In this document: positions 1 through 64,000 of the stretch, piece by piece
Layout of the letters: each line of letters starts with the position of its first letter
Position numbering within the stretch: the stretch's first letter is position 1
Origin: Psychrobacter lutiphocae DSM 21542
GTDB lineage: Bacteria > Pseudomonadota > Gammaproteobacteria > Pseudomonadales > Moraxellaceae
NCBI RefSeq assembly: GCF_000382145.1
Contig: NZ_KB907636.1
Location: forward strand, 1-64,000
Reading direction: 5' to 3'
DNA length: 64,000 bases
The notes under the pieces: generated by a model
The model's database searches: none
What the model saw: only the letters and a program-made list of their open reading frames with translations
What the model was told of the DNA's origin: nothing
Made by a program: the position numbers and the translations under genes

Positions 1-227
1 CGACGATGACGATCGTAGATGCTTTCAAGTCCTCGTTCATAATATCGCTTCTTAGTACGTCTGGCAGTTTCGGGGTGTATGCAGAGGTCTTTGGCAATAT
101 CTATCGTGGATTTGCCTATGCTGTACTGGTGTAAGATCAGCAGTCGTAGGCGGGCTCTGGGATTGCTCTCAGTTTTTGAGTATTTGCCAAAGTCGTGATC
201 GTCTAGGGTATTTGTTAGTTTGGTCAT
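1..227 (-). CDS. IS630-like transposase, N-terminal part (cut by window start)
   Basis: Reading the minus strand from the ATG at 227 gives an open frame running off the window edge (about 75 residues, beginning MTKLTNTLDDHDFGKYSK). Residues of about 25-65 form a helix-turn-helix with the pattern R-x-R-L-x3-L and the stretch KSTIDIAKDLCIHPETARR, followed by YYERGLESIYDR. This is typical of the N-terminal DNA-binding domain of IS630/Tc1-type transposases or their orfA. The catalytic DDE part lies outside the window. Its start is only 12 bases from the stop of the next gene, so the element's end probably lies within or against that gene. The family call is from pattern recognition; another winged-helix transposase family is possible. 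Confidence 0.6.
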   Translation of the reverse strand, partial: MTKLTNTLDDHDFGKYSKTESNPRARLRLLILHQYSIGKSTIDIAKDLCIHPETARRTKKRYYERGLESIYDRHR

Positions 228-239
228 AATTGAATTATA

Positions 240-1067
240 CTATATATTTTGGGTTTGGTATAAAACAGAATTATCAAAGCTGTCAAAATCTAGTCCCTCT
301 ACTCGGCTTACCTGATAGTATGGTGCTGGCAAGCTACCTTGTTGCTCGTCAATATAATTAAGATAAAGTTTAGAGCCTTCTAATAGATAGTCATCTTCCA
401 TGCGGTACGCATCACCTGCATAGCCACTTTCATCAGCAAGATCAAGAAGATCATCATCTGAATAACTGGCATCTGAATAGCTATCATCCTCATATTCGGT
501 TGCAGCATCTTGTTTTAAGGCTTCAACGGTCTGTTTTACCTCTTTTATTGCTTGTCTATATTCTGACGTATTATAAGCTTCTAATGGTAATTCATCACTT
601 TCTTGTTCTAAGTCATCTTGATTGGAAGTTAGTAACCCATTGATACCAAAAGGCTTTATACCCTGTAAAGACCCTTCTAAAAAGGTAATAAAGGCATTTT
701 GCGAGTTAGCATCCACACTATCAGGTTGGAAAAATGGGGTTTCGTGCATGCGAGTCTCAGAGATAGCAACGTAATTATTGCTTAAATGATGGTTAATAGC
801 ATCAAGTAAAATGGCTTTTGCCTGTTCATCACTACTCGCAGTTGCCGTAAATAACTGCTGATAACTGTTCACCTGTTGTGTCAGTTGTTGTCTATAACTT
901 AAATCAGCAGAAATGGGCTTATCATTAAAATTTGTGGGTTGCGTCAAGTGTGTTGGCATAGTGCCTGTCGATTGACAACCCATAATGGACGCTAAAGAAG
1001 CGGTTAAACATAAAGCTTTAAAGGCTTGTTGTGAAAAAGGCGCTACTGATAAAAAAAAGGTATGCAT
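240..1067 (-). CDS. predicted lipoprotein of unknown function
   Basis: A 275-aa protein. The N-terminus has a hydrophobic stretch ending in IMGC (Cys31), a plausible but not ideal lipobox, so export and lipidation are likely. The rest is hydrophilic and acidic, with an Asp/Ser/Tyr-rich stretch at about residues 190-220 (DDSYSDASYSDDD). I recognise no catalytic motif and no family. A GGAG lies 13 bases upstream of the ATG, which is long spacing. The 3' end abuts the IS630-like gene on its left, so the last few residues may be encoded by the end of the insertion element and the native C-terminus may be lost. Confidence 0.6.
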   Translation of the reverse strand: MHTFFLSVAPFSQQAFKALCLTASLASIMGCQSTGTMPTHLTQPTNFNDKPISADLSYRQQLTQQVNSYQQLFTATASSDEQAKAILLDAINHHLSNNYVAISETRMHETPFFQPDSVDANSQNAFITFLEGSLQGIKPFGINGLLTSNQDDLEQESDELPLEAYNTSEYRQAIKEVKQTVEALKQDAATEYEDDSYSDASYSDDDLLDLADESGYAGDAYRMEDDYLLEGSKLYLNYIDEQQGSLPAPYYQVSRVEGLDFDSFDNSVLYQTQNI

Positions 1068-1513
1068 GATAATTTAACTGCTCCGTGCGTCAAGACCGAT
1101 ATGCGCTTTGATAATTTTAGCTACTAGATAAAGGGTTTTATTGTTCAATTCTTTATTGGTCAACTCTTTTATTGCTCAATAAGGATTGGACAAATCCCAG
1201 ATTGTTGAATAAAATCAAAGCAATGCGCTTAGTTGGTCAAATTAGTTGATTGTATTAAGGCATTGGACTTTGTAGTCACATAAATAACGCAATGTAAGAA
1301 AGATTTAGGTAATACTATCACAATAAATCGCTACACTCGGTTACAAAATTCATTTTTAATTACTTTTTTTTAACCTACACTGCATTTTAATACTAGGGCG
1401 TGTCTTCATTAGACAAATGAACATAACTTTGAACTGCCCAAGCCTAGCCGCTATTTATTGCTTATATTTTACCAACATCTTATATTTTACCAACGTCATA
1501 AAAAGGACTTAAC
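1068..1513. other. intergenic region, no gene seen
   Basis: About 450 AT-rich bases between two divergent genes. It contains several loosely repeated TTATTG/CAATAA stretches and, at 1396, a copy of the GGGCGTGTCTTCATT repeat terminus found elsewhere in the window. I see no RNA gene or convincing small frame. Confidence 0.5.
1393..1410 (+). repeat. copy of the GGGCGTGTCTTC repeat terminus
   Basis: CTAGGGCGTGTCTTCATT matches the outer ends of the 15460-15645 element and lies beside CTAG. No matching partner end is visible nearby, so this looks like a relic or a solo end. IS5-type elements often have termini and CTAG-like targets of this kind, but the assignment is inference. Confidence 0.45.
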
Positions 1514-2179
1514 ATGACTTATTACTTTGGCTTTAAACCTACCGAAAAACTAAAACATATGATTAATGAGGCTGAGCAAAAAATCAGCTCAAACAGTAGC
1601 GAACCATACTATCCGCTTCGTAATGACATCTCACATCAAATAGCTCATGAAATTATAAGCAATCTTTTAGTGAACCTTATTAGCGTCATCCCTGATGAAG
1701 AACGCAAAGCAAAAATGAAGGGCATTGTCAGCAAAATTGAAAGTGCTGCTGATACCATGCTGAACATTTTACTAGGAAAAGATAAAAACAAAGATGTCTT
1801 ACCAAATTTTGAATATCTTAAAAACGAAACTGTTTTTGATGACAACGATGGTGAGATGCGTATTGGCTTTGTACTAGACGACGCTGTGGCACAAACCATT
1901 CATACTGGGCTTGACTCTGTCACTGAGGATTCAGTAGATCATGATAAATTACGGCATGCGCTGTTTGCAATGAACCATGCTGTGGTCGATCATTTCATCA
2001 CCCGATTTTCAGAAACTCTACCCTTGGGTATGTTCAAACGAAATGCGATACCTGTTGCTAAGGCTGGTATTAACAAAGCTTTAGAAATGGCAATTAATAA
2101 GTTATTACCACAATTACCACAGGAGTCGTTACAACGTCTGGTTGCTTTTTATCGTCCATTTGTTGTAGAAAAGGCATAA
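1514..2179 (+). CDS. conserved hypothetical protein
   Basis: A 221-aa soluble protein starting MTYYFGFKP, preceded by AAAAGGACTTAAC, a good ribosome binding site 7 bases before the ATG. It has no signal peptide or membrane segment. The sequence is mainly helical in character, with an amphipathic C-terminal half. I do not recognise a domain. Codon use resembles the neighbours, so it is probably a genuine resident gene. It stands alone: the gene on its left is divergent and hpt is about 390 bases downstream. Confidence 0.65.
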   Translation: MTYYFGFKPTEKLKHMINEAEQKISSNSSEPYYPLRNDISHQIAHEIISNLLVNLISVIPDEERKAKMKGIVSKIESAADTMLNILLGKDKNKDVLPNFEYLKNETVFDDNDGEMRIGFVLDDAVAQTIHTGLDSVTEDSVDHDKLRHALFAMNHAVVDHFITRFSETLPLGMFKRNAIPVAKAGINKALEMAINKLLPQLPQESLQRLVAFYRPFVVEKA

Positions 2180-2567
2180 ACGCTTGCAAATAGACAATTA
2201 GAAAATTGTCACTACATCAAATCAGAAATATGCTAGAGGTTGTGTGTCACTTATTTAAATAGGTTAAGTGGGTATTTTTCAAACCCCACTCTCAACTTAA
2301 ATAATCTGATATAGATTGAACTTATAGCCTAGCTAAACGTGCTTCTTGTTGATTAAAATACTGGGCTAAAACCACAGCCTCTACCAAGAATTGTGAGTGA
2401 AGTTATTTGCTAACTACCATTTAACTGGCTGCCTAAAAGTAGTCATATAAAGCGTCAGTCAATCAAACCTTAAACTTGGGGTATTCTGCTGTTAATCGTA
2501 ACTGGATTAGCTCAATGCCAAAAATCCTGTTAAAATAACGGCTTTTACTTTTACCTCTGGTGCAAAT
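2180..2567. other. intergenic region upstream of hpt
   Basis: About 390 bases with no convincing reading frame, RNA gene or terminator. The hpt promoter should lie in the last 100 bases, but I could not fix a -10/-35 pair with confidence. Confidence 0.4.
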
Positions 2568-3128
2568 ATGAGCCAAATCAGCAATCAAGAAATTGAAAAA
2601 ACATTACGTAATTCAGAATGTTTAATCAGCAGCATTGAAGTCGCTGCTGCCTATGAGCGTCTTGCTGCCCAACTAAACCTGCATTATGCAGGCTTAAATC
2701 CTATCGTCATGGTCGTTATGAATGGCGGCTTAATCCCAGCAGGTCAACTGTTAACTCACCTCACTTTCTATCATCGCATGCATTATATTCATGCTACTCG
2801 TTATCGTGATAACGAAGGCACCAATGATTTGATGTGGGCATTCAAACCTGATGTGAGTATTGAGAATGAGCATGTCTTATTAATTGATGATATTTTTGAT
2901 GAAGGCATCACCTTAAAAGCCATTGTCGAGGAATTAAAAAAAGAAAATCCAGCTTCTATCAACTGCTGTGTACTATTGAATAAAGAACATGATCGCAAGG
3001 TTGATAGCTTTAATGTTGACTTTGTTGGTCTAAATGTTGCAGATAGATATGTCTATGGTTGTGGTATGGATTTTCATGGTTATTTGCGCCATTTACCAGG
3101 TATTTATGCCATTAAAGAAGAGAAGTAG
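2568..3128 (+). CDS. hpt: hypoxanthine(-guanine) phosphoribosyltransferase
   Basis: A 186-aa cytosolic purine-salvage enzyme that joins hypoxanthine or guanine to PRPP. The phosphoribosyltransferase signature VLLIDDIFDEGITL is at residues 103-116, with the two adjacent acidic residues that bind the ribose hydroxyls. The PPi-loop region VVMNGGLIPAG is at 49-59. The length fits bacterial type I PRTases. The Moraxellaceae form differs from E. coli Hpt in the hood, so base preference is not certain. The gene is monocistronic and followed by a clear hairpin terminator at 3190-3238. Confidence 0.85.
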   Translation: MSQISNQEIEKTLRNSECLISSIEVAAAYERLAAQLNLHYAGLNPIVMVVMNGGLIPAGQLLTHLTFYHRMHYIHATRYRDNEGTNDLMWAFKPDVSIENEHVLLIDDIFDEGITLKAIVEELKKENPASINCCVLLNKEHDRKVDSFNVDFVGLNVADRYVYGCGMDFHGYLRHLPGIYAIKEEK

Positions 3129-3189
3129 TCTCAAGTAGTTTCTGACTGCAACAGAATAAAGATAAAGCAACAGATTAGACTTAAAAAAG

Positions 3190-3238
3190 GCAGCTGACAT
3201 GGCAATATACAATGTCGCCATATCAGGTGCTTTTTTTT
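3190..3238 (+). terminator. rho-independent terminator after hpt
   Basis: CTGACATGGC and GCCATATCAG form a 10-bp stem with one mismatch around an AT-rich loop, followed by a run of eight T. It lies about 65 bases past the hpt stop and just before the convergent recD. Confidence 0.75.
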
Positions 3239-3293
3239 GCGTTTTAATACAAACCGTTTTCATATAAACCATTTTAATATAAACAATCTGACC

Positions 3294-5729
3294 TTAGCTA
3301 AACTGTAACCCTAACCCAGTGTTACGCTCAGTTGCAGTTTGTACCGCTTTTTCAAAAGCAGGTTTTGCGCTATAAATACTTACCCGTTTTTTTGCTCGAG
3401 TCACTGCGGTATAAATAAGCTCTTTGCTTAACAGCCTAGCGTGGCTATTATCTAAAGTAATTGCAACATGATCAAACTCCGAGCCTTGCGACTTGTGAAT
3501 GGTCATCGCATAAGCTGTGGTAATCAGCGCCTCATTGAGTAAGTTTACCGCTATGCCTTGCGTCTTATTTTCAAAAAAAACCTCCAATCTGCCCTTCTCT
3601 CCTGCGGTCAGCAAACAAATACCAATATCACCATTAAACAATCCAAGCTCATAATTATTCTGTAATACCATGATAGGGCGACCATGATACCAAGCATCTT
3701 GTCTTATCGGTAGCTTGAGCATATTGGTGTGCCACAATGTGAGATAATTGTTAATATAATTATCTCCCCACTCACCATGATGCCCTGCACTAAGCACTCT
3801 AAATTGATTAAATACGTTGATCAATTCAGTTAACTGTTGTTTAACAACACTGGTATCAGGCATAGATGTTGCGATTGGTTTATTTAATAACTTTTGTGTT
3901 TCTGTAATAAAATTTTGATAATAAGTGCATATTTTTTCAAGTTTGTTTTTTTTGCTTAGGCTATTTGTTGTATCTTGGCTATCCTTATCTTTTCTGTTTG
4001 TGTCAAAGTTATAACCAGTATTTTCAAAATGTAATGCGTCATCATGTTCAATTAACTGCCACATTGCATTTAAATCTACTTGTTCTTGATTGATTTGGGT
4101 TGCCAGCTTCCCGATACCTGAATCAGCTCCAAAACGGCGACTTTCGGTGAGCTTCGCATGAATCGGCTGTAACCTTGGAATACGGCACAGGTCAGCCAAC
4201 ACAGCCCCTGCATCCACAGCTGCCAACTGATTGGCATCACCTAATAAAATAAGACGAGCGCCCGGCTTGACCGCACTCACCAAGTAATTGGCAAGCTCCA
4301 CCCCCAGCATAGAAGCCTCATCGACAATAATCACATCCTCACCTAACGGATTATCAGCGTTATAACGTGGCTTACCAGTGCGCCCTATCCCTAACAAGCG
4401 GTGGATGGTCTTTGCTTCTTGTAGCTGCATCTCAACGTCAGCGGCATCAAGCGCTGCTTGCAGTGACTCTTGCATGCGCTGAGCTGCCTTACCTGTCGGT
4501 GCCGCCAAAGCCAAACTCGCACTATCAGTACTAAATTTAATACCCCCTGCCGCACCATCTGTATTTTCAGGATTAAAACATATCGTGTCTTGTGCTTGCT
4601 GTAACGCCATGACCAGTTGCGCCACGGTATAGGTCTTACCGGTGCCAGGGCCGCCAGTAATAATACTAAAAGCGTTATTATTGGCCACTTCAATGGCATT
4701 GACTTGTTGAGTATTTAGATTATCGGGCAGCTGAATATCTAGTGGCTCTACTCGATTGTTCAAAATTTGCTTAATCTTACTGGCTAAGTTGTACTCTGCC
4801 TGCCAAGTTCGGTGTAGCCATAAGGTGACGATTGTTTTTTGTTGGTTATTTTGGTGTAAATTTTGAGTTTGAAAGATAATAGGATTTTGTTTTAATTTAC
4901 TTAGGCTATTTTGTTGTTGAGTATCAATGATAAGCTTAGAGAATAGGTCGTGTTGCTCAAGTTTCTGACACAGTGCAGATAATGTCAAAGTCTTTAGTTG
5001 AGTATAAAAAGCAATCGCCAACTGTAACTGCTCGTTTAACTGCGTTTTTATTGCACTATTGACAGAAGCCTGTCGCCATAAATGTTCTTTTTTGCTCAAT
5101 AATAGAGAGATAAGTTTAAAAGTTGATAGTTGCTGATTATTTTTTAAGCTATTTGCTTGATTCGTACTATCTATATGGCTTGAGCAATGATCCTGATATA
5201 GCCTATCCATCTCCTCAAAATCAGTAGGATTGATAAAGTCAATTAAAGGTGCTGTTAAAAAATCCAGTACAGTCAACTGCCAAGAATAAAGTGAAACAAG
5301 TTGATACTCTACCTGAGGGATCTTAGCTGTTGTCTTTTTATTTAAATTTACTGATTTTATAGAGGTCAGATCTATTGATGACTGCTCAGTGGTCATGATA
5401 TGGCTAATGACAGGAGCGCTTATTGGTATTTCATCATCCGTTTGGGTTAATGTTAAAACCGTATGCCCCTCATCTAATTGCTTAGCTAATAAAATAAAAA
5501 ATACCTGAAACAATATAGCCATATTATATTGCTTATTCCCTTGCTGGCTTTCCCTATCATCTTGTTGACAGTCATCAGCAACAAGCGCTTTGCTACCTAG
5601 TTTAGGTTGGCTATAAGCGCTTTTAGTTTGTTGGCGTCGTTGTAGAATATAGTTGCTAACTCGTAGCGCCCAACTTTGTTGTGAGTCAAAACTATTGTTA
5701 TTATTTGTGTGCATATGACTTTGTTTCAT
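3294..5729 (-). CDS. recD: exodeoxyribonuclease V alpha subunit, RecD helicase
   Basis: An 811-aa SF1B 5'-3' helicase subunit of the RecBCD complex, which processes double-strand breaks. The Walker A motif GGPGTGKT is at 359-366, followed by DEAS (Walker B) and a C-terminal UvrD-like block with YAMTIHKSQGSEFDHV and YTAVTRAKK. The N-terminal 330 residues are poorly conserved and Gln/Asn-rich, and the protein is longer than E. coli RecD (608 aa). It lies downstream of recB with a 230-base gap that contains a palindromic repeat, so coupling to recB may be looser than usual. Confidence 0.93.
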   Translation of the reverse strand: MKQSHMHTNNNNSFDSQQSWALRVSNYILQRRQQTKSAYSQPKLGSKALVADDCQQDDRESQQGNKQYNMAILFQVFFILLAKQLDEGHTVLTLTQTDDEIPISAPVISHIMTTEQSSIDLTSIKSVNLNKKTTAKIPQVEYQLVSLYSWQLTVLDFLTAPLIDFINPTDFEEMDRLYQDHCSSHIDSTNQANSLKNNQQLSTFKLISLLLSKKEHLWRQASVNSAIKTQLNEQLQLAIAFYTQLKTLTLSALCQKLEQHDLFSKLIIDTQQQNSLSKLKQNPIIFQTQNLHQNNQQKTIVTLWLHRTWQAEYNLASKIKQILNNRVEPLDIQLPDNLNTQQVNAIEVANNNAFSIITGGPGTGKTYTVAQLVMALQQAQDTICFNPENTDGAAGGIKFSTDSASLALAAPTGKAAQRMQESLQAALDAADVEMQLQEAKTIHRLLGIGRTGKPRYNADNPLGEDVIIVDEASMLGVELANYLVSAVKPGARLILLGDANQLAAVDAGAVLADLCRIPRLQPIHAKLTESRRFGADSGIGKLATQINQEQVDLNAMWQLIEHDDALHFENTGYNFDTNRKDKDSQDTTNSLSKKNKLEKICTYYQNFITETQKLLNKPIATSMPDTSVVKQQLTELINVFNQFRVLSAGHHGEWGDNYINNYLTLWHTNMLKLPIRQDAWYHGRPIMVLQNNYELGLFNGDIGICLLTAGEKGRLEVFFENKTQGIAVNLLNEALITTAYAMTIHKSQGSEFDHVAITLDNSHARLLSKELIYTAVTRAKKRVSIYSAKPAFEKAVQTATERNTGLGLQFS

Positions 5730-5775
5730 TATAAAAAATCTCTTGATTTTTAAGTTTTAAATATGATTGGGTAGT

Positions 5776-5911
5776 ATAGTTGTAGTCAGATAAATGAGTT
5801 ACAAGGCAACCGAGTGCAAGTACTACTTACTACTTACTACTTACTACTTACTACTGAAGTAGGCTAAACGAGATTAACGCTGTAACTCTTTTATATCGTT
5901 GTGACTATATA
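5776..5911. repeat. palindromic dispersed repeat, copy A, with TACTACT array
   Basis: A MITE-like unit with ends TAGTCA and TGACTATA. It shares the blocks ACAAGGCA, CGAGTGCAAGTACTACT and TTAACGCTGTAAC with copy B at 20171-20277. The middle holds five copies of the heptamer TACTACT (5821-5855) where copy B has one. It sits in the recB-recD gap and could form a long imperfect hairpin in the transcript. It carries no reading frame of its own. Confidence 0.75.
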
Positions 5912-5915
5912 TTAA

Positions 5916-5928
5916 GGACACGCCCTAA
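5916..5928 (-). repeat. degenerate GGGCGTGTC repeat terminus
   Basis: GGACACGCCCTAA is the reverse complement of the GGGCGTGTC terminus seen at 1396 and 15460. It lies directly next to palindromic repeat copy A. Confidence 0.35.
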
Positions 5929-5960
5929 GTATAATGTTATAAATCTGAGAAAAACCTGTC

Positions 5961-8900
5961 TTACTCTGGCCTACCAAATAAGTCATCTAACGCTTTAATA
6001 AAATCTAATGGAATATCCCAAGTTACCAACCCATAACGATCACTATCTGATAGCTTACTAATGTCTAGCGAGTTACCACTGCCTAACGAATTGCTGCTAT
6101 ATGCTGACTTAGCAGTGGCAAGCTTGGCTGGATGTACACCACGCAAAAACATATATTCTACTGGTGCTAAGTAGCGATGCTCATTACCTTGGTAGTCAGC
6201 AATGCGTAACGATAAAAAACGATGCAATGCCACTTGATATATTGCTGCTTGCAACCAATATCCTGCTTTACTCATGGCTTGTTTTAAGGTTTGATGGCTA
6301 TAACTGCTTAGGCTATTTCCTAAAAAATTACTCTTATAATCGACAACGTGATACCTGCCAGCTTGCTCATATACCAAGTCAATTTCACCACGCAAATAAC
6401 GATATATATGACGTTGTTGTTGCGGTAGCAAATGGATGTGCTTGTCTTTTTCTGGTACATATTGCTCAAATAACTGATTGATTGCCTCCGCTTTAAACTG
6501 CTCTGATACTCCCATATTAAAGCCAAGCTCAGCAAATTGGCGACTGGGCTCAATATTTATTAGTGCTTGATTTGATGCTAACAAAGGCGTATGCAGCACC
6601 TCCTCTATCCAATGGATTAAGGCATGGTGCTGACTGTCATCGATATCAAGCTCTAGCGCTGTTGCTTGCCATCTCTGTCCATTGCTTGCACTGATCTTCT
6701 CGTTTAAAATTCTTAACTGCTGCTCACGACTGGCATAGACAGTTGGCAACTGATAGCGTCTTACTGCCTGATCTATAACTTGTGGCCATTGTGCTTTATT
6801 GTTAAACTCTATTTTTTCATATATTTCATGCAAAAATGTTCCAGCATTTGCGCCTTTAACAAAACTAAAGCGAATGTCATCTTCTGCTTTTATACTGTCT
6901 TGTATATCAGCTTGTGCGCCAATGTTTGCAACTCTAATACTAATATCATCAGCTATATCAATAGTGTCATCAATGCGCTCATCGGCCACTACCAGCGTTT
7001 GAACAGAATCATCTAGCTGACGTGCCAGCGCGGTAAAGCTGGTTTTAGCCCAACCTTGGAAATATGTCTCTTTCATGACCTTATTAAAGGCATCATATTT
7101 GATGGGTTCTTTTTTAACAGCAGTAGACTTAGTCTGAGTTACACCAGTCTCTAGCTTTGCATAATGGCTGTCGTAAAACTCTGTTATCTGAGTGCTTGGT
7201 AAATGACCGACGATGCCTTTTAATCGCTCTGGCAATAGATACTCTTTTTGGTCAGAATCAAACCAAAAGACAACCGGTTTACGCTCTTTCTCCCGTCTGT
7301 CTTTTGGATCTTTTAACACAATATATAACTGCTCACTGGCACGGGTAAAGGCGACATAGCCCAGTCTCTTACGTTCATCGAAGGCTTCTTTAGTTTCAAG
7401 ATTAATATAATACTCTTTATCATCCGCTGTACCTTGCACTACGGAGAAGTGGCGCTGAGTGACTGTCTTATTAGTAATATTGTTAGAGTTGTTAACTTGA
7501 GTACTATCCTGTTCAACATTGTACAAATATAAACCGTAATCCTCTCGATTACCTGACTTACGACTGGCCGCATCCATGCCCAATACATAGACAATGGGAA
7601 ACTCTAAACCTTTGGACTTATGAATGGTCATCAGCTGCACTCCAGACTCAGTGGGCAGCGGATACTGCTTGGCCCACTCGCTGTTTGGGGCATCGTCGAT
7701 ATTCTGTCTAAACCATGCCAATAATTCAAACTCACCCATTCCCATCCCATATTGGGCAAGGACGTCCATCACATGACGCAAGTCCATGATATGACGGTCA
7801 CCGTCTTTGTACATTGCCAGCGTTTGCCACACACCTTGAGGCTGAACCGGACTAGACTCAAACAAATAATGTAAAGCCGATAAAATACCAAATCGTTGCC
7901 AACGGTCAGCGCCTTCTTTCAAGTAGGTAATAAAATCTTGATAGCTTTTTTTGCTGTCGCTCTGTTGACTCTGCTTATAACCCTCTGCTTCAGCCACACC
8001 AGTTTCATGGTCTAGCATCATCGCTTTGGCCTGTTTGACACTTAGCCCATATAAGTGACTGGTTAACACCCGGTTAACCATGTCTTGTTTGTATGGTTGT
8101 AGCATTGCACTCAGCACCGCGGCCACATCTTCTGCAATGATGGTTTCAAAGATACTGACATCGCTGGTAGTGAGTGTCGGCACATTAAGCTTGACCAACT
8201 GATCTTCGACTTGTTTTAAGTCTTTTTTGGCACGAGCAAGTACCCCAATATCACTGGGCTGGATTGGCTTACCGTCTAAGGTCTGACCACTGCGTAGGAT
8301 TGCTGCAATATGTCGTGCTGTTGTCTCATACTCATCGTATTTTGCTTCGGTATTGTAAGGCAGGTTAATCACGCTTACTGCTTTATTTGGCAATACATTT
8401 TGATAGATATCAGTGTCACCATTTACATTGACATCTGTTGATTGGGGGTTTGAATGGATTTTGGACTGAAGCCATGACAGCTTCGCATCCTGATTGGCCG
8501 CTTTAATATGTTGATAATAAATATTGTCGCCCAGTCCTGCCAATCTATTTTGCTTATTAGACGCTCGTGTCGGCATACTAAACCAATGGTTAAGCGCATT
8601 AATCACGCCAGCATTAGAGCGACGATTCACATCAAGCGTCCAAATATGCTTATCGTCAAACTGGCGCTTCATAAAGTTGTAGTTGGACACATCACCACCA
8701 CGGAACCCATAAATCGCCTGCTTGGGGTCACCAACTAATAGCAAAAACTCATGATTAGAACGCTGTTTATTGTTAGTGTTTTTTGGCAAATAGATGTTTT
8801 GAATCATCATTGCCTGTTCACCGTTAATATCTTGTGATTCATCAATAAGTGCCACAGGATAATGATGACGGATATAACGTGCCAGCTTATCACCTTGCTT

Positions 8901-10424
8901 GCCACTTAACGCTTGATTAAGCCTTACCATCTGTAAACTAAATGTCGTCTGTGAACGCTCTTCTAGAATAATTGGCAGTCTTTCACGCACCGCCAGTACG
9001 ATATGGCGATTTAAATTGGCGAGTATGTCCGTTGTATACGACTCTAAGCCATTGGACATATCAATAACATCCATAAGCTTGCTAATGGTCGTCAATCCAA
9101 AAAACACCTGATGCTCTTTTTCTCGCTTAGAGTTAAAGTTTTTAATCTTGCCATCTTCTTGAGGGTAACGTGCAGCCTCTATCGCTTCGATTATTTTTTT
9201 GGCATCTTCACTTAGATAGCTCTCAAAGCTTATGCCTCTTTTTGAGATAACTCTGTGAACCTCAGTAATATGCTCAAATCGTTTATGAAGATTAGATCCA
9301 CCATTAAATCCTTGAGATTTTCTATAATCAGGGTTCAGATAAGGCTCAATATCGGTTAAATCTAACTGAGAAAAGTCGTTGAGTAATTGTTCATATTTAT
9401 CAAAACTAAATTCACTGACTGGCACTTCATCAATGGGTGCTGAGATAAAGTTAAGTGATACTCTAACATGCCCGCGGTGGTCATTGATATCAGTCAGCTT
9501 ACCTTGCTGATCAATTAAGTTATATAGCTTAGGCTGCTCATGGTACAAACGGCTTTGAAACTGGCGCAGTTCATCATGGATGATGCTGTCCGTCACCTGC
9601 TCGATAGTATGATCTTCAATAATGGCCATACCCATCTGATGACCGGTTTCACTACTGTATTCTGTCAGCCATTTTTGAGCTAGGCTATCCAGCGTACCGA
9701 CAAACAGCTTATCAAGCGTTGTCAATACCAAAGCGGTGCGTCGAATCGCTTCAGATATCTGATAAGTATGAACATGGTCTAATAGATACTGTACCAAGTG
9801 CAAATTAATTGGATCACCAACCAGCTTATCGTAATGTGCATAACTGGCTTGCTCGACTAGCCAGTCCTTACGTTTTTTTCTCAATTGTTGCCGCTTCTCA
9901 TCACTGAGTTTTTGTTCATACTCAATGTCTTGATTTAACAACCCTGCATCAAATGTATCTTCTGCTTGTTGAGAGTCCTCATCTTTTGATTGTTTCTTAG
10001 ACTCATTATGTGACTCTGGCTCAATAACCAGTTGTTTGGGATATAAGATCTCTTTATTATCTGGATTACTACTCAATACATTCAGCCACTGCAAGAGTTG
10101 ATAAAACTCAACCAAGCGATCATGAATTCGCTGACGCATTTCAGCGGCAGCAGCACGGGTAAAGGTCGTAGCGATAATATGCTCAGGTGAACGGCGTGCT
10201 TCTATCAGCAAACGCAACACAATACCGGTCAGCGTCCAAGTCTTACCCGTACCCGCAGAGGCTTCAATCAAGTGCTTGCCGGCTAGATCAACTTCAATAG
10301 CAGGGATAATTTCAGTTATCACCTGCTCTTGAGTATCCACATTTGACGGCTCTTCTATTGGTTGATGTTGCCCATGTGTGAGCTGCTCATCCATTACGCT
10401 ATTGGTCATATTATCTGCTGTCAT
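5961..10424 (-). CDS. recB: exodeoxyribonuclease V beta subunit, RecB helicase-nuclease
   Basis: A 1487-aa UvrD-type SF1A helicase with a C-terminal nuclease. The Walker A motif EASAGTGKT is at 54-62, ALIDESQDIN forms Walker B, and QLMTIHKSKGLEFPIVYV and YVAFTRASEQLYI are motifs V and VI. The RecB-family nuclease site GEIDLVYEQAGRYHVVDYKSN starts near residue 1346, with D1349, D1362 and K1364. The protein is about 300 residues longer than E. coli RecB because of insertions between motifs. It sits 95 bases downstream of recC and is probably co-transcribed with it. Confidence 0.95.
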   Translation of the reverse strand: MTADNMTNSVMDEQLTHGQHQPIEEPSNVDTQEQVITEIIPAIEVDLAGKHLIEASAGTGKTWTLTGIVLRLLIEARRSPEHIIATTFTRAAAAEMRQRIHDRLVEFYQLLQWLNVLSSNPDNKEILYPKQLVIEPESHNESKKQSKDEDSQQAEDTFDAGLLNQDIEYEQKLSDEKRQQLRKKRKDWLVEQASYAHYDKLVGDPINLHLVQYLLDHVHTYQISEAIRRTALVLTTLDKLFVGTLDSLAQKWLTEYSSETGHQMGMAIIEDHTIEQVTDSIIHDELRQFQSRLYHEQPKLYNLIDQQGKLTDINDHRGHVRVSLNFISAPIDEVPVSEFSFDKYEQLLNDFSQLDLTDIEPYLNPDYRKSQGFNGGSNLHKRFEHITEVHRVISKRGISFESYLSEDAKKIIEAIEAARYPQEDGKIKNFNSKREKEHQVFFGLTTISKLMDVIDMSNGLESYTTDILANLNRHIVLAVRERLPIILEERSQTTFSLQMVRLNQALSGKQGDKLARYIRHHYPVALIDESQDINGEQAMMIQNIYLPKNTNNKQRSNHEFLLLVGDPKQAIYGFRGGDVSNYNFMKRQFDDKHIWTLDVNRRSNAGVINALNHWFSMPTRASNKQNRLAGLGDNIYYQHIKAANQDAKLSWLQSKIHSNPQSTDVNVNGDTDIYQNVLPNKAVSVINLPYNTEAKYDEYETTARHIAAILRSGQTLDGKPIQPSDIGVLARAKKDLKQVEDQLVKLNVPTLTTSDVSIFETIIAEDVAAVLSAMLQPYKQDMVNRVLTSHLYGLSVKQAKAMMLDHETGVAEAEGYKQSQQSDSKKSYQDFITYLKEGADRWQRFGILSALHYLFESSPVQPQGVWQTLAMYKDGDRHIMDLRHVMDVLAQYGMGMGEFELLAWFRQNIDDAPNSEWAKQYPLPTESGVQLMTIHKSKGLEFPIVYVLGMDAASRKSGNREDYGLYLYNVEQDSTQVNNSNNITNKTVTQRHFSVVQGTADDKEYYINLETKEAFDERKRLGYVAFTRASEQLYIVLKDPKDRREKERKPVVFWFDSDQKEYLLPERLKGIVGHLPSTQITEFYDSHYAKLETGVTQTKSTAVKKEPIKYDAFNKVMKETYFQGWAKTSFTALARQLDDSVQTLVVADERIDDTIDIADDISIRVANIGAQADIQDSIKAEDDIRFSFVKGANAGTFLHEIYEKIEFNNKAQWPQVIDQAVRRYQLPTVYASREQQLRILNEKISASNGQRWQATALELDIDDSQHHALIHWIEEVLHTPLLASNQALINIEPSRQFAELGFNMGVSEQFKAEAINQLFEQYVPEKDKHIHLLPQQQRHIYRYLRGEIDLVYEQAGRYHVVDYKSNFLGNSLSSYSHQTLKQAMSKAGYWLQAAIYQVALHRFLSLRIADYQGNEHRYLAPVEYMFLRGVHPAKLATAKSAYSSNSLGSGNSLDISKLSDSDRYGLVTWDIPLDFIKALDDLFGRPE

Positions 10425-10518
10425 ATCACTATACGCTTATTATTGTCTTTATCAGGTTTTCGGAGTCTGTTGAACGATTCAGTCTTAGTCAGTTACTCGC
10501 CAGCTATTAACTGATTCG

Positions 10519-13500
10519 CTATTTAAGCTTAATGAGTGACTCATACATCGGCTCATACAGTGGCTTTGCCAGATTTATCAGGCCAGTGGTAAGCGCTTTA
10601 TACTTATCATCATCTCTAAGCACATATTGCCAAATTGGATGCAGCACGCAGTTGTCAAACACCATATCCGTATGATAACCAGGCACAAACCAAGAGGAAT
10701 AATCGGAACGACTTGGCCAATAGGGTTTTCCTTCTTGCTGCGCTTTAACTTTAGAGACATACTCCAAGGCATAATCTGGCAATAAGGTGATCGGCACTTG
10801 ACCCACAAGATTGCCAAATACAGCCCATTTAATCAGCTCAATCGCGGCTTGCTTGTATTCAATTGGCTTAAGCTTGAACGCAACAACATCCTTATAACTA
10901 GATACCTGATCACGGGACTTGTTATAACGCCATAAGCTAACCCCATCTTGAAGCGCTACCTGCTCTGGCGTTGTACGTCTGGCCACTTGCCAATACAAAT
11001 GCGACAGCCAAAACTTCAACAGATGCTGCGGACTGGCGGAGCTTGATAAAATATTAAGCCAATATCTAGGAGACTGCTCAGCATAAGGCTTAGAGGCTGT
11101 CTTTGCCTCTGTCTTTGTCTCTGTTTCTAAATCAGTATCAGTATCGGTATTTGCATTAGAATGACTAGCATGACCGACAGGCACTTTACCTTTCATCTTT
11201 ATCGACTTAGGCAATAACGACAACCAATTCTCTTTATTGTCGCTCTCATCAACATCGTGGCTCTCAGCATTGTCGCCTTCAATGTCCGAAAATAACTGCT
11301 TAATATCCAGTCGTACTGGCACTTCTTTGGTTGCAGTTAACAAAAACGGATGATCTATTGACTGAATGAGATCCATTAGTGGCTGTGCGTCTGATTCATT
11401 TTTAATCAGTTGATCTTTAAACTCTTCACATTTTTGTAGTAGTTTTTGCTGTTGATTAGACAGTGTGGTTTGGCGAGCCACGCCAGCCGGCATTATCTTT
11501 TGATAGATAAGATGCTCATCATCATTATCCACATCAAACTCATCAGCACTCGCCTTACTATCCATTGCCAGTTTATTAATCAAATGATCGTTTATCTGAT
11601 AGGTGGATAAGCTGTTTAAAAATAACGGTTCTTGACTGGCAATCGACGCTTCACCTTGCACAATATGAACTTGCTGAGCACGCAAAAACGCTTTCGCTGG
11701 ATGACGCACTTGATAGACCAGCACCTCATCAATATCAACTTCCTCGATATCAAATACGGCTTGTTTTAACGCCGTTTTGGCTTCAGCATCATCTCTATAC
11801 TCCAGATTAAGCATAGTAATGAGTGACTGAATGCTTTTGTCATCAATACTGCCCAGTTTACCCAGTTCATTTTCGACCAGCTGGACAGATGAGTTGCCTT
11901 GAGACTGAGGTGCTAAAATGGTTGCAATCGTCTTATATTGCTCAGGCGTTGGCAACTCAACTCGACTAACATAAGGCTGATTGTCACGTACCTTAAGCGT
12001 ATTAAACACGCTTTGCCACAGTGGTGCTGGCGGGAACTGTCGCTGTTGAGCCAGCTTGGTCTGACGCATTGCCTGATTTAACTGTGCTTCCAATTCTAAA
12101 TTACGAGAATCGTTGGCATCACTGTCTACGTCAATGCTTGCAAGTTCCTTGTCGTTAACCGACTCATGCATATCGTTAGCGCTTATTTGATCTAATTCCT
12201 CCGTGGTCTCAAACAAGCTTTTATCAAAAGGTAAAGCTGGATGCTCAGTGACCAGCCATTGCTTAATCAAATGAGGAAGTTGTCGCTTCACACTTTGCGC
12301 TTCTGCATTTAACTCATCTGGCATGTCCTGTAATGAACTTAGTTGCCACTGCACTTCCCCTTGCAAAAACTGCAACAGCTCACTAACTGGATTTGCTGGC
12401 AAATGCTCGTGGATATCGGTCAAGCTTTGACCATTATAAAAAATCCAACAGGCACTGCGCGCACACAGTAGCGCATCCAAAAAAGCTCCATTATCATCAT
12501 CTTCACTGTCTCTATCACCTCGGCGAGAAATAGTAGCCTTCATCAAGTCATAACGATTGTCTTTATCCCGTGCAGGAAACTCAGATAAATTCATATTGAG
12601 CATAACCACCAGCTCAAAAGGCACATTGCGTAACGCCCCAAAGCGACCAAAGGTAATCACACCAGTAGGCTCAGCACTCACTTGCTGGCTTTCTAGCTCA
12701 GCTTCGATACTGTCTAACATAAAGCTCAGCTTTAATGGCAACCGCTCAATGTTATTAAAGCCATTTTCTTTTTGACCTGCCTGCTCGCTCTCTGCTGTAT
12801 AATAGTGGTGATAATGACGATTGGCGCGCAAACTCGACTTAAAGCCATTCATTGCATTATAAATCGCTCGCATACTACGTGTCTGATCAATATCTGCAAA
12901 ATAGCGATGAATAACTTTCGTTTCAATCTGTTGTAGCCACACCTCTGCGGTATGACTTGCTAAATAATCATAACGATGGTTTACCAGCCCACTGTGTATC
13001 TGACACAGCGCCTCAATAATTGGGGCATCATTTAAACTCACCTGAGATACAGGCAAGCTTTTTTCTGCTACGGCTGTGGTCGGCCAATCCAAATCTGCAA
13101 TTGGATACAAACAATCGGTCAACCCAGCTTCAGGCATCACCAGACCCAATACCAATCTATCCAGAGCTTGCGCAAAACTAAAGCGATAATCAAAGTCATT
13201 GGCATCTAAACTAGGCTTTAAATGCGCCTCATCAAACCCACGAATGAAACCAGCTTCGATCAAGAGATCACAACCTCGACTCATCTGCTCATGAGTCAGG
13301 CCAAAGTTTTCATATAAAGGTGGTAGCATTAACCAATCAAACACCTCAGCGGCTTCAAAACGAGCACTATCACTACCCAGTAATTTATAAAAACCTATCA
13401 CCGCCTCCCACAACTGGCGAATTTCGGCATCTACCACACCTGTCACCTTAGCAGGTAGATACAACTCATCTTGACCCTTACCATTCATAAAAATAGAGCT

Positions 13501-15090
13501 AATTAACGCATAATGACGCTCAACATCGGGTAATAGCACCACAATATCAGAGACATGGCGCGGTTTAGCGCCTTTAGGTAGAGGCTCGTTAAGCCAGCGT
13601 CCTATCATAATTCGCAGCACTTCAAGCTGCCGCTGCAAGCTATGACAAGAGTGGATACTTAGACTATTATCTTGTGAAGATATCGGCCAAGGACGTTCTT
13701 TGTGATAGTGCTTATTCCCAAGCACCTCGTCAGAATAATAATCTACTTCTGGTGTAGCCAAAGTTGACCCATCGTATTGCTCACTTTCAACCAACTGCTC
13801 GCCCAGCTCTTTTGATACTGTCGCTGCTGCTGCTTGCTGTGTTGACTGCTCATCCAGCATTAACACATCTTGTTGTAATTGTTGCAATAGAGTCAATGGG
13901 CGTTGATACACTTCATTGTCATTCTGCACTGCAACATCAATACCAGACCTACCAAGATCTGTACCATCAAAACTGTGGTCAAAGTCATCACGCCAAATTA
14001 CCTGTGCCTGCTGGTAATCCTCACCCCCTGATAAAGTAGCAAGCATCGCAAATGTATCACGTGACTGCTTACCAAGACGTGATAATAAGCTGTGCCCATA
14101 GTCACGTAGAAACACGCTATCTGGATTAATAATACGCTGACGCTCAAGCCATGACTTATCAACAATATCTGCCCAAAATAGCTTTGAGGGGTTATAGTGA
14201 AGCAAAGTAATGTCCATAAATTCAGACAAACGCTGTAAAAAGGTAAGCTCCGCTTGTGGCAACTGCTGAATGGTAAAAATTCTTAACACCTTCGGCAGCG
14301 CTGCCACTTCTTGCGCGTGATTGCTGCTTAATGCTTGCCAAAAGTTATTTTCTAGCGCCACACGATATAAATGCACTTCAGCGAATAAATGCAACCACAA
14401 ATGTCGCTGCGCCGCTTCCAACTCGACATAATGCGCCACCAGCCAATCAGGGGTCGCACGCGCATACTTATCAAAGCGTAGAGATAAATTATCTTTTTCT
14501 AATATTAACTGCTCAACATCAAGCTTTTTATTATTTGACCACAGTTGCAACCAATCCTCCCTATGCGTCAAATAACGGTTAAACACTCGTGCCAGATCAC
14601 TGGCCAACTGCCAAAGTCGAGCATCTTTTTGCGCTGAATCACTACTGGCATCCGCCTGCTCCTGATCTTGCAATGATTCCATAAGCGAAATTAGTAACGG
14701 GTATAACGGATGCGCCTCATCGGTAAGGATATGCGCTTGATAGTGATTAAGATATCCAAATATACGCCACTGCATCACTGTTGGTGACAGCACCGCTACC
14801 TCAGGCACGTTAAGAGTTGTTGCCTGTGGATCTTGCTCAAGTCGATGCGCATTATGGCGGGTTAAAACCGCCTGCATCAGCTTCCACTGATACTCACCCC
14901 AAAATTTGGTTTGTACTAAGGTGCTAATACCTGCCTGACTGGCAATACTCTTATCAAGCCAATCACCGAGTACCTTGGAAGGCACAATGACGATAAAAGG
15001 CTCAAAAATCGGCTGATCTTTGGATTGATATTCTTTTAGAAGGTGCGTGACAAGTTTTTCGGTGCGATTGGACTGGATAATTTTAAACAT
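10519..15090 (-). CDS. recC: exodeoxyribonuclease V gamma subunit, RecC
   Basis: A 1523-aa subunit that holds the RecB and RecD motors and scans DNA for Chi. It is an inactivated helicase-nuclease fold and lacks a Walker A motif, as expected. Recognisable RecC signatures are the N-terminal PFIVIVPSKVLGDWL, VSDIVVLLPDVERHY and VITFGRFGALRNVPFELVVML. At 1523 aa it is longer than E. coli RecC (1122 aa), with low-complexity Asp/Thr/Glu-rich inserts such as the TDTDTDLETETKTEAKT region. It is the first gene of the recC-recB-recD run. Confidence 0.93.
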   Translation of the reverse strand: MFKIIQSNRTEKLVTHLLKEYQSKDQPIFEPFIVIVPSKVLGDWLDKSIASQAGISTLVQTKFWGEYQWKLMQAVLTRHNAHRLEQDPQATTLNVPEVAVLSPTVMQWRIFGYLNHYQAHILTDEAHPLYPLLISLMESLQDQEQADASSDSAQKDARLWQLASDLARVFNRYLTHREDWLQLWSNNKKLDVEQLILEKDNLSLRFDKYARATPDWLVAHYVELEAAQRHLWLHLFAEVHLYRVALENNFWQALSSNHAQEVAALPKVLRIFTIQQLPQAELTFLQRLSEFMDITLLHYNPSKLFWADIVDKSWLERQRIINPDSVFLRDYGHSLLSRLGKQSRDTFAMLATLSGGEDYQQAQVIWRDDFDHSFDGTDLGRSGIDVAVQNDNEVYQRPLTLLQQLQQDVLMLDEQSTQQAAAATVSKELGEQLVESEQYDGSTLATPEVDYYSDEVLGNKHYHKERPWPISSQDNSLSIHSCHSLQRQLEVLRIMIGRWLNEPLPKGAKPRHVSDIVVLLPDVERHYALISSIFMNGKGQDELYLPAKVTGVVDAEIRQLWEAVIGFYKLLGSDSARFEAAEVFDWLMLPPLYENFGLTHEQMSRGCDLLIEAGFIRGFDEAHLKPSLDANDFDYRFSFAQALDRLVLGLVMPEAGLTDCLYPIADLDWPTTAVAEKSLPVSQVSLNDAPIIEALCQIHSGLVNHRYDYLASHTAEVWLQQIETKVIHRYFADIDQTRSMRAIYNAMNGFKSSLRANRHYHHYYTAESEQAGQKENGFNNIERLPLKLSFMLDSIEAELESQQVSAEPTGVITFGRFGALRNVPFELVVMLNMNLSEFPARDKDNRYDLMKATISRRGDRDSEDDDNGAFLDALLCARSACWIFYNGQSLTDIHEHLPANPVSELLQFLQGEVQWQLSSLQDMPDELNAEAQSVKRQLPHLIKQWLVTEHPALPFDKSLFETTEELDQISANDMHESVNDKELASIDVDSDANDSRNLELEAQLNQAMRQTKLAQQRQFPPAPLWQSVFNTLKVRDNQPYVSRVELPTPEQYKTIATILAPQSQGNSSVQLVENELGKLGSIDDKSIQSLITMLNLEYRDDAEAKTALKQAVFDIEEVDIDEVLVYQVRHPAKAFLRAQQVHIVQGEASIASQEPLFLNSLSTYQINDHLINKLAMDSKASADEFDVDNDDEHLIYQKIMPAGVARQTTLSNQQQKLLQKCEEFKDQLIKNESDAQPLMDLIQSIDHPFLLTATKEVPVRLDIKQLFSDIEGDNAESHDVDESDNKENWLSLLPKSIKMKGKVPVGHASHSNANTDTDTDLETETKTEAKTASKPYAEQSPRYWLNILSSSASPQHLLKFWLSHLYWQVARRTTPEQVALQDGVSLWRYNKSRDQVSSYKDVVAFKLKPIEYKQAAIELIKWAVFGNLVGQVPITLLPDYALEYVSKVKAQQEGKPYWPSRSDYSSWFVPGYHTDMVFDNCVLHPIWQYVLRDDDKYKALTTGLINLAKPLYEPMYESLIKLK

Positions 15091-15360
15091 AGGGCAATCT
15101 TATGGTGAATACAAAATGAAAGCAGACCCTAAGCATACCTGATTTTTATAAATGAAAAAACAACGGTGCTAAATGACACGTCAGATATTGTCGCAAAAAA
15201 TCTATTGAGGTTTTTTAGTTGATGTTTTTAATAGCCAATATTAATAGCCTATATTAAAAGTTTATACACTTCATCAGGACATTTAAAATGGCTAATTTTA
15301 AAAACCTTAGTAGAGACACCATACAAGCTGTGCTAAAATTAGCATTAATATTCCCAACCA

Positions 15361-15436
15361 GCGCTTATAGCTCAACAGGACAGAGCAGTCGCCTCCTAAG
15401 CGATCGATCGGGGTTCGAGTCCCTGTAAGCGCGCCA
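15361..15436 (+). tRNA. tRNA-Arg (anticodon CCT)
   Basis: A full cloverleaf: acceptor GCGCTTA pairs with TAAGCGC, the D-stem is GCTC/GAGC, the anticodon stem GTCGC/GCGAT holds loop CTCCTAA, and the T-arm is CGGGG-TTCGAGT-CCCTG. It ends with discriminator G and an encoded CCA. The anticodon CCT reads AGG arginine codons. There is no intron or neighbouring tRNA. The downstream flank carries a MITE-like insertion 24 bases past the CCA end. Confidence 0.95.
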
Positions 15437-15459
15437 ATCCATATAATTAATAATTACTA

Positions 15460-15645
15460 GGCGTGTCTTCATTTTGAAAATGATGATAAAAATAAGATAA
15501 ATCGCAGTCAGACTAGGAAAATAACGCAGATAATATCATCATATCAGCCCATTAGTTGACAAGGCATGACAAGACTTAGCTATTTTTAGCCCATTTAAAA
15601 TTTTTAGCCCTTTTAAATGTTATTGCACGAATTGAAGACACGCCC
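15460..15645. mobile_element. MITE-like non-autonomous element with GGCGTGTCTTCA ends
   Basis: About 186 bases bounded by inverted 12-bp ends, GGCGTGTCTTCA on the left and TGAAGACACGCC on the right. It has no coding capacity. The last part, with GTTATTGCACGAATT, also appears at 43056-43105 next to an ACGCCCTAG end. The ends and CTAG context recall IS5-type elements, which may move it in trans. No intact transposase for it is in the window. Confidence 0.6.
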
Positions 15646-15728
15646 TTGTTACCACTCATTACCTCAATCCCTCTAAAACCCTGATAACAACACAGCCACG
15701 ACAACTATCCCAACTTAGGATCACCCTT

Positions 15729-16172
15729 ATGCTGACATCAAAATCCATCTTAAAGCCACTCATTGCTTTGCTCACCTTATCCTTTTTTTCCCTATCTTCT
15801 GCCCACGCCTCAATAGACGAGCAATTAGAGTTAGTAGATTCTAGCTTTGCTTCAGTTGATTTTTATCCGTTAAGCAACCCTGACCTAGAGGGTCTGCTTG
15901 GTGAATATGAGGAGGAGGCTCAGTCATTAATGTTAACCAAAGGCGAAAGTTACTCGTTGGTTGCTGTCTGTGATGACAAGTGCTTTGATTTGGACTTATA
16001 TGTCTTCGATAAAGATGGTTCAGTTATCGGTTATGATGATGACGATACCAGCATTGCGATTGTCGATTTCACAGCAGACTATACTGGCACTTATGACGCT
16101 GAAGTAACTATGTATGATTGTTATCAGCAAAAATGTAATTATGCCGTTAAAAGCTATGTTTTTAAGCAGTAA
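15729..16172 (+). CDS. small secreted protein, function unknown
   Basis: A 147-aa protein with a clear Sec signal peptide (K5, hydrophobic 9-22, probable cleavage after AHA at 25-27). The mature part is acidic and beta-rich. Cys81/Cys85 (CDDKC) and Cys131/Cys136 (CYQQKC) could form two disulphides in the periplasm. The pattern LDLYVFDKDGSVIGYDDDD followed by YTGTYDAEV resembles the pre-peptidase C-terminal (PPC-like) beta-sandwich fold, but this is a weak likeness. RBS TAGGATCACCCTT precedes the ATG. A perfect palindrome follows at 16194-16215. Confidence 0.7.
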   Translation: MLTSKSILKPLIALLTLSFFSLSSAHASIDEQLELVDSSFASVDFYPLSNPDLEGLLGEYEEEAQSLMLTKGESYSLVAVCDDKCFDLDLYVFDKDGSVIGYDDDDTSIAIVDFTADYTGTYDAEVTMYDCYQQKCNYAVKSYVFKQ

Positions 16173-16193
16173 CCGCTTTTCGCGCGCCTCAGA

Positions 16194-16215
16194 CATCCTC
16201 ACATATGTGAGGATG
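16194..16215. terminator. perfect 22-bp palindrome between convergent genes
   Basis: CATCCTCACAT followed by its exact complement. It lies between the 3' ends of the secreted-protein gene and hsdR. Neither strand has a good T-run after it, so it may be a weak bidirectional terminator or a binding site. Confidence 0.45.
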
Positions 16216-16241
16216 TTCTTAAGCCGAGGGTGTTATAAACA

Positions 16242-19200
16242 CTATCTGCGTTGGCTTAAATCCACCAGCATGTCATAGATGATATTTGAAAATTTATTGT
16301 GCGCATTTTTATTAGAAAATAGATGCATCATCATTTTTTGATGCGTCTCTTTACTATCAATCATGGCATCATCAATAGCTATCGGGAAATCGCCCAGCAT
16401 CGCTTGATCCTTTGTATTATTACGCACTTGAGTCATTACTATCTCGTTTTCTGCCATTTTATCTCGGATGGTTTCAGCATAGTTAACAATATCATTGTCG
16501 GTAAACCCTTCCCCTGCAAAGATATCATTGAGCTGTCTGATAATCTCCGACAGATAGTCTTCCTTTTTATCCTTTGGTGCTGCTGTACCCAGTCCGCTGG
16601 TAGGATCTAATTGATAGTCTTCAGCATGCTCTTGTAGTTTTAAATCCTGCTGTTTGAGCTTAGAGACACGGTAATGGGTCATCTCTATATTACTCAGGTC
16701 AATCTCATCTTCAGGATTAAAATCCTCACGTAGCAGTGGTAATAAATGACGAGCATATAGACTTAGCTTCTCTAAATCACGGTCATCATAGTCGACAATC
16801 TGCGACATAAATTCATAAAAACGTGCAAAACTGCCCAAGTCTTTTTTGAACAATAGCAGCGCATCTTTTTGCTTTTTTGCCTCGCTATAATCGCTATCTG
16901 CATTGCCAATCAACACTGCATCCTGAGTTGCCTTGGTACGTGTCAATATTGCTTTACAACGCTGTACCTCCTCACTGGCTCTTTGATACTGATGACGCCA
17001 ACGCTCTACCGCAGGTTTACAGATATTACTGATAGCAGCGTTACTTTTATTTTTGCTATAAAATGCATCAGCAAAATTCACAACTTCATTCCAGCGTATC
17101 ACATCACTAGCACGTATCTTTTCTAACAAGTCAAATACCTTGTCTGGATCACTGACGTCAGCAAGCTCGGCAGTTTCATAATACGGCTGGAAAGCCGCTA
17201 AGATATCTTCAGGGTCGTTAAAGAAGTCGAGCACGAATGTACCCGTTTCTTTTTTGCCAGGGTAAATACGATTCAGTCGTGATAATGTCTGCACGCAGTC
17301 GACACCTGCCAGCTTCTTATCGACGTACATAGCGCATAGCTTAGGTTGGTCAAAGCCTGTCTGAAACTTATTGGCAACTAACATCACTTGATAGTCGTCA
17401 GAGTCAAAGGCTTTACGCATATCACGACCTTGTAGGTCTGGATTCATATTCAATTCAGTAAAGCTTTCGCCCAATAAGCCACTGCTGTCTGGATCAGATT
17501 CACTAAACTCGACCTCACCTGAGAAGGCCACCATAGCGTTGATGTTTTTGTAGCCTTGCTCTGCCACATACTTATCGAATGCAAGCTTATAGCGCACGGC
17601 CTCTTTACGAGAGCCAGTCACCACCATGGCTTTGGCTTGCCCGCCTAGCAAATCTTTAATATTCTTATTAAAGTGCTCAATAATTATTTTCACCTTTTGC
17701 GAGATATTATAATCATACAAGCGCACCCAGTTATTAAGCTTAATCTTGGCACGCTTGGCATCGACTTCATGGTCTTTAGCCAGTTTTTGATTGAGCTGAT
17801 AGGCCACTTTGTAGCTGGTATAGTTTTTGAGCACATCTAAAATAAAGCCTTCCTCTATCGCTTGGCGCATAGAGTACACATGATACGCTTCAGGCTTGTT
17901 GTCTTTTGAGGCAGGCAAGTTTGGATTGGGCAAACGTCCAAACAGCTCTAAGGTTTTAGATTTTGGCGTAGCAGTAAAGGCATAGTAGCTTAGGTTATCA
18001 CTACCACGGCGAGCAGTAATGGTCGCATCAAGCATATCTTCAGCAGATAGCCCTTTATCCACATACTCCTCAAAGTTATCTCTGAGCTCATCACTGGCTG
18101 CTGGACTGGCAATAAGCACTTCTTTTAGCTTACGAGCAGTCGTACCCGACTGAGATGAATGTGCTTCATCAGCGATAATGGCATAGCGTCTTTCTTTGAG
18201 TACGCTAGAGTCTTCAATGGCTTTAAGCACATAAGGGAAGGTTTGAATAGTAACGATAATAATCGGCTGTGAGTTTAATAAGGCGTCAGCCAGCTTCTCA
18301 GACTTAGATCCCTCACCCTCTTTGCGATTAATACGCCCGACTACCCCATCGGCATGTTCAAACTGATAAATGGTGTCTTGTAATTGGTCATCGAGTACGG
18401 TTCTATCGGTCACCACAATTACCGAATCAAACAGTTTAGCCCCTGCGTCATTATATAGGGTGGATAGTTGATGCGCTGTCCAAGCAATCGAGTTAGATTT
18501 GCCCGAGCCTGCACTGTGCTGAATCAGGTAGCGATTTTGCACCTTATCATTTAAGTTCGGATTGTCTTGCTTCGCTTGCCTGACTTGATCCAGCTTAACG
18601 GCATCTTCAATCAAGTTAGTCACCACATCCCATTGGTGATAGCGTGGGAAAATCATGGTTTCTTTTTTGGTTCTGCGTCCTAGTGCATCCTCAACCTCTT
18701 CTATCTGAAGGTGCATAAAGCGACCTAAGATATTCAGCAGATTGTCGGTACTTAATACCTCATTCCATAAATAATCGGTAGCATAGCGGTTGGGGTCGCT
18801 AGGTATGTCATTCCCTGCACCGCCATCACCAGTCCCTTTGTTAAAGGGTAGGAAGAAGGTATCATCACCTGCCAGCTTAGTGGTCATAAACACATCATAT
18901 TGACTGACCGCAAAATGAACCAAAGCACCACGCTTAAAGCTAAGTAGTGGTTCAGGCTTACCGCTTACAGGATCAATAGGCAGCCTATCTCGTTTATATT
19001 GTAATTTGGCGTTTTCAACGGCTTGCTTAAACTCAGATTTAAGCTCCATGGTCACCACTGGCAGACCGTTAACGAACAACACCAGATCAAGACGATGACG
19101 CTTAGCTGACTTAGACTTCGCACCAGTCACTGCATCAGCATCTTTAGGGCTTAGATGGGCGCTATACACCACTTCAGGTACCACACGGCAGATATTGGCT

Positions 19201-19586
19201 TCATAACGAGCCAGTACCTCAGGATTTAGGCTGTGTTCTGGCTTAAACTGACATAAGCGAAAGCGGGTATTACGAATCTTCAATCCATGACGCAGCACAC
19301 CCAATGTGCCGTAAGTGCGTGAGGCTCTATCAGTGGCCTGCTCACTGGCCTTACCTAACTGCTTAACCAGCTGATTGATAAACTCACCTTCTGGATCTTG
19401 CGGAAACAGACGGCAAAACTTCTCCCATTCATCCGCTTGCGTGCGCTGTACATAATTAAGCGCATCACGCTCATACAAAGCGGTTTCACGTTGATAGCCA
19501 GTGGCAATACCTTGCACCCAGCCATTCGCCACCATCTCATTGATGATGTCGTTTTGAAAGGTTGATTCCCTTGTGATATCCGTCAT
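16242..19586 (-). CDS. hsdR: type I restriction enzyme R subunit
   Basis: A 1114-aa motor-nuclease subunit of a type I restriction-modification enzyme. It translocates DNA with ATP and cuts unmodified phage or plasmid DNA. The N-terminal PD-(D/E)xK nuclease has D167 (RLDLVLF), E181 and K183 (MELK). The SF2 motor has Walker A SAGSGKS around 357-364 and DEAH at 473-476, followed by a helicase C region (QVMLVANKFQTGFDQPKL). The sequence is intact. hsdM and hsdS lie about 2.8 kb upstream, with a broken rhuM gene, abi and an unknown gene in between, so it may have its own promoter. Confidence 0.93.
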   Translation of the reverse strand: MTDITRESTFQNDIINEMVANGWVQGIATGYQRETALYERDALNYVQRTQADEWEKFCRLFPQDPEGEFINQLVKQLGKASEQATDRASRTYGTLGVLRHGLKIRNTRFRLCQFKPEHSLNPEVLARYEANICRVVPEVVYSAHLSPKDADAVTGAKSKSAKRHRLDLVLFVNGLPVVTMELKSEFKQAVENAKLQYKRDRLPIDPVSGKPEPLLSFKRGALVHFAVSQYDVFMTTKLAGDDTFFLPFNKGTGDGGAGNDIPSDPNRYATDYLWNEVLSTDNLLNILGRFMHLQIEEVEDALGRRTKKETMIFPRYHQWDVVTNLIEDAVKLDQVRQAKQDNPNLNDKVQNRYLIQHSAGSGKSNSIAWTAHQLSTLYNDAGAKLFDSVIVVTDRTVLDDQLQDTIYQFEHADGVVGRINRKEGEGSKSEKLADALLNSQPIIIVTIQTFPYVLKAIEDSSVLKERRYAIIADEAHSSQSGTTARKLKEVLIASPAASDELRDNFEEYVDKGLSAEDMLDATITARRGSDNLSYYAFTATPKSKTLELFGRLPNPNLPASKDNKPEAYHVYSMRQAIEEGFILDVLKNYTSYKVAYQLNQKLAKDHEVDAKRAKIKLNNWVRLYDYNISQKVKIIIEHFNKNIKDLLGGQAKAMVVTGSRKEAVRYKLAFDKYVAEQGYKNINAMVAFSGEVEFSESDPDSSGLLGESFTELNMNPDLQGRDMRKAFDSDDYQVMLVANKFQTGFDQPKLCAMYVDKKLAGVDCVQTLSRLNRIYPGKKETGTFVLDFFNDPEDILAAFQPYYETAELADVSDPDKVFDLLEKIRASDVIRWNEVVNFADAFYSKNKSNAAISNICKPAVERWRHQYQRASEEVQRCKAILTRTKATQDAVLIGNADSDYSEAKKQKDALLLFKKDLGSFARFYEFMSQIVDYDDRDLEKLSLYARHLLPLLREDFNPEDEIDLSNIEMTHYRVSKLKQQDLKLQEHAEDYQLDPTSGLGTAAPKDKKEDYLSEIIRQLNDIFAGEGFTDNDIVNYAETIRDKMAENEIVMTQVRNNTKDQAMLGDFPIAIDDAMIDSKETHQKMMMHLFSNKNAHNKFSNIIYDMLVDLSQRR

Positions 19587-19664
19587 GGTTTGTCCGTTTG
19601 ATTGTTTTGTTTATCGAAAATGCGTTAAATCGTGTTTTCAAGTGACAGTATATTCATAATTAGC

Positions 19665-20093
19665 TTAATAAGCGTCTCTTGCGTGTTGCAACTCATCTGC
19701 ATTTTTCTCAAAGCGCTTTTTATCTATGATATAACCTTGAATTAAATAATTACGCAACCTCTGCGTTGCCCAGCGTCTGAACTGCACACCTTGTGGCGAC
19801 TTTATTCGATAACCGACTGATATAACAACATCTAAGTCATAAAACACAACAGGTTTATCAGAATTTGCAATATGCATTTTTTGCATATTGCTTTTTTCAA
19901 AGATTTCTTCTTCTTTTAGAGCATTACGAATATGACGTGAAATAACAGACTGGTCTCGACCAAATAATTCAGTCATTTGAGCTTGGGATAACCATGCCGT
20001 ATCTTTATCAAAGCGCACATTAACTTCAGTTTACCCATCGTCCAGCTCATAAATTTCAATGCTTGCGCCATCCGTGTTGTTATTATTGGTCAT
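19665..20093 (-). pseudogene. RhuM-family gene remnant (nonsense mutation and truncated)
   Basis: The ATG at 20093 opens MTNNNNTDGASIEIYELDDG, then meets TAA and continues in the same frame as TEVNVRFDKDTAWLSQAQMTELFGRDQSVISRHIRN, the typical RhuM N-terminus. The TAA stands where the family usually has a Lys codon, so it looks like an AAA-to-TAA change. The frame then stops after HARDAY, far short of a full RhuM protein (usually over 300 aa). RhuM genes commonly sit inside type I restriction loci. A GTG at 20018 could restart translation of a 117-aa fragment, but function is unlikely. Confidence 0.75.
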
Positions 20094-20170
20094 CCTTTAC
20101 ACCTTTTTTAAAAATTATAAATATTGTTCTGCCGACAGCTGTGAGTTTCGTGATATTTTTGACACCATTT

Positions 20171-20277
20171 TATAGTCAATCAATCTTAAAAGTGGTACAA
20201 GGCAAGCGAGTGCAAGTACTACTGTATTAGGCTTAGTGAGCTTAACGCTGTAACACTTTAAGAGTGGTTCGACTATA
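20171..20277. repeat. palindromic dispersed repeat, copy B
   Basis: A unit with ends TATAGTCA and GACTATA that matches copy A at 5776-5911 across ACAAGGCAAGCGAGTGCAAG and TTAACGCTGTAAC. It is shorter than copy A because it has one TACTACT unit. It lies between the rhuM remnant and the small RNA locus, with no reading frame. Confidence 0.75.
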
Positions 20278-20520
20278 TCCGTAGCTATTCCTGCCATCCG
20301 CTACTATCTTATACACCCACTGGCGCAGTGACTACAGGCTAAGCGTGTTCCTGTTATCTCGATACCACACCTAGCCAAGTCACTGCATGCCAGTGGTTAT
20401 ATAAGTATATCCGCTACTGTCAGGGCTAAACCGCACCTAAGGCAGGGTTAGCGGTATTTAATAAGCACCATTTTATTTACCAATAGGTTTGATTTTCTGC
20501 CTCTTTTAAGGCTTTTTAAA

Positions 20521-20549
20521 TTGACATAAGTTATAATTTAAACTATAAT
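20521..20549 (+). promoter_or_regulatory. consensus sigma-70 promoter of a small RNA
   Basis: TTGACA at 20521-20526, an exact 17-base spacer and TATAAT at 20544-20549. Both hexamers match the consensus perfectly, which is rare. It points rightward, towards the 3' end of the abi gene on the other strand. The predicted start is the A near 20557. No protein gene follows, only a short hairpin RNA and terminator. Confidence 0.8.
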
Positions 20550-20556
20550 ACTCCTT

Positions 20557-20615
20557 AACAACTCCCCTAGTTTTACCAATCCATGCGGTTGGAGTATAAG
20601 ACTAGGGGCTTTTTT
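20557..20615 (+). ncRNA. candidate small RNA convergent with the abi gene (abiF-RNA-like)
   Basis: About 59 nt from the predicted start to a T-run. The outer stem is CCCCTAGT (20564-20571) with ACTAGGGG (20601-20608), followed by six T, giving an intrinsic terminator. Inside, CCAAtCC (20576-20582) pairs with GGTTGG (20587-20592) around loop ATGC. ACT at 20561-20563 could also pair with AGT at 20593-20595 as a pseudoknot. The RNA ends 8 bases from the abi stop on the opposite strand. A structured RNA next to Abi_2 genes is known as the abiF RNA motif; membership was not tested by covariance model. Confidence 0.65.
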
Positions 20616-20622
20616 ATGTCTG

Positions 20623-21555
20623 TTAATTATGAGTGGTTTGCCATAAACTCCATAGTTTAGGGTCTAATTCAACGCCCATCTGCTTTAAGCTTACCGCACC
20701 ATTTTCTACATCTGGAAAATCACTTAATACTGCTAAAAAACGTTCGTTCCACCTTGAGTTCGGACAAATCACATCTAGCATTCTTTTCATCAAACAAAAG
20801 TAAACAAATACTTTTCTTACTGATAAAGCTTTCCACTGTTTATCGTTTAGACCTTTTAAGCTTGCTTTAAATACTATGGCTTTATTCCATAAACGGCTGT
20901 GGTGAGCAGATACATTACGTATGAAATTAAAGGCATGTAAGTGTGATTGTAAGTGACTACCGCTTTGCAGGTGATAAATTTTTGCAATTTTATCTTTATC
21001 ACTTTTTTTCATTCCTTTGAATAACGTTGACATGGTGCCAAAATCCCATGTTTCACAACTGACCCAAATTGGTAACGCAGAGTAATACTTATTATGATGA
21101 ATAACATAAGTATTATTATTTCTTTTTTCGCGTTGTATGACATCTAAATGTCGCTTGAGCCATTTATCATGTTCAAAGTTAGCATCAAAATACTGGCTAT
21201 CATGATAAGCCGTTGGACTATATTTGCCCAGCTCATAAGAAATATTAACACGCATTGCTATCTCAATTCTCTCTAACGCATCTAAAGCAAGCTGTCGTAG
21301 TTTTTTATCAAACAAATACAGCTCTTTAGCATCTTCAAAACGACTGCCTTCAATAAAGTTATCGAGCTTGTGCTTAGGATTATTTTGATCTATCTGCCTA
21401 AAAGAATAAAGATAACCACTAAGACGGTAGTAACCTATTGTTTTTAAATAGCCAATTGCCTTTTGTTCATTATTAACAATTAGCCCTCGATTTTTAAGTA
21501 ATTCTAATTGCTGGTTAAAATTTGTCCATTGTTTTATAGGCTTTTTATTATTCAT
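20623..21555 (-). CDS. Abi_2 (AbiD/AbiF)-like HEPN protein, abortive infection or toxin
   Basis: A 310-aa cytosolic protein. The N-terminus has the Abi_2 pattern LLKNRGLIVNNEQKAIGYL followed by IGYYRLSGYLYSF, then LDALERIEIAMRVNISYELG and LPIWVSCETWDFGTMS. The HEPN RNase signature R-x4-H is present as RNVSAHH (R213, H218) before SRLWN, so an RNA-cleaving toxin is likely. I place the start at 21555 (MNNKKPIKQW) because the 63 upstream in-frame bases include a leftover of an hsdS 3' end. A weak GGAAT lies upstream. It is convergent with a small RNA having a consensus promoter. Family members block phage by halting growth; specificity is unknown. Confidence 0.85.
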   Translation of the reverse strand: MNNKKPIKQWTNFNQQLELLKNRGLIVNNEQKAIGYLKTIGYYRLSGYLYSFRQIDQNNPKHKLDNFIEGSRFEDAKELYLFDKKLRQLALDALERIEIAMRVNISYELGKYSPTAYHDSQYFDANFEHDKWLKRHLDVIQREKRNNNTYVIHHNKYYSALPIWVSCETWDFGTMSTLFKGMKKSDKDKIAKIYHLQSGSHLQSHLHAFNFIRNVSAHHSRLWNKAIVFKASLKGLNDKQWKALSVRKVFVYFCLMKRMLDVICPNSRWNERFLAVLSDFPDVENGAVSLKQMGVELDPKLWSLWQTTHN

Positions 21556-21580
21556 GTGGACTTTATTCCATTTATTATAC

Positions 21581-21650
21581 TTAATTCGACTCAGGCGCAA
21601 CCCAATCTCTAACATCAATCTTACCCGTCACCGCAGCTAAAATAAGGTTG
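21581..21650 (-). pseudogene. relic of a second hsdS 3' end
   Basis: The minus strand reads LAAVTGKIDVRDWVAPESN then a stop, nearly the same as the C-terminus of the intact HsdS (AAVTGKIDVRDWVKPE). Bases 21591-21637 match 22400-22446 at 44 of 47 positions. The upstream part of this second hsdS is absent, so it marks a recombination or insertion junction. Confidence 0.75.
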
Positions 21651-21676
21651 TTTTGAAGCTTAGTGATCTTTTTAAG

Positions 21677-22306
21677 CTAAACACGATTTGAAATCAGCCA
21701 AACCTTGTCTATTTCCACCACTTGATACGCTTTATCACCAATTATGTGCTCGCCTAGTCGCTGTTCTTTATTTATCAGCGCAAAACTCTCAGCATCCCAA
21801 GCATCGTCCATATTAAAGACCTGAGTATAGCGATATTGCGCCCAGTTATAACGGTCCAAATACTGAGCTGTATCTTCGTTATAATGCTGTGAGCTCTTGA
21901 CTCCCTCGTTGGGCTGAGCGTCTATGGGGCTGAATGTATTTTGATAAAAGTCTTTAAGATCATTAATAGCGCAAATGACCTGTGAATGGCTTAACTGATT
22001 TTCAAATAGCCAGATTTGTAAATAATAAGGCGTATCCAATTGCTTTAAGGACTTATCCCACGATTCATATATCTTTAGCAGATTTTCGATCAATAGCGTT
22101 TTAAGCTCTCCAGTAGGCTCTGGATAGACACTATTGATCAAACTAAGGCTCGACCAAGGACGCACCCAAAACTTGACATAATCACTATGCGTCTGCTTTA
22201 AGGCGTCTACATCAAGATTTTTGCAATTCTCCCCCCATTGTTTTATATGACGTTTGCGTCTATTAATGCCTCGGATTTTGCGATATTTGGTTTTATGTTT
22301 TGCCAT
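21677..22306 (-). CDS. unrecognised 209-aa protein in the restriction island
   Basis: A 209-aa protein with a very basic start (MAKHKTKYRKIRGINRRKRHIKQW) that could bind nucleic acid, followed by a Trp/Tyr-rich, mostly acidic body. Visible patterns are FWVRPWSSLSLINSVYPEPTGELK and DRYNWAQYRYTQVFNMDDAWDAESFAL. I know no family for it and see no nuclease or membrane motif. RBS AAAGGA sits 7 bases before the ATG. It lies between hsdS and abi and is bracketed by 47-bp direct copies of an hsdS 3' end, which suggests it arrived as a cassette. A defence or anti-toxin role is only suggested by location. Confidence 0.65.
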   Translation of the reverse strand: MAKHKTKYRKIRGINRRKRHIKQWGENCKNLDVDALKQTHSDYVKFWVRPWSSLSLINSVYPEPTGELKTLLIENLLKIYESWDKSLKQLDTPYYLQIWLFENQLSHSQVICAINDLKDFYQNTFSPIDAQPNEGVKSSQHYNEDTAQYLDRYNWAQYRYTQVFNMDDAWDAESFALINKEQRLGEHIIGDKAYQVVEIDKVWLISNRV

Positions 22307-22395
22307 TTTTTTCCTTTGTGTTTATCCTTACATCCTCATTATCGCTTGGATATACATCAAATTTAATTAACGAGCTTTATTAAATAGCTCATGGG

Positions 22396-23724
22396 TTACT
22401 CAGGCTTCACCCAATCTCTAACATCAATCTTACCCGTCACCGCAGCGGAAATTAGCGCAGTTCGGCGTTCTGAAAGAAGTTGGATTTGTTGTTTCGCTTT
22501 ATTGCTTAACTTTTCAAAGGTTTCTATAAGATTCTTCAAATGCTTGCCTATTTCAACTTGTTCTTGATAAGGCGGAACTGCTATTTTTAGTGAATTAATT
22601 CTATCTACAGATATCCCAGGTTGTGCAGCTGAAACAGAGTATTGACCTAAATCCATAAATCTTAAAAACTCAGATAAAAAAACAATATCAAACTTTTCAT
22701 GAGGGTATACAACAACTGCATGTTCTGTAGCAAAGAACTTACCATGACCTAAATTAATGTTTCCGCAAAGGGCACCTTGTCTACCAATTAGTACATAATC
22801 ACCATCACAATTATATCTATTAGTATATCCTCTTAAACCATTCCCCCCTAGAACTGGGTACTCCCCCGTAGCTTCAATGTCATTAGAAGTAATTCCATCA
22901 CCACTAAGTAGCTTTAATTTAAAACTAAGCTTAGAAACCTCCCAATGCGCAGGAACCTCACCCAACCACTCAACCCCCGAATCTTTCATCGGCACATCAG
23001 GATTTAAACCTTTGGTCACTGCATGACTAATCACCGCTTGACGCTTTTCGGTCAATAGCTCGATTAAGCGTTGTTGTTTTTCGATAAGAGTATCTATTTT
23101 GGCGGTTTCGTGGTCTAGGAAGTTGGCAATCTTGATTTGTTCATCAACTGAAGGAGTTACTATTTTAATATTAACTAAATCACTTGAATTGATAGCTGGA
23201 TAACTAACACCTACAGACCTTGAAACAACTTCACCTATAAACCCTTTAAATCTAAGACTATATGATGCAAAGCCTTTATATAAAAGTTCTGTAGGTCTTA
23301 TTACCGCAAAGCCTGTTGAGACTACCATATTTTCAGGAGGGTTGTTAATTGGAGCTATTGCCTCTAAATATGTTCTAACAGTTGATAATATGACATCACC
23401 ATCTCTAACAATCCTTCTAGCCCTAGAGGGTGAGTTTTCATAAGTTATAGTTTCTGTATTTGTAATACCTTCTGTTGCTGAAACACTACCTATATCGACA
23501 TAGATTAGCTCTTTATCTTTTGACGTAGATTCAGGTAGAACTTCATCATTATAGGTACATAAGAATTTTAACTTCTGGGCATCCCAACCACTTGGAATAT
23601 CACCCAACCATTCAACCCCTGAGTCTTTATATTCAGGATAGGCTTTATAACGATTAGTCTGTTCATCCGCTTTATCATCAGTCACATACTTTAACGCGAC
23701 TTCATTTACTTGCGACTCAGCCAT
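22396..23724 (-). CDS. hsdS: type I restriction enzyme specificity subunit
   Basis: A 442-aa subunit that sets the DNA target of the HsdMS methylase and HsdRMS nuclease. There are two target-recognition domains, each opened by a repeated motif: YKDSGVEWLGDIPSGWD near residue 31 and MKDSGVEWLGEVPAHWE in the middle. Each ends in a coiled conserved region (LIEKQQRLIELLTEKRQAVISHAVTKG and QIQLLSERRTALISAAVTGK). The start codon overlaps the hsdM stop (TAATG), indicating translational coupling. A second copy of its 3' end at 21581-21650 hints at past allele exchange. Confidence 0.93.
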   Translation of the reverse strand: MAESQVNEVALKYVTDDKADEQTNRYKAYPEYKDSGVEWLGDIPSGWDAQKLKFLCTYNDEVLPESTSKDKELIYVDIGSVSATEGITNTETITYENSPSRARRIVRDGDVILSTVRTYLEAIAPINNPPENMVVSTGFAVIRPTELLYKGFASYSLRFKGFIGEVVSRSVGVSYPAINSSDLVNIKIVTPSVDEQIKIANFLDHETAKIDTLIEKQQRLIELLTEKRQAVISHAVTKGLNPDVPMKDSGVEWLGEVPAHWEVSKLSFKLKLLSGDGITSNDIEATGEYPVLGGNGLRGYTNRYNCDGDYVLIGRQGALCGNINLGHGKFFATEHAVVVYPHEKFDIVFLSEFLRFMDLGQYSVSAAQPGISVDRINSLKIAVPPYQEQVEIGKHLKNLIETFEKLSNKAKQQIQLLSERRTALISAAVTGKIDVRDWVKPE

Positions 23725-26231
23725 TACGAATGCACCTCGCTAAGCAACTGCATAATCTCCGCACTCACCGCATCTAAGTCAGCATCAATCTCGCTAAGCG
23801 GTCTGGGTGGCTCGTACACATAGAAGTGACGGTTAAACGGTATCTCATAGCCCACAATACCAATCTCTTCATCGATGGCATCACGCTTGCCCGCATCAAT
23901 CCACGCATCGGCCACATGCGGCTGTACTTCACGGGTAAAGTAGCTTTCAATTAGTTCAGTAGTGGTCACAGATGGGTCTAATGGAATATTTTCATAATCC
24001 CGTAAGTCGCTATCGGTCTCAAACTCAACAATTTTCGTTTTACCTTTGTTGTCACCTTTGCTGTTATCTGTTACTTCAAACGCACCGTATAACGGATTGG
24101 CTTCTTTGGCTGACTTCTTAATCACACGCTTAGCGTCAGGGTTTTTCCACGTTATCGCATTTAATATCTGCTTTCTATCTTTTGCTGATAAGTCCAGACC
24201 CGTATCTTTTATCGCTTGCTTAAATATGGCATCGAACTGGTTATAATCATCAAACTGCTCAGTACCAATCGCTTGCTGCAACGTCTTGGCAGCATTCATA
24301 ATTGCCAACTGGTCAAGCCATAGTTTTTGGCTTAATACTTCTTTAATTTGTTTTTCTTTTAGTTCACTAAAGTCCGCTTTAATCATCGCACGTGCTTCAA
24401 CTTGAATGTCATCGGTCAGCTGCCCAAAGTTACCATAATTGCTATTATTAGAGCTGGCATCAGTCCACTGCGCACCAAACTTCTCGTATAAAGCGGGCAT
24501 GACTAAATCATAAGTACGCTCGGCATAACGCAGGGATTCAATCGCCTCATCGCTCATTTGCGCTGATAAACGTAGCGGACGCTCAATGGTCACACGGCGA
24601 TAGCCAAACTCATGGGTAGCAAATATCTTACTGGCAAAGGTTTTGGCACTCTCAGTTTTAGGAGTCACCGATTGTCTGCCACGGTTTGACTTTTCATCAG
24701 CAGGCTTGTCAAGCTCACGGGCATCGACCACCTCAAAGGCACCAAAAGTACGGGTGATAACCTTGATATCCTCTTCACTCATCTCGTTCCGCTTAGAGCC
24801 AAGCGACTTACGCATCTTGCTATATAAATTGCTACCGTCAATGAGCTGTACCTTGCCCTTACGCTCAGGCGCTTTGTGGTTGGTCAATATCCACACATAA
24901 GTGGCAATACCTGTGTTATAGAACATATCTGTGGGCAGCGCAATAATCGCCTCAAGCAAGTCCGACTCTAGAATATAACGACGGATTTCACTCTCACCAC
25001 TGCCTGCACCACCAGTAAATAGCGGTGAACCGTTTAAAATAATACCGATACGGCTACCAGTTACAGAGGTATCCTGTTGTTCCAATGATAGATTGGATAA
25101 CGCCAGACTCTCATTATTTTGACTAGCCACAGGGCGCATCTTACTGATTAGATGTAATAAAAATAGCAATGAACCATCAGATACTCTAGGCAAGCCTGCC
25201 CCGAATCGTCCTTCAAATCCTTTTTCGTTGTGTTCTTTTCTAACCTTTTCAGATATTTTTTTCCAATCTACTCCAAAAGGTGGATTAGATAACATGTAAT
25301 CGAATTTATATTTTATTAATGGTGCGTTATCATCCATTTGTTCTACATAGTCTAATTTATCTTCTGATAATGTATTGCCAAGTTTAATACGGCTGACCTC
25401 CTGACCTTTAATCAGCATATCCGCTTTACAGATGGCATAAGACTCAGGGTTTAGCTCCTGTCCAAAGGCACGTATTACCGCATTGGGGTTTAGCTCTAGC
25501 ACGTACTCCATACCCGATGATAAAAATCCGCCCGTACCTGCCGTTGGGTCATAAATGGTACGAATGATACCCTCTTTACTTAGCGCCTCATCATCTTCCA
25601 TGAATACCAATGACGTGGTTAATCGTACGATATCACGTGGGGTAAAGTGCTCCCCTGCCGTCTCGTTTGAACTTTCAGCAAAGCGGCGGATTAACTCCTC
25701 AAACACCAGCCCCATCTCATAGTTGGAAACAGCATCTGGGCTTAAATCGATATTCATAAACTTTTGTACTACTTTGTACAATAAGTTCGCATCATCTAAC
25801 TGCCCGACAAACTCTTCAAATTTAAAATGATCAAATATCTCACGGGCATCTTTAGAAAATGATTGGATATAGTGACTTAGGTTGGCTGCGATATCGCTTT
25901 GACCCATCTTAGCCAGCGTCATTGGTGAAGTGTTATAAAATGCCAACTTGTTTGTCTTACGCAATAAAAACCTAGCCTGTGCTTCTTCAGTTGTTGGCTT
26001 TAGATCATCATCAGGCATTGCCAGTAAGCGTTGATACTCAGCGACAACAGCCTCTTTGGTGTCCTCGAGCACACACTCTAAGCGGCGCAATAGCGTAAAG
26101 GGTAAGATAATGCGCCCATACTGCGACTGCTTAAAGTCGCCACGCAGCAGATCAGCAACCGACCAAATAAAGGCGGCTAGGTTGTTAGAGGTTTGAGTAG
26201 ACTTTGTATGCTTGCTTTGTGAAATTGTCAT
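23724..26231 (-). CDS. hsdM: type I restriction-modification DNA methyltransferase subunit
   Basis: An 835-aa N6-adenine methyltransferase. The N-terminal HsdM helical domain ([32 protein letters not shown]) is followed by SAM motif [10 protein letters not shown] at 228-236 and the catalytic NPPF at 316-319. The C-terminal 300 residues, including [27 protein letters not shown] and [18 protein letters not shown], are an extension found in the large-HsdM subfamily. It is the first gene of the leftward hsd island and overlaps hsdS. Together with HsdS it gives the protective methylation. Confidence 0.94.
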
Positions 26232-26520
26232 AGGATGCTTATGCTTTGCAAAAAAGGGTGGAATATCTCGGGCAAGTTATTGCCTAAATCTGTTTAGTTT
26301 AGGTCTAATGTGCGGCTTTGTCTACATCAGCCTGTGAGTATTAGGCGGTTAGCCCAAAGTGATTGAAGATGATTCAAAGCACCTGAGAAAAACCATCGTA
26401 TTCGGTTAAATACGACGGCTGAATGGTGCTAAGCATTATAGAGTGCTATACCGTATCTTCTAACGACAGCATATCCATAATCAGCTTAATGACGAGCACC
26501 CTCAGTTTGAACTGTCGCAA

Positions 26521-26640
26521 ATGGTAATGGCGCAAGCAGTAGCGCTTATAGCTGGTGCTAGCTTAGCTGTCATGGTGTTGTCTGTCATCACATTGACCTT
26601 AGGTTTGGGTATCCATTTTTTAGATACCAGTTTAGTATAG
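26521..26640 (+). CDS. possible small membrane peptide (39 aa)
   Basis: The frame MVMAQAVALIAGASLAVMVLSVITLTLGLGIHF (shown in part) has one strong transmembrane segment, residues about 5-33. A second ATG at 26527 is in frame. The frame stays open upstream to 26464 with no better start, and I see no clear ribosome binding site, so it could be the tail of a decayed gene or a real small protein. Low confidence. Confidence 0.25.
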   Translation: MVMAQAVALIAGASLAVMVLSVITLTLGLGIHFLDTSLV

Positions 26641-26770
26641 CCAATTACTTATAAAATAACTTTCGAGGTTTGGGATTGATAGCGGTTAACTGTGGCTCAC
26701 CATCCTGAAAAATGTTATAGTTAGTCTCCTACTATTTGACAGAATTTTTAGCAAATTCATCTCATTACCG

Positions 26771-26818
26771 ATAATATACATCGGCAATAATACACATCGG
26801 AAATAATATACATCGGCA
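26771..26818. repeat. three tandem 16-bp units upstream of dnaE
   Basis: Three units of ATAATATACATCGGCA; the middle one varies at two positions. It ends 60 bases before the dnaE start, within the likely leader or promoter region. Confidence 0.7.
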
Positions 26819-26877
26819 ACGCTCTCATGTAGTCCCTTCAGTACTTTATATATTTCAATCAGTTAATCAGGTCGTCT

Positions 26878-29800
26878 ATGGCATTTGTACATCTTGGTAT
26901 TCACAGTGAATTTTCTATTACCGACTCTATTATTCGCATCAAGCCCATGGTCAAGGCTGCCGCAGCCGATGGCCAAATGGCACTGGCTTTAACCGACCTG
27001 TCTAACTTATATGCGGCGGTTAAGTTTTATCGTGCTTGCTTGGATGTGGGCATCAAGCCTATTATTGGTTCAGAAATTATCCTAGATGATGAAAACACAC
27101 GCCTAACCCTACTGGCGATGGACAATGAAGGCTACAAAAGCATCACTCGTATTGTGTCGCTAGGCTATACCGATGGGCGTATGAATCCTGAGAATAAAGG
27201 CACGCCTATCGTCAAAAAAGAACACGTCTTCGCCAACAGTGAGGGTGTCATTGTCTTATTAACCGAAAAATCGGATGTTGGACAGGCCTTACTAGGCTCT
27301 AACCCTGAGCGTGCCATTCCGTTAATTGAAGAATATAAAGCGGTATTTGATGACAGATTATATTTTGCTATTAAGCGTACCAAACGTGCCCATGAGGATG
27401 CATTTATTGAGCAAGCGATTAACGTAGGAGCGCAGCAGGGTATCGCTATCGTTGCCCATAATGATGTTCGCTTTTTGGTAGAAGATGACTTTGATGCACA
27501 CGAGGCTCGGGTGTGTATCGCCACCTCTCACGTTTTGGCAGATCCCAACCGTCCGCATGACTACTCAAGTGAGCAATATCTAAAAACACAGCAACAAATG
27601 ATAGAGTTATTCGCCGATATCCCACAAGTGATTGACAACACAGTGGTATTAGCGCAGCGCTGTAACGTTACCTTAACCTTGGGCATTAACGTCTTGCCTG
27701 AATTCCCCGTTCCTGAAGGTGAAACTATTGAATCGTTTTTCCGTTCAGAGTCACAGCGTGGACTTAACGCCCGCCTTGATAAGCTTTATCCAGTTGCAGA
27801 ACGAGATGACACTTGGCCAGAGGTACGTAAACCTTATGATGAGCGCTTAGAGCATGAGCTTAATATAATCTTATCGATGGGGTTCCCAGGTTACTTCTTA
27901 ATCGTTATGGACTTTATCCGCTGGGCAAAAGCCAATGGCGTACCAGTAGGCCCTGGTCGTGGGTCGGGTGCTGGTTCACTGGTCGCTTATGCGCTGAACA
28001 TTACCGACTTAGATCCACTTCATTATGACCTGTTATTTGAGCGCTTTTTAAACCCTGAGCGGGTATCTATGCCTGACTTTGATATCGACTTTTGTATTGA
28101 AGGTCGTGATCGAGTAATTGAGTATGTCGCCAGTCAATACGGACGAGAAGCGGTGTCGCAGATTATTACCTTTGGTACCATGGCGGCCAAGGCTGTGGTG
28201 CGAGATGTGGCACGTGTTCAAAGTAAGTCTTATGGTCTGGCTGATAGAATCTCTAAGTTAATTCCAAAAACACCGGGTATTTCACTCCAAGATGCGCTGA
28301 TTGAAGAACCTCAGTTAAAAGACTTAATATCCAACCCAAATAACATGGACTATGAAGATGCCTCTGAAATTTGGGAAATGGCGTTAAAGCTTGAAGGCAT
28401 TACCCGTAACGTGGGTAAACATGCCGGTGGTGTCTTGATTGCACCAAACAAAATTACTGACTTTAGTGCCATCTATTGCGATGAAGAAGGTCACCGAGTC
28501 AGTCAGTATGATAAAGATGATGTTGAAGCAGTCGGTTTGGTGAAATTCGACTTCTTGGGTCTGCGTAACTTGACTGTGATTAATGCCGCTGTGAAGAACA
28601 TCAATGATAGACGTGCTCGTGAGAACAAGCCACCCATTGAGCTTGAGGACTTACCGCTTGATGATGCAAATGCTTACAAACTACTGCAAGATGCCAAAAC
28701 CACCGCTGTCTTCCAACTAGAAAGCTCAGGCATGAAAAAATACCTGTCTAAGCTGCAACCAACCAACATTGAAGACGTGATTGCGATGTGTGCCCTTTAT
28801 CGCCCAGGCCCACTTGATGCTGGGATGGTAGAGATGTACATTGACCGTAAGCATGGTCGTGAGCAGGTTGTGTACGACCACCCGAACCTTGAGCCGATTT
28901 TGGAAAATACCAACGGCGTTATCGTCTATCAAGAGCAGGTAATGCAGATCTCTCAGGTGATGGCCGGATATAGCTTAGGCGGTGCCGATATGCTGCGCCG
29001 GGCTATGGGTAAGAAAAAACCAGAAGAGATGGCAAAGCAGCGCAACATCTTCGTTACAGGTGCAACTGAGCAAGGTATAGATCCTGTCGTTTCTGGTGGT
29101 GTGTTTGACTTGATGGAAAAATTTGCTGGATACGGCTTTAACAAGTCACATTCGGCTGCTTATGGCGTGCTTGCCTATCAAACAGCTTATCTAAAATATT
29201 ATTATCCAGCCGAGTTTATGGCTGCTGTATTAACCTCAGACATGAACAACACCGACAACGTGGTGTTCTTTATTAATGACTGTCGTGAAAACTTCGGTCT
29301 AACTGTTGATAATCCTTCTGTCAACCGCAGTCAATGGCAATTTGTAGCAGATAAACCGACTAATATTATTTATGGATTAGGTGCCATTAAAGGGGTTGGT
29401 GAAGGTGCGGTTGAGTCTATCGTACAGGCTCGCAATCAAGGCGGTATCTTTACTGATTTATATGATTTTTGTCGCCGCGTTGATATCAAAAAGGTTAACA
29501 AACGCACATTAGAAGCACTGATTAAGTCAGGCTGCTTTGATGACTTTGCTGAGAACTTACGTCCAGATCTTGCACCTAATCAGCGCTACCAGATCCGCGG
29601 CGCCTTAATGGATCAGCTGCCCAGTGCGGTACAAGCGGCAGAGCAAGAGCGTCAGAATAATGAAATGGGCATGATGGATCTATTCAGTGAAGTCGATAAT
29701 GCCACCACTGCCCCACCCCTACCGACTGCGCCTGAGCTGATTTGGGGTGACAAGCACCGTCTAAAAGCAGAAAAAGACACGTTAGGCCTGTATCTTACTG

Positions 29801-30495
29801 GACATCCTCTGGATCAATATCGTAAGGAGGTGGGCGTTTATACCGCTAATGCCCGATTAGACAGCCTGTCAGATACGGGTTACAACGGCAGCACCTTATT
29901 CGCTGGATTAATCATTGATATTGCCAACTTCGGTAACCGCTGCGTGATTACCTTAGATGATGGTACCGCGCGTTTGGAAGTCAGCTGTTATGCCGAACGC
30001 TTTAATCGCATCAAAGACAAGCTCAAAGTCGATGAAGTGATTGTTATTAAAGGTGGTATTCGAGATCGTGATGGGCGTTTATTCGCACGCTTAGACAATG
30101 CTTACACTTTACTTGAGTGTCGTCAACGTTGGGTGAAGAAAATTAGCGTTAAAATTCACAGCGAAGATACTCAGTTACTTGATTCCTTACTGCCTTTGCT
30201 CAAGCCTGCGCAATTAGATATTATCCCTACTGCTGTATCATTTTTAGAAGATGACAATGAAGCGAGCGAAGCAGATACAATGGATGCCTATTACAATCAA
30301 GACGGTGGTATGGCACCCGCTTCAGCAGCCAATCAAAACGATGGCTGTATTCCTTTGGCATTAAATGTATTTACCGATTACGCCATTGCCAGCGTGCAGC
30401 TCAATGATGATTGGCGCTTATATCCAACGGATGACAACTTAATGCAGTTAAGCCAAGTGGTGCCTGATGACCATTTATACTTTCATTATAGTTAG
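26878..30495 (+). CDS. dnaE: DNA polymerase III alpha subunit
   Basis: A 1205-aa replicative polymerase catalytic subunit. The N-terminal PHP domain starts FVHLGIHSEFSITDSII. The polymerase core carries GPGRGSGAGSLVAYAL at 358-373 and the catalytic aspartates in PDFDIDF at 399-405. Next come a helix-hairpin-helix region (YGLGAIKGVGEGAVESIV), an OB-fold (FAGLIIDIANFGNRCVITLDDGTARLEV) and a C-terminal tau-binding tail. The length is close to the 1160 aa of E. coli. It stands alone on the plus strand and its codon use is that of a resident core gene. Confidence 0.97.
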   Translation: MAFVHLGIHSEFSITDSIIRIKPMVKAAAADGQMALALTDLSNLYAAVKFYRACLDVGIKPIIGSEIILDDENTRLTLLAMDNEGYKSITRIVSLGYTDGRMNPENKGTPIVKKEHVFANSEGVIVLLTEKSDVGQALLGSNPERAIPLIEEYKAVFDDRLYFAIKRTKRAHEDAFIEQAINVGAQQGIAIVAHNDVRFLVEDDFDAHEARVCIATSHVLADPNRPHDYSSEQYLKTQQQMIELFADIPQVIDNTVVLAQRCNVTLTLGINVLPEFPVPEGETIESFFRSESQRGLNARLDKLYPVAERDDTWPEVRKPYDERLEHELNIILSMGFPGYFLIVMDFIRWAKANGVPVGPGRGSGAGSLVAYALNITDLDPLHYDLLFERFLNPERVSMPDFDIDFCIEGRDRVIEYVASQYGREAVSQIITFGTMAAKAVVRDVARVQSKSYGLADRISKLIPKTPGISLQDALIEEPQLKDLISNPNNMDYEDASEIWEMALKLEGITRNVGKHAGGVLIAPNKITDFSAIYCDEEGHRVSQYDKDDVEAVGLVKFDFLGLRNLTVINAAVKNINDRRARENKPPIELEDLPLDDANAYKLLQDAKTTAVFQLESSGMKKYLSKLQPTNIEDVIAMCALYRPGPLDAGMVEMYIDRKHGREQVVYDHPNLEPILENTNGVIVYQEQVMQISQVMAGYSLGGADMLRRAMGKKKPEEMAKQRNIFVTGATEQGIDPVVSGGVFDLMEKFAGYGFNKSHSAAYGVLAYQTAYLKYYYPAEFMAAVLTSDMNNTDNVVFFINDCRENFGLTVDNPSVNRSQWQFVADKPTNIIYGLGAIKGVGEGAVESIVQARNQGGIFTDLYDFCRRVDIKKVNKRTLEALIKSGCFDDFAENLRPDLAPNQRYQIRGALMDQLPSAVQAAEQERQNNEMGMMDLFSEVDNATTAPPLPTAPELIWGDKHRLKAEKDTLGLYLTGHPLDQYRKEVGVYTANARLDSLSDTGYNGSTLFAGLIIDIANFGNRCVITLDDGTARLEVSCYAERFNRIKDKLKVDEVIVIKGGIRDRDGRLFARLDNAYTLLECRQRWVKKISVKIHSEDTQLLDSLLPLLKPAQLDIIPTAVSFLEDDNEASEADTMDAYYNQDGGMAPASAANQNDGCIPLALNVFTDYAIASVQLNDDWRLYPTDDNLMQLSQVVPDDHLYFHYS

Positions 30496-30991
30496 TTGCA
30501 TAACAGTTAGCTTCACGACAGCTCATTGATGTTATTTGATGCGCCAACCTCAATTTAAAGTATAAGCTGTAGCTTATGCAAGGTTTGGCTCCCTTCCTTT
30601 CTCAAAGGAAGGGTTGGGGATGGATTTTCAACAAACATCGCAAATAATCCCCCTAAATCCCTGAGGAGGGATAAAGCAAAGCACTGCTTTGCCCCGACGT
30701 AAGAGAAAATCTATGATTTTCTAAACTGAAAAAGGGGGACTTGCCACCCTTTTTAGTATTTTGTAACAGATAAGCTAAAGATACTGTCAATAAACTTATA
30801 AGGTTACCAACTATTCATGTTGAGAGTGGGGTATTTGATGGATATTACAAGTAATAAATAACAACAGAAAAAGAAGCTAAAAAAAGAAGTCCCAGTTATA
30901 AACTAGGACTTCTTTTTTATACTAACTTTATGCTAAAACATTAAGCTCATTTGCTTAATAGAAACCGTGAGCTAAACACTATGAGCTAAAA
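30496..30991. repeat. hairpin-rich non-coding stretch after dnaE
   Basis: No gene is visible. At 30591-30613 CCCTTCCTTT and AAAGGAAGGG form a perfect 10-bp stem with a CTC loop. A second dyad, GCAAAGCA/TGCTTTGC, lies near 30673-30690, and the text TCCCCCTAAATCCCTGAGGA lies between. The look is that of a dispersed intergenic repeat, but only one copy is in the window. A terminator for the dehydrogenase gene is at 30880-30919. Confidence 0.45.
30880..30919. terminator. bidirectional intrinsic terminator
   Basis: AAAAAAGAAGTCC and GGACTTCTTTTTT form a long stem, with AGT/ACT extending it over an imperfect loop. A-rich and T-rich flanks let it work on both strands. It lies 70 bases past the alcohol dehydrogenase stop and can also stop dnaE readthrough. 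Confidence 0.8.
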
Positions 30992-32149
30992 CTATGAGCG
31001 TGCTTCAAAGGCCGCTTCAAAGATGCCGATAACATCTGCTTTATCACCCTGTACTGGGTTGGTCACCGCACACACATCTTTTAATGCGTTTTCTGCCAGC
31101 TCATCAAAGTCTTCACGTTTAACGCCCAGCTCTTTTAGCGACTTAGGAATATTGACAATGTCTGCCATTCTCTTAATCGCATCAATAGTATTCAAGCCAG
31201 CCAAGTCACTGTTATTATCTACCAATATCTTACCTATTTCATCCAAACGCTGCTTGGCCGTCTCTGAAGTTTGGTTATAAGCTTCCACGTGAGGCAATAG
31301 TAAGGCGTTACATACGCCATGTGGCAAGTTATACATACCACCCAACTGGTGCGCCATCGCATGGACATAACCCAATGATGCGTTGTTAAATGCCATACCC
31401 GCTAAGAACTGCGCATAAGCCATGTCATCACGTGCTTGCATGTTTTTTGGCTCTGCAACGGCGACTGGCAAGGCTTTTGCAATCAACTCAACCGCTTTTA
31501 ATGCACACGCATCAGTAATAGGGCTAGCACCTGTCGATACGTAAGCTTCAACTGCGTGAGTTAAAGCATCCATACCCGTAGCGGCAGTGAGGCTTGCTGG
31601 CATGCCTGCCATTAACTCTGGATCATTAATAGACAAGATTGGTGTCACATTACTATCAACGATCGCCATTTTGATATGACGCTCTTCGTCAGTAATAATG
31701 GTGAAGCGTGTCATTTCTGACGCGGTACCTGCCGTAGTATTAATAGCAATCAAAGGCAGTTGACTGGTCTTTGATTGATCCAAGCCTTCATAGTCTTCAA
31801 TTTTACCACCGTTGGTCGCTACCAGAGCAATGCCTTTGGCACAGTCATGTACAGAGCCACCACCTAATGAGACAACACTATCAGCTCCATGCTGCTTTAA
31901 CTGATCTAGACCAGCATTTACATTGCTCACTGTTGGGTTAGGTTGTACTTCTGCGAACACAGAAACATCAATATCTTTAGACTGAAGCAGTTCTTTTACT
32001 TTGTCTGCTAAGCCAATACCTGCGATGCCTTGGTCTGTCACCAACAATACTTTTTTTAGGTTCAGTTTACTGATTTGGTCAATACCTGCTTGTAATGCAC
32101 CTTCACCAATTAGGTTGTTTGAAGGCATAAAAAATTGTGATAAAGCCAT
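30992..32149 (-). CDS. iron-containing alcohol dehydrogenase (YiaY/AdhB-like)
   Basis: A 385-aa group III NAD(P)-dependent alcohol dehydrogenase. The nucleotide-binding [16 protein letters not shown] (near 96-111) and the metal-binding patterns [14 protein letters not shown] and [24 protein letters not shown] are complete. As I recall E. coli YiaY, similarity runs along the whole length. It likely interconverts short-chain alcohols or diols and aldehydes; the substrate is not decided by sequence. RBS AGGAG lies just before the ATG. Eight GACTAT hexamers (minus strand ATAGTC) begin 13 bases upstream of the start codon, so expression may vary with repeat number. Confidence 0.9.
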
Positions 32150-32162
32150 GGGGTTCTCCTTT

Positions 32163-32210
32163 GACTATGACTATGACTATGACTATGACTATGACTATGA
32201 CTATGACTAA
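32163..32210. repeat. GACTAT hexanucleotide array at the dehydrogenase leader
   Basis: Seven perfect GACTAT units and an eighth reading GACTAA. It lies between the promoter side and the AGGAG ribosome binding site of the alcohol dehydrogenase gene. Slippage would alter leader or promoter spacing in steps of six without touching the frame. Confidence 0.9.
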
Positions 32211-33403
32211 TATTAAAAAAAGTGAAAAAGTTAAAAAAAGTGAATAAAGTTAAAAAAAGCGAATAAAGTTATATAAAGCACCCCGCTCTCAACTATTTAT
32301 AACCTATTGATATTTAAATTATAACCTATTGATATTTAAAGGTTTATACCAGTAAATCTTAACAACTAAATATTTTAAGCCCTTTAAAATCAAGGGTTAA
32401 GAAAAAAGAGTTGAGATTCGGATATAAAGTAGATCAGTGATGTGGTGAAAATTTGGTTTAGTTATAATTTAACATTAATCCGCTTTTGTATTGTGGATAT
32501 TTGATTGCAAATAGGTAAACATATTTAACTGCGGCACTGCTCTCAGCCAATATTTATCATATATATAGCATCACATACCAAGACTCATATCAATAAATAC
32601 ACATCTCAATAAATGATGGGGAGTGAAATGATGAAGACTATCAAAACCCATTACCTAGCTATCTGATTATGCTGTATCTACTTTGAGCAAATTTTGATTA
32701 AACTTAACTAAAATCAATGCCATTAGTAGACAAATAAAAAAATAGACGGTCAAAAAAATGATTAAAAAATGACCAAAATGAGCTCAATTAATGTAACGTA
32801 ACGTTTCAATTTAGAGGTTATGGTAACTGCAAAATTTTTAATTTTTTCGGCTACGGGCTGTTTGCAATCATAGCGAGAAGACACAGGCGCGCATAATTTT
32901 TTTATTTAAACTGTCAAAAATAATTAAGCACCAATAAAACTCAATTAACATATAAAAATCCGCAAAACCTTATATTTCAACGGATTTAAACAATTATCTG
33001 CTGCTTTTAGTGTTGATTAATAGAGATAGATAACAAAAAAAACCCTATATAACTAAGTTAATTTCTATTAATTAAAACTTAACAGTTTAATTGCGTTTTC
33101 CGAATACATTTGCCCACAAACAGTAAACTACTAATGTACATCAACTGTAACTCAGTGCTTGCCAATATGAGCGTTGCTACATATACTAGTCGCCAATAAG
33201 TGATAAAAACCAAACAAAAAAATAATTTTTGATTGTGAGGTTTTACTTACTTATTATGATTAAGTCAACGCTCAATATTGATGTATACATCTAAGAGATT
33301 GGCTTTAATTGTAATGTTGTTATTTCACTGTTTTTATAAATATTATCTGTATAATTTTTATAATAACTAAACTACTAAATCTAAAAAAAATAGGATAATA
33401 ACT
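32211..33403. other. 1.2-kb AT-rich non-coding region
   Basis: No gene is visible. At 32214-32270 three units resembling AAAAAAAGTGAATAAAGTT follow one another, and ATAACCTATTGATATTTAAA is nearly repeated at 32301-32341. A 12-codon frame at 32629 (MMKTIKTHYLAI) has a fair RBS but ends at once. A TATAAT at 33350-33355, about 50 bases before the next gene, may be its -10 box; the -35 box is weak. The region is unusually long and AT-rich for this window. Confidence 0.45.
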
Positions 33404-34096
33404 ATGTCAAGCAAATTAGAACTATTAACCCCACAAAACTCTCAAGTAATCTTTATTGACCAACAGCCACAAATGGCGTTTGGCGTACAGTCAATTGACC
33501 GTCAAACTCTAAAAAACAACGTCGTTGCTTTAGCTAAATCAGCCAAAGTATTCGACATCCCAGTAACGATTACTACTGTTGAAACTAACAGCTTCTCTGG
33601 TCACACTTACCCAGAATTACTAGCTGTATTCCCAGAAAACAAAATCCTAGAGCGCACTTCAATGAACTCTTGGGATGACCAAAACGTACGTGATTTCCTA
33701 GCGAAAAACGCACAAGAAGGTCGTAAGAAAGTTGTTGTATCAGGTCTATGGACTGAAGTATGTAACCTGACCTTCTCACTATCTTGCTTACAAGATACTG
33801 ATTATGAAATCTACATGGTAACTGACGCTTCAGGCGGTACTTCAGTTGAAGCACACGAACAAGCTATCAACCGTATGATTCAAGTTGGTGTTGTGCCTGT
33901 AACTTGGCAGCAAGTGCTACTAGAATGGCAACGTGACTGGGCAAAACGTGACACTTATGATGCAGTTATGGACGTTGTAAGAGAGCATTCAGGTGCTTAC
34001 GGTTTCGGTGTTGACTATGCATACACTATGGTTCACGGTGCTCCAGAGCGTACAGAACATGGCGAAATGATTGGTCCAAACCCAGCTAACAAATAA
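33404..34096 (+). CDS. isochorismatase-family cysteine hydrolase (YcaC-like)
   Basis: A 230-aa cytosolic hydrolase. The catalytic triad of the family can be traced: D19 (FIDQQ), Cys120 (LWTEVC) and a basic residue, R84, where YcaC also has Arg instead of the usual Lys. The fold suits amide or N-C bond hydrolysis, but the substrate is unknown. Codon use is strongly biased to few codons, which suggests high expression. RBS TAGGAT precedes the ATG. The next genes, XapX protein and amidohydrolase, point the same way and often occur with this hydrolase in Moraxellaceae and pseudomonads (from memory). Confidence 0.8.
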   Translation: MSSKLELLTPQNSQVIFIDQQPQMAFGVQSIDRQTLKNNVVALAKSAKVFDIPVTITTVETNSFSGHTYPELLAVFPENKILERTSMNSWDDQNVRDFLAKNAQEGRKKVVVSGLWTEVCNLTFSLSCLQDTDYEIYMVTDASGGTSVEAHEQAINRMIQVGVVPVTWQQVLLEWQRDWAKRDTYDAVMDVVREHSGAYGFGVDYAYTMVHGAPERTEHGEMIGPNPANK

Positions 34097-34278
34097 GTCA
34101 TAAACCTATTGTTGGCGCGTTTGAGGTAATACAATAAGGCGTTTAACATAAGTTTATAACTGGTTAAGCTTATAACTAGTAGAAGAGGATTAATTGAGTA
34201 TGAGAGTTAACACCTGATTTGGTTGCTTCTCTGCTTGATTAATCCTTTATTTTTAACAACCCTAAGAGGATATAAATT

Positions 34279-34533
34279 ATGAAAATTTATATTGTATCCC
34301 TAATTGTAGGTGTTCTTGTTGGGGTTCTTTACGGTGTTCTTAATGTGCGTTCACCAGCACCACCAACGTGGGCGTTAGCAGGCCTATTAGGCATGTTGCT
34401 TGGTGAGGACATTGTTAAATACACCAAACAACATTTTTCTAAAACAGAGCAAGTACAAGTCCAGCAGCAACAATCAGCACAAAGCCCTGTTGCAACAAAA
34501 GCGACAACCGATAAAAACGGTGCAGACACTTAA
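34279..34533 (+). CDS. XapX-domain small membrane protein
   Basis: An 84-aa protein with two membrane segments (about 3-22 and 29-43) joined by NVRSPAPPTWALAGLLGMLLGE, the XapX signature. A short Gln/Lys/Thr-rich cytosolic tail follows. The domain's function is unknown; it may be a transport or membrane partner of the two flanking hydrolases. RBS AAGAGGA lies 10 bases before the ATG. The gaps of about 180 and 160 bases on either side contain no gene and no clear terminator. Confidence 0.85.
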   Translation: MKIYIVSLIVGVLVGVLYGVLNVRSPAPPTWALAGLLGMLLGEDIVKYTKQHFSKTEQVQVQQQQSAQSPVATKATTDKNGADT

Positions 34534-34695
34534 TGCTGCTAACAACTCATTTCATTGACAACAATGTTTCATTTTTGTCTAGCTAGTAAATAACGCTATG
34601 ATGGTCAAAACGACTATCTTCAATTGTCAGATAGCCATAACAAACAATATCTCGTTGACTACCATGCTTATTAACACGATATTAGGATAATAATT

Positions 34696-36582
34696 ATGAC
34701 AACTCCCGACATTATTTATTATAACGGTAAAATAACTACCCTCGATCGATCTAATCCTACGGCATCAGCGGTCGCAATCAAAGATGGACGCTTTGTTAAA
34801 GTTGGTACTGACTCAGAAGTTTTAGATTTGGCTGGCTCAAACACAAAATCTATTAACCTAAAAGGTCGTAGCGTACTACCAGGTCTATTTGATAACCATA
34901 CTCACGTTATCCGTGGTGGCTTGAACTACAATATGGAACTACGTTGGGATGGTGTTCGCTCACTAGCTGATGCGATGGCAATGCTAAAAGATCAAGTTGA
35001 TAAGACACCTGCACCTCAGTGGGTACGTGTGGTTGGTGGTTTTACTGAAAATCAATTTGTTGAAAAACGTTTACCAACTATTGATGAATTAAACGCCGTT
35101 GCACCAGATACACCTGTATTCATCTTGCACTTATATGACCGTGCCTTACTCAACGCAGCTGCTCTACGTGCCGTTGGTTATACCAAAGAAACTCCAGAAC
35201 CACCAGGTGGCGAAATTCAGCGTGATGCCAATGGTAATCCAACAGGTCTGTTATTGGCAAAACCAAACGCAAGCATCCTATATGCGACGTTAGCGAAAGG
35301 TCCAAAACTACCTTTCGATTATCAGCTAAACTCTACTCGTCACTTTATGCGTGAATTAAACCGCTTAGGGGTTACTGGTATTATTGACGCTGGTGGTGGC
35401 TCACAAAACTTCCCTGATGATTATGAAGTCATTCAAAAGTTGCATGAAGAAGATCAGCTAACCGTACGCATGGCATACAACTTATTTACGCAAAAGCCAA
35501 ACGAAGAAAAAGAAGACTTCTTAAACTGGACCTCCTCAGTAACCTATAAACAGGGGGATGATTACTTCCGCCATAACGGTGCAGGTGAAATGTTGGTTTA
35601 TTCAGCAGCTGACTTTGAAGACTTCCGTCAGCCACGCCCTGAAATGCCACCAAATATGGAAGAAGATCTTGAAGAGGTCGTACGAATTTTGGCTCAAAAT
35701 AAGTGGCCTTGGCGCTTACACGCAACCTATGATGAAACGATTGAGCGTGCCTTAAACGTATTTGAAAAGGTTAATAAAGAGATTCCATTTGAAAACTTAA
35801 ACTGGTTCTTTGATCATGCTGAGACTATCTCTCAAAAATCAATCGACCGTATCGCTGAATTAGGTGGTGGTATTGCTGTTCAGCACCGTATGGCCTATCA
35901 AGGTGAGTACTTCGCTGAGCGCTATGGCACAGCAGCAGCCTCTAATACTCCACCAGTGAAGCAAATGCTTGAAAGTGGTGTTAAGGTATCAGCTGGTACT
36001 GATGCCACTCGTGTTGCGTCATACAACCCTTGGGTATCATTAGCTTGGTTGATCAGTGGTCAAACTGTTGGCGGTATGCAGCTGTATGATCAAGACAACC
36101 TACTAGACCGTGAAACTGCACTACGTATGTGGACAGAGAACGTAGCTTGGTTCACTAACGAAGAAGGCTCACGTGGTCGTATCGAAGAAGGTCATCTAGC
36201 TGACTTTATCGTACCGAACAAAGACTTCTTTGCAGTACCAGAAAATGAAATTCCATACTTAACTTCAGACTTAACTGTGGTTGGTGGTAAGCCTGTCTTT
36301 GGTGCTGGCGAGTTCTCTGACTTTGACAACCCAATTCCACCAGCAATGCCAGATTGGTCACCAGTTAACAAATATGGTGGTTATGCCGCTTGGGCAGATC
36401 CAGAAGGTGCTGGTAAAAACTCATTAGCGCCTAATGGTGCAGCAATGGCCGCATCTTGTGGTTGTTCAAGTGCTTGTGCTGTGCATGGTCACAACCACGC
36501 TAAAGCATGGAATTCAAGTGTTCCTGCTTCTAGCATGAAAGACTTCTTTGGCGCCTTTGGTTGCTCTTGCTGGGCAGTGTAA
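34696..36582 (+). CDS. YtcJ-like amidohydrolase with Cys/His-rich C-terminal tail
   Basis: A 628-aa amidohydrolase-3 family protein. The metal-binding HxH is in LPGLFDNHTHVIRGG (about residue 68), FFDHAETIS gives a later His and SAGTDATRV the catalytic Asp. It has no signal peptide, so it is probably cytosolic. The last 50 residues (after WADPEGAGKNSLAP) carry SCGCSSACAVHGHNH and FGCSCWAV, six Cys and three His not needed by the core fold and possibly a second metal site. Strong codon bias matches the upstream isochorismatase gene. Substrate unknown; an amide or carbamate is typical. Confidence 0.82.
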   Translation: MTTPDIIYYNGKITTLDRSNPTASAVAIKDGRFVKVGTDSEVLDLAGSNTKSINLKGRSVLPGLFDNHTHVIRGGLNYNMELRWDGVRSLADAMAMLKDQVDKTPAPQWVRVVGGFTENQFVEKRLPTIDELNAVAPDTPVFILHLYDRALLNAAALRAVGYTKETPEPPGGEIQRDANGNPTGLLLAKPNASILYATLAKGPKLPFDYQLNSTRHFMRELNRLGVTGIIDAGGGSQNFPDDYEVIQKLHEEDQLTVRMAYNLFTQKPNEEKEDFLNWTSSVTYKQGDDYFRHNGAGEMLVYSAADFEDFRQPRPEMPPNMEEDLEEVVRILAQNKWPWRLHATYDETIERALNVFEKVNKEIPFENLNWFFDHAETISQKSIDRIAELGGGIAVQHRMAYQGEYFAERYGTAAASNTPPVKQMLESGVKVSAGTDATRVASYNPWVSLAWLISGQTVGGMQLYDQDNLLDRETALRMWTENVAWFTNEEGSRGRIEEGHLADFIVPNKDFFAVPENEIPYLTSDLTVVGGKPVFGAGEFSDFDNPIPPAMPDWSPVNKYGGYAAWADPEGAGKNSLAPNGAAMAASCGCSSACAVHGHNHAKAWNSSVPASSMKDFFGAFGCSCWAV

Positions 36583-36710
36583 CCGCTAAGGTTCTACGCC
36601 TACTCTAAGGTAACAACGTTAGTCTTTTCTTTAAAGGCTAACTAAAAAAAGAAGCTAGTTATATAAAATTATAACAAGCTATAAAAGAAGTTAGAAGTTA
36701 ACAATATACA

Positions 36711-36747
36711 AAAACAGCCCGTTGATACTTCAACGGGCTGTTTTTTT
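36711..36747. terminator. strong intrinsic terminator
   Basis: AAAACAGCCCGTTGA and TCAACGGGCTGTTTT form a 15-bp perfect stem with a TACT loop and T-run. It lies between the convergent amidohydrolase and DUF3726 genes and is symmetrical enough to serve both. Confidence 0.9.
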
Positions 36748-36865
36748 AGATAGCTATTTTTTAGATGCTCACTGTTTAGGTGCTTACGTTTAAGCTGATA
36801 ACGCAAGACTACAAAAGCATGAATAACTAAACTTTATCTGGGTCTTCGCTTTAGCCTTGAACCAG

Positions 36866-37648
36866 CTATGCGCCTCCAGCACCACGCATTGAAGCTTCAC
36901 TATTTTTAACCAGCATATGTCTTGCCGTCTCTTTTAGCTTCTGCCACTCTTGCTCATCTACTTCAATACCCTTATCCCAAGACTGTTGATGACTTGCTAA
37001 AATATCATCGGCACTGACAAGCTGTGCATATTGATTGTCGTAATCGTTGATTTCAAAATTGTGATAAGCCAGCTCTATCGTCATATTTTGAATACTGTCA
37101 GCGTTTTTGCTGGCCTGATTATTATAAAAGTACAGGTCTGGATAAATACTACCTAGATTTAAAATAAACAAGGTGTGTTTAGGGTCACTGCCATTGTCCC
37201 AACGTGCCATACAAGCAATGCCTTTGGGTGCTAATTTTACTAGCTCACCATAAGCCAACCAACGGTTACGACATTTTTTTAACTCTAATACCAAATGTTC
37301 GCTGTCCGTCAATTGCTCTAACGCATAGTCAATAATCGCAGGTAAGTGATATACCAGACTATTGCCATGAAAGTCGAATTCTAGCTTTTTGGTCTCAGCA
37401 ACCACTGGATGCGCAACCTCATCAACCACCACATCATCGATAATCTTATCGCCCACAATTTCTATCGCCACTTCCTGCTCAGAGAACAAAAAATCACTGG
37501 CTTTATTAAATTGGCGAATACCGTCTAAGCCTGCCATTTGTAATTCAGCAACCATATTGGCAATCAAATCTGCTTCACCACATTCTCGGTGCATCCCTAA
37601 AAAGGCTTTTTGTACCAATGTAATAATTTCATTGTGCGATACGATCAT
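36866..37648 (-). CDS. DUF3726-domain protein
   Basis: A 260-aa protein. I choose the ATG at 37648 (MIVSHNEIITLVQKAFLGM) because it overlaps the preceding stop as ATGA and has GGAGT upstream; a longer frame to 37720 would run inside the previous gene. The N-terminal SHNEI...KAF...GEADLIANMVAELQMAGLDGI is the DUF3726 signature. The function of the domain is unknown. It is the last gene of the LysR-linked operon and is translationally coupled to the 575-aa protein, so the two probably act together. Confidence 0.8.
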   Translation of the reverse strand: MIVSHNEIITLVQKAFLGMHRECGEADLIANMVAELQMAGLDGIRQFNKASDFLFSEQEVAIEIVGDKIIDDVVVDEVAHPVVAETKKLEFDFHGNSLVYHLPAIIDYALEQLTDSEHLVLELKKCRNRWLAYGELVKLAPKGIACMARWDNGSDPKHTLFILNLGSIYPDLYFYNNQASKNADSIQNMTIELAYHNFEINDYDNQYAQLVSADDILASHQQSWDKGIEVDEQEWQKLKETARHMLVKNSEASMRGAGGA

Positions 37649-39372
37649 AACGATACTCCTTCTTGTGCTGCCTCTTCTGGTTGTAACTCCCCAATCTTCG
37701 GTAACAAAGGAAATAACCATTCTTCGCCGTGAGCTTCTTTAAATAAAGGAGCACCCTGAAACAAGGTAATACGTACCCAGCGATCTGAACGTGGGTCAAA
37801 TTTGGTTGCGCCGAACATTGCTAATTTACAGCGCAGCAAGTGCATCGGTAATGCCTCTTTATGTAGCACATTCATTTGAATGTCGCCCATCAGTTTGTGA
37901 CCCATACTCCAGGTACGACGAATGATGCCACGATACTTAGGCTGCTTTAAGATAAACTCGGACAGCTTCATCTCAGGGTCTACATCTTGAATGGCCAGAT
38001 ACAAGTTACGTGCTTGACGACCGATATCCAGTGGCAATTCCTTTTCTACACCCTCTTCTTCACCACGTATGCCCAATCTCGGCTCTTCTTTGTCTTCAGA
38101 GCGATACCAGAACCAATAAGAATTATCAGGTTCGTTATAGTCGGTGTGAATGGCCCACTGATAGCGTGATTCTAATACCTGCTGTAAATCTTTGACTTTT
38201 TTGCCAAGTGGCAATTCCATATTCTCATCTGCATTCATGTCAGATTCGAAGGTGTCAACGATTTCTGGATATAGCTCCATCAAGCAAGCAATCAGCACTT
38301 CATGTGCTTCAAGACTTAGATGTTCATAATGGGTCAACACCTCACGCCAAGTGCTGTGCTTTAATATCTCCTCATCAGAGATGCTTTGTAAATCACTCAC
38401 AGCAGTAGCATTTAATTGAATCTGATTGTCATCGATGGTAACAATTTCACTAAAATGCTGAATGGCACGCTGTAAATATTTATGCAGTAGTGCTGCTTTA
38501 TTAGGTTCTACAGCCTCATCCAGTACAACTGCTAACGCCTGCTCTCTGGTACTTAGCCACTTATCCACGATGCAAGGATGATTGATTAAATACGGTGCCA
38601 TACCAAGTCCTGTGGCATTACCAACACCTAGGTATCTTTGTAGCTTAGGATGCAGACTTACCGCCTTATCGCCGCCTTTGTTTTTTGCCAAAAAGTCTAC
38701 CCAGTCTAAGCTAAACTGTTTTAGCAAATACACCGCACACATTTGTGCACTAAATGACTGACCAAAATCAGCACTGTTTTCTAACGGTTTAAAGTCATGA
38801 ATACCAAATTTACCGTTCCCATAAACGGCTGTGGTTCTTAAGATATAACCAACTTGCGCCAATACTTCTGGATCTGGCTGGTTGCCAGATGCCAAGCGAT
38901 CTACGATATGATCAAATACACGCACACTTTTATTAGCACGTGCCAGTACGATAACTTTATTTGAGTTTCTTCCGGCTTCTTGTAGCGGCACATTTTCACT
39001 TAACTGTTTTAAAAGCTCATCAGGCACATCACCATGCACCATGCAGAAAGTAACATCCCACCTATTGGCAATAACGCGGTCAATGCGCTCTTCATCTGAG
39101 ATTTCATCACAGAATATAACCAAATGATAAATCCCATTGTGGGTATCCAATCGATAGGTCACATGTCCATAACCTTCAGGAGATAACCCCCAATCTGCCA
39201 AGCTAAGCTGCCATTTTTCTTTAGCAATTTTCCTAAGCAAGGTTCTGACAAAGCTTAGCCGAGTCTGATGCATAGAGCCCAATCGGTTGGGGTCCATCAC
39301 CACGCTTGGCGCTCTTAATGTAGGTACTTGTGTATCATTTCCCTGATTATTTTCAACTTTGTTTATGTGCAT
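37645..39372 (-). CDS. unrecognised 575-aa operon protein
   Basis: A soluble 575-aa protein without signal peptide or membrane segment. The N-terminal 60 residues are basic (RLSFVRTLLRKIAKEKWQL); a stretch near 75-110 reads GHVTYRLDTHNGIYHLVIFCDEISDEERIDRV; the C-terminal part has WSMGHKLMGDIQMNVLHKEALPMHLLRCKLAMFGATKFDPRSDRW. I recognise no catalytic motif or family. Overlap with the DUF3726 gene (ATGA) and position behind dipeptidase and aldehyde dehydrogenase genes suggest a role in the same pathway, perhaps as a large subunit or novel enzyme. Confidence 0.7.
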   Translation of the reverse strand: MHINKVENNQGNDTQVPTLRAPSVVMDPNRLGSMHQTRLSFVRTLLRKIAKEKWQLSLADWGLSPEGYGHVTYRLDTHNGIYHLVIFCDEISDEERIDRVIANRWDVTFCMVHGDVPDELLKQLSENVPLQEAGRNSNKVIVLARANKSVRVFDHIVDRLASGNQPDPEVLAQVGYILRTTAVYGNGKFGIHDFKPLENSADFGQSFSAQMCAVYLLKQFSLDWVDFLAKNKGGDKAVSLHPKLQRYLGVGNATGLGMAPYLINHPCIVDKWLSTREQALAVVLDEAVEPNKAALLHKYLQRAIQHFSEIVTIDDNQIQLNATAVSDLQSISDEEILKHSTWREVLTHYEHLSLEAHEVLIACLMELYPEIVDTFESDMNADENMELPLGKKVKDLQQVLESRYQWAIHTDYNEPDNSYWFWYRSEDKEEPRLGIRGEEEGVEKELPLDIGRQARNLYLAIQDVDPEMKLSEFILKQPKYRGIIRRTWSMGHKLMGDIQMNVLHKEALPMHLLRCKLAMFGATKFDPRSDRWVRITLFQGAPLFKEAHGEEWLFPLLPKIGELQPEEAAQEGVSL

Positions 39373-39528
39373 CTAGATTTCCTTATCGTTCGTACTGTTA
39401 TAAAGTTTTATTTTTTGTTTGCGGTCTATCTCCTGTATCTATCAATAACTGTCGTAAGTTTTTCTTTTTACCGATGACTGTCTATTATTTGTAGTTGAAT
39501 CGATCTGATAAGAAGTTAACTGCTGAGC

Positions 39529-40527
39529 CTATTGAAGACTGAGCATAGGTGTTAACGACTTTTCTAAAAAGTCATACCAGTTGCCACCGATAATCTGACC
39601 TGCTTCTTTATCACTAAAGCCTGTTTTTAGAAGGCCTTGATAGATGTTTTGCATGCCATCTTCGCCAGAAAACCAAGGTAGTGGGTCTGGCCAACCTGAG
39701 TTATTGGCAGAACCTTCTCCATAATCCATTTGCTTTGACCAGCGGCCATTACGCATCCATTCAAGGACAGATTGTGGTTGGTTTAAGCACAAGTCACTGC
39801 CGATGCCCAGATGTTCTACGCCGACCATATCAGCAGTTTTGGCAATCATCTGACAAAAATCTTCCAAAGTACAGTCACTACCGTTTGGTAAATGGAAGGG
39901 ATAGAGACTAAAGCCAAGCAATCCGCCTTTGGCTGCTAAGGCTTTAATCACCGTATCCGATTTATTACGGAGCGCATCATGTGCAAAGGTTGGATTGGCA
40001 TGACTGATACAGATTGGACGCTCAGAGATATCAATTGCTTCAAGTGTTGAAATCTCAGCACTGTGCGACATATCGATAATCATGCCCACTCGGTTCATTT
40101 CACGTATGGCTTGCTGACCAAAGCGTGTAATACCTGTGTCTTTTTGCTCATAACATCCGGTAGCCAATAGGCTTTGATTGTTATAAGTCAGCTGCATGAT
40201 TAATAAGCCTTGCTGACGCATCACACTAATCAGACCAATTTCATCATCAATTGGTGAGCAGTTTTGCGCACCAAATAAAATGCCGACCTTACCCAACTCT
40301 TTTGCTTTTTTAATATCTTCAACTTGATAGACTGGCATAATCAAATCTGAATTACGCTCAAATCGATAATCCCATTCTGCAAATCTTGTTAACGTAGCAC
40401 GCGCATCTTCGTGATAAACCAAAGTAGCGTGAACAGCATCAATACCACTGGCTTTGAGCATCAAAAAATAATCTCTATCCCAGTGACTGTATTGCAGACC
40501 ATCGATGACAATATGTTGTTGAAACAT
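39529..40527 (-). CDS. M19 (renal/membrane) dipeptidase-like protein, variant active site
   Basis: A 332-aa metallo-hydrolase-fold protein. I place the start at 40527 (MFQQHIVIDGLQYSHW) with AAGGAAG six bases upstream; the longer frame to 40581 lacks an RBS. Family marks are MIIDMSHSAEISTL, ICISHANPTFAHDALRNKSD and HLGIGSDL. The usual DGHxD metal motif near the N-terminus is replaced by DGLQYSHW, as also in a Pseudomonas subgroup near betaine-catabolism genes (from memory). Dipeptidase activity is therefore doubtful; a different C-N hydrolase role in this operon is plausible. Confidence 0.8.
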   Translation of the reverse strand: MFQQHIVIDGLQYSHWDRDYFLMLKASGIDAVHATLVYHEDARATLTRFAEWDYRFERNSDLIMPVYQVEDIKKAKELGKVGILFGAQNCSPIDDEIGLISVMRQQGLLIMQLTYNNQSLLATGCYEQKDTGITRFGQQAIREMNRVGMIIDMSHSAEISTLEAIDISERPICISHANPTFAHDALRNKSDTVIKALAAKGGLLGFSLYPFHLPNGSDCTLEDFCQMIAKTADMVGVEHLGIGSDLCLNQPQSVLEWMRNGRWSKQMDYGEGSANNSGWPDPLPWFSGEDGMQNIYQGLLKTGFSDKEAGQIIGGNWYDFLEKSLTPMLSLQ

Positions 40528-40651
40528 GGTACTTCCTTGTGACCCGAAGTAAGCGCTTGATCGCTTAACGCTAACGAACACGCCAAGCCATCACAGCAGC
40601 TTACAATATATAAAACGACTTATCGTTAACTAAAAATTAATAAGTACCGAA

Positions 40652-42121
40652 CTAATAAGCACGCTGATAAGCAGTTTTAACAATGGTGTAAAACTCTTTG
40701 GCATATTGACCTTGCTCGCGTGGACCAAAGCTAGATTGCTTACGACCACCAAATGGCACATGGTAATCCGTACCTGCTGTGGCTAGATTCACCATCACAC
40801 AACCGGCTTGTACTTGCTCTTTAAACAAGGCGCTATTGCGTAAGCTTTGAGTGATAATGCCACCGGTTAGACCAAAACGAGTGTCGTTGGTTAAGGCAAT
40901 GGCCTCTTCAATGTCATCACTGATGCGAATCACAGACGCCAGCGGTGCAAACACTTCTTCTTGGTTGATATCCCAGTTGTTTTCGGTGCCCAGTAATAAG
41001 GTTGGCGCCATGTAATAACCATCATGCGGCATATCTAAGCGCTGACCACCTGTAGCAATTTCGCCGCCTTGTTGCTTGGCTTTGTTAATCCAATCTAGGT
41101 TTGAGGCCAGCTGCTTATCATCGACCACAGGGCCCATGAATACGCCTTCTTCTAAGGCATGACCCACCTTTAATTGCTCAATACGCGCGGTTAATAGATC
41201 TACATATTCATCATAAATGCTGTCCATTACCAATAGACGTGATGAGGCCGTACATTTTTGACCTGCGCCTGAAAATGAACCGGCAATACTGGCATCAATG
41301 GCAATTTGTAAATCAGCATCATTGGCAATAACCAACGCATTTTTACTGCCCATCTCAAGCTGGCAACGCACAAAGTTTGGCGCTGTGGCTGCTGCCACTT
41401 TGCGGCCTGTTGGCACAGAACCGGTAAAGCTAACCGCATCAATGTCTGCAGAGTTAATGAGTGCATCACCCACTTGGCTACCACTACCTAACACTAGGTT
41501 AAATGTGCCTGCTGGCAAACCATGGCGATGGATAATTTCAGTTAACGCAACCGCACTGGCTGGCGTTAAGTTAGCAGGCTTCCAAATGACACTGTTACCA
41601 AAGGCTAATGCGGGTGCGATTTTCCAAACAGCTGTCGCGGTTGGGAAGTTCCAAGGTGAAATAATGGCAACCACACCAACCGCTTCACGAGTGACTTCAA
41701 TTTTTACCCCTGGGCGCACTGAATCGGCTAAGTCGCCCATTTGACGCAATACTTCAGCGGCAAAATAATGGAAGAACTGACCTGAGCGATAAATCTCGCC
41801 ACGGCCTTCAGCAAATGGCTTGCCTTCTTCACGTGATAATAAGCGGCCTAGCTCATCACAGCGGGCAATCAGCTCATCACCGATAGACTGTAAGATGGCT
41901 TGTTTACGCTCCATAGGCGTACGTTCCCACTCAGGTTGCGCACGGCGGGCGGCGGCAATGGCTTCTTCTACCAAGGCGGCATCTGCTTGCGCATAGTCAC
42001 CGATGGTTTCGGTAATGTCTGATGGGTTAATGTTTGGTACTGTGTGAGTGCCGGTGCGCCATTCGCCATTAATATATAGCGCATTGGTTGTCGGTAAGTT
42101 GTCGATTGCTGAATTTGTCAT
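40652..42121 (-). CDS. aldehyde dehydrogenase, 2-oxoglutarate-semialdehyde type
   Basis: A 489-aa NAD(P)-dependent dehydrogenase. The start at 42121 (MTNSAIDNL) has AAGGA about ten bases upstream. The core is complete: ISPWNFPTATAVWKIAPAL, FTGSVPTGRKV, the catalytic Glu in QLEMGSKNA and Cys in GAGQKCTASSR. The C-terminal VMVNLATAGTDYHVPFGGRKQSSFGPREQGQYAKEFYT is characteristic of alpha-ketoglutaric-semialdehyde (2,5-dioxopentanoate) dehydrogenases, which end sugar-acid and hydroxyproline routes. The substrate is inferred by likeness only. It is second in the LysR-linked operon. Confidence 0.88.
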   Translation of the reverse strand: MTNSAIDNLPTTNALYINGEWRTGTHTVPNINPSDITETIGDYAQADAALVEEAIAAARRAQPEWERTPMERKQAILQSIGDELIARCDELGRLLSREEGKPFAEGRGEIYRSGQFFHYFAAEVLRQMGDLADSVRPGVKIEVTREAVGVVAIISPWNFPTATAVWKIAPALAFGNSVIWKPANLTPASAVALTEIIHRHGLPAGTFNLVLGSGSQVGDALINSADIDAVSFTGSVPTGRKVAAATAPNFVRCQLEMGSKNALVIANDADLQIAIDASIAGSFSGAGQKCTASSRLLVMDSIYDEYVDLLTARIEQLKVGHALEEGVFMGPVVDDKQLASNLDWINKAKQQGGEIATGGQRLDMPHDGYYMAPTLLLGTENNWDINQEEVFAPLASVIRISDDIEEAIALTNDTRFGLTGGIITQSLRNSALFKEQVQAGCVMVNLATAGTDYHVPFGGRKQSSFGPREQGQYAKEFYTIVKTAYQRAY

Positions 42122-42311
42122 AGTGCATGCATCCTTTGCTTTGCAGTTGAGTGTTAAGCTCATTGGTTATTTATGGATAAAGAAATTGTCTGTTACACCA
42201 TAAAGTGACCCATGGCTTTTTTTGTTATTAAGTTTTTTTTGAATCTGATAAAGTTTTTTTGAATCTGAGTTTTAAATGGGTATGTCATTGGTTATGTAAT
42301 GATCTAATCTA

Positions 42312-42710
42312 TTAGTCTTTGTCAGTGACGCTGGCATAAACCACAAACTCGACCAGCATCTCTTCACGTGCCAGCCCTGCGACCACAACTGCAGCTCTGT
42401 TTGGAAACGGTGGCTTAAAGTATTCAGCATAAACTTGATTCACAGTCGCTAAATATTCACGTTCGGTCACATAGATAAGTACTTGAATGACAGAATCCAT
42501 GTCTTCACCGGCACAAGCTAAGGTATGTTTTAGGTTTTCAAAGGTTTGACGAGTTTGAGCTTCAATGCCACCTTCTACTACCACACCACTATCATCAATC
42601 GGAATCTGTGCGGTATATAAAGTACCTTTACTAACCACTGCCCATTCTAAAGGTGCTTTAGAAGCATATAATTCTGTTTTAACAGGGGTTTTTGCTGCTT
42701 TCTGTGACAT
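42312..42710 (-). CDS. RidA-family protein (YjgF/YER057c/UK114)
   Basis: A 132-aa protein; start at 42710 (MSQKAAKTPVKTELY) with AAGGAT eight bases before it. RidA marks are YTAQIPIDDSGVVVEGGIEAQTRQTFENLKHTLACAGEDMDSVIQVLIYV and FPNRAAVVVAGLAREEMLVEFVVYAS. The usual RidA Arg that holds the imine carboxylate (in PxRxxV/T) appears to be the Arg in NRAAVVV. It probably hydrolyses an enamine/imine or acts as a specific deaminase. It is the first gene of the operon and faces the LysR gene. Confidence 0.88.
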   Translation of the reverse strand: MSQKAAKTPVKTELYASKAPLEWAVVSKGTLYTAQIPIDDSGVVVEGGIEAQTRQTFENLKHTLACAGEDMDSVIQVLIYVTEREYLATVNQVYAEYFKPPFPNRAAVVVAGLAREEMLVEFVVYASVTDKD

Positions 42711-43174
42711 GCTGGGATCCTTCCTCTTTATTATCAGCACCTTTTTAAGGGGCACCGTCTTTATTAAAATTGTCTGACCTAAGGCTATTTCACCTAAATC
42801 TGTTTAGAATCAAGGTTAACACTGGTCGTCCTATACCACTGAGCCATACCACTACCATTGAATGAAACTTAGGTTCTTGGTTAATTGTTATATTACGTAA
42901 ACAAAAATGATAAATCTAACAAATTATATTTATAAAACGATAGATTTTATCTATCAAAAATATTATGATAAGCCATAAGCACCGAGTTTAAAGCGTTAAC
43001 CAACCTCCAACGCTCTAGGTTATTGTTTATTGATATTATTTAAACTTACCGTTAAAGTTATTGCACAAATTAAAAGTTATCATACATATTAAAAATACGC
43101 CCTAGTATTAAAGATCACCTACTATTAATAATTGACAATGGATCGAACCGTTGCAACTGCCCATTAAGACCAAT
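42711..43174. promoter_or_regulatory. divergent control region between operon and LysR gene
   Basis: About 460 AT-rich bases between ridA and the LysR gene, the normal place for a LysR operator. AT-rich dyad candidates lie around 42900-42965, but no single T-N11-A palindrome stands out. The 43056-43105 stretch is repeat sequence (GTTATTGCACAAATT ... ACGCCCTAG). Confidence 0.5.
43056..43105. repeat. MITE-end fragment upstream of the LysR gene
   Basis: GTTATTGCACAAATT followed by a diverged stretch and ACGCCCTAG matches the right end of the 15460-15645 element. It lies 70 bases from the LysR start codon and may alter its promoter. Confidence 0.5.
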
Positions 43175-44080
43175 ATGAACATCAAATTACAACAATTACG
43201 CCATTTTTTATTTGTGGTAGAAGAAGGTGGCTTTCGCTCAGCGGCTGCCAAAGCAAATCGCTCTCAAGCTACTTTGTCATCCTCTATCAAAGCCTTAGAA
43301 AGGCAGCTGGGCAAATCTTTATTTGAAAGCGGAAATAATGCAGTGCTCACCACCTTTGGTAAACAGTGTTTGCCAAAAATCCAACAATTTATGGATATCT
43401 ATCAAAGACTTGAATCCGAGCTACACACAGCAGCATTAGGAAAAAGTGGTAAAATTAGAATTGCCAGTGTGCCGTCTTTAGCCACTAAACTACTACCAAA
43501 CGTACTGGCAGAATATTCCAAACGTTACCCTCAGGTCGAAATTAGTCTTTTGGATGATAATTCTGAAGGTGTTTGTAGCCGATTGCTAGCAGGTGACGTG
43601 GATGTCGCCTTAGGTAACCTAAGTGCGAGTATGAAAGATGAGGTGCAGTTTTATCCCTTATTAACAGATCCTATTGGTGTGGTGTGTAGTGTCCACCATC
43701 CTTTGGCTCGTCATAACTCTGGTATATTATGGCAACAGCTCAGCTGCGAGCCTTTTATTTATAACGGTACTTGTCATCTACTCGATACAACGCCTGCATA
43801 TGTCTTAAATTTAAATCCCAAATATGAAGTCGGTAATATCACCTCATTATTTTCTTTAGTGAGAAATGAGTTGGGAGTGACTACTTTACCCAAGCTAGCG
43901 TTTCCAGAGTATGACGACAAGCTCGTCTGGTTACCATTAATCGACCCACCGTTGCAGCGCCAAATTGGTATTTTTAGTGTTAAAGGCAGAAGCCTATCTC
44001 CGCAAGCTGAGATATTTACTGACTTATGTATCAACTATGTCGAAAACCTTAAAAAAACTCAAACAGGTTGGAAAGATTAA
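43175..44080 (+). CDS. LysR-type transcriptional regulator
   Basis: A 301-aa regulator. I use the ATG at 43175 (MNIKLQQLRHFLFVVEEGG), which fits the family start exactly; an in-frame TTG at 43151 would add eight unusual residues. Residues 1-60 form the winged helix-turn-helix (FRSAAAKANRSQATLSSSIKALERQLG); residues 90 onward are the periplasmic-binding-like effector domain (GKIRIASVPSLATKLLPNVLAEYSKRYP). It is divergent from the ridA operon and is its likely regulator, sensing a pathway compound. Confidence 0.9.
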   Translation: MNIKLQQLRHFLFVVEEGGFRSAAAKANRSQATLSSSIKALERQLGKSLFESGNNAVLTTFGKQCLPKIQQFMDIYQRLESELHTAALGKSGKIRIASVPSLATKLLPNVLAEYSKRYPQVEISLLDDNSEGVCSRLLAGDVDVALGNLSASMKDEVQFYPLLTDPIGVVCSVHHPLARHNSGILWQQLSCEPFIYNGTCHLLDTTPAYVLNLNPKYEVGNITSLFSLVRNELGVTTLPKLAFPEYDDKLVWLPLIDPPLQRQIGIFSVKGRSLSPQAEIFTDLCINYVENLKKTQTGWKD

Positions 44081-44241
44081 TGAACTCATTGAAGTCTATT
44101 TTTTTTTACCGACTTAACTAAATAGCTCTACTAATGTCTTATCTTGCTACTAACATAATATCTTGTAATGATAATAAAACTGTCAAATGGCTCGTTGAAG
44201 CTTTTGACCTCATCCACTTTACCAAATAAAAACTGATACTT

Positions 44242-45162
44242 ATGACTGCTCACTCTACAGCGACAACTCTCCCTTCTCAGCCACCAGCATCTACGCAAGG
44301 CACGGATGAGAAAGTAACAACAAAGTCACCCTTAGATTGGCAAAGCAACCTACAGCACCGACTGCAACAAGTTCGGATAGTCATGCTTAATACTACCCTG
44401 CCTGCCAATATTGGCTCAGCAGCACGTGCTATGCTCACCATGGGCTTAACAGACCTAGTGGTCGTTGCGCCCAAGTATCCAATCGATGATGACAGTATGT
44501 CACATGCTGCCGGCGCTCAAAGCGTATTACAAAACTGCCAAATAGTGGACAGCCTTGACGAGGCTATCTCAGACTGTCAGTTGGTGTTTGCCGCTAGTAG
44601 CCGTCAGCGCCATATACCTAGACCTGTGGTGACGCCAGATCAAGCTGCGCAACTTATGTTAAGCCGACCTAACAGCCAAACTCAGACTGCCATCTTATTT
44701 GGTCGTGAAGATCGGGGTCTCACCAATGAAGAGTTAGCACTGGCCGATTACCATATCCAAATCGATGCCAATCCAGACTACCCAGTGTTAAATGTTGCAT
44801 CAGCAGTACAAGTGATAACCAGCTTTATTTATAGTCGCTTTTTACAGCATTATCAGAGCCCTAACTCAGTAGCCACGCCAACAACATCACCAACTTTGGT
44901 CGAAGCTCAAGATATGGCGCTGATGCAGTTAAGCTTACGCCAAGTTTGGGACTGCCCTGCCATTAATCACCAACAAAAACTAAGCCTGCAAACCCGTATT
45001 ATTGAGCTCATGTATCAATTGCAGTTGCTAGAGGACACTCAAAACGATAAGCTAAGAGATCTGCCGAGTCGATTATCTCGTCTGTTATCGCGATTGCAAT
45101 TAGATCAAAAAGAGTATGAGTTATTAAGCGCTGTTATTGCCAAACTGACATTGAGACTCTAA
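44242..45162 (+). CDS. trmJ: tRNA (cytidine/uridine-2'-O-)-methyltransferase TrmJ
   Basis: A 306-aa SPOUT methyltransferase that 2'-O-methylates position 32 in the tRNA anticodon loop. The knot motifs are VMLNTTLPANIGSAARAMLTMGL, FGREDRGLTNEELALADYHIQI and DYPVLNVASAVQVI. The C-terminal helical part (LIELMYQLQLLE) is TrmJ-like. The N-terminal 30 residues are a Thr/Ser/Pro-rich extension. It is upstream of cysE, as trmJ often is in gammaproteobacteria. Confidence 0.92.
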   Translation: MTAHSTATTLPSQPPASTQGTDEKVTTKSPLDWQSNLQHRLQQVRIVMLNTTLPANIGSAARAMLTMGLTDLVVVAPKYPIDDDSMSHAAGAQSVLQNCQIVDSLDEAISDCQLVFAASSRQRHIPRPVVTPDQAAQLMLSRPNSQTQTAILFGREDRGLTNEELALADYHIQIDANPDYPVLNVASAVQVITSFIYSRFLQHYQSPNSVATPTTSPTLVEAQDMALMQLSLRQVWDCPAINHQQKLSLQTRIIELMYQLQLLEDTQNDKLRDLPSRLSRLLSRLQLDQKEYELLSAVIAKLTLRL

Positions 45163-45282
45163 AATGAGAGCTTAGCAGCTGTATAGATAGCTAATTTTTT
45201 ATCAATATAAGCTCTTTTAAAAACTTCCTTTTGCACAACTATCGTTCCCATTTAATACTAACAATGACCATAAGATGATGCC

Positions 45283-46242
45283 ATGAGACTCATTAAAGCC
45301 CTTAAAAAAGCCAAAGACTCATTACAAGAAGACATTGCTGCGGTATTTAACCGTGATCCTGCTGCTCGCAATAGTGCCGAGGTATTACTCACCTACCCTG
45401 GTATCCACGCCCTGATATTGCACCGAGGGGCTCATTATTTATGGAACAAAAATCATAAATTTAGTGCCCGCGCCTTGTCTTATGGCTCACGCATGATTAC
45501 CGGCATCGAAATCCATCCAGCAGCGCAAATCGGCAGACGCTTCTTTATTGACCATGGCATGGGGGTTGTTATTGGCGAAACTGCCAAAATTGGCGATGAC
45601 GTCACTTTGTATCATGGCGTTACTTTAGGCGGCGTCTCCCTTGGACAAGGCAAGCGCCACCCCACTTTAGAAGATGGTGTCATTGTCGGTGCTGGTGCCA
45701 AGGTATTAGGTCCATTTACAGTCGGTAAAAATGCCAAAATTGGCTCAAATGCAGTGGTTGTTAAGCCTGTACCAGCAGAAGCAACCATGGTGGGAAGTGC
45801 TGCGCGTATGATAGGAAAAGTGGTAGAAGACGTTAATTCTAAGGGTTCTGAAGGCTCTGGTGAAAAATCTACTACTGATTCAACAACAAAGCAAGACTTT
45901 TCATGCCCAGATAAAGCAACCCAGCAGTTAGATAGCCAACACTCAGGCGATACACGTCCAACTAGTGGTCATTTAAACAGTCAAAGCTTAGACAGTCAAA
46001 ACTTAGACAATAAGAAGCGCAAATTAACCGAAAAAGTTGACTTCACAGCTTATGGACTCAATCCAGATTCAGAAGATCCTGTTGCAGAAGCTTTTAACAA
46101 AATACTGACTCATATTCAGCATTCTGAAAAACGCATCTATGAGTTGCAACAGGCATTAAGTAAGCTTGATCCCAGCTTTCAGCCAACAGATATAGACAGC
46201 AAAATATTATCTGCTGACGAGTTAGATATCATTAATCAATAA
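45283..46242 (+). CDS. cysE: serine O-acetyltransferase with long C-terminal extension
   Basis: A 319-aa enzyme that makes O-acetylserine, the first step of cysteine synthesis. The left-handed beta-helix hexapeptide repeats run from about 75 to 175 with catalytic D90/H91 ([12 protein letters not shown]). The N-terminal helical domain is short, as in the Bacillus and Nif/Eps type. Residues 182-319 form a low-complexity Ser/Gln/Asp-rich tail, followed by a helix ([25 protein letters not shown]), not usual in CysE and of unknown role. The cysteine feedback-binding region is at the helix end. A terminator follows at 46272. Confidence 0.9.
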
Positions 46243-46271
46243 CTATTAGTCAGAATTATGTTGTAATCTTT

Positions 46272-46313
46272 CAGCTGTATCACTGTCTTTATTGATAGCG
46301 ATACAGCTTTTTA
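46272..46313 (+). terminator. intrinsic terminator after cysE
   Basis: AGCTGTATC (46273-46281) pairs with GATACAGCT (46300-46308), followed by a T-run. It lies 30 bases past the stop codon. Confidence 0.8.
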
Positions 46314-46379
46314 AAGGGTGCAGGTTTAATTAATTGAATGCAAGTCTTGTTGATGTATGTGCATAAGCCTTAACTTTGG

Positions 46380-46952
46380 TCAAAAGTGATAGCAGCCTTT
46401 GCTATAAAGTTCATTAAGCCCAATCCACTCATGCTCCTTAAACGGGTATCTTTCAGCAACAGCAAACACACCCTCAGTAGTCACCACCGCCAACACATCA
46501 ATATCTATTAATACTTGTTGATTGCAGCTGTGCCCTATTTGTCGCTCAATAGCTTTGGTTGCTTGTACCAGTTCCTCCGTATCGATCTGCCCTACTGCTA
46601 TTTTGAGCAAGCCACACTGATTGGTATAATCAGGTTTAGGATTGTTAGCGGTAGCAGTATAGTCTGGGTTAACAAAAGCATCGGACCATGTACTTTGTTG
46701 ACATAGCTTGGATAGTTGATAACGAGCTTGCGCCAAGTGCTTATTGGCATTTTTATTACTGCCAAGCTCAACGATGTAACCGATAGCGTTGACAGTACGC
46801 AATTGTGCTAATGGACAAATAGCTGTAATAAAATGTGGCTTAACTATATTGTTTTCTAATGTATTGTTTATTTTGGACTTAGCAGGTATTGTGCTTTTTC
46901 TGCTTAGGCTATTTTGTTTGGTGTATATATGCTGTGTATTCACATGGCTCAT
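46380..46952 (-). CDS. folK: divergent HPPK-like protein (folate biosynthesis)
   Basis: A 190-aa homologue of 6-hydroxymethyl-dihydropterin pyrophosphokinase. The body starts at YIVELGSNKNANKHLAQARYQL (residues 59-80) after a 57-residue N-terminal extension not usual in the family. The magnesium-binding DxD is kept as IDIDVLA (D150, D152). The usual R-x-x-G-P-R/W-x-x-R stretch before it is replaced by QIGHSCNQQVL, so the Arg and Trp residues that grip ATP and pterin seem to be missing. It lies 230 bases downstream of folB. Activity is uncertain; another folK may exist elsewhere. Confidence 0.7.
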   Translation of the reverse strand: MSHVNTQHIYTKQNSLSRKSTIPAKSKINNTLENNIVKPHFITAICPLAQLRTVNAIGYIVELGSNKNANKHLAQARYQLSKLCQQSTWSDAFVNPDYTATANNPKPDYTNQCGLLKIAVGQIDTEELVQATKAIERQIGHSCNQQVLIDIDVLAVVTTEGVFAVAERYPFKEHEWIGLNELYSKGCYHF

Positions 46953-47185
46953 AAAAGCTTATCCTAGGATACTTGAGTCCTGGTCAGGGCGTTGTTAAGA
47001 TATAAATAAGCTACAAGGTAGATAAGCACCTGTACATTTTATTCATAATTAATTTTTATTCATTATTAATTTTAGTAATAAGTGCTTTTAATCATAAGTG
47101 CTTTTTGCCATTAGAGTAAGTTTTGCAAGGTTAAGGCTTGTTAAACATTTTAACCCGTCAATTTACAGAGTAGTAATTAGCAATC

Positions 47186-47545
47186 CTAGCCAGCCGTTCT
47201 AACTATCTGCACCGCTACCGTCTCTGCTTCATAAATGGCGGTTGGCTTAGCCACAGTCACCTTAACTTGGCTGGTACTGTATTTTGCCAAAATACCTTCA
47301 GCTATATATTCTGCCAGCCTTTCTATTAATTTGGCCTGTTGTTGCTGACACCATTGCCTAATGTCATCACACACTTCTTTATAGTTAATAGCATCCTCAA
47401 TATCATCGCTTTTGCCAGCTTTGCTAATATCAGTACTCATTACCACATCGACTACCAAGGGCTGCTCTATTGCTCGCTCCCAGTCAAAGACGCCGATAAC
47501 TGCTTGTACTTTCAAACCTTTGATGATGACTTTATCTACACTCAT
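47186..47545 (-). CDS. folB: dihydroneopterin aldolase
   Basis: A 119-aa enzyme that splits dihydroneopterin to the HPPK substrate and glycolaldehyde. Family marks are IIKGLKVQAVIGVFDWERAIEQPLVVDV at the N-terminus, the catalytic Glu region INYKEV and K in VKVTVAKPTAIYEAETVAVQI. The length is standard. It sits upstream of the folK-like gene and shares its direction, as expected for the folate pathway. Confidence 0.92.
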   Translation of the reverse strand: MSVDKVIIKGLKVQAVIGVFDWERAIEQPLVVDVVMSTDISKAGKSDDIEDAINYKEVCDDIRQWCQQQQAKLIERLAEYIAEGILAKYSTSQVKVTVAKPTAIYEAETVAVQIVRTAG

Positions 47546-47584
47546 TTTATTTTGCTTCTATTTTTTGATTAGGGACAGTTATGG

Positions 47585-48538
47585 CTAGAATTTACTTTGC
47601 AAACGTTTTAAAACTTTACTTGGACGATTTTGCCACAAATCAATACTAAACAATACCAAGCCAATCCAAATTAAACTAAATATAATCAAGCGCTTGCTAT
47701 CAAATGGCTCATGATAATAAAAAACAGCCAAACAAAAGATAATGGTCGGAGTTAAGTAATTCATAAAGCTTAATATACTATACGCCACCATTTTCGTTGA
47801 TTGATTAAATAGCAATAAAGGTACCAAAGTTACCGGTCCTGCCAGCATCAAAAACCAAATGTCTGAACTCCACCAAAACGCCAACTGCGAGCTGGCAACA
47901 TCTGCTTGCAAAAACCACCAAATACAAATCGGCAGTAATAAAGCAGTTTCTAAAAATAGCGCATCCAACGCTTGTAGCGGTGTTTTTCTTTGCATGACCC
48001 CATAGACGCTAAACGACAATGCTAGTACCAAAGATACTATCGGTAATTTGCCGAGCATCACCACTTGTATCAACACCGATGATAGCGCAAATGCCACAGC
48101 TAACCACTGTAATGGTCGTAACCTTTCTTTTAAAACCACCAACGACAGCATAATGCCAACTAAGGGACTAATAAAATAACCCAAACTGGCTTCTAAAATC
48201 TGATTGGCATTAACCGCCCACACATAAGTAAGCCAGTTACACCCGATGATCAAGCCCGAAACAAAAGTAACCCAAATCAAGCGAGGATTGTTTTTTAGAG
48301 TAGTCAGCCATTGCCAACGCTTGCCTATAATAAGCACCAAACTTAAACAGACAAAAGTCCAAACAATGCGATGACCGATAATCTCAACCGCATTGTATTG
48401 ACCCAATTGTTTAAAATAAAACGGAAAGCTACCCCAAATAATAAAGGCGGCCAGTGCAGTTAACACCCCTTTATTGGTAGTGCGAACGACAGCAGGTTGT
48501 TGCTTTGTGTGTGCATTATTCGAGGCATCAATAGACAT
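47585..48538 (-). CDS. rarD: EamA-family transporter RarD
   Basis: A 317-aa inner-membrane protein with ten predicted transmembrane segments in two EamA halves. The RarD signature is clear: GVLTALAAFIIWGSFPFYFKQLGQYNAVEIIGHRIVW at the start, then NQILEASLGYFISPLVGIMLSLVVLKERL and SFMNYLTPTIIFCLAVFYYHEPF. Members are drug/metabolite transporters, annotated as chloramphenicol-sensitive, but the true substrate is unknown. Its neighbours have no obvious link. Confidence 0.9.
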   Translation of the reverse strand: MSIDASNNAHTKQQPAVVRTTNKGVLTALAAFIIWGSFPFYFKQLGQYNAVEIIGHRIVWTFVCLSLVLIIGKRWQWLTTLKNNPRLIWVTFVSGLIIGCNWLTYVWAVNANQILEASLGYFISPLVGIMLSLVVLKERLRPLQWLAVAFALSSVLIQVVMLGKLPIVSLVLALSFSVYGVMQRKTPLQALDALFLETALLLPICIWWFLQADVASSQLAFWWSSDIWFLMLAGPVTLVPLLLFNQSTKMVAYSILSFMNYLTPTIIFCLAVFYYHEPFDSKRLIIFSLIWIGLVLFSIDLWQNRPSKVLKRLQSKF

Positions 48539-48639
48539 ATCAACAAAATCCCAAATATAGTCGTATTCAAAAACAGGGTACCATCAAAGAGCAAAAATAT
48601 AATTGACCATATTACCAGCAACCAACAACAATTGACCTA

Positions 48640-48672
48640 AAAAGTAAAGCCATCCCCAATCTGGATGGCTTG
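48640..48672 (-). terminator. intrinsic terminator after tyrA-aroA
   Basis: AAGCCATCC and GGATGGCTT form a 9-bp stem with a short loop; on the minus strand a TTTACTTTTT tract follows. It lies about 80 bases past the tyrA-aroA stop. Confidence 0.75.
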
Positions 48673-48751
48673 CTTGCTCAAGCATACAACCTAACTACTT
48701 TACTTTATAAAGCAGCTAAAATAGCTTTAAAAATAAAAGCTAAAACAGAAG

Positions 48752-51073
48752 CTAAACCGTACGGGTAGCGATCGTCATACCAATCTTGTTGGCAAGCTCT
48801 GAAAATCCAGGGAAACTAGTGTTTACCGTTTCTACTCCATTGATGGTAATGGTGTCACTAGCTCTTAAACTAGCTACCGCAAAGCTCATGGCAATACGAT
48901 GATCATGGTGTGAGTAAATCTCACCACCACCAAATACCGCTGGCAGCGCACTGGTAGCATTGTCATCTTGCTCAGCTAAGCCTTTCCCTTCAATGATAAT
49001 GCCATCTTCAGTTACCGTACAGTTCACCCCTAGCTGAGTTAAGCCATCAGCCATTACGGCAATACGATCTGACTCTTTGACTCGTAACTCTTTGGCTCCA
49101 CTCAATACAGTTTGACCTATCGCACAGCTGGCTGCCACAAATAGTACAGGAAACTCATCAATAGCAAGCGGTACCAGATGCTCAGGAATATGAATACCAG
49201 TTAATGGCGCTGACCTAATAGTAATATCTGCGACAGGCTCACCACCGACAAAGGTTTCATTGCTTAGGCTAATATCAGCATTCATTAACTGTAAAATATC
49301 AATAATGCCCGTGCGAGTTGGATTCATACCCACTTTTGTAATGGTAATTTCACTATTTTGGGCAATACTTGCTGCTACCATAAAAAAGGCTGCGGAAGAA
49401 ATATCCGCAGGCACCGCAATATCACAAGCCGTCAACTTACCGCCGCCTTCGACACTGATACGATTGCCTTCGATTTGAACCTCATAGCCAAAAGCTGACA
49501 GCATACGCTCAGTATGATCACGACTGACCTCAGGCTGAATCACTGTGGTCTTACCTGTTGCCCATAAACCTGCTAACAGCAGACATGACTTGACTTGTGC
49601 TGACGCCACAGGCATTTCATAAGTAATACCGTGCAATTGGCTACCTCGCTTATCACTACCAGTAATACTAATCGGTGCTGTACCACGCTCACCCGTTGTT
49701 TGCAAAGTAGCACCCATTTCACGTAATGGCTTGGCAACCCGCTCCATCGGACGCTTTGATAAACTAGCATCACCAGTTAACACACTATCAAACTTTTGCG
49801 CCGCCAAAATACCAGATAATAGGCGCATAGTAGTGCCTGAGTTCCCCATATATAAGGGAGTTCGGCTTGGTTTTAGCCCGTTAATACCGACACCATGAAT
49901 GACCACTTCGCCATTTTCTGGACCTTCAATGGTCACGCCCATATCGCGAAATGCTTGCAAAGTCGCCAGCGCATCTTCGCCTTCCAAAAAACCACTAACT
50001 TTGGTAATACCTTCTGCTAAACTACCAAACATAATACTGCGATGCGAGATAGACTTATCACCAGGCACTTCAATGGTGCCGTTAATGGTGCGACTTGGGG
50101 TAATGATATAAGTGCTTGACACGTGCGTTGAATGAGCCATAGAGTTTTCCGTATGAGATGTTTCCGTAAGTTGCTTTGTATAGGGGGTGCTGGTAAGCAT
50201 ATGACCAAAATGCTTTCTAGCAGATTGAGCTCGGCCTAATAAACCCAGCAATTGAGTCGAGTCTTCTTGCTTTATTAAATAACGTAACTTAGCTAAATAC
50301 TCACTGTATTCATCCAAGGCGTTGAGCAATGCTGGCTTATTGGCAATAAAAATATCATGCCACATCACAGGGTCACTGGCAGCAATACGGGTAAAATCCC
50401 GAAACCCGCCAGCGGCATAACGAAAAATATCCATATTATCATCATGACTAGCAAGCTGCTCGACTAGATTAAACGCTAATAAGTGGGGTAAATGACTGGT
50501 ATAAGCCAACACTGCATCATGATGTGCCACATCCATTTTCATGATAGTTGCACCCACTGCTTGCCATAAATCACTGATTTGTAAAACCGCTTGCGGTCGA
50601 GTCGTCTTTAAGGGACATATAATCAAACTATGATTAACAAACAAATCCGCTCGGCGTGAATGAAAGCCAGACTGCTCAGCACCAGCTATCGGATGCGCAG
50701 GTACCAAGCCTGAAGGCAAGTGACCAAAAACTTGTTTGGCAGCAGTTACGACATTTTGTTTGGTGCTACACACATCACTAATAATACAATCTTCTGCTAC
50801 CAAACCCTGTGTTATCGCCTGCTGTATCTCTGTAAATACACCAGTCACAGCTTTCACAGGCACCGCAACAATAATGCAATCGCTATCAACAACCACATCA
50901 GCCAATTTGGCACTGCCAGCTATGATAACTTGTGCATCAAGAGCTGCTTGAACACTTGCTGGCTGCCTATCTACTGCAACAATACGGGTAGCAAGCTGTC
51001 TATCTTTTATTGCTTGTGCTAAGCTTGCACCGATCAGGCCCAGTCCAATAATACAAACCTGTTCAAACAACAT
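48752..51073 (-). CDS. tyrA-aroA: bifunctional prephenate dehydrogenase / EPSP synthase fusion
   Basis: A 773-aa fusion of two aromatic amino-acid enzymes. Residues 1-290 are the NAD-dependent TyrA part (Rossmann motif GLGLIGASLAQAI at 10-22, then HPIAGAEQSGF). A 30-residue linker leads to the AroA part from about 322 (TPSRTINGTIEVPGDKSISHR), with GNSGTTMRLLSG, the Lys/Arg residues and the RVKESDRI motif. It makes EPSP and arogenate/hydroxyphenylpyruvate. The fusion is characteristic of Moraxellaceae and some pseudomonads. It follows hisC and pheA in one leftward set. Confidence 0.95.
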   Translation of the reverse strand: MLFEQVCIIGLGLIGASLAQAIKDRQLATRIVAVDRQPASVQAALDAQVIIAGSAKLADVVVDSDCIIVAVPVKAVTGVFTEIQQAITQGLVAEDCIISDVCSTKQNVVTAAKQVFGHLPSGLVPAHPIAGAEQSGFHSRRADLFVNHSLIICPLKTTRPQAVLQISDLWQAVGATIMKMDVAHHDAVLAYTSHLPHLLAFNLVEQLASHDDNMDIFRYAAGGFRDFTRIAASDPVMWHDIFIANKPALLNALDEYSEYLAKLRYLIKQEDSTQLLGLLGRAQSARKHFGHMLTSTPYTKQLTETSHTENSMAHSTHVSSTYIITPSRTINGTIEVPGDKSISHRSIMFGSLAEGITKVSGFLEGEDALATLQAFRDMGVTIEGPENGEVVIHGVGINGLKPSRTPLYMGNSGTTMRLLSGILAAQKFDSVLTGDASLSKRPMERVAKPLREMGATLQTTGERGTAPISITGSDKRGSQLHGITYEMPVASAQVKSCLLLAGLWATGKTTVIQPEVSRDHTERMLSAFGYEVQIEGNRISVEGGGKLTACDIAVPADISSAAFFMVAASIAQNSEITITKVGMNPTRTGIIDILQLMNADISLSNETFVGGEPVADITIRSAPLTGIHIPEHLVPLAIDEFPVLFVAASCAIGQTVLSGAKELRVKESDRIAVMADGLTQLGVNCTVTEDGIIIEGKGLAEQDDNATSALPAVFGGGEIYSHHDHRIAMSFAVASLRASDTITINGVETVNTSFPGFSELANKIGMTIATRTV

Positions 51074-51181
51074 GATTAAGTTACCTATTTGATATATCTG
51101 TTTTTAGCTTAGAAGCTGTATACCCTGTATACCACAGCGTATCTTTATTTTAAAAAAATGGGGATAAAAAATTGCAAATCT

Positions 51182-52294
51182 TTAAAGCGATTCAAGTACA
51201 TCACGTAGCGTATCAATTAACCGTGTATTGTCTTCAGGCGTGCCAACTGTTATACGTAACCAGCCTTCAAGCCCATAGCTGCGTAATGAACGCACGATGA
51301 CACCTTGTTGCAACAGACCCTCATAGATGGCATCCACATCACCCACACTGGCGGCATTGACCATCACAAAGCTGGCATAAGATGGCATAAAGTCTAAACC
51401 TAAGGCGTCAAACTGTTTGCAAACCCAGCGCATCTGTCCATGATTTATTTTGTATACTTTGGCAATAAAGTCTTGATCTTCAAGTGCTGCAATCGCAGCC
51501 GATTGTGCTAGTGCATTGACATTGTATGGCAAACGTACCCGATTTAACACTTCTGCTATTTGCGAATGGCTTAATGCATAGCCAATACGCAATGACGCCA
51601 AACCATATGCTTTAGAAAAGGTGCGGACAATAATGACGTTATCAAACGCATCTAACAACGCGCTATTATCACTTTCAGGACAGTACTCTATATAGGCCTC
51701 ATCCAATACCACAAGCACCTGCTCTGGTATATTGGCAACAAAATTATGTATTTGCTGTTGGGACAATAGTGTTCCAGTTGGGTTGTTGGGATTGGCTATA
51801 AATACCAAGCGCGTATTTGGCGTCTGCTTCACCGCTTCTAGCATGGCATCTAAGTCATGCGCATAACGCTTCGCTGGCACTTCAACACCTCTAGCTCCTA
51901 CAATTTTTGCAAGCATTGGAAATACAAAAAATGCATATTGACTATAAATAATTGCCTCATCTGGTGCCACAAAGCTATGGGCGATGATCTGCATTAAGTC
52001 AATTGCACCATTGCCTAAAGTTATTTGGCTGCGCTTACGGTCCGTCAGCTGTGCAATGGCCAACTTTAGCTCATCACCGCGACAGTCTGGGTAGCGAGCC
52101 AAATGACCCAACTGCTCTGTAATAGCCAAGGTAACATGCGGTGAACTGCCGAGTGCATTTTCATTACTGGCAAGTTTCAACACATTATTGACATCATACT
52201 CACGCTTGAGCTCATCCACAGTTTTTCCTGCTTGATAAACATCTAGCTGGTTGATACTGTCATAAGCTGGAGAAAAAAACGTTTTTTGACTCAT
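51182..52294 (-). CDS. hisC: histidinol-phosphate / aromatic aminotransferase
   Basis: A 370-aa PLP-dependent fold-type I aminotransferase. NPNNPTGTLLS, the Asp in VLDEAYIEY and the PLP Lys in RTFSKAYGLASLRIGYALS are all present. In this operon, between pheA and tyrA-aroA, it probably acts also on phenylpyruvate or hydroxyphenylpyruvate to make Phe and Tyr, as in other gammaproteobacteria with this gene order. Confidence 0.92.
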   Translation of the reverse strand: MSQKTFFSPAYDSINQLDVYQAGKTVDELKREYDVNNVLKLASNENALGSSPHVTLAITEQLGHLARYPDCRGDELKLAIAQLTDRKRSQITLGNGAIDLMQIIAHSFVAPDEAIIYSQYAFFVFPMLAKIVGARGVEVPAKRYAHDLDAMLEAVKQTPNTRLVFIANPNNPTGTLLSQQQIHNFVANIPEQVLVVLDEAYIEYCPESDNSALLDAFDNVIIVRTFSKAYGLASLRIGYALSHSQIAEVLNRVRLPYNVNALAQSAAIAALEDQDFIAKVYKINHGQMRWVCKQFDALGLDFMPSYASFVMVNAASVGDVDAIYEGLLQQGVIVRSLRSYGLEGWLRITVGTPEDNTRLIDTLRDVLESL

Positions 52295-52454
52295 GGGGCT
52301 ATCCTGACTAATTAAACGAAAAACAATTTTTGTTATACCGCCAAAACGATTTAATAAAATACGAGACGCTCAGCAAAAGCATCTTTAGTTAACCTTAAAT
52401 TGTAAGCCTTAGGCTATAAAACCTAACAGCTCAAAGAACAAAACAACCAAAGCC

Positions 52455-53606
52455 TTAAATTACCGCTTGCGGATAAGAGCCTAGTACACGTAAATCACGA
52501 ACCATAGGACGCATTTCATCAATGGCTGCTTGTACATTGGTATCTTCGATATGACCTTCCATATCAATAAAGAAAACATAGGCCCATTTATTTGGACGCT
52601 CTGGTCGGGTTTCAATACTGGTCATTGATACCCCATGCTTTGATAAAGGCTTTAAAATTTCAATCAATGCACCAGCCTTGTTGTGTGCAGAGACCAAAAT
52701 AGAAGTTTTGTCCTGACCAGAAGGGGCAATATCTTCATGACCGATAATCAAAAACCGAGTGGTGTTGCTTGGATTGTCTTCGATATTCTCATGCAGCTTA
52801 TGTAGATCATATTCAGCTGCTGCTACATCACCAGCAATGGCAGCAGAATGCCACTCATGCTGTAAGCGTCTTGCCGCCTCTCCGTTACTAGATACCTGTA
52901 CACGCTCAACATTTGGATAATTAACATCCAACCAATGACGACATTGCGCCAAAGACTGTTGATGAGAATAAATGCGACTTAAACTGTCTATCTTGGTATG
53001 ACGAGCAACCAGGAAGTTATGATGGATCGGTAACTCCACCTCACCAATAATCTTTAATGATGAATTTAAAAAGCCATCTAATGTATGATTAACCACACCT
53101 TCAGATGAGTTTTCAACAGGCACCACACCATACATAGCTGAGCCAGCTTCTACTTCGCGGAACACATCGGTAATGGTCGTTAACGGTACTGTGGTTGACG
53201 CCTTACCAAAGTGTTTTAATGCAGCTGCATGAGTAAAAGTACCCACTGGGCCTAAAAAGGCAATCTTTTGTGGTGCTTCTAAATCCAGACACACTGACAT
53301 AATTTCACGAAACAAGCGTGCCATTTTTTCATCACTAATCGGGCTATCTGACGCCTGGTTACGCTTCATAATATTTTTTAAGACTTGCGCTTCACGCTCA
53401 GGACGATAAAAAATGGGATTACTGTCCACTTCATTTGCGTAGGTTTTTTTAAATTCACCTACCTGTTTTGCAAGTTTGGCACGATTACTGATCAGTTGTA
53501 GTAACTCACCATCAACCTGATCTATTTTTTGACGTAGCTCAACTAGCTTGTCTTCTGCAACTTCCGTGATATTTGTCTGGTTATTATTATTTGTTGATGA
53601 TGTCAT
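52455..53606 (-). CDS. pheA: bifunctional chorismate mutase / prephenate dehydratase
   Basis: A 383-aa P-protein. The N-terminal AroQ chorismate mutase is residues 18-100 (LVELRQKIDQVDGELLQLISNRAKLAKQVGEFK). The prephenate dehydratase core starts at KIAFLGPVGTFTHAAALKHFG and includes VVPVENSSEGVVNHTLD and NTTRFLIIG. A C-terminal ACT domain (TSILVSAHNKAGALIEILKPLSKHGVSMTSIETRPERPNKWAYVFF) gives phenylalanine feedback control. It heads the pheA-hisC-tyrA-aroA set. Confidence 0.95.
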   Translation of the reverse strand: MTSSTNNNNQTNITEVAEDKLVELRQKIDQVDGELLQLISNRAKLAKQVGEFKKTYANEVDSNPIFYRPEREAQVLKNIMKRNQASDSPISDEKMARLFREIMSVCLDLEAPQKIAFLGPVGTFTHAAALKHFGKASTTVPLTTITDVFREVEAGSAMYGVVPVENSSEGVVNHTLDGFLNSSLKIIGEVELPIHHNFLVARHTKIDSLSRIYSHQQSLAQCRHWLDVNYPNVERVQVSSNGEAARRLQHEWHSAAIAGDVAAAEYDLHKLHENIEDNPSNTTRFLIIGHEDIAPSGQDKTSILVSAHNKAGALIEILKPLSKHGVSMTSIETRPERPNKWAYVFFIDMEGHIEDTNVQAAIDEMRPMVRDLRVLGSYPQAVI

Positions 53607-54177
53607 AAAAAAGCCTTTGAGTCATGTTATGATAAATGGATTTAATAAAATACAGCAACTGCTTGCTCAACTACGCCTATTATTTCTATGTTCTATACTT
53701 TTAGCATTGAATGCGCTTAACAGTTTATGTCATGTGCTCACTCAACTGCTCATATTAATAAACAACGTCATATTAATAAACAACGATAACAGAGTTCAAC
53801 CTGATTAACTAAAGTTCAACCTGATTAACTAAAGCTCAACCTGATTAACTAAAGCTCAACTTAATTAACTAAGACTCAGTCTAATTTTAATTACTTGCTA
53901 TATCACTAAGCCAACTCCAATAATGCGAGTAAATCCAATTAAGTATAGCACCCTTTTATTTGTCGCTTAAAATGAATTGAATTAAAAAGCAAGCCAGTTA
54001 GATTAATCAGCAAAAATAGCTTAAAATAGCCCAGAAAATTTAAGAGCAAGCATCCTCTTAAAAAGTCTTATTAAATAGTCTTAGCTGACTGCAATTAATA
54101 GTATAACGTTAGCACAAAATTTGAAACAATAACCCTTGATATTTTTTCATTTGTTAGTAATCAATTAGGAATACATC
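53607..54177. other. intergenic region between pheA and tal
   Basis: About 570 AT-rich bases between divergent genes. It contains the 20-bp tandem array at 53793-53872. No RNA gene or convincing frame is seen; the tal RBS (AGGA near 54169) is at its end. Confidence 0.45.
53793..53872. repeat. four tandem 20-bp units
   Basis: Four consecutive units of AGTTCAACCTGATTAACTAA; units 1 and 2 are identical, unit 3 differs at one base and unit 4 at three. A decayed fifth unit (GACTCAGTCTAATT) follows. The array is non-coding, between pheA and tal. Confidence 0.85.
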
Positions 54178-55125
54178 ATGAGTGCCTTATCGCAGCTACA
54201 AACCATGACCACCATAGTCGCAGATACTGGTGATTTAAGCGCCATTGCTCGACTCAAGCCAGTTGACGCCACGACAAACCCAAGCTTAATTACCAAAGCC
54301 CTCACCCATCCTGACAAACAAGCCATGCTTGCTGACACCCTCAATCGCTATTCAAGCCATGACGATGACATGATTGATAAAGTCATTGATGACTTAACCA
54401 TTCAAGTCGGCTGCGATATCTTAAAGCTAATCGAAGGCCGCGTATCGACCGAAGTGGATGCTAGATTGTCCTACGACACAGCAGCTACTATATCTAAAGC
54501 CCATGAGTTTATGGAGGCATATCAACGTGCTGGTGTCGATAAAGATCGTATCTTAATCAAAATCGCTGCCACTTGGCAGGGCATTAAAGCCGCTGAGCAA
54601 CTCGAAAAAGAAGGCATTCATTGTAACCTAACCCTTATCTTTGGTCAGCATCAAGCCGTTGCCTGTGCTGAGGCTGGCGTCACCTTGATTTCACCCTTTG
54701 TCGGTCGTATTTTGGACTGGCAAAAGCGTGAGCAAAATCGTCAAAATATTCCTATTTCCGATGACATGGGCGTCCAGTCAGTAAAACGCACCTATCAATA
54801 TTACAAGCAGCATGGCTACAAAACTCAAGTGATGGGTGCAAGCTTTAGAAGTGTCGATCAAATTTTGGCGCTGGCAGGTTGTGACTTATTAACCATTTCA
54901 CCAGATTTACTCGATGAGCTGGCAGCACTAGAGACACCAGTGACTCAAGCCTTATCAGCCGATATGGTCAGTGATGTGATGCCCAAAGTGACCTTGACTG
55001 AAGATGAATTTAACGCCGCTTATGAGCAAGACAGCATCACCCAGCATTTATTACCCAAAGGAATCGATGGCTTTATTAATGCCCGTGATGAGCTAGCAAA
55101 AGCTTTAATACAGTTAAGCAAATAG
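54178..55125 (+). CDS. tal: transaldolase
   Basis: A 315-aa pentose-phosphate enzyme moving a dihydroxyacetone unit between sugar phosphates. The family start LSQLQTMTTIVADTGDLSAIARLKPVDATTNPSLITKA and the Schiff-base Lys128 (ILIKIAATWQG) are present, with the C-terminal phosphate-binding GASFRS. It matches the TalB-type (class I, about 316 aa). It is monocistronic with a terminator at 55222. Confidence 0.95.
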   Translation: MSALSQLQTMTTIVADTGDLSAIARLKPVDATTNPSLITKALTHPDKQAMLADTLNRYSSHDDDMIDKVIDDLTIQVGCDILKLIEGRVSTEVDARLSYDTAATISKAHEFMEAYQRAGVDKDRILIKIAATWQGIKAAEQLEKEGIHCNLTLIFGQHQAVACAEAGVTLISPFVGRILDWQKREQNRQNIPISDDMGVQSVKRTYQYYKQHGYKTQVMGASFRSVDQILALAGCDLLTISPDLLDELAALETPVTQALSADMVSDVMPKVTLTEDEFNAAYEQDSITQHLLPKGIDGFINARDELAKALIQLSK

Positions 55126-55134
55126 CTAATTTTT

Positions 55135-55190
55135 AAGCACAAATTTGTAAGCACAAATTTGTAAGCTCAGGCTTGTAAGCTCAGGCTTGT
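55135..55190. repeat. four tandem 14-bp units after tal
   Basis: Two copies of AAGCACAAATTTGT followed directly by two copies of AAGCTCAGGCTTGT. The unit pairs differ by a compact block but keep the same length and ends. It lies between the tal stop and its terminator. Confidence 0.8.
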
Positions 55191-55221
55191 AAACACTGAC
55201 AAGCAACAAAACCTGTACATC

Positions 55222-55264
55222 AAAAAAACAGGCTGGCGTATTATCCGCATTAGCCTGTTTTTTA
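55222..55264. terminator. intrinsic terminator between tal and apt
   Basis: AAAAAACAGGCT and AGCCTGTTTTTT form a 12-bp stem with a larger imperfect loop. A-rich and T-rich sides allow use by both convergent genes. Confidence 0.8.
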
Positions 55265-55338
55265 TTTTTTGTATATAAACTCTGTTGCTTGTAAATTTTT
55301 AAGCTTTAAGCTTTAAACTTTAAGCTAATTGCTCAGAA

Positions 55339-55911
55339 CTAGCCTTCTAACACAGAATACACCGGCAAAGGAAACTCACCGTGCAACTCAATCAAATCTA
55401 ACAATACCAATACACCCACAACCGCATGACCTGCCTCTTCACACAAATGATAGGCTGTCTTTAAGGTGCCGCCAGTTGCCAAAATATCATCCACCAGCAA
55501 CACCTTGCAGGCCTGCATATTATCTTGAATCTCTAATGTGTCATCACCGTACTCTAAGGCGTAGGACTTATTGCCAACCGGTGGTGGCAATTTGCCTGGC
55601 TTGCGCAGCAATATGATGCCTTTACCCAGCCGCCCAGCCAACAAACTGGCAAATACAAAGCCACGGGCCTCAATGGCGACCAAACAATCCACCTTATCCA
55701 ATAAGCCCTCTGGCAAAGCGCCCAACATAGCATCTATCACTTCATTAACATGACTTAATAACAAAGGGGTGATGTCATAAAAATCAATACCAGGCTTAGG
55801 AAAATCTGGCACAGTTCGAATGGCTTGCCATAAAGGATGGCTTTTTTGTTTGGCCTCTGCACTTGCGGCTTGAGCTTGTAATTGTGACGGACTAGGGGTC
55901 TGCTTACTCAT
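55339..55911 (-). CDS. apt: adenine phosphoribosyltransferase
   Basis: A 190-aa purine-salvage enzyme converting adenine and PRPP to AMP. The PRPP motif VLLVDDILATGGTLKTA and the Apt-type PDFPKPGIDFYDITPLL start are intact, as is the EARGFVFASLLAGRLGKG dimer segment. The N-terminal 20 residues are a Gln/Ala-rich extension. It is convergent with tal. Confidence 0.94.
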   Translation of the reverse strand: MSKQTPSPSQLQAQAASAEAKQKSHPLWQAIRTVPDFPKPGIDFYDITPLLLSHVNEVIDAMLGALPEGLLDKVDCLVAIEARGFVFASLLAGRLGKGIILLRKPGKLPPPVGNKSYALEYGDDTLEIQDNMQACKVLLVDDILATGGTLKTAYHLCEEAGHAVVGVLVLLDLIELHGEFPLPVYSVLEG

Positions 55912-56072
55912 AATTTATTCCAACACTAATTTATTGGTAACAGCTTGTGTTTAACGATGTGTTTAACAAAAGGACATCACGCCATCACAGTTAAGCTATG
56001 ATGACCTGATACGGGTATAAAACAAACATATATTTATTTTAACATATGTTGGCGACACTTTAGCCGCTTAGC

Positions 56073-56101
56073 TTGTTGTCATCCTAAGATATGGGTATAA
56101 T
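56073..56101 (+). promoter_or_regulatory. probable promoter of the rubredoxin gene
   Basis: TTGTTG at 56073-56078 and TATAAT at 56096-56101 with a 17-base spacer, about 43 bases before the rubredoxin ATG. The -10 box is perfect and the -35 matches four of six. Confidence 0.6.
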
Positions 56102-56143
56102 CTGAACCTAAACGCACTAATTAATTTAATTTGAGATTGCATC

Positions 56144-56308
56144 ATGAAAAAATGGGAATGTATTGTTTGCGGCTGGGTTTATGATGAGGAGCTTGGTTGT
56201 CCAGAAGAAGGCATAGCTCCGGGTACCAAATGGGAAGATGTGCCTGAGGACTGGACTTGCCCTGAATGTGGCGTCGGCAAACTTGATTTTGAGATGCTTG
56301 AGATCTAA
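56144..56308 (+). CDS. rubA: rubredoxin
   Basis: A 54-aa iron protein too short for many gene finders. The two CxxC iron-binding pairs are ECIVCGWVY and WTCPECGVGK, with the rubredoxin spacing between them. It carries electrons, often to alkane hydroxylases or oxidative-stress enzymes. It is 28 bases upstream of an alpha/beta-hydrolase gene on the same strand and is likely co-transcribed; in Acinetobacter rubA is also linked to a hydrolase (from memory). No rubredoxin reductase is next to it. Confidence 0.93.
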   Translation: MKKWECIVCGWVYDEELGCPEEGIAPGTKWEDVPEDWTCPECGVGKLDFEMLEI

Positions 56309-56336
56309 TTAAACGAATTAATTATAGATAACCCTT

Positions 56337-57359
56337 ATGCCAAACTCTGCGCCAACACAAACACCAACAGCACATGCCGACAAGCATGACCAAACACCTG
56401 TCTCTCTACATGTTGCCCCTCTTCATAACTGGTACCCCTCCCCGCTGTCGCCCTTAATGCAGCAAGCCATCATCCCTATATCCAAAGAGATCAACCTGTG
56501 TGTTGAAGTTGGTGGCAACCCCAACAATCCACCGTTGTTACTGATTATGGGTCTTGGCTCGCAGTTGATATTTTGGCCAGAATCGCTTATCAAGCGCCTC
56601 ATCGAGGCCGGCTTTTATGTCATTCGTTTTGACAATAGAGACATCGGCTTATCCAGCAAAATTAAACGTGACGACTTGCCCCACATCAACTTTTTGGGCG
56701 CCATGTTAAAAATACAATTTGGCATCGACAACTCACAAACCCAGGTCCCCTATCACTTAACCGACATGGCCGACGATGTGGCCAACTTAATGCAGGCGCT
56801 CAACTTGCGCCAAGCCCATATCCTTGGTGCCTCTATGGGCGGTATGATTGCCCAAATTTTTGCCGCCAAATACCCACATTTAGTCCATCGTTTGGCACTG
56901 ATATTCTCAACCAATAACCGACCGTTACTAGAGCCGCCACACCCCAAGCAGCTTTATACCCTATTTAAACGTCCAGCCAGTTATCAAGAAGAAGACGTGG
57001 TTAATCATGGCAAATGGTTTATCAAAACCGTCGGCACACCTGGGCACATCAATGAAGATCTGGTTGCCAACTTATCACGTTTGCGTTATCAGCGCTGCTT
57101 TTATCCTGCTGGCACCATCCAACAGCTGACCGCCATCTTAATGACCGGCTCCATTCAGCATTATAGCAAGGCCATTTCTGCCCCGACCTTAATTATGCAT
57201 GGCAGTAAAGATGGGTTATTACCACCATCACATGGTAAAGCAGTTGCACGCGACATCCCCAATGCCACATTCATTTTGATTAAAGGCATGGCACACGACT
57301 TGCCCGAGTACTTTCAGCCCTTTATCGTCCAGCAATTAAAGCAGCATATGCTTAGCTAA
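56337..57359 (+). CDS. alpha/beta hydrolase
   Basis: A 340-aa soluble hydrolase. The nucleophile elbow GASMGG has Ser166, the acid is the Asp in HGSKDGLLPP and the His is in GMAHDLPEY. The oxyanion region is LLLIMGLGSQLIFWPE and the segment FDNRDIGLSSK is usual for the family. There is no signal peptide, and a Thr-rich N-terminus. The substrate is unknown; the group includes esterases and lactone hydrolases. It follows rubredoxin in a probable two-gene operon. Confidence 0.85.
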   Translation: MPNSAPTQTPTAHADKHDQTPVSLHVAPLHNWYPSPLSPLMQQAIIPISKEINLCVEVGGNPNNPPLLLIMGLGSQLIFWPESLIKRLIEAGFYVIRFDNRDIGLSSKIKRDDLPHINFLGAMLKIQFGIDNSQTQVPYHLTDMADDVANLMQALNLRQAHILGASMGGMIAQIFAAKYPHLVHRLALIFSTNNRPLLEPPHPKQLYTLFKRPASYQEEDVVNHGKWFIKTVGTPGHINEDLVANLSRLRYQRCFYPAGTIQQLTAILMTGSIQHYSKAISAPTLIMHGSKDGLLPPSHGKAVARDIPNATFILIKGMAHDLPEYFQPFIVQQLKQHMLS

Positions 57360-57478
57360 ACCAACAGCTAATTCATCATTGAACATTCAACCAACATTCA
57401 AAACTAGGCTAAGCTAACTAAACTAAACTAAACCAGCTAAGATAACGAAAAAACTCGCTTCCGTCTTACGCTTTCATC

Positions 57479-57892
57479 TTACTTTACCGAGGTTTTGTTA
57501 ATTATCTCATTTAGCACCCACACCGGCTTGCTCTCCCCAGTTTGTGGATTGGTGACTGCCTCTTGGCGCACATCTAACAAGTAGCGGTATCCTGGCTCAT
57601 AGTCAAAGCCCTGAATATCAGTGGTTAGCGTATTAAAATGCTTTTGGAAAGGCTGACGAAATTGAATACATTCCGTCCTCACCATAGCGCCATCGGTACC
57701 AGCAATATCGCAAGATACTTTAAACGCGCTCACTTCAATCTTAAACGACGGAATATTAATCACTTGTACCGCTTGCACTGCCTGTTTGCTGCCAGCTTTT
57801 ATTGTGTTGCCATCATTTAACCCAAGCGCGGCTGTGGTACAAGCGGTTAATGCAGCCGAAGCCAACACCATAGAAGACAGTAAGCACTTCAT
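57479..57892 (-). CDS. DUF4377-like lipoprotein
   Basis: A 137-aa protein. The ATG at 57892 has AAGGGG five bases upstream; the GTG at 57898 overlaps that site and is less likely. The signal MKCLLSSMVLASAALTAC ends in a classic LTAC lipobox, so it is an anchored lipoprotein. The C-terminal half (CIQFRQPFQKHFNTLTTDIQGFDYEPGYRYLLDVRQE) has the DUF4377 layout. Function unknown, perhaps envelope or heat-shock related as in HslJ-linked members. Confidence 0.78.
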   Translation of the reverse strand: MKCLLSSMVLASAALTACTTAALGLNDGNTIKAGSKQAVQAVQVINIPSFKIEVSAFKVSCDIAGTDGAMVRTECIQFRQPFQKHFNTLTTDIQGFDYEPGYRYLLDVRQEAVTNPQTGESKPVWVLNEIINKTSVK

Positions 57893-58031
57893 AAACACCC
57901 CTTAACTGATTGAATTAATTGCGTCTATTATAAATACTCTATCTACTGACTTTCTATGATTGTTTTGTAAAACTAAATAGTTTTCAATTATTAATTAGTT
58001 TAAATTAATTGTATCTTGACTTTTAAAGCGC

Positions 58032-58187
58032 TTATTTAGCAGAAATAGCGCTAATACAGACGTCATCCTGATAATCCTGCTGCCCCAAGCAACTGACACG
58101 GCTATCACAGCAGCCAGCACTAACCGAGCTGTGGTAGCCAAAGCCTTCTTTATCACAATAAAAGCCATTAACTACGATAATCTGCAT
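58032..58187 (-). CDS. possible small Cys-rich protein overlapping the argJ end
   Basis: A 51-aa frame (MQIIVVNGFYCDKEGFGY...) from an ATG inside the argJ tail; an upstream in-frame ATG at 58244 gives 70 aa. It has five Cys (YCDK, GCCDS, SCLG, DVC), and the codons past the argJ stop look like coding sequence. There is no clear RBS, though coupling to argJ is possible. I do not recognise it. Low to moderate confidence. Confidence 0.35.
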   Translation of the reverse strand: MQIIVVNGFYCDKEGFGYHSSVSAGCCDSRVSCLGQQDYQDDVCISAISAK

Positions 58188-59418
58188 TGATACTGACATA
58201 TTCATGCGATAAATCACAGGTATAGACTGTATCTGTCGCCTCACCCATACCTAAATCAATATGGATGGTAATTTCAGGACGACTCATCACAGCTTGACCT
58301 TGCGCTTCACTATAACTGGGGTCTAATTGACCACGGGTACAGATTGCAACATCATCCAATTTAACACTGACCAAGTTGGCATCGAGATGCTCAGCTCCTG
58401 AATACCCGACAGCGGCTATGATACGTCCCCAGTTTGGATCACTGGCAAAAAATGCAGTTTTTACTAAGGGTGAATGTGCCACAGCATAGGCCACATCACA
58501 GCAGTCTGCAACCGTTTTACCGCCTGTCACTTTGACCGTAATAAACTTAGTTGCGCCTTCGCCATCGCGCACAATCAAGGTCGCAAGGCGTAAGAAAACT
58601 TGCTGTAATGCCAAAAATACCGGCTCATAGTCAGGATGATCGGCTGAGTCAATCAGTTGCTCATTATGCGCACCAGTAGCTATTAATACACAGCAATCAT
58701 TGGTTGAGGTATCGCCATCAATGGTGATGCGGTTAAAGGATTGATTGGTCAGCTCAACCAACATCTGCTGTAATAGCGGCTGCGCAATGGGCGCATCGGT
58801 GGCAACAAAACCCAGCATGGTCGCCATATTCGGGCGGATCATGCCTGCGCCTTTAGAGATACCGGTCACATGATATACCCTTCCATCATCTAGATTAACC
58901 TGAGTGCTATCTACTTTAGGCACCGTATCAGTTGTGCGAATGGCGTTGGCAGCTGTCGCCCAATTATCAGCACCTAAGTTTTGTAAGCACGCATCTAGTC
59001 CAGTGACAATGGCATCACGGTTGATCACCTCACCAATCACACCAGTAGAAAATGGCAATACTTGATAGGCTGCCACCTGCGCTTTATCAGCCAATGCCTG
59101 ACAGGTTTGCAGCGCCCGTTGATAGCCGTCATCACCAGTTGCTGCATTGGCATTACCGGTATTGATGAGTAAATAATGCGGTGTCTGCTTTTGCTCAGTT
59201 TGCTGTTGTAATTTGTCTAAATGCTCACGCACCACCAAAACTGGCGCAGCACAGCATTGATTACTGGTGGTGACACAGGCCACGCTTGCTTTATCAGCAA
59301 TCCGAAAAACCACCAAGTCGTCACGATCTTTATAGCGCACACCGGCAGCAGTAATACCGATATCTACCCCGTCAATAGGGTAAATTATCTTAGGGGGGGC
59401 AATGTTTCCTACTGGCAT
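58168..59418 (-). CDS. argJ: bifunctional ornithine acetyltransferase / N-acetylglutamate synthase
   Basis: A 416-aa enzyme that recycles the acetyl group in arginine synthesis. The self-cleavage site is in KGAGMIRPNMATMLGF, between A199 and T200, giving two chains. The substrate region RTTDTVPK and the C-terminal SDPNWGRIIAAVGYSG are intact. Whether it makes N-acetylglutamate from acetyl-CoA too is not decided by sequence. It is a single gene followed by a possible small Cys-rich frame. Confidence 0.94.
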   Translation of the reverse strand: MPVGNIAPPKIIYPIDGVDIGITAAGVRYKDRDDLVVFRIADKASVACVTTSNQCCAAPVLVVREHLDKLQQQTEQKQTPHYLLINTGNANAATGDDGYQRALQTCQALADKAQVAAYQVLPFSTGVIGEVINRDAIVTGLDACLQNLGADNWATAANAIRTTDTVPKVDSTQVNLDDGRVYHVTGISKGAGMIRPNMATMLGFVATDAPIAQPLLQQMLVELTNQSFNRITIDGDTSTNDCCVLIATGAHNEQLIDSADHPDYEPVFLALQQVFLRLATLIVRDGEGATKFITVKVTGGKTVADCCDVAYAVAHSPLVKTAFFASDPNWGRIIAAVGYSGAEHLDANLVSVKLDDVAICTRGQLDPSYSEAQGQAVMSRPEITIHIDLGMGEATDTVYTCDLSHEYVSINADYRS

Positions 59419-59555
59419 AATTATCCTTAATCTTTTTTTTGTTTATGGTGTCTGTTAGCTTTGTAGTGCCTGTTAGTTTTATTATATAAGCTGAGGCAGT
59501 GATGCTTATTGCGACGCAAATAATATAGCAACACTGGATTGTTTAAAATCCAGGC

Positions 59556-60374
59556 TTACTTAAAATTAAAGGTAGCCCAAATTGGCGCATGATCTGACGG
59601 CTTTTCCATTGCTCGCAGCTTATAGCTGATACCCGCATCGACACATTTATCCTTGATGTCTGCACTGCATAAAATATGGTCAATACGTAGTCCACGCTTT
59701 GGATCATCATTAAAGCCGCGACTGCGATAGTCAAACCAGCTAAACAGCTCATTGCTATCTGGATACAACAAACGGTAGGTATCAAACAAATCTCGACTCA
59801 TCAAGTCAGCATACCACTCACGCTCTTCAGGTAAAAAGGATGTTTTGCCCTGACTTAACCAGCGCTTGGCATTTTTTTCACCAATACCAATATCCGTATC
59901 TTCTGGCGCCACGTTCATATCGCCCATAATAATTAGCGTACGACCTTCGGTATTTAACTCATCAATATAATCATTAAGCGAGGCGTAATATTCACGCTTC
60001 ATGGGAAATTTAGTTTCATGCTTACGATTTTCGCCTTGTGGAAAGTAACCATTTAGCACATCCACCTCTTTGTTATCAAACACATAGCGGGCATGAATAA
60101 AGCGCTTTTGCGCATCTTCTGGCTCACCTGGAAAACCTTTTTGTACAAAAATAGGCGCCTGTTTAGACACTAAGGCCACGCCATAATGTGCTTTTTGTCC
60201 GAAATACTCCACATGGTAGCCCAGCGATTCCACATTTTCTAAGGGAAACTGCTCATCATGCACTTTGGTTTCTTGTAGTCCCATCACATCTGGATTAATC
60301 ACCTCTTTTACCGCTTCTAACTGATGCTGACGGGCTCTGATTCCATTGATATTAAAGCTAACAAAACGAGTCAT
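59556..60374 (-). CDS. xthA: exodeoxyribonuclease III
   Basis: A 272-aa AP endonuclease and 3'-5' exonuclease of the base-excision repair system. SFNINGIRARQHQ, the catalytic Glu in LQETKVHD, MGDMNVAPEDTDIG and the C-terminal LRIDHILCS and PSDHAPIWATF blocks are complete. The length is standard. It lies next to pdxH on the same strand. Confidence 0.94.
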   Translation of the reverse strand: MTRFVSFNINGIRARQHQLEAVKEVINPDVMGLQETKVHDEQFPLENVESLGYHVEYFGQKAHYGVALVSKQAPIFVQKGFPGEPEDAQKRFIHARYVFDNKEVDVLNGYFPQGENRKHETKFPMKREYYASLNDYIDELNTEGRTLIIMGDMNVAPEDTDIGIGEKNAKRWLSQGKTSFLPEEREWYADLMSRDLFDTYRLLYPDSNELFSWFDYRSRGFNDDPKRGLRIDHILCSADIKDKCVDAGISYKLRAMEKPSDHAPIWATFNFK

Positions 60375-60422
60375 AAAACAATTTATCCTAAATTTTATGT
60401 ATTGAATTCTATAAAAATTACC

Positions 60423-61112
60423 CTAAGGCAATAAACGAGTGACTGTCCACTTGCTATGCTCTACTGCCGAATTGTTGGCCACTTCACTTGCTGCATCTGT
60501 CGCATCCTTTAGACGATACAACAGTCGATCATGCAAACGATTGGGTCTGCCTTGCCAAAACTCAATCTCAACCGCCTCAATCTGATATCCACCCCAAAAA
60601 TCAGGAGTTGGCACTTGGCTGCCTTCAGGATACTGCTGCTTCAACTGTGCAAACTTAGCATCCATCACCTCACGACTGGCAACCTCACCACTTTGTGGCT
60701 CACTGACCCAAGCACCGATTTGGCTTTCATAAGGACGCTTGTGAAAGTAGGCATCTGTTGTGGCTCTATCAACTTTGCGAATATGTCCGCGCAGTCTGAC
60801 TTGGCGCTGCATCTCATGCCAAAAAAACAGGGCTTCAGCATTTGGGTTTTGTTCAATATCCTCACCCTTATGGCTTAGGTAGTTGGTATAAAACACCAAC
60901 CCTTCATCATTGATTTCACGCACTAAGACCGCTCTCACCCCTGGCATACTATCATTGCCACAAGTAGCTAAGCTCACCGCATACGGCTCAGGCGCACCAT
61001 GTTCAGTGGCTTCTTGAATCCATTGTTCAAGTAACTGCAATGGGTTGTCGAACAACATGGGCTCTGATAATATGCCTTTTTCATACGACAAGCGTTCATC
61101 ACTAAAGTCCAT
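60423..61112 (-). CDS. pdxH: pyridoxine 5'-phosphate oxidase
   Basis: A 229-aa FMN enzyme making pyridoxal 5'-phosphate, the last step of vitamin B6 synthesis. The family pattern is clear: ATCGNDSMPGVRAVLVREINDEGLVFYTNYLSHKGEDI, ALFFWHEMQRQVRLRGHIRKV and the C-terminal EFWQGRPNRLHDRLLY. The C-terminal signature ends VTRLLP. It is close to the usual length of about 218 aa. Confidence 0.95.
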   Translation of the reverse strand: MDFSDERLSYEKGILSEPMLFDNPLQLLEQWIQEATEHGAPEPYAVSLATCGNDSMPGVRAVLVREINDEGLVFYTNYLSHKGEDIEQNPNAEALFFWHEMQRQVRLRGHIRKVDRATTDAYFHKRPYESQIGAWVSEPQSGEVASREVMDAKFAQLKQQYPEGSQVPTPDFWGGYQIEAVEIEFWQGRPNRLHDRLLYRLKDATDAASEVANNSAVEHSKWTVTRLLP

Positions 61113-61210
61113 AATCTGCCCCTTTTTTAATAAGTTAATAAGTTTGGTAGGTTTTGCTAAAAGTTTTGTTGTAAATCTTGAGCATTTTTTGTAAATCTTG
61201 AACGATAAAG

Positions 61211-62566
61211 TTAAGCCATCACTTTTTTAACCAAGTCTGCCAACTGCTGCGCCAACGCATCACACTGCTGCTTGTCATCTAGCTCAACCATCACTCGGAT
61301 TAACGGCTCAGTACCAGATTTACGAATTAAAATCCGACCTCTGCCCTCGATTTGCTTTTCAGCATCAGCAAATGCTTGCGCCAGCTCTGGAAAATCGTAA
61401 GGATCTTGCATCTGCTCTAAGCGTACGTTAACTAAGCATTGTGGCAATAAGCTAAAGCCTTCAGTTAATTGACTTAACGACTTTTTAGTCTGTGCCATCA
61501 CTGCCAATACTTGCAGACCTGCGATAATAGCATCACCAGTACGACTTTTATCCAAGCAAAGAATATGACCTGACGGCTCACCACCCAAAATCCAGCCTTT
61601 GGCCTCCAAGCCTTGCATCACATATCTATCACCTACTTTGGCACGCTCTAAGGCAATGCCTTGTTTTTGTAGTGCAAGTTGCAGTCCCATATTGGTCATT
61701 TGAGTGCCTACCACTCCAACAGCTTTGGTTTCTGCTTTGGTGGCTAAGATATACAAAATACCATCACCATCGACCAATTTACCAGTTTCATCAACCATAA
61801 TAATACGGTCGCCATCACCATCTAACGCAATCCCTACATCCGCCTTGTGTGTAACCACGGCTTGCTGAATGGTTTCTGGATGAGTGGAGCCACAGTTGTC
61901 ATTGATATTAATACCATCTGGTTTGTTATGGATGGCAATGACTTCAGCACCCAGCTCACGCAATACGCGTGGGCCAACGCTATAACCTGAACCATTGGCA
62001 CAGTCAATAACGATTTTTAAGTTGGATAAATCAAACTGATAGGGAAAGCTGCCTTTACAAAATTCGATATAACGCCCTTTGGCATCATTAATGCGAAAGT
62101 GCTTACCTAACTGTGCTGGATCTTCTAAGGTATAGTCCGCATGACCCTCTACAACGTCATCAAGCTTGGTATTAATCGCCCCTTGCATCGTATCGCTTAG
62201 CTTACGACCATCAGCGGCAAAAAACTTAATGCCATTGTCATAATAAGGGTTGTGTGAGGCTGAGATAACCACACCGGCATCGGCATGGAAACTGCGGGTT
62301 AAATGAGCAATGGCAGGTGTCGGCAAAGGTCCTATCATATGCACATCAACGCCAGCTGAGTTAAAGCCTGCTTGCAAGGCCGCTTCGATGACATAACCTG
62401 ATAATCGGGTGTCTTTACCAATAACCACACTCGGTTTTTTATTGCTATTTTTGTTTTGTTCTACCAAAACTTGCCCGGTGACATAACCTAACTTTAAAAC
62501 AAAATCAGGGGTAATTGGAAATTTACCAAAAAGACCACGAATGCCATCTGTGCCAAAATAACTCAT
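61211..62566 (-). CDS. glmM: phosphoglucosamine mutase
   Basis: A 451-aa enzyme that turns glucosamine-6-P to glucosamine-1-P for peptidoglycan and LPS. The N-terminal [11 protein letters not shown], the phosphoserine loop [18 protein letters not shown] (Ser104), the metal loop [13 protein letters not shown] and the substrate loop LGGEPSGHI are all present, with [15 protein letters not shown] near the end. It is a standard single gene. Confidence 0.96.
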
Positions 62567-62762
62567 AAATACCTCAATGTCTCATCTTAATTATTTATAA
62601 AAGAAAATTGTGCAGCAGTAAACTCACCACCAAAATAACCGCCCAGTGTAAAAAAAATTAAACACTGCTTATAAGGCTTATGTTACCACAAGGCACCACT
62701 TTGACTGTGATATTTTTTAATTTGACATTAAAAACTAAGTCAAACTTTTGGTTTATTGCATG

Positions 62763-62801
62763 AAAAAAGACCAAAAGACAATGTCGTCTTTCGGTCTTTT
62801 A
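62763..62801 (-). terminator. intrinsic terminator after guaB
   Basis: AAAAGACC-AAAGAC and GTCTTT-CGGTCTTTT form a 14-bp stem with one A/C mismatch. On the minus strand a T-run follows. It lies 110 bases past the guaB stop. Confidence 0.8.
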
Positions 62802-62911
62802 GGCTACCTGTCTGCTGCTTTTCAGTCTAACTGCTAACTGCTAATTAAAACAGATTAAGACAAATTTAGACAGAAAAATTAGCTGACACGCAAATTAGCT
62901 AATGCGCCCAA

Positions 62912-64000
<1,089 letters not shown>

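Follow-up and report, generated by a model that had tools for sequence, protein, structure and literature searches.

What does the five-gene operon on the minus strand of this Psychrobacter DNA degrade (Table 1)? The first-pass annotation of the window (the whole stretch of 64,000 nucleotides that was analysed) described the genes as one catabolic operon under a LysR regulator, and suggested that a nitrogenous compound is fed into 2-oxoglutarate. The substrate that we favour, by a slim balance of probability, is homarine (N-methylpicolinate), a methylated pyridine that is common in marine settings. On this view the genes are the RidA-type form, found in gammaproteobacteria, of a widespread operon for the breakdown of an N-methylated zwitterionic betaine. 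A nitrogenous substrate is supported, by a different route from the one originally envisaged.

Table 1. Features of the operon and its surroundings (positions within the window)
Feature	Coordinates	Strand	Evidence
RidA/YjgF family protein, predicted enamine/imine hydrolase; 132 aa; operon gene 1	42312..42710	-	PF01042 3.7e-23
Aldehyde dehydrogenase (ALDH), nearest 2,5-dioxovalerate/alpha-ketoglutarate-semialdehyde dehydrogenases; 489 aa (start ATG 42121) or 503 aa (start ATG 42163)	40652..42121 or 40652..42163	-	PF00171 6.4e-152
M19-like amidohydrolase, 332 aa, lacking the HxD metal motif; putative N-deformylase or amide hydrolase	39529..40527	-	PF01244 2e-70
156-base gap; site of BCCT transporter gene in relatives; no convincing remnant	39373..39528	.	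Comparison with relatives
H575, orphan, 575 aa, cluster hallmark	37645..39372	-	No Pfam/NCBIfam match; relatives in other genomes
DUF3726 protein, 260 aa, predicted Ldh_2 fold	36866..37648	-	PF12525 6e-16
Divergent LysR-type regulator, 301 aa, best start ATG 43175	43175..44080	+	PF03466 8.1e-40, PF00126 3.9e-15
Palindrome GATAGAT-N3-ATCTATC, candidate LysR operator	42939..42955	.	Motif scan and recurrence in relatives
Terminator-like hairpin, 16 pairs and T tail	36710..36745	-	Terminator scan

The layout described earlier, with five genes, ATGA coupling of the last two, a strong terminator and a divergent LysR gene, was confirmed by the ORF, Pfam and terminator scans. The order is ridA, ALDH, M19, H575, DUF3726, and the start codon of the DUF3726 gene overlaps the H575 stop, the mechanical ORF list beginning this gene farther upstream. 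Because the region holds 8 terminator-like sites against 7.6 expected from shuffles, only the long hairpin stands out. This hairpin is symmetric and is at the same time downstream of a convergent amidohydrolase gene. No terminator-like site was found by the scan in the three wider intergenic gaps (148, 124 and 156 bases). The candidate operator has one match in the window and none in 100 shuffles, and a relaxed form of it was found in 33 loci, in every case between LysR and the first gene. The description as one operon under LysR therefore holds, in that the operon is conserved and is linked to LysR via the shared palindrome, but it falls short in gene number, since relatives have a sixth gene encoding a BCCT transporter.

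Co-occurrence of the gene set in other genomes was checked and the set does recur, so the operon stands; because the same order recurs across genera, it is beyond chance. The order RidA, ALDH, M19, BCCT, H575, DUF3726 was identical in 78 of 80 gammaproteobacterial genome-contig loci, a set (the best 80 of 89 confirmed) that is biased to close relatives because it was retrieved with peptides of the window's protein. The BCCT gene, located between M19 and H575, is in the operon at all 79 kept genome-contig loci with ALDH and M19, and at all 15 such Psychrobacter loci. In the corresponding gap of the window, the best match to a BCCT remnant had an E value of 1.6, which is not convincing, and the best BCCT elsewhere in this genome is 30% identical to that of the P. 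phenylpyruvicus operon. The first-pass statement that no transporter is present is not supported as a trait of the system: relatives' operons carry BCCT and the window's genome is without it, so the absence is a local loss. Uptake of the substrate by the window strain is correspondingly uncertain. P. phenylpyruvicus itself has the operon without RidA (L018, L190). The five locus sets overlap (L018 and L190, for example, are the same species), two loci are interrupted by contig ends (L093 and L151), the plasmid loci are 12 hand-chosen among 168 records, and the class draw supplied neighbourhoods from 20 of 53 positive genomes, plus some others fetched separately.

The ALDH, M19, H575 and DUF3726 genes are orthologous and in order in both gammaproteobacteria and alphaproteobacteria. 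Four compact alphaproteobacterial genomes of 1.2-1.4 Mb (G475, G632, G714, G679) carry H575, and their compactness and G+C of 0.28-0.36 suggest that they may be SAR11-like. Glycine-betaine ABC genes adjoin the operon in Shinella and Aminobacter, and OpuAC does so in one 1.41 Mb genome. Judged by gene neighbourhood, the BCCT and glycine-betaine ABC transporters of relatives point to a quaternary-ammonium betaine as the substrate, and not to hydroxyproline or opines.

Three of the five proteins belong to recognizable families. RidA has the Pfam profile and the conserved arginine of Rid family imine hydrolases; its closest solved chain is 1xrg (E 4.9e-20), with FPNR aligned to YPAR of 1xrg, and we take the aligned arginine of this P-x-R motif to be the catalytic residue. 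The TIGR00004 RidA cut-off is not reached (74.9 versus 106.25 bits). The ALDH carries the motifs GQKC and EMGSKN. Its resemblance to 2-oxoglutarate-semialdehyde enzymes, proposed in the first-pass annotation, is real in that these are the nearest by profile, but membership in the alpha-ketoglutarate-semialdehyde dehydrogenase equivalogs is not, because the scores lie under the cut-offs (464 bits versus 750 for NF052305, and 463 versus 770 for NF042993). The M19-like protein matches the Pfam profile of membrane dipeptidases but not the HxD pair that provides metal ligands in true M19 dipeptidases: its N-terminus reads VIDGLQYS, with DMSH, ISH and GSD motifs retained. The closest solved chain, 2i5g (E 1e-59), is named only "amidohydrolase".

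Neither Pfam nor NCBIfam gave a match to H575 at E <= 0.1, and the sequences of solved structures gave no convincing one (best E 0.49). The H575 model (pLDDT 75.3) gave no Foldseek match at E <= 0.001 (best 0.29) and a best VIA-align Z of 4.2; this does not demonstrate a new fold, because the protein is long and parts of the model are of low confidence. From a dN of 0.195 to P. phenylpyruvicus (dS is not computable for H575 or DUF3726), H575 is under purifying constraint. H575 is fused to DUF3726 in Mesorhizobium, the sole fusion that stands; a 922-aa frame in L160 (M19-H575) and a 909-aa frame in L164 (Ldh-H575) were considered as fusions and dropped, since blastp finds H575 alone. The H575-M19-DUF3726 trio also occurs elsewhere, in L167 with MTTB, a DMGDH/GcvT protein and homocysteine methyltransferase, and in Sinorhizobium with a polyamine-type ABC transporter, an aminotransferase and two RidA genes. 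Because these gene settings differ, the trio would seem to serve several substrates.

DUF3726, which had been listed as lacking a known role, now has a predicted fold. The top Foldseek and VIA rows for its model (pLDDT 85.3, pTM 0.81) are Ldh_2-type oxidoreductases, a group including YiaK, ureidoglycolate dehydrogenase and delta1-piperideine-2-carboxylate reductase (Z 18.3 against 1nxu over 212 residues, rmsd 3.0, 14% identity; Z 16.6 against 1wtj). The matched chains are longer than DUF3726 by about 120 residues. By sequence, PF02615 was not reported at E <= 0.1, the hhalign probability was 0.3, and the sequences of solved structures gave nothing convincing. The SHG histidine is catalytic in Ldh_2 enzymes; in DUF3726 the column between the invariant G40-L41 and G43 varies (alignment A2), the correspondence with SHG and its non-conservation being judged by eye. 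A literature search for the term DUF3726 returned no match.

Related clusters of alphaproteobacteria, including those in genomes of 1.2-1.4 Mb, often have an Ldh-family reductase in place of RidA. Among 128 operon loci with ALDH (>= 50% identity) and M19, drawn from overlapping sets, RidA (threshold 45%) was found in 102, Ldh in 15 and neither in 11, and the two were never found together. The 31 of 159 loci excluded from this tally include 8 with Ldh and, under the thresholds, none with RidA. Two RidA genes of Sinorhizobium L133 (33-39% identity) fall under the 45% threshold, and L137 has one annotated RidA gene. Neither gene adjoins the operon in five alphaproteobacteria of the phylum draw (L162, L163, L166, L168, L176), nor in a further three from the alpha draw. 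Ldh_2 was found in 2 of 24 gammaproteobacterial genomes bearing the operon; G101 is an exception, being RidA-type and yet having SoxB-like copies (52%) and Ldh_2 genes. Ldh_2 enzymes include DpkA, which acts as both imine reductase and N-methyl-amino-acid dehydrogenase. RidA probably hydrolyses the same imine that Ldh reduces.

A possible clue to the substrate comes from a second cluster. A tetrameric "sarcosine oxidase" cluster adjoins the operon in three roseobacter plasmids (Phaeobacter, TM1040, Aliiroseovarius) and in the drawn genome G168. In a SoxB tree of 30 of the 53 matches plus four plasmid copies, the copies beside the operon form one clade (support 98/98) with copies lying 1-15 kb from gmaS-type genes in G365, G278, G152 and G235. 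An AraC/GlxA-type gene adjoins the operon-linked cluster; in R. pomeroyi, tmaR adjoins mgdABCD (SPO1584-1588), so the two arrangements are alike in their adjacent AraC-type gene and four-gene order. From this sequence evidence, the cluster beside the roseobacter operons is probably N-methylglutamate dehydrogenase (Mgd). In line with the homarine reading, G168 and G187 have no gmaS above the cut-off yet keep the Mgd-type cluster. The pattern has irregularities: the SoxB-like copy of the Shinella cluster does not fall within the Mgd clade, and G371 has a gmaS 18 kb away from a different SoxB-like copy. MgdABCD with tmaR is in neither the window's genome nor 23 of the 24 searched gammaproteobacterial genomes bearing the operon, SoxB/Mgd-like genes being present in the other one.

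A homarine operon, homABCDER, reportedly consists of five genes plus a regulator, and is said to occur in SAR11 and SAR116. The roseobacter set (ALDH, M19, H575, DUF3726 and Ldh, plus LysR) is alike in number to that operon. The window's version differs from it in having RidA and lacking Ldh, and a search of the window's genome found neither Ldh_2 nor a full-length Mgd/Sox alpha subunit. According to one citing passage, Mgd takes part in homarine catabolism (PMC13390433, citing Ferrer-Gonzalez et al. 2026, Nat Microbiol 11:1531), and it is an Mgd-type cluster that adjoins the roseobacter copies of the present operon. Judged by that passage and the reported make-up of homABCDER, the present operon may be the same as "hom". 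In the literature searched, the name homABCDER had no match from 2023 on, no experimental test of any gene of the present operon was found, and nothing was found joining membrane dipeptidase, BCCT, RidA and related terms or, in a search on trigonelline, anything related.

A route from homarine can be proposed on this basis. The betaine would be imported by BCCT, by a glycine-betaine-type ABC transporter in some alphaproteobacteria, or in the window strain by another BCCT. H575 and DUF3726 would then act together on the N-methylpyridinium ring, the N-C6=C5 unit being cleaved to give an intermediate with an N-formyl group and a C5 semialdehyde. Removal of the formyl group could fall to the M19-like amidohydrolase, and oxidation of the semialdehyde to an acid could fall to the aldehyde dehydrogenase. 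An N-methyl imine/enamine would then be left at C2. In alphaproteobacteria the Ldh-family imine reductase would reduce it, giving N-methylglutamate, which Mgd would convert to glutamate; in gammaproteobacteria RidA would hydrolyse the imine/enamine to 2-oxoglutarate and methylamine. A bolder version of this route must be held tentatively, with the balance against it. It supposes that H575 and DUF3726 make up a new two-subunit enzyme (an orphan plus a catalytically altered Ldh_2 fold) attacking N-methylpyridinium without a recognisable flavin, haem or Rieske oxygenase, and that gammaproteobacteria swapped Ldh and Mgd for RidA, yielding 2-oxoglutarate and methylamine and not N-methylglutamate.

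The alternative that deserves most weight is that the operon does degrade a betaine, but that the substrate, at least in gammaproteobacteria, is another N-methylated zwitterion such as trigonelline, stachydrine, carnitine or an ectoine-like solute; this has a real if minor chance of being right. The trigonelline degradation (trg) pathway of Acinetobacter acts on an N-methylpyridinium carboxylate, and it resembles the proposed homarine route in substrate class and N-formyl chemistry. It uses a ring-cleaving flavin monooxygenase, however, and the Pfam scan found no flavin monooxygenase/reductase among the window's five operon proteins. The different settings of the trio in L167 and Sinorhizobium favour another betaine, the BCCT and OpuAC families do not single out one betaine, and Mgd, the sole link to homarine, is absent from most RidA-type genomes. 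On the other hand, the roseobacter neighbour is of the Mgd type, for which, to our knowledge, the trigonelline, stachydrine and carnitine routes have no need, and the orthologous ALDH, M19, H575 and DUF3726 genes keep their order in both classes. A quite different possibility is that the operon of the window strain is a relic, with BCCT gone and the rest decaying. The loss of BCCT and a first-gene leader longer than in nine aligned Psychrobacter relatives fit such decay, but all five frames are intact, the palindrome is perfect, and the genome has other BCCT genes. Where dN/dS versus P. phenylpyruvicus could be computed it is low (dN 0.08 and dS about 2.0 for ALDH, 0.126 and 2.3 for M19), and a relic is thus improbable.

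The route of the first-pass annotation, in which hydroxyproline, an opine or a similar amino compound is deaminated with RidA's help and oxidized via 2-oxoglutarate semialdehyde, would account for RidA and for the nearest relatives of the ALDH. It is nonetheless very unlikely, given the ALDH scores far under the equivalog cut-offs, the conserved transporter being a BCCT, and the lack in the window's operon of the enzymes that a hydroxyproline route would use (epimerase, oxidase, dehydratase, deaminase); H575, DUF3726 and the Mgd neighbour would also be left unexplained. Least probable of all is dipeptide use, with M19 as a true dipeptidase and the other genes processing the released amino acid. 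The Pfam family, Peptidase_M19, is what suggests it, but the HxD pair is missing both here and in 2i5g, and the annotated plasmid loci show no conserved peptide transporter in the operon.

If the homarine reading is true, a likely substrate would be named for an operon common to many marine species of Vibrio, Photobacterium and Psychrobacter, and one marine nitrogen-cycling pathway would have two ends. RidA would gain a direct catabolic job, beyond the control of imine damage, and DUF3726 and the unnamed 575-aa family would become a testable enzyme pair.

The first-pass annotation had placed five genes with an ATGA overlap, a terminator-like hairpin and a divergent LysR gene in the window, and all of these were confirmed. 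A search with the orphan 575-residue protein (H575) confirmed 89 related loci, of which the best 80 were retained. The order RidA, aldehyde dehydrogenase (ALDH), M19-like hydrolase, BCCT transporter, H575 and DUF3726 is uninterrupted in 78 of these 80; the exceptions are Psychrobacter phenylpyruvicus DSM 7000 (L018), without RidA, and L093, truncated at a contig end. A divergent LysR gene accompanies 78 of the 79 retained loci with ALDH and M19, with no LysR match at L095. The window's genome (a 3.17 Mb draft) groups with Psychrobacter and has P. phenylpyruvicus as its closest named relative among the best 80 of the 89 loci (H575 identity 74%). Only 174 bases separate dnaE from the operon in that relative, where adjoining trmJ-type and cysE-type genes appear by eye to be those of the window. 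The operon is patchy within the genus; DUF3726 was found in 15 of 36 Psychrobacter genomes, the window's own included.

Features located during the analysis (window positions unless a contig is named)
Feature	Position	Observation
UvrD-type and RecD-like helicase genes; type I restriction specificity gene	3294-15090 and 22396-23724	helicase genes resemble recBCD
dnaE	26878-30495	
dnaE-operon stretch	30496-36865	about 6.4 kb; iron-type alcohol dehydrogenase, isochorismatase-family hydrolase, YtcJ-like amidohydrolase
Amidohydrolase	34696-36582	unusual Cys/His-rich C-terminal tail (CGCSSACAVHGHNH...FGCSCWAV)
Candidate operator	42939-42955	GATAGAT-N3-ATCTATC, LysR/first-gene gap
H575 match in genome G515	G515:C43:1070-2302	14 stop codons (7 TGA, 1 TAG, 6 TAA)

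The window departs from its relatives at the BCCT position, where a 156-base gap replaces the transporter gene. No convincing BCCT remnant was found in this gap (best E 1.6). Outside the operon, the genome's best BCCT has 30% identity to the P. phenylpyruvicus operon copy, whereas the relatives' operon BCCTs share at least 53% identity with that of Pseudomonas sp. MPC6. The palindrome upstream of the operon matches once in the window and in none of 100 shuffles. Of 285 loci scanned for a relaxed form, 33 have it (20 of the 80 retained H575 loci and 13 of 15 Psychrobacter loci), in every case between LysR and the first gene, and a candidate operator is the simplest reading.

H575 was detected in 29 of 398 drawn Pseudomonadota genomes and 53 of 385 drawn alphaproteobacterial genomes; the match in G515 is probably a decayed copy, judging from its stop codons. 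Across neighbourhoods of drawn genomes and annotated plasmids, M19, H575 and DUF3726 occur together in most loci, and this trio is found in two main settings. The window's type combines it with LysR, ALDH and either RidA or an Ldh_2-family reductase (Ldh), often with a BCCT or betaine ABC transporter. The other lacks ALDH; at one such locus (L167) the trio's neighbours are MTTB, a DMGDH/GcvT protein and a homocysteine methyltransferase, a set suggestive of a pathway that demethylates a third betaine. Sinorhizobium and Neorhizobium have a divergent third type (L133, L137; 25-29% identity), in which polyamine-type ABC genes and RidA accompany the trio; that of S. meliloti further includes genes for an aminotransferase and a semialdehyde dehydrogenase. 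In this type the trio apparently handles a second substrate. H575 and DUF3726 are fused in Mesorhizobium sp. 131-2-1, and a plasmid of the haloarchaeon Natrinema versiforme (L135) carries an H575 homologue (33%) near a BCCT, extending the occurrence across domains.

ALDH and M19 are both present in 128 loci, drawn from overlapping locus sets; of these, 102 have RidA beside the operon, 15 have Ldh, 11 have neither and none has both. Genome-wide searches covered 24 operon-bearing gammaproteobacterial genomes, 22 of them with RidA beside the operon. Ldh_2 was found anywhere in two (G101, G121) and a SoxB/Mgd-like protein in one (G101, two copies, 52% identity); G101 runs counter to a strict rule. 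The window's genome yielded neither protein, its sole alpha-subunit match being partial (27% identity).

The operons of Phaeobacter inhibens, Ruegeria sp. TM1040, Aliiroseovarius crassostreae and G168 lie next to a four-gene cluster annotated as "sarcosine oxidase", from which an AraC/GlxA-type gene separates them. A tree built from 34 SoxB-like proteins places the four copies in a ten-row clade (98/98) with those of G365, G278, G152, G235, G638 and G187. The copies of G365, G278, G152 and G235 lie about 1, 8, 15 and 15 kb from an over-cut-off type III glutamine-synthetase-like gene, the usual annotation of gmaS. Because the clade is shared with copies near gmaS-like genes, and because the AraC-type neighbour recalls tmaR (AraC type), which adjoins the four-gene mgdABCD cluster of R. 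pomeroyi (PMC13390433), the operon-adjacent cluster is probably mgd (N-methylglutamate dehydrogenase). Against this reading, the Shinella SoxB-like copy falls outside the clade, and the gmaS of G371 lies 18 kb from another copy absent from the tree. G168 and G187 retain the cluster without an over-cut-off gmaS, which suggests an N-methylglutamate source other than methylamine. Mgd is reported to participate in homarine catabolism (PMC13390433).

The AlphaFold2 model of DUF3726 (26 sequences; pLDDT 85.3, pTM 0.81) matches Ldh_2-type oxidoreductases, with a Foldseek E of 3.5e-7 to 1nxu and, by VIA, Z 18.3 (212 residues aligned at rmsd 3.0); Z is 13-18 for the first 15 VIA entries and falls to 6.3 at the next. 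A Pfam scan and profile comparison gave no Ldh_2 signal in the DUF3726 sequence, which is shorter than these enzymes and by eye has G-L-x-G in place of their SHG motif. The nearest solved relative of the M19-like protein is 2i5g, and HxD is lost; ALDH is nearest to ketoglutarate-semialdehyde enzymes, scoring under their cut-offs, and the window's RidA retains the conserved arginine.

The carboxyl-plus-ring chain of homarine has six carbons and N-methylglutamate five, so that a ring carbon would have to be lost. We infer that cleavage of the N-C6=C5 unit would give an N-formyl C5-semialdehyde, to which two of the genes would be exactly suited, M19 as amidohydrolase and ALDH as semialdehyde dehydrogenase. 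Similarly, in the kynurenine pathway a dioxygenase acts first and a formamidase next. Some loci have formate-handling genes nearby, namely purU in Shinella and, next to the SoxB-like cluster of G632, formate-THF ligase. Ring activation and cleavage would fall to H575 and DUF3726 as the remaining proteins, and the residual C2 imine might be reduced by Ldh or hydrolysed by RidA. DpkA, a relative of Ldh, functions both as imine reductase and as N-methyl-amino-acid dehydrogenase (PMC6110843).

The roseobacter loci, with five enzymes and LysR, appear to fit the reported homarine operon. That operon is reportedly homABCDER, is said to involve N-methylglutamate, and is said to occur in SAR11 and SAR116; this occurrence would fit compact genomes such as G475 (1.41 Mb), where Ldh, OpuAC-type ABC genes, ALDH, M19, H575 and DUF3726 form a single block. 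We hold with high confidence that the window's operon is the gammaproteobacterial branch of a conserved operon, with moderate confidence that homarine is its substrate, and with lower confidence that the pathway exits through RidA. The operon is of an ordinary kind, a catabolic operon, and an informative variant of it.
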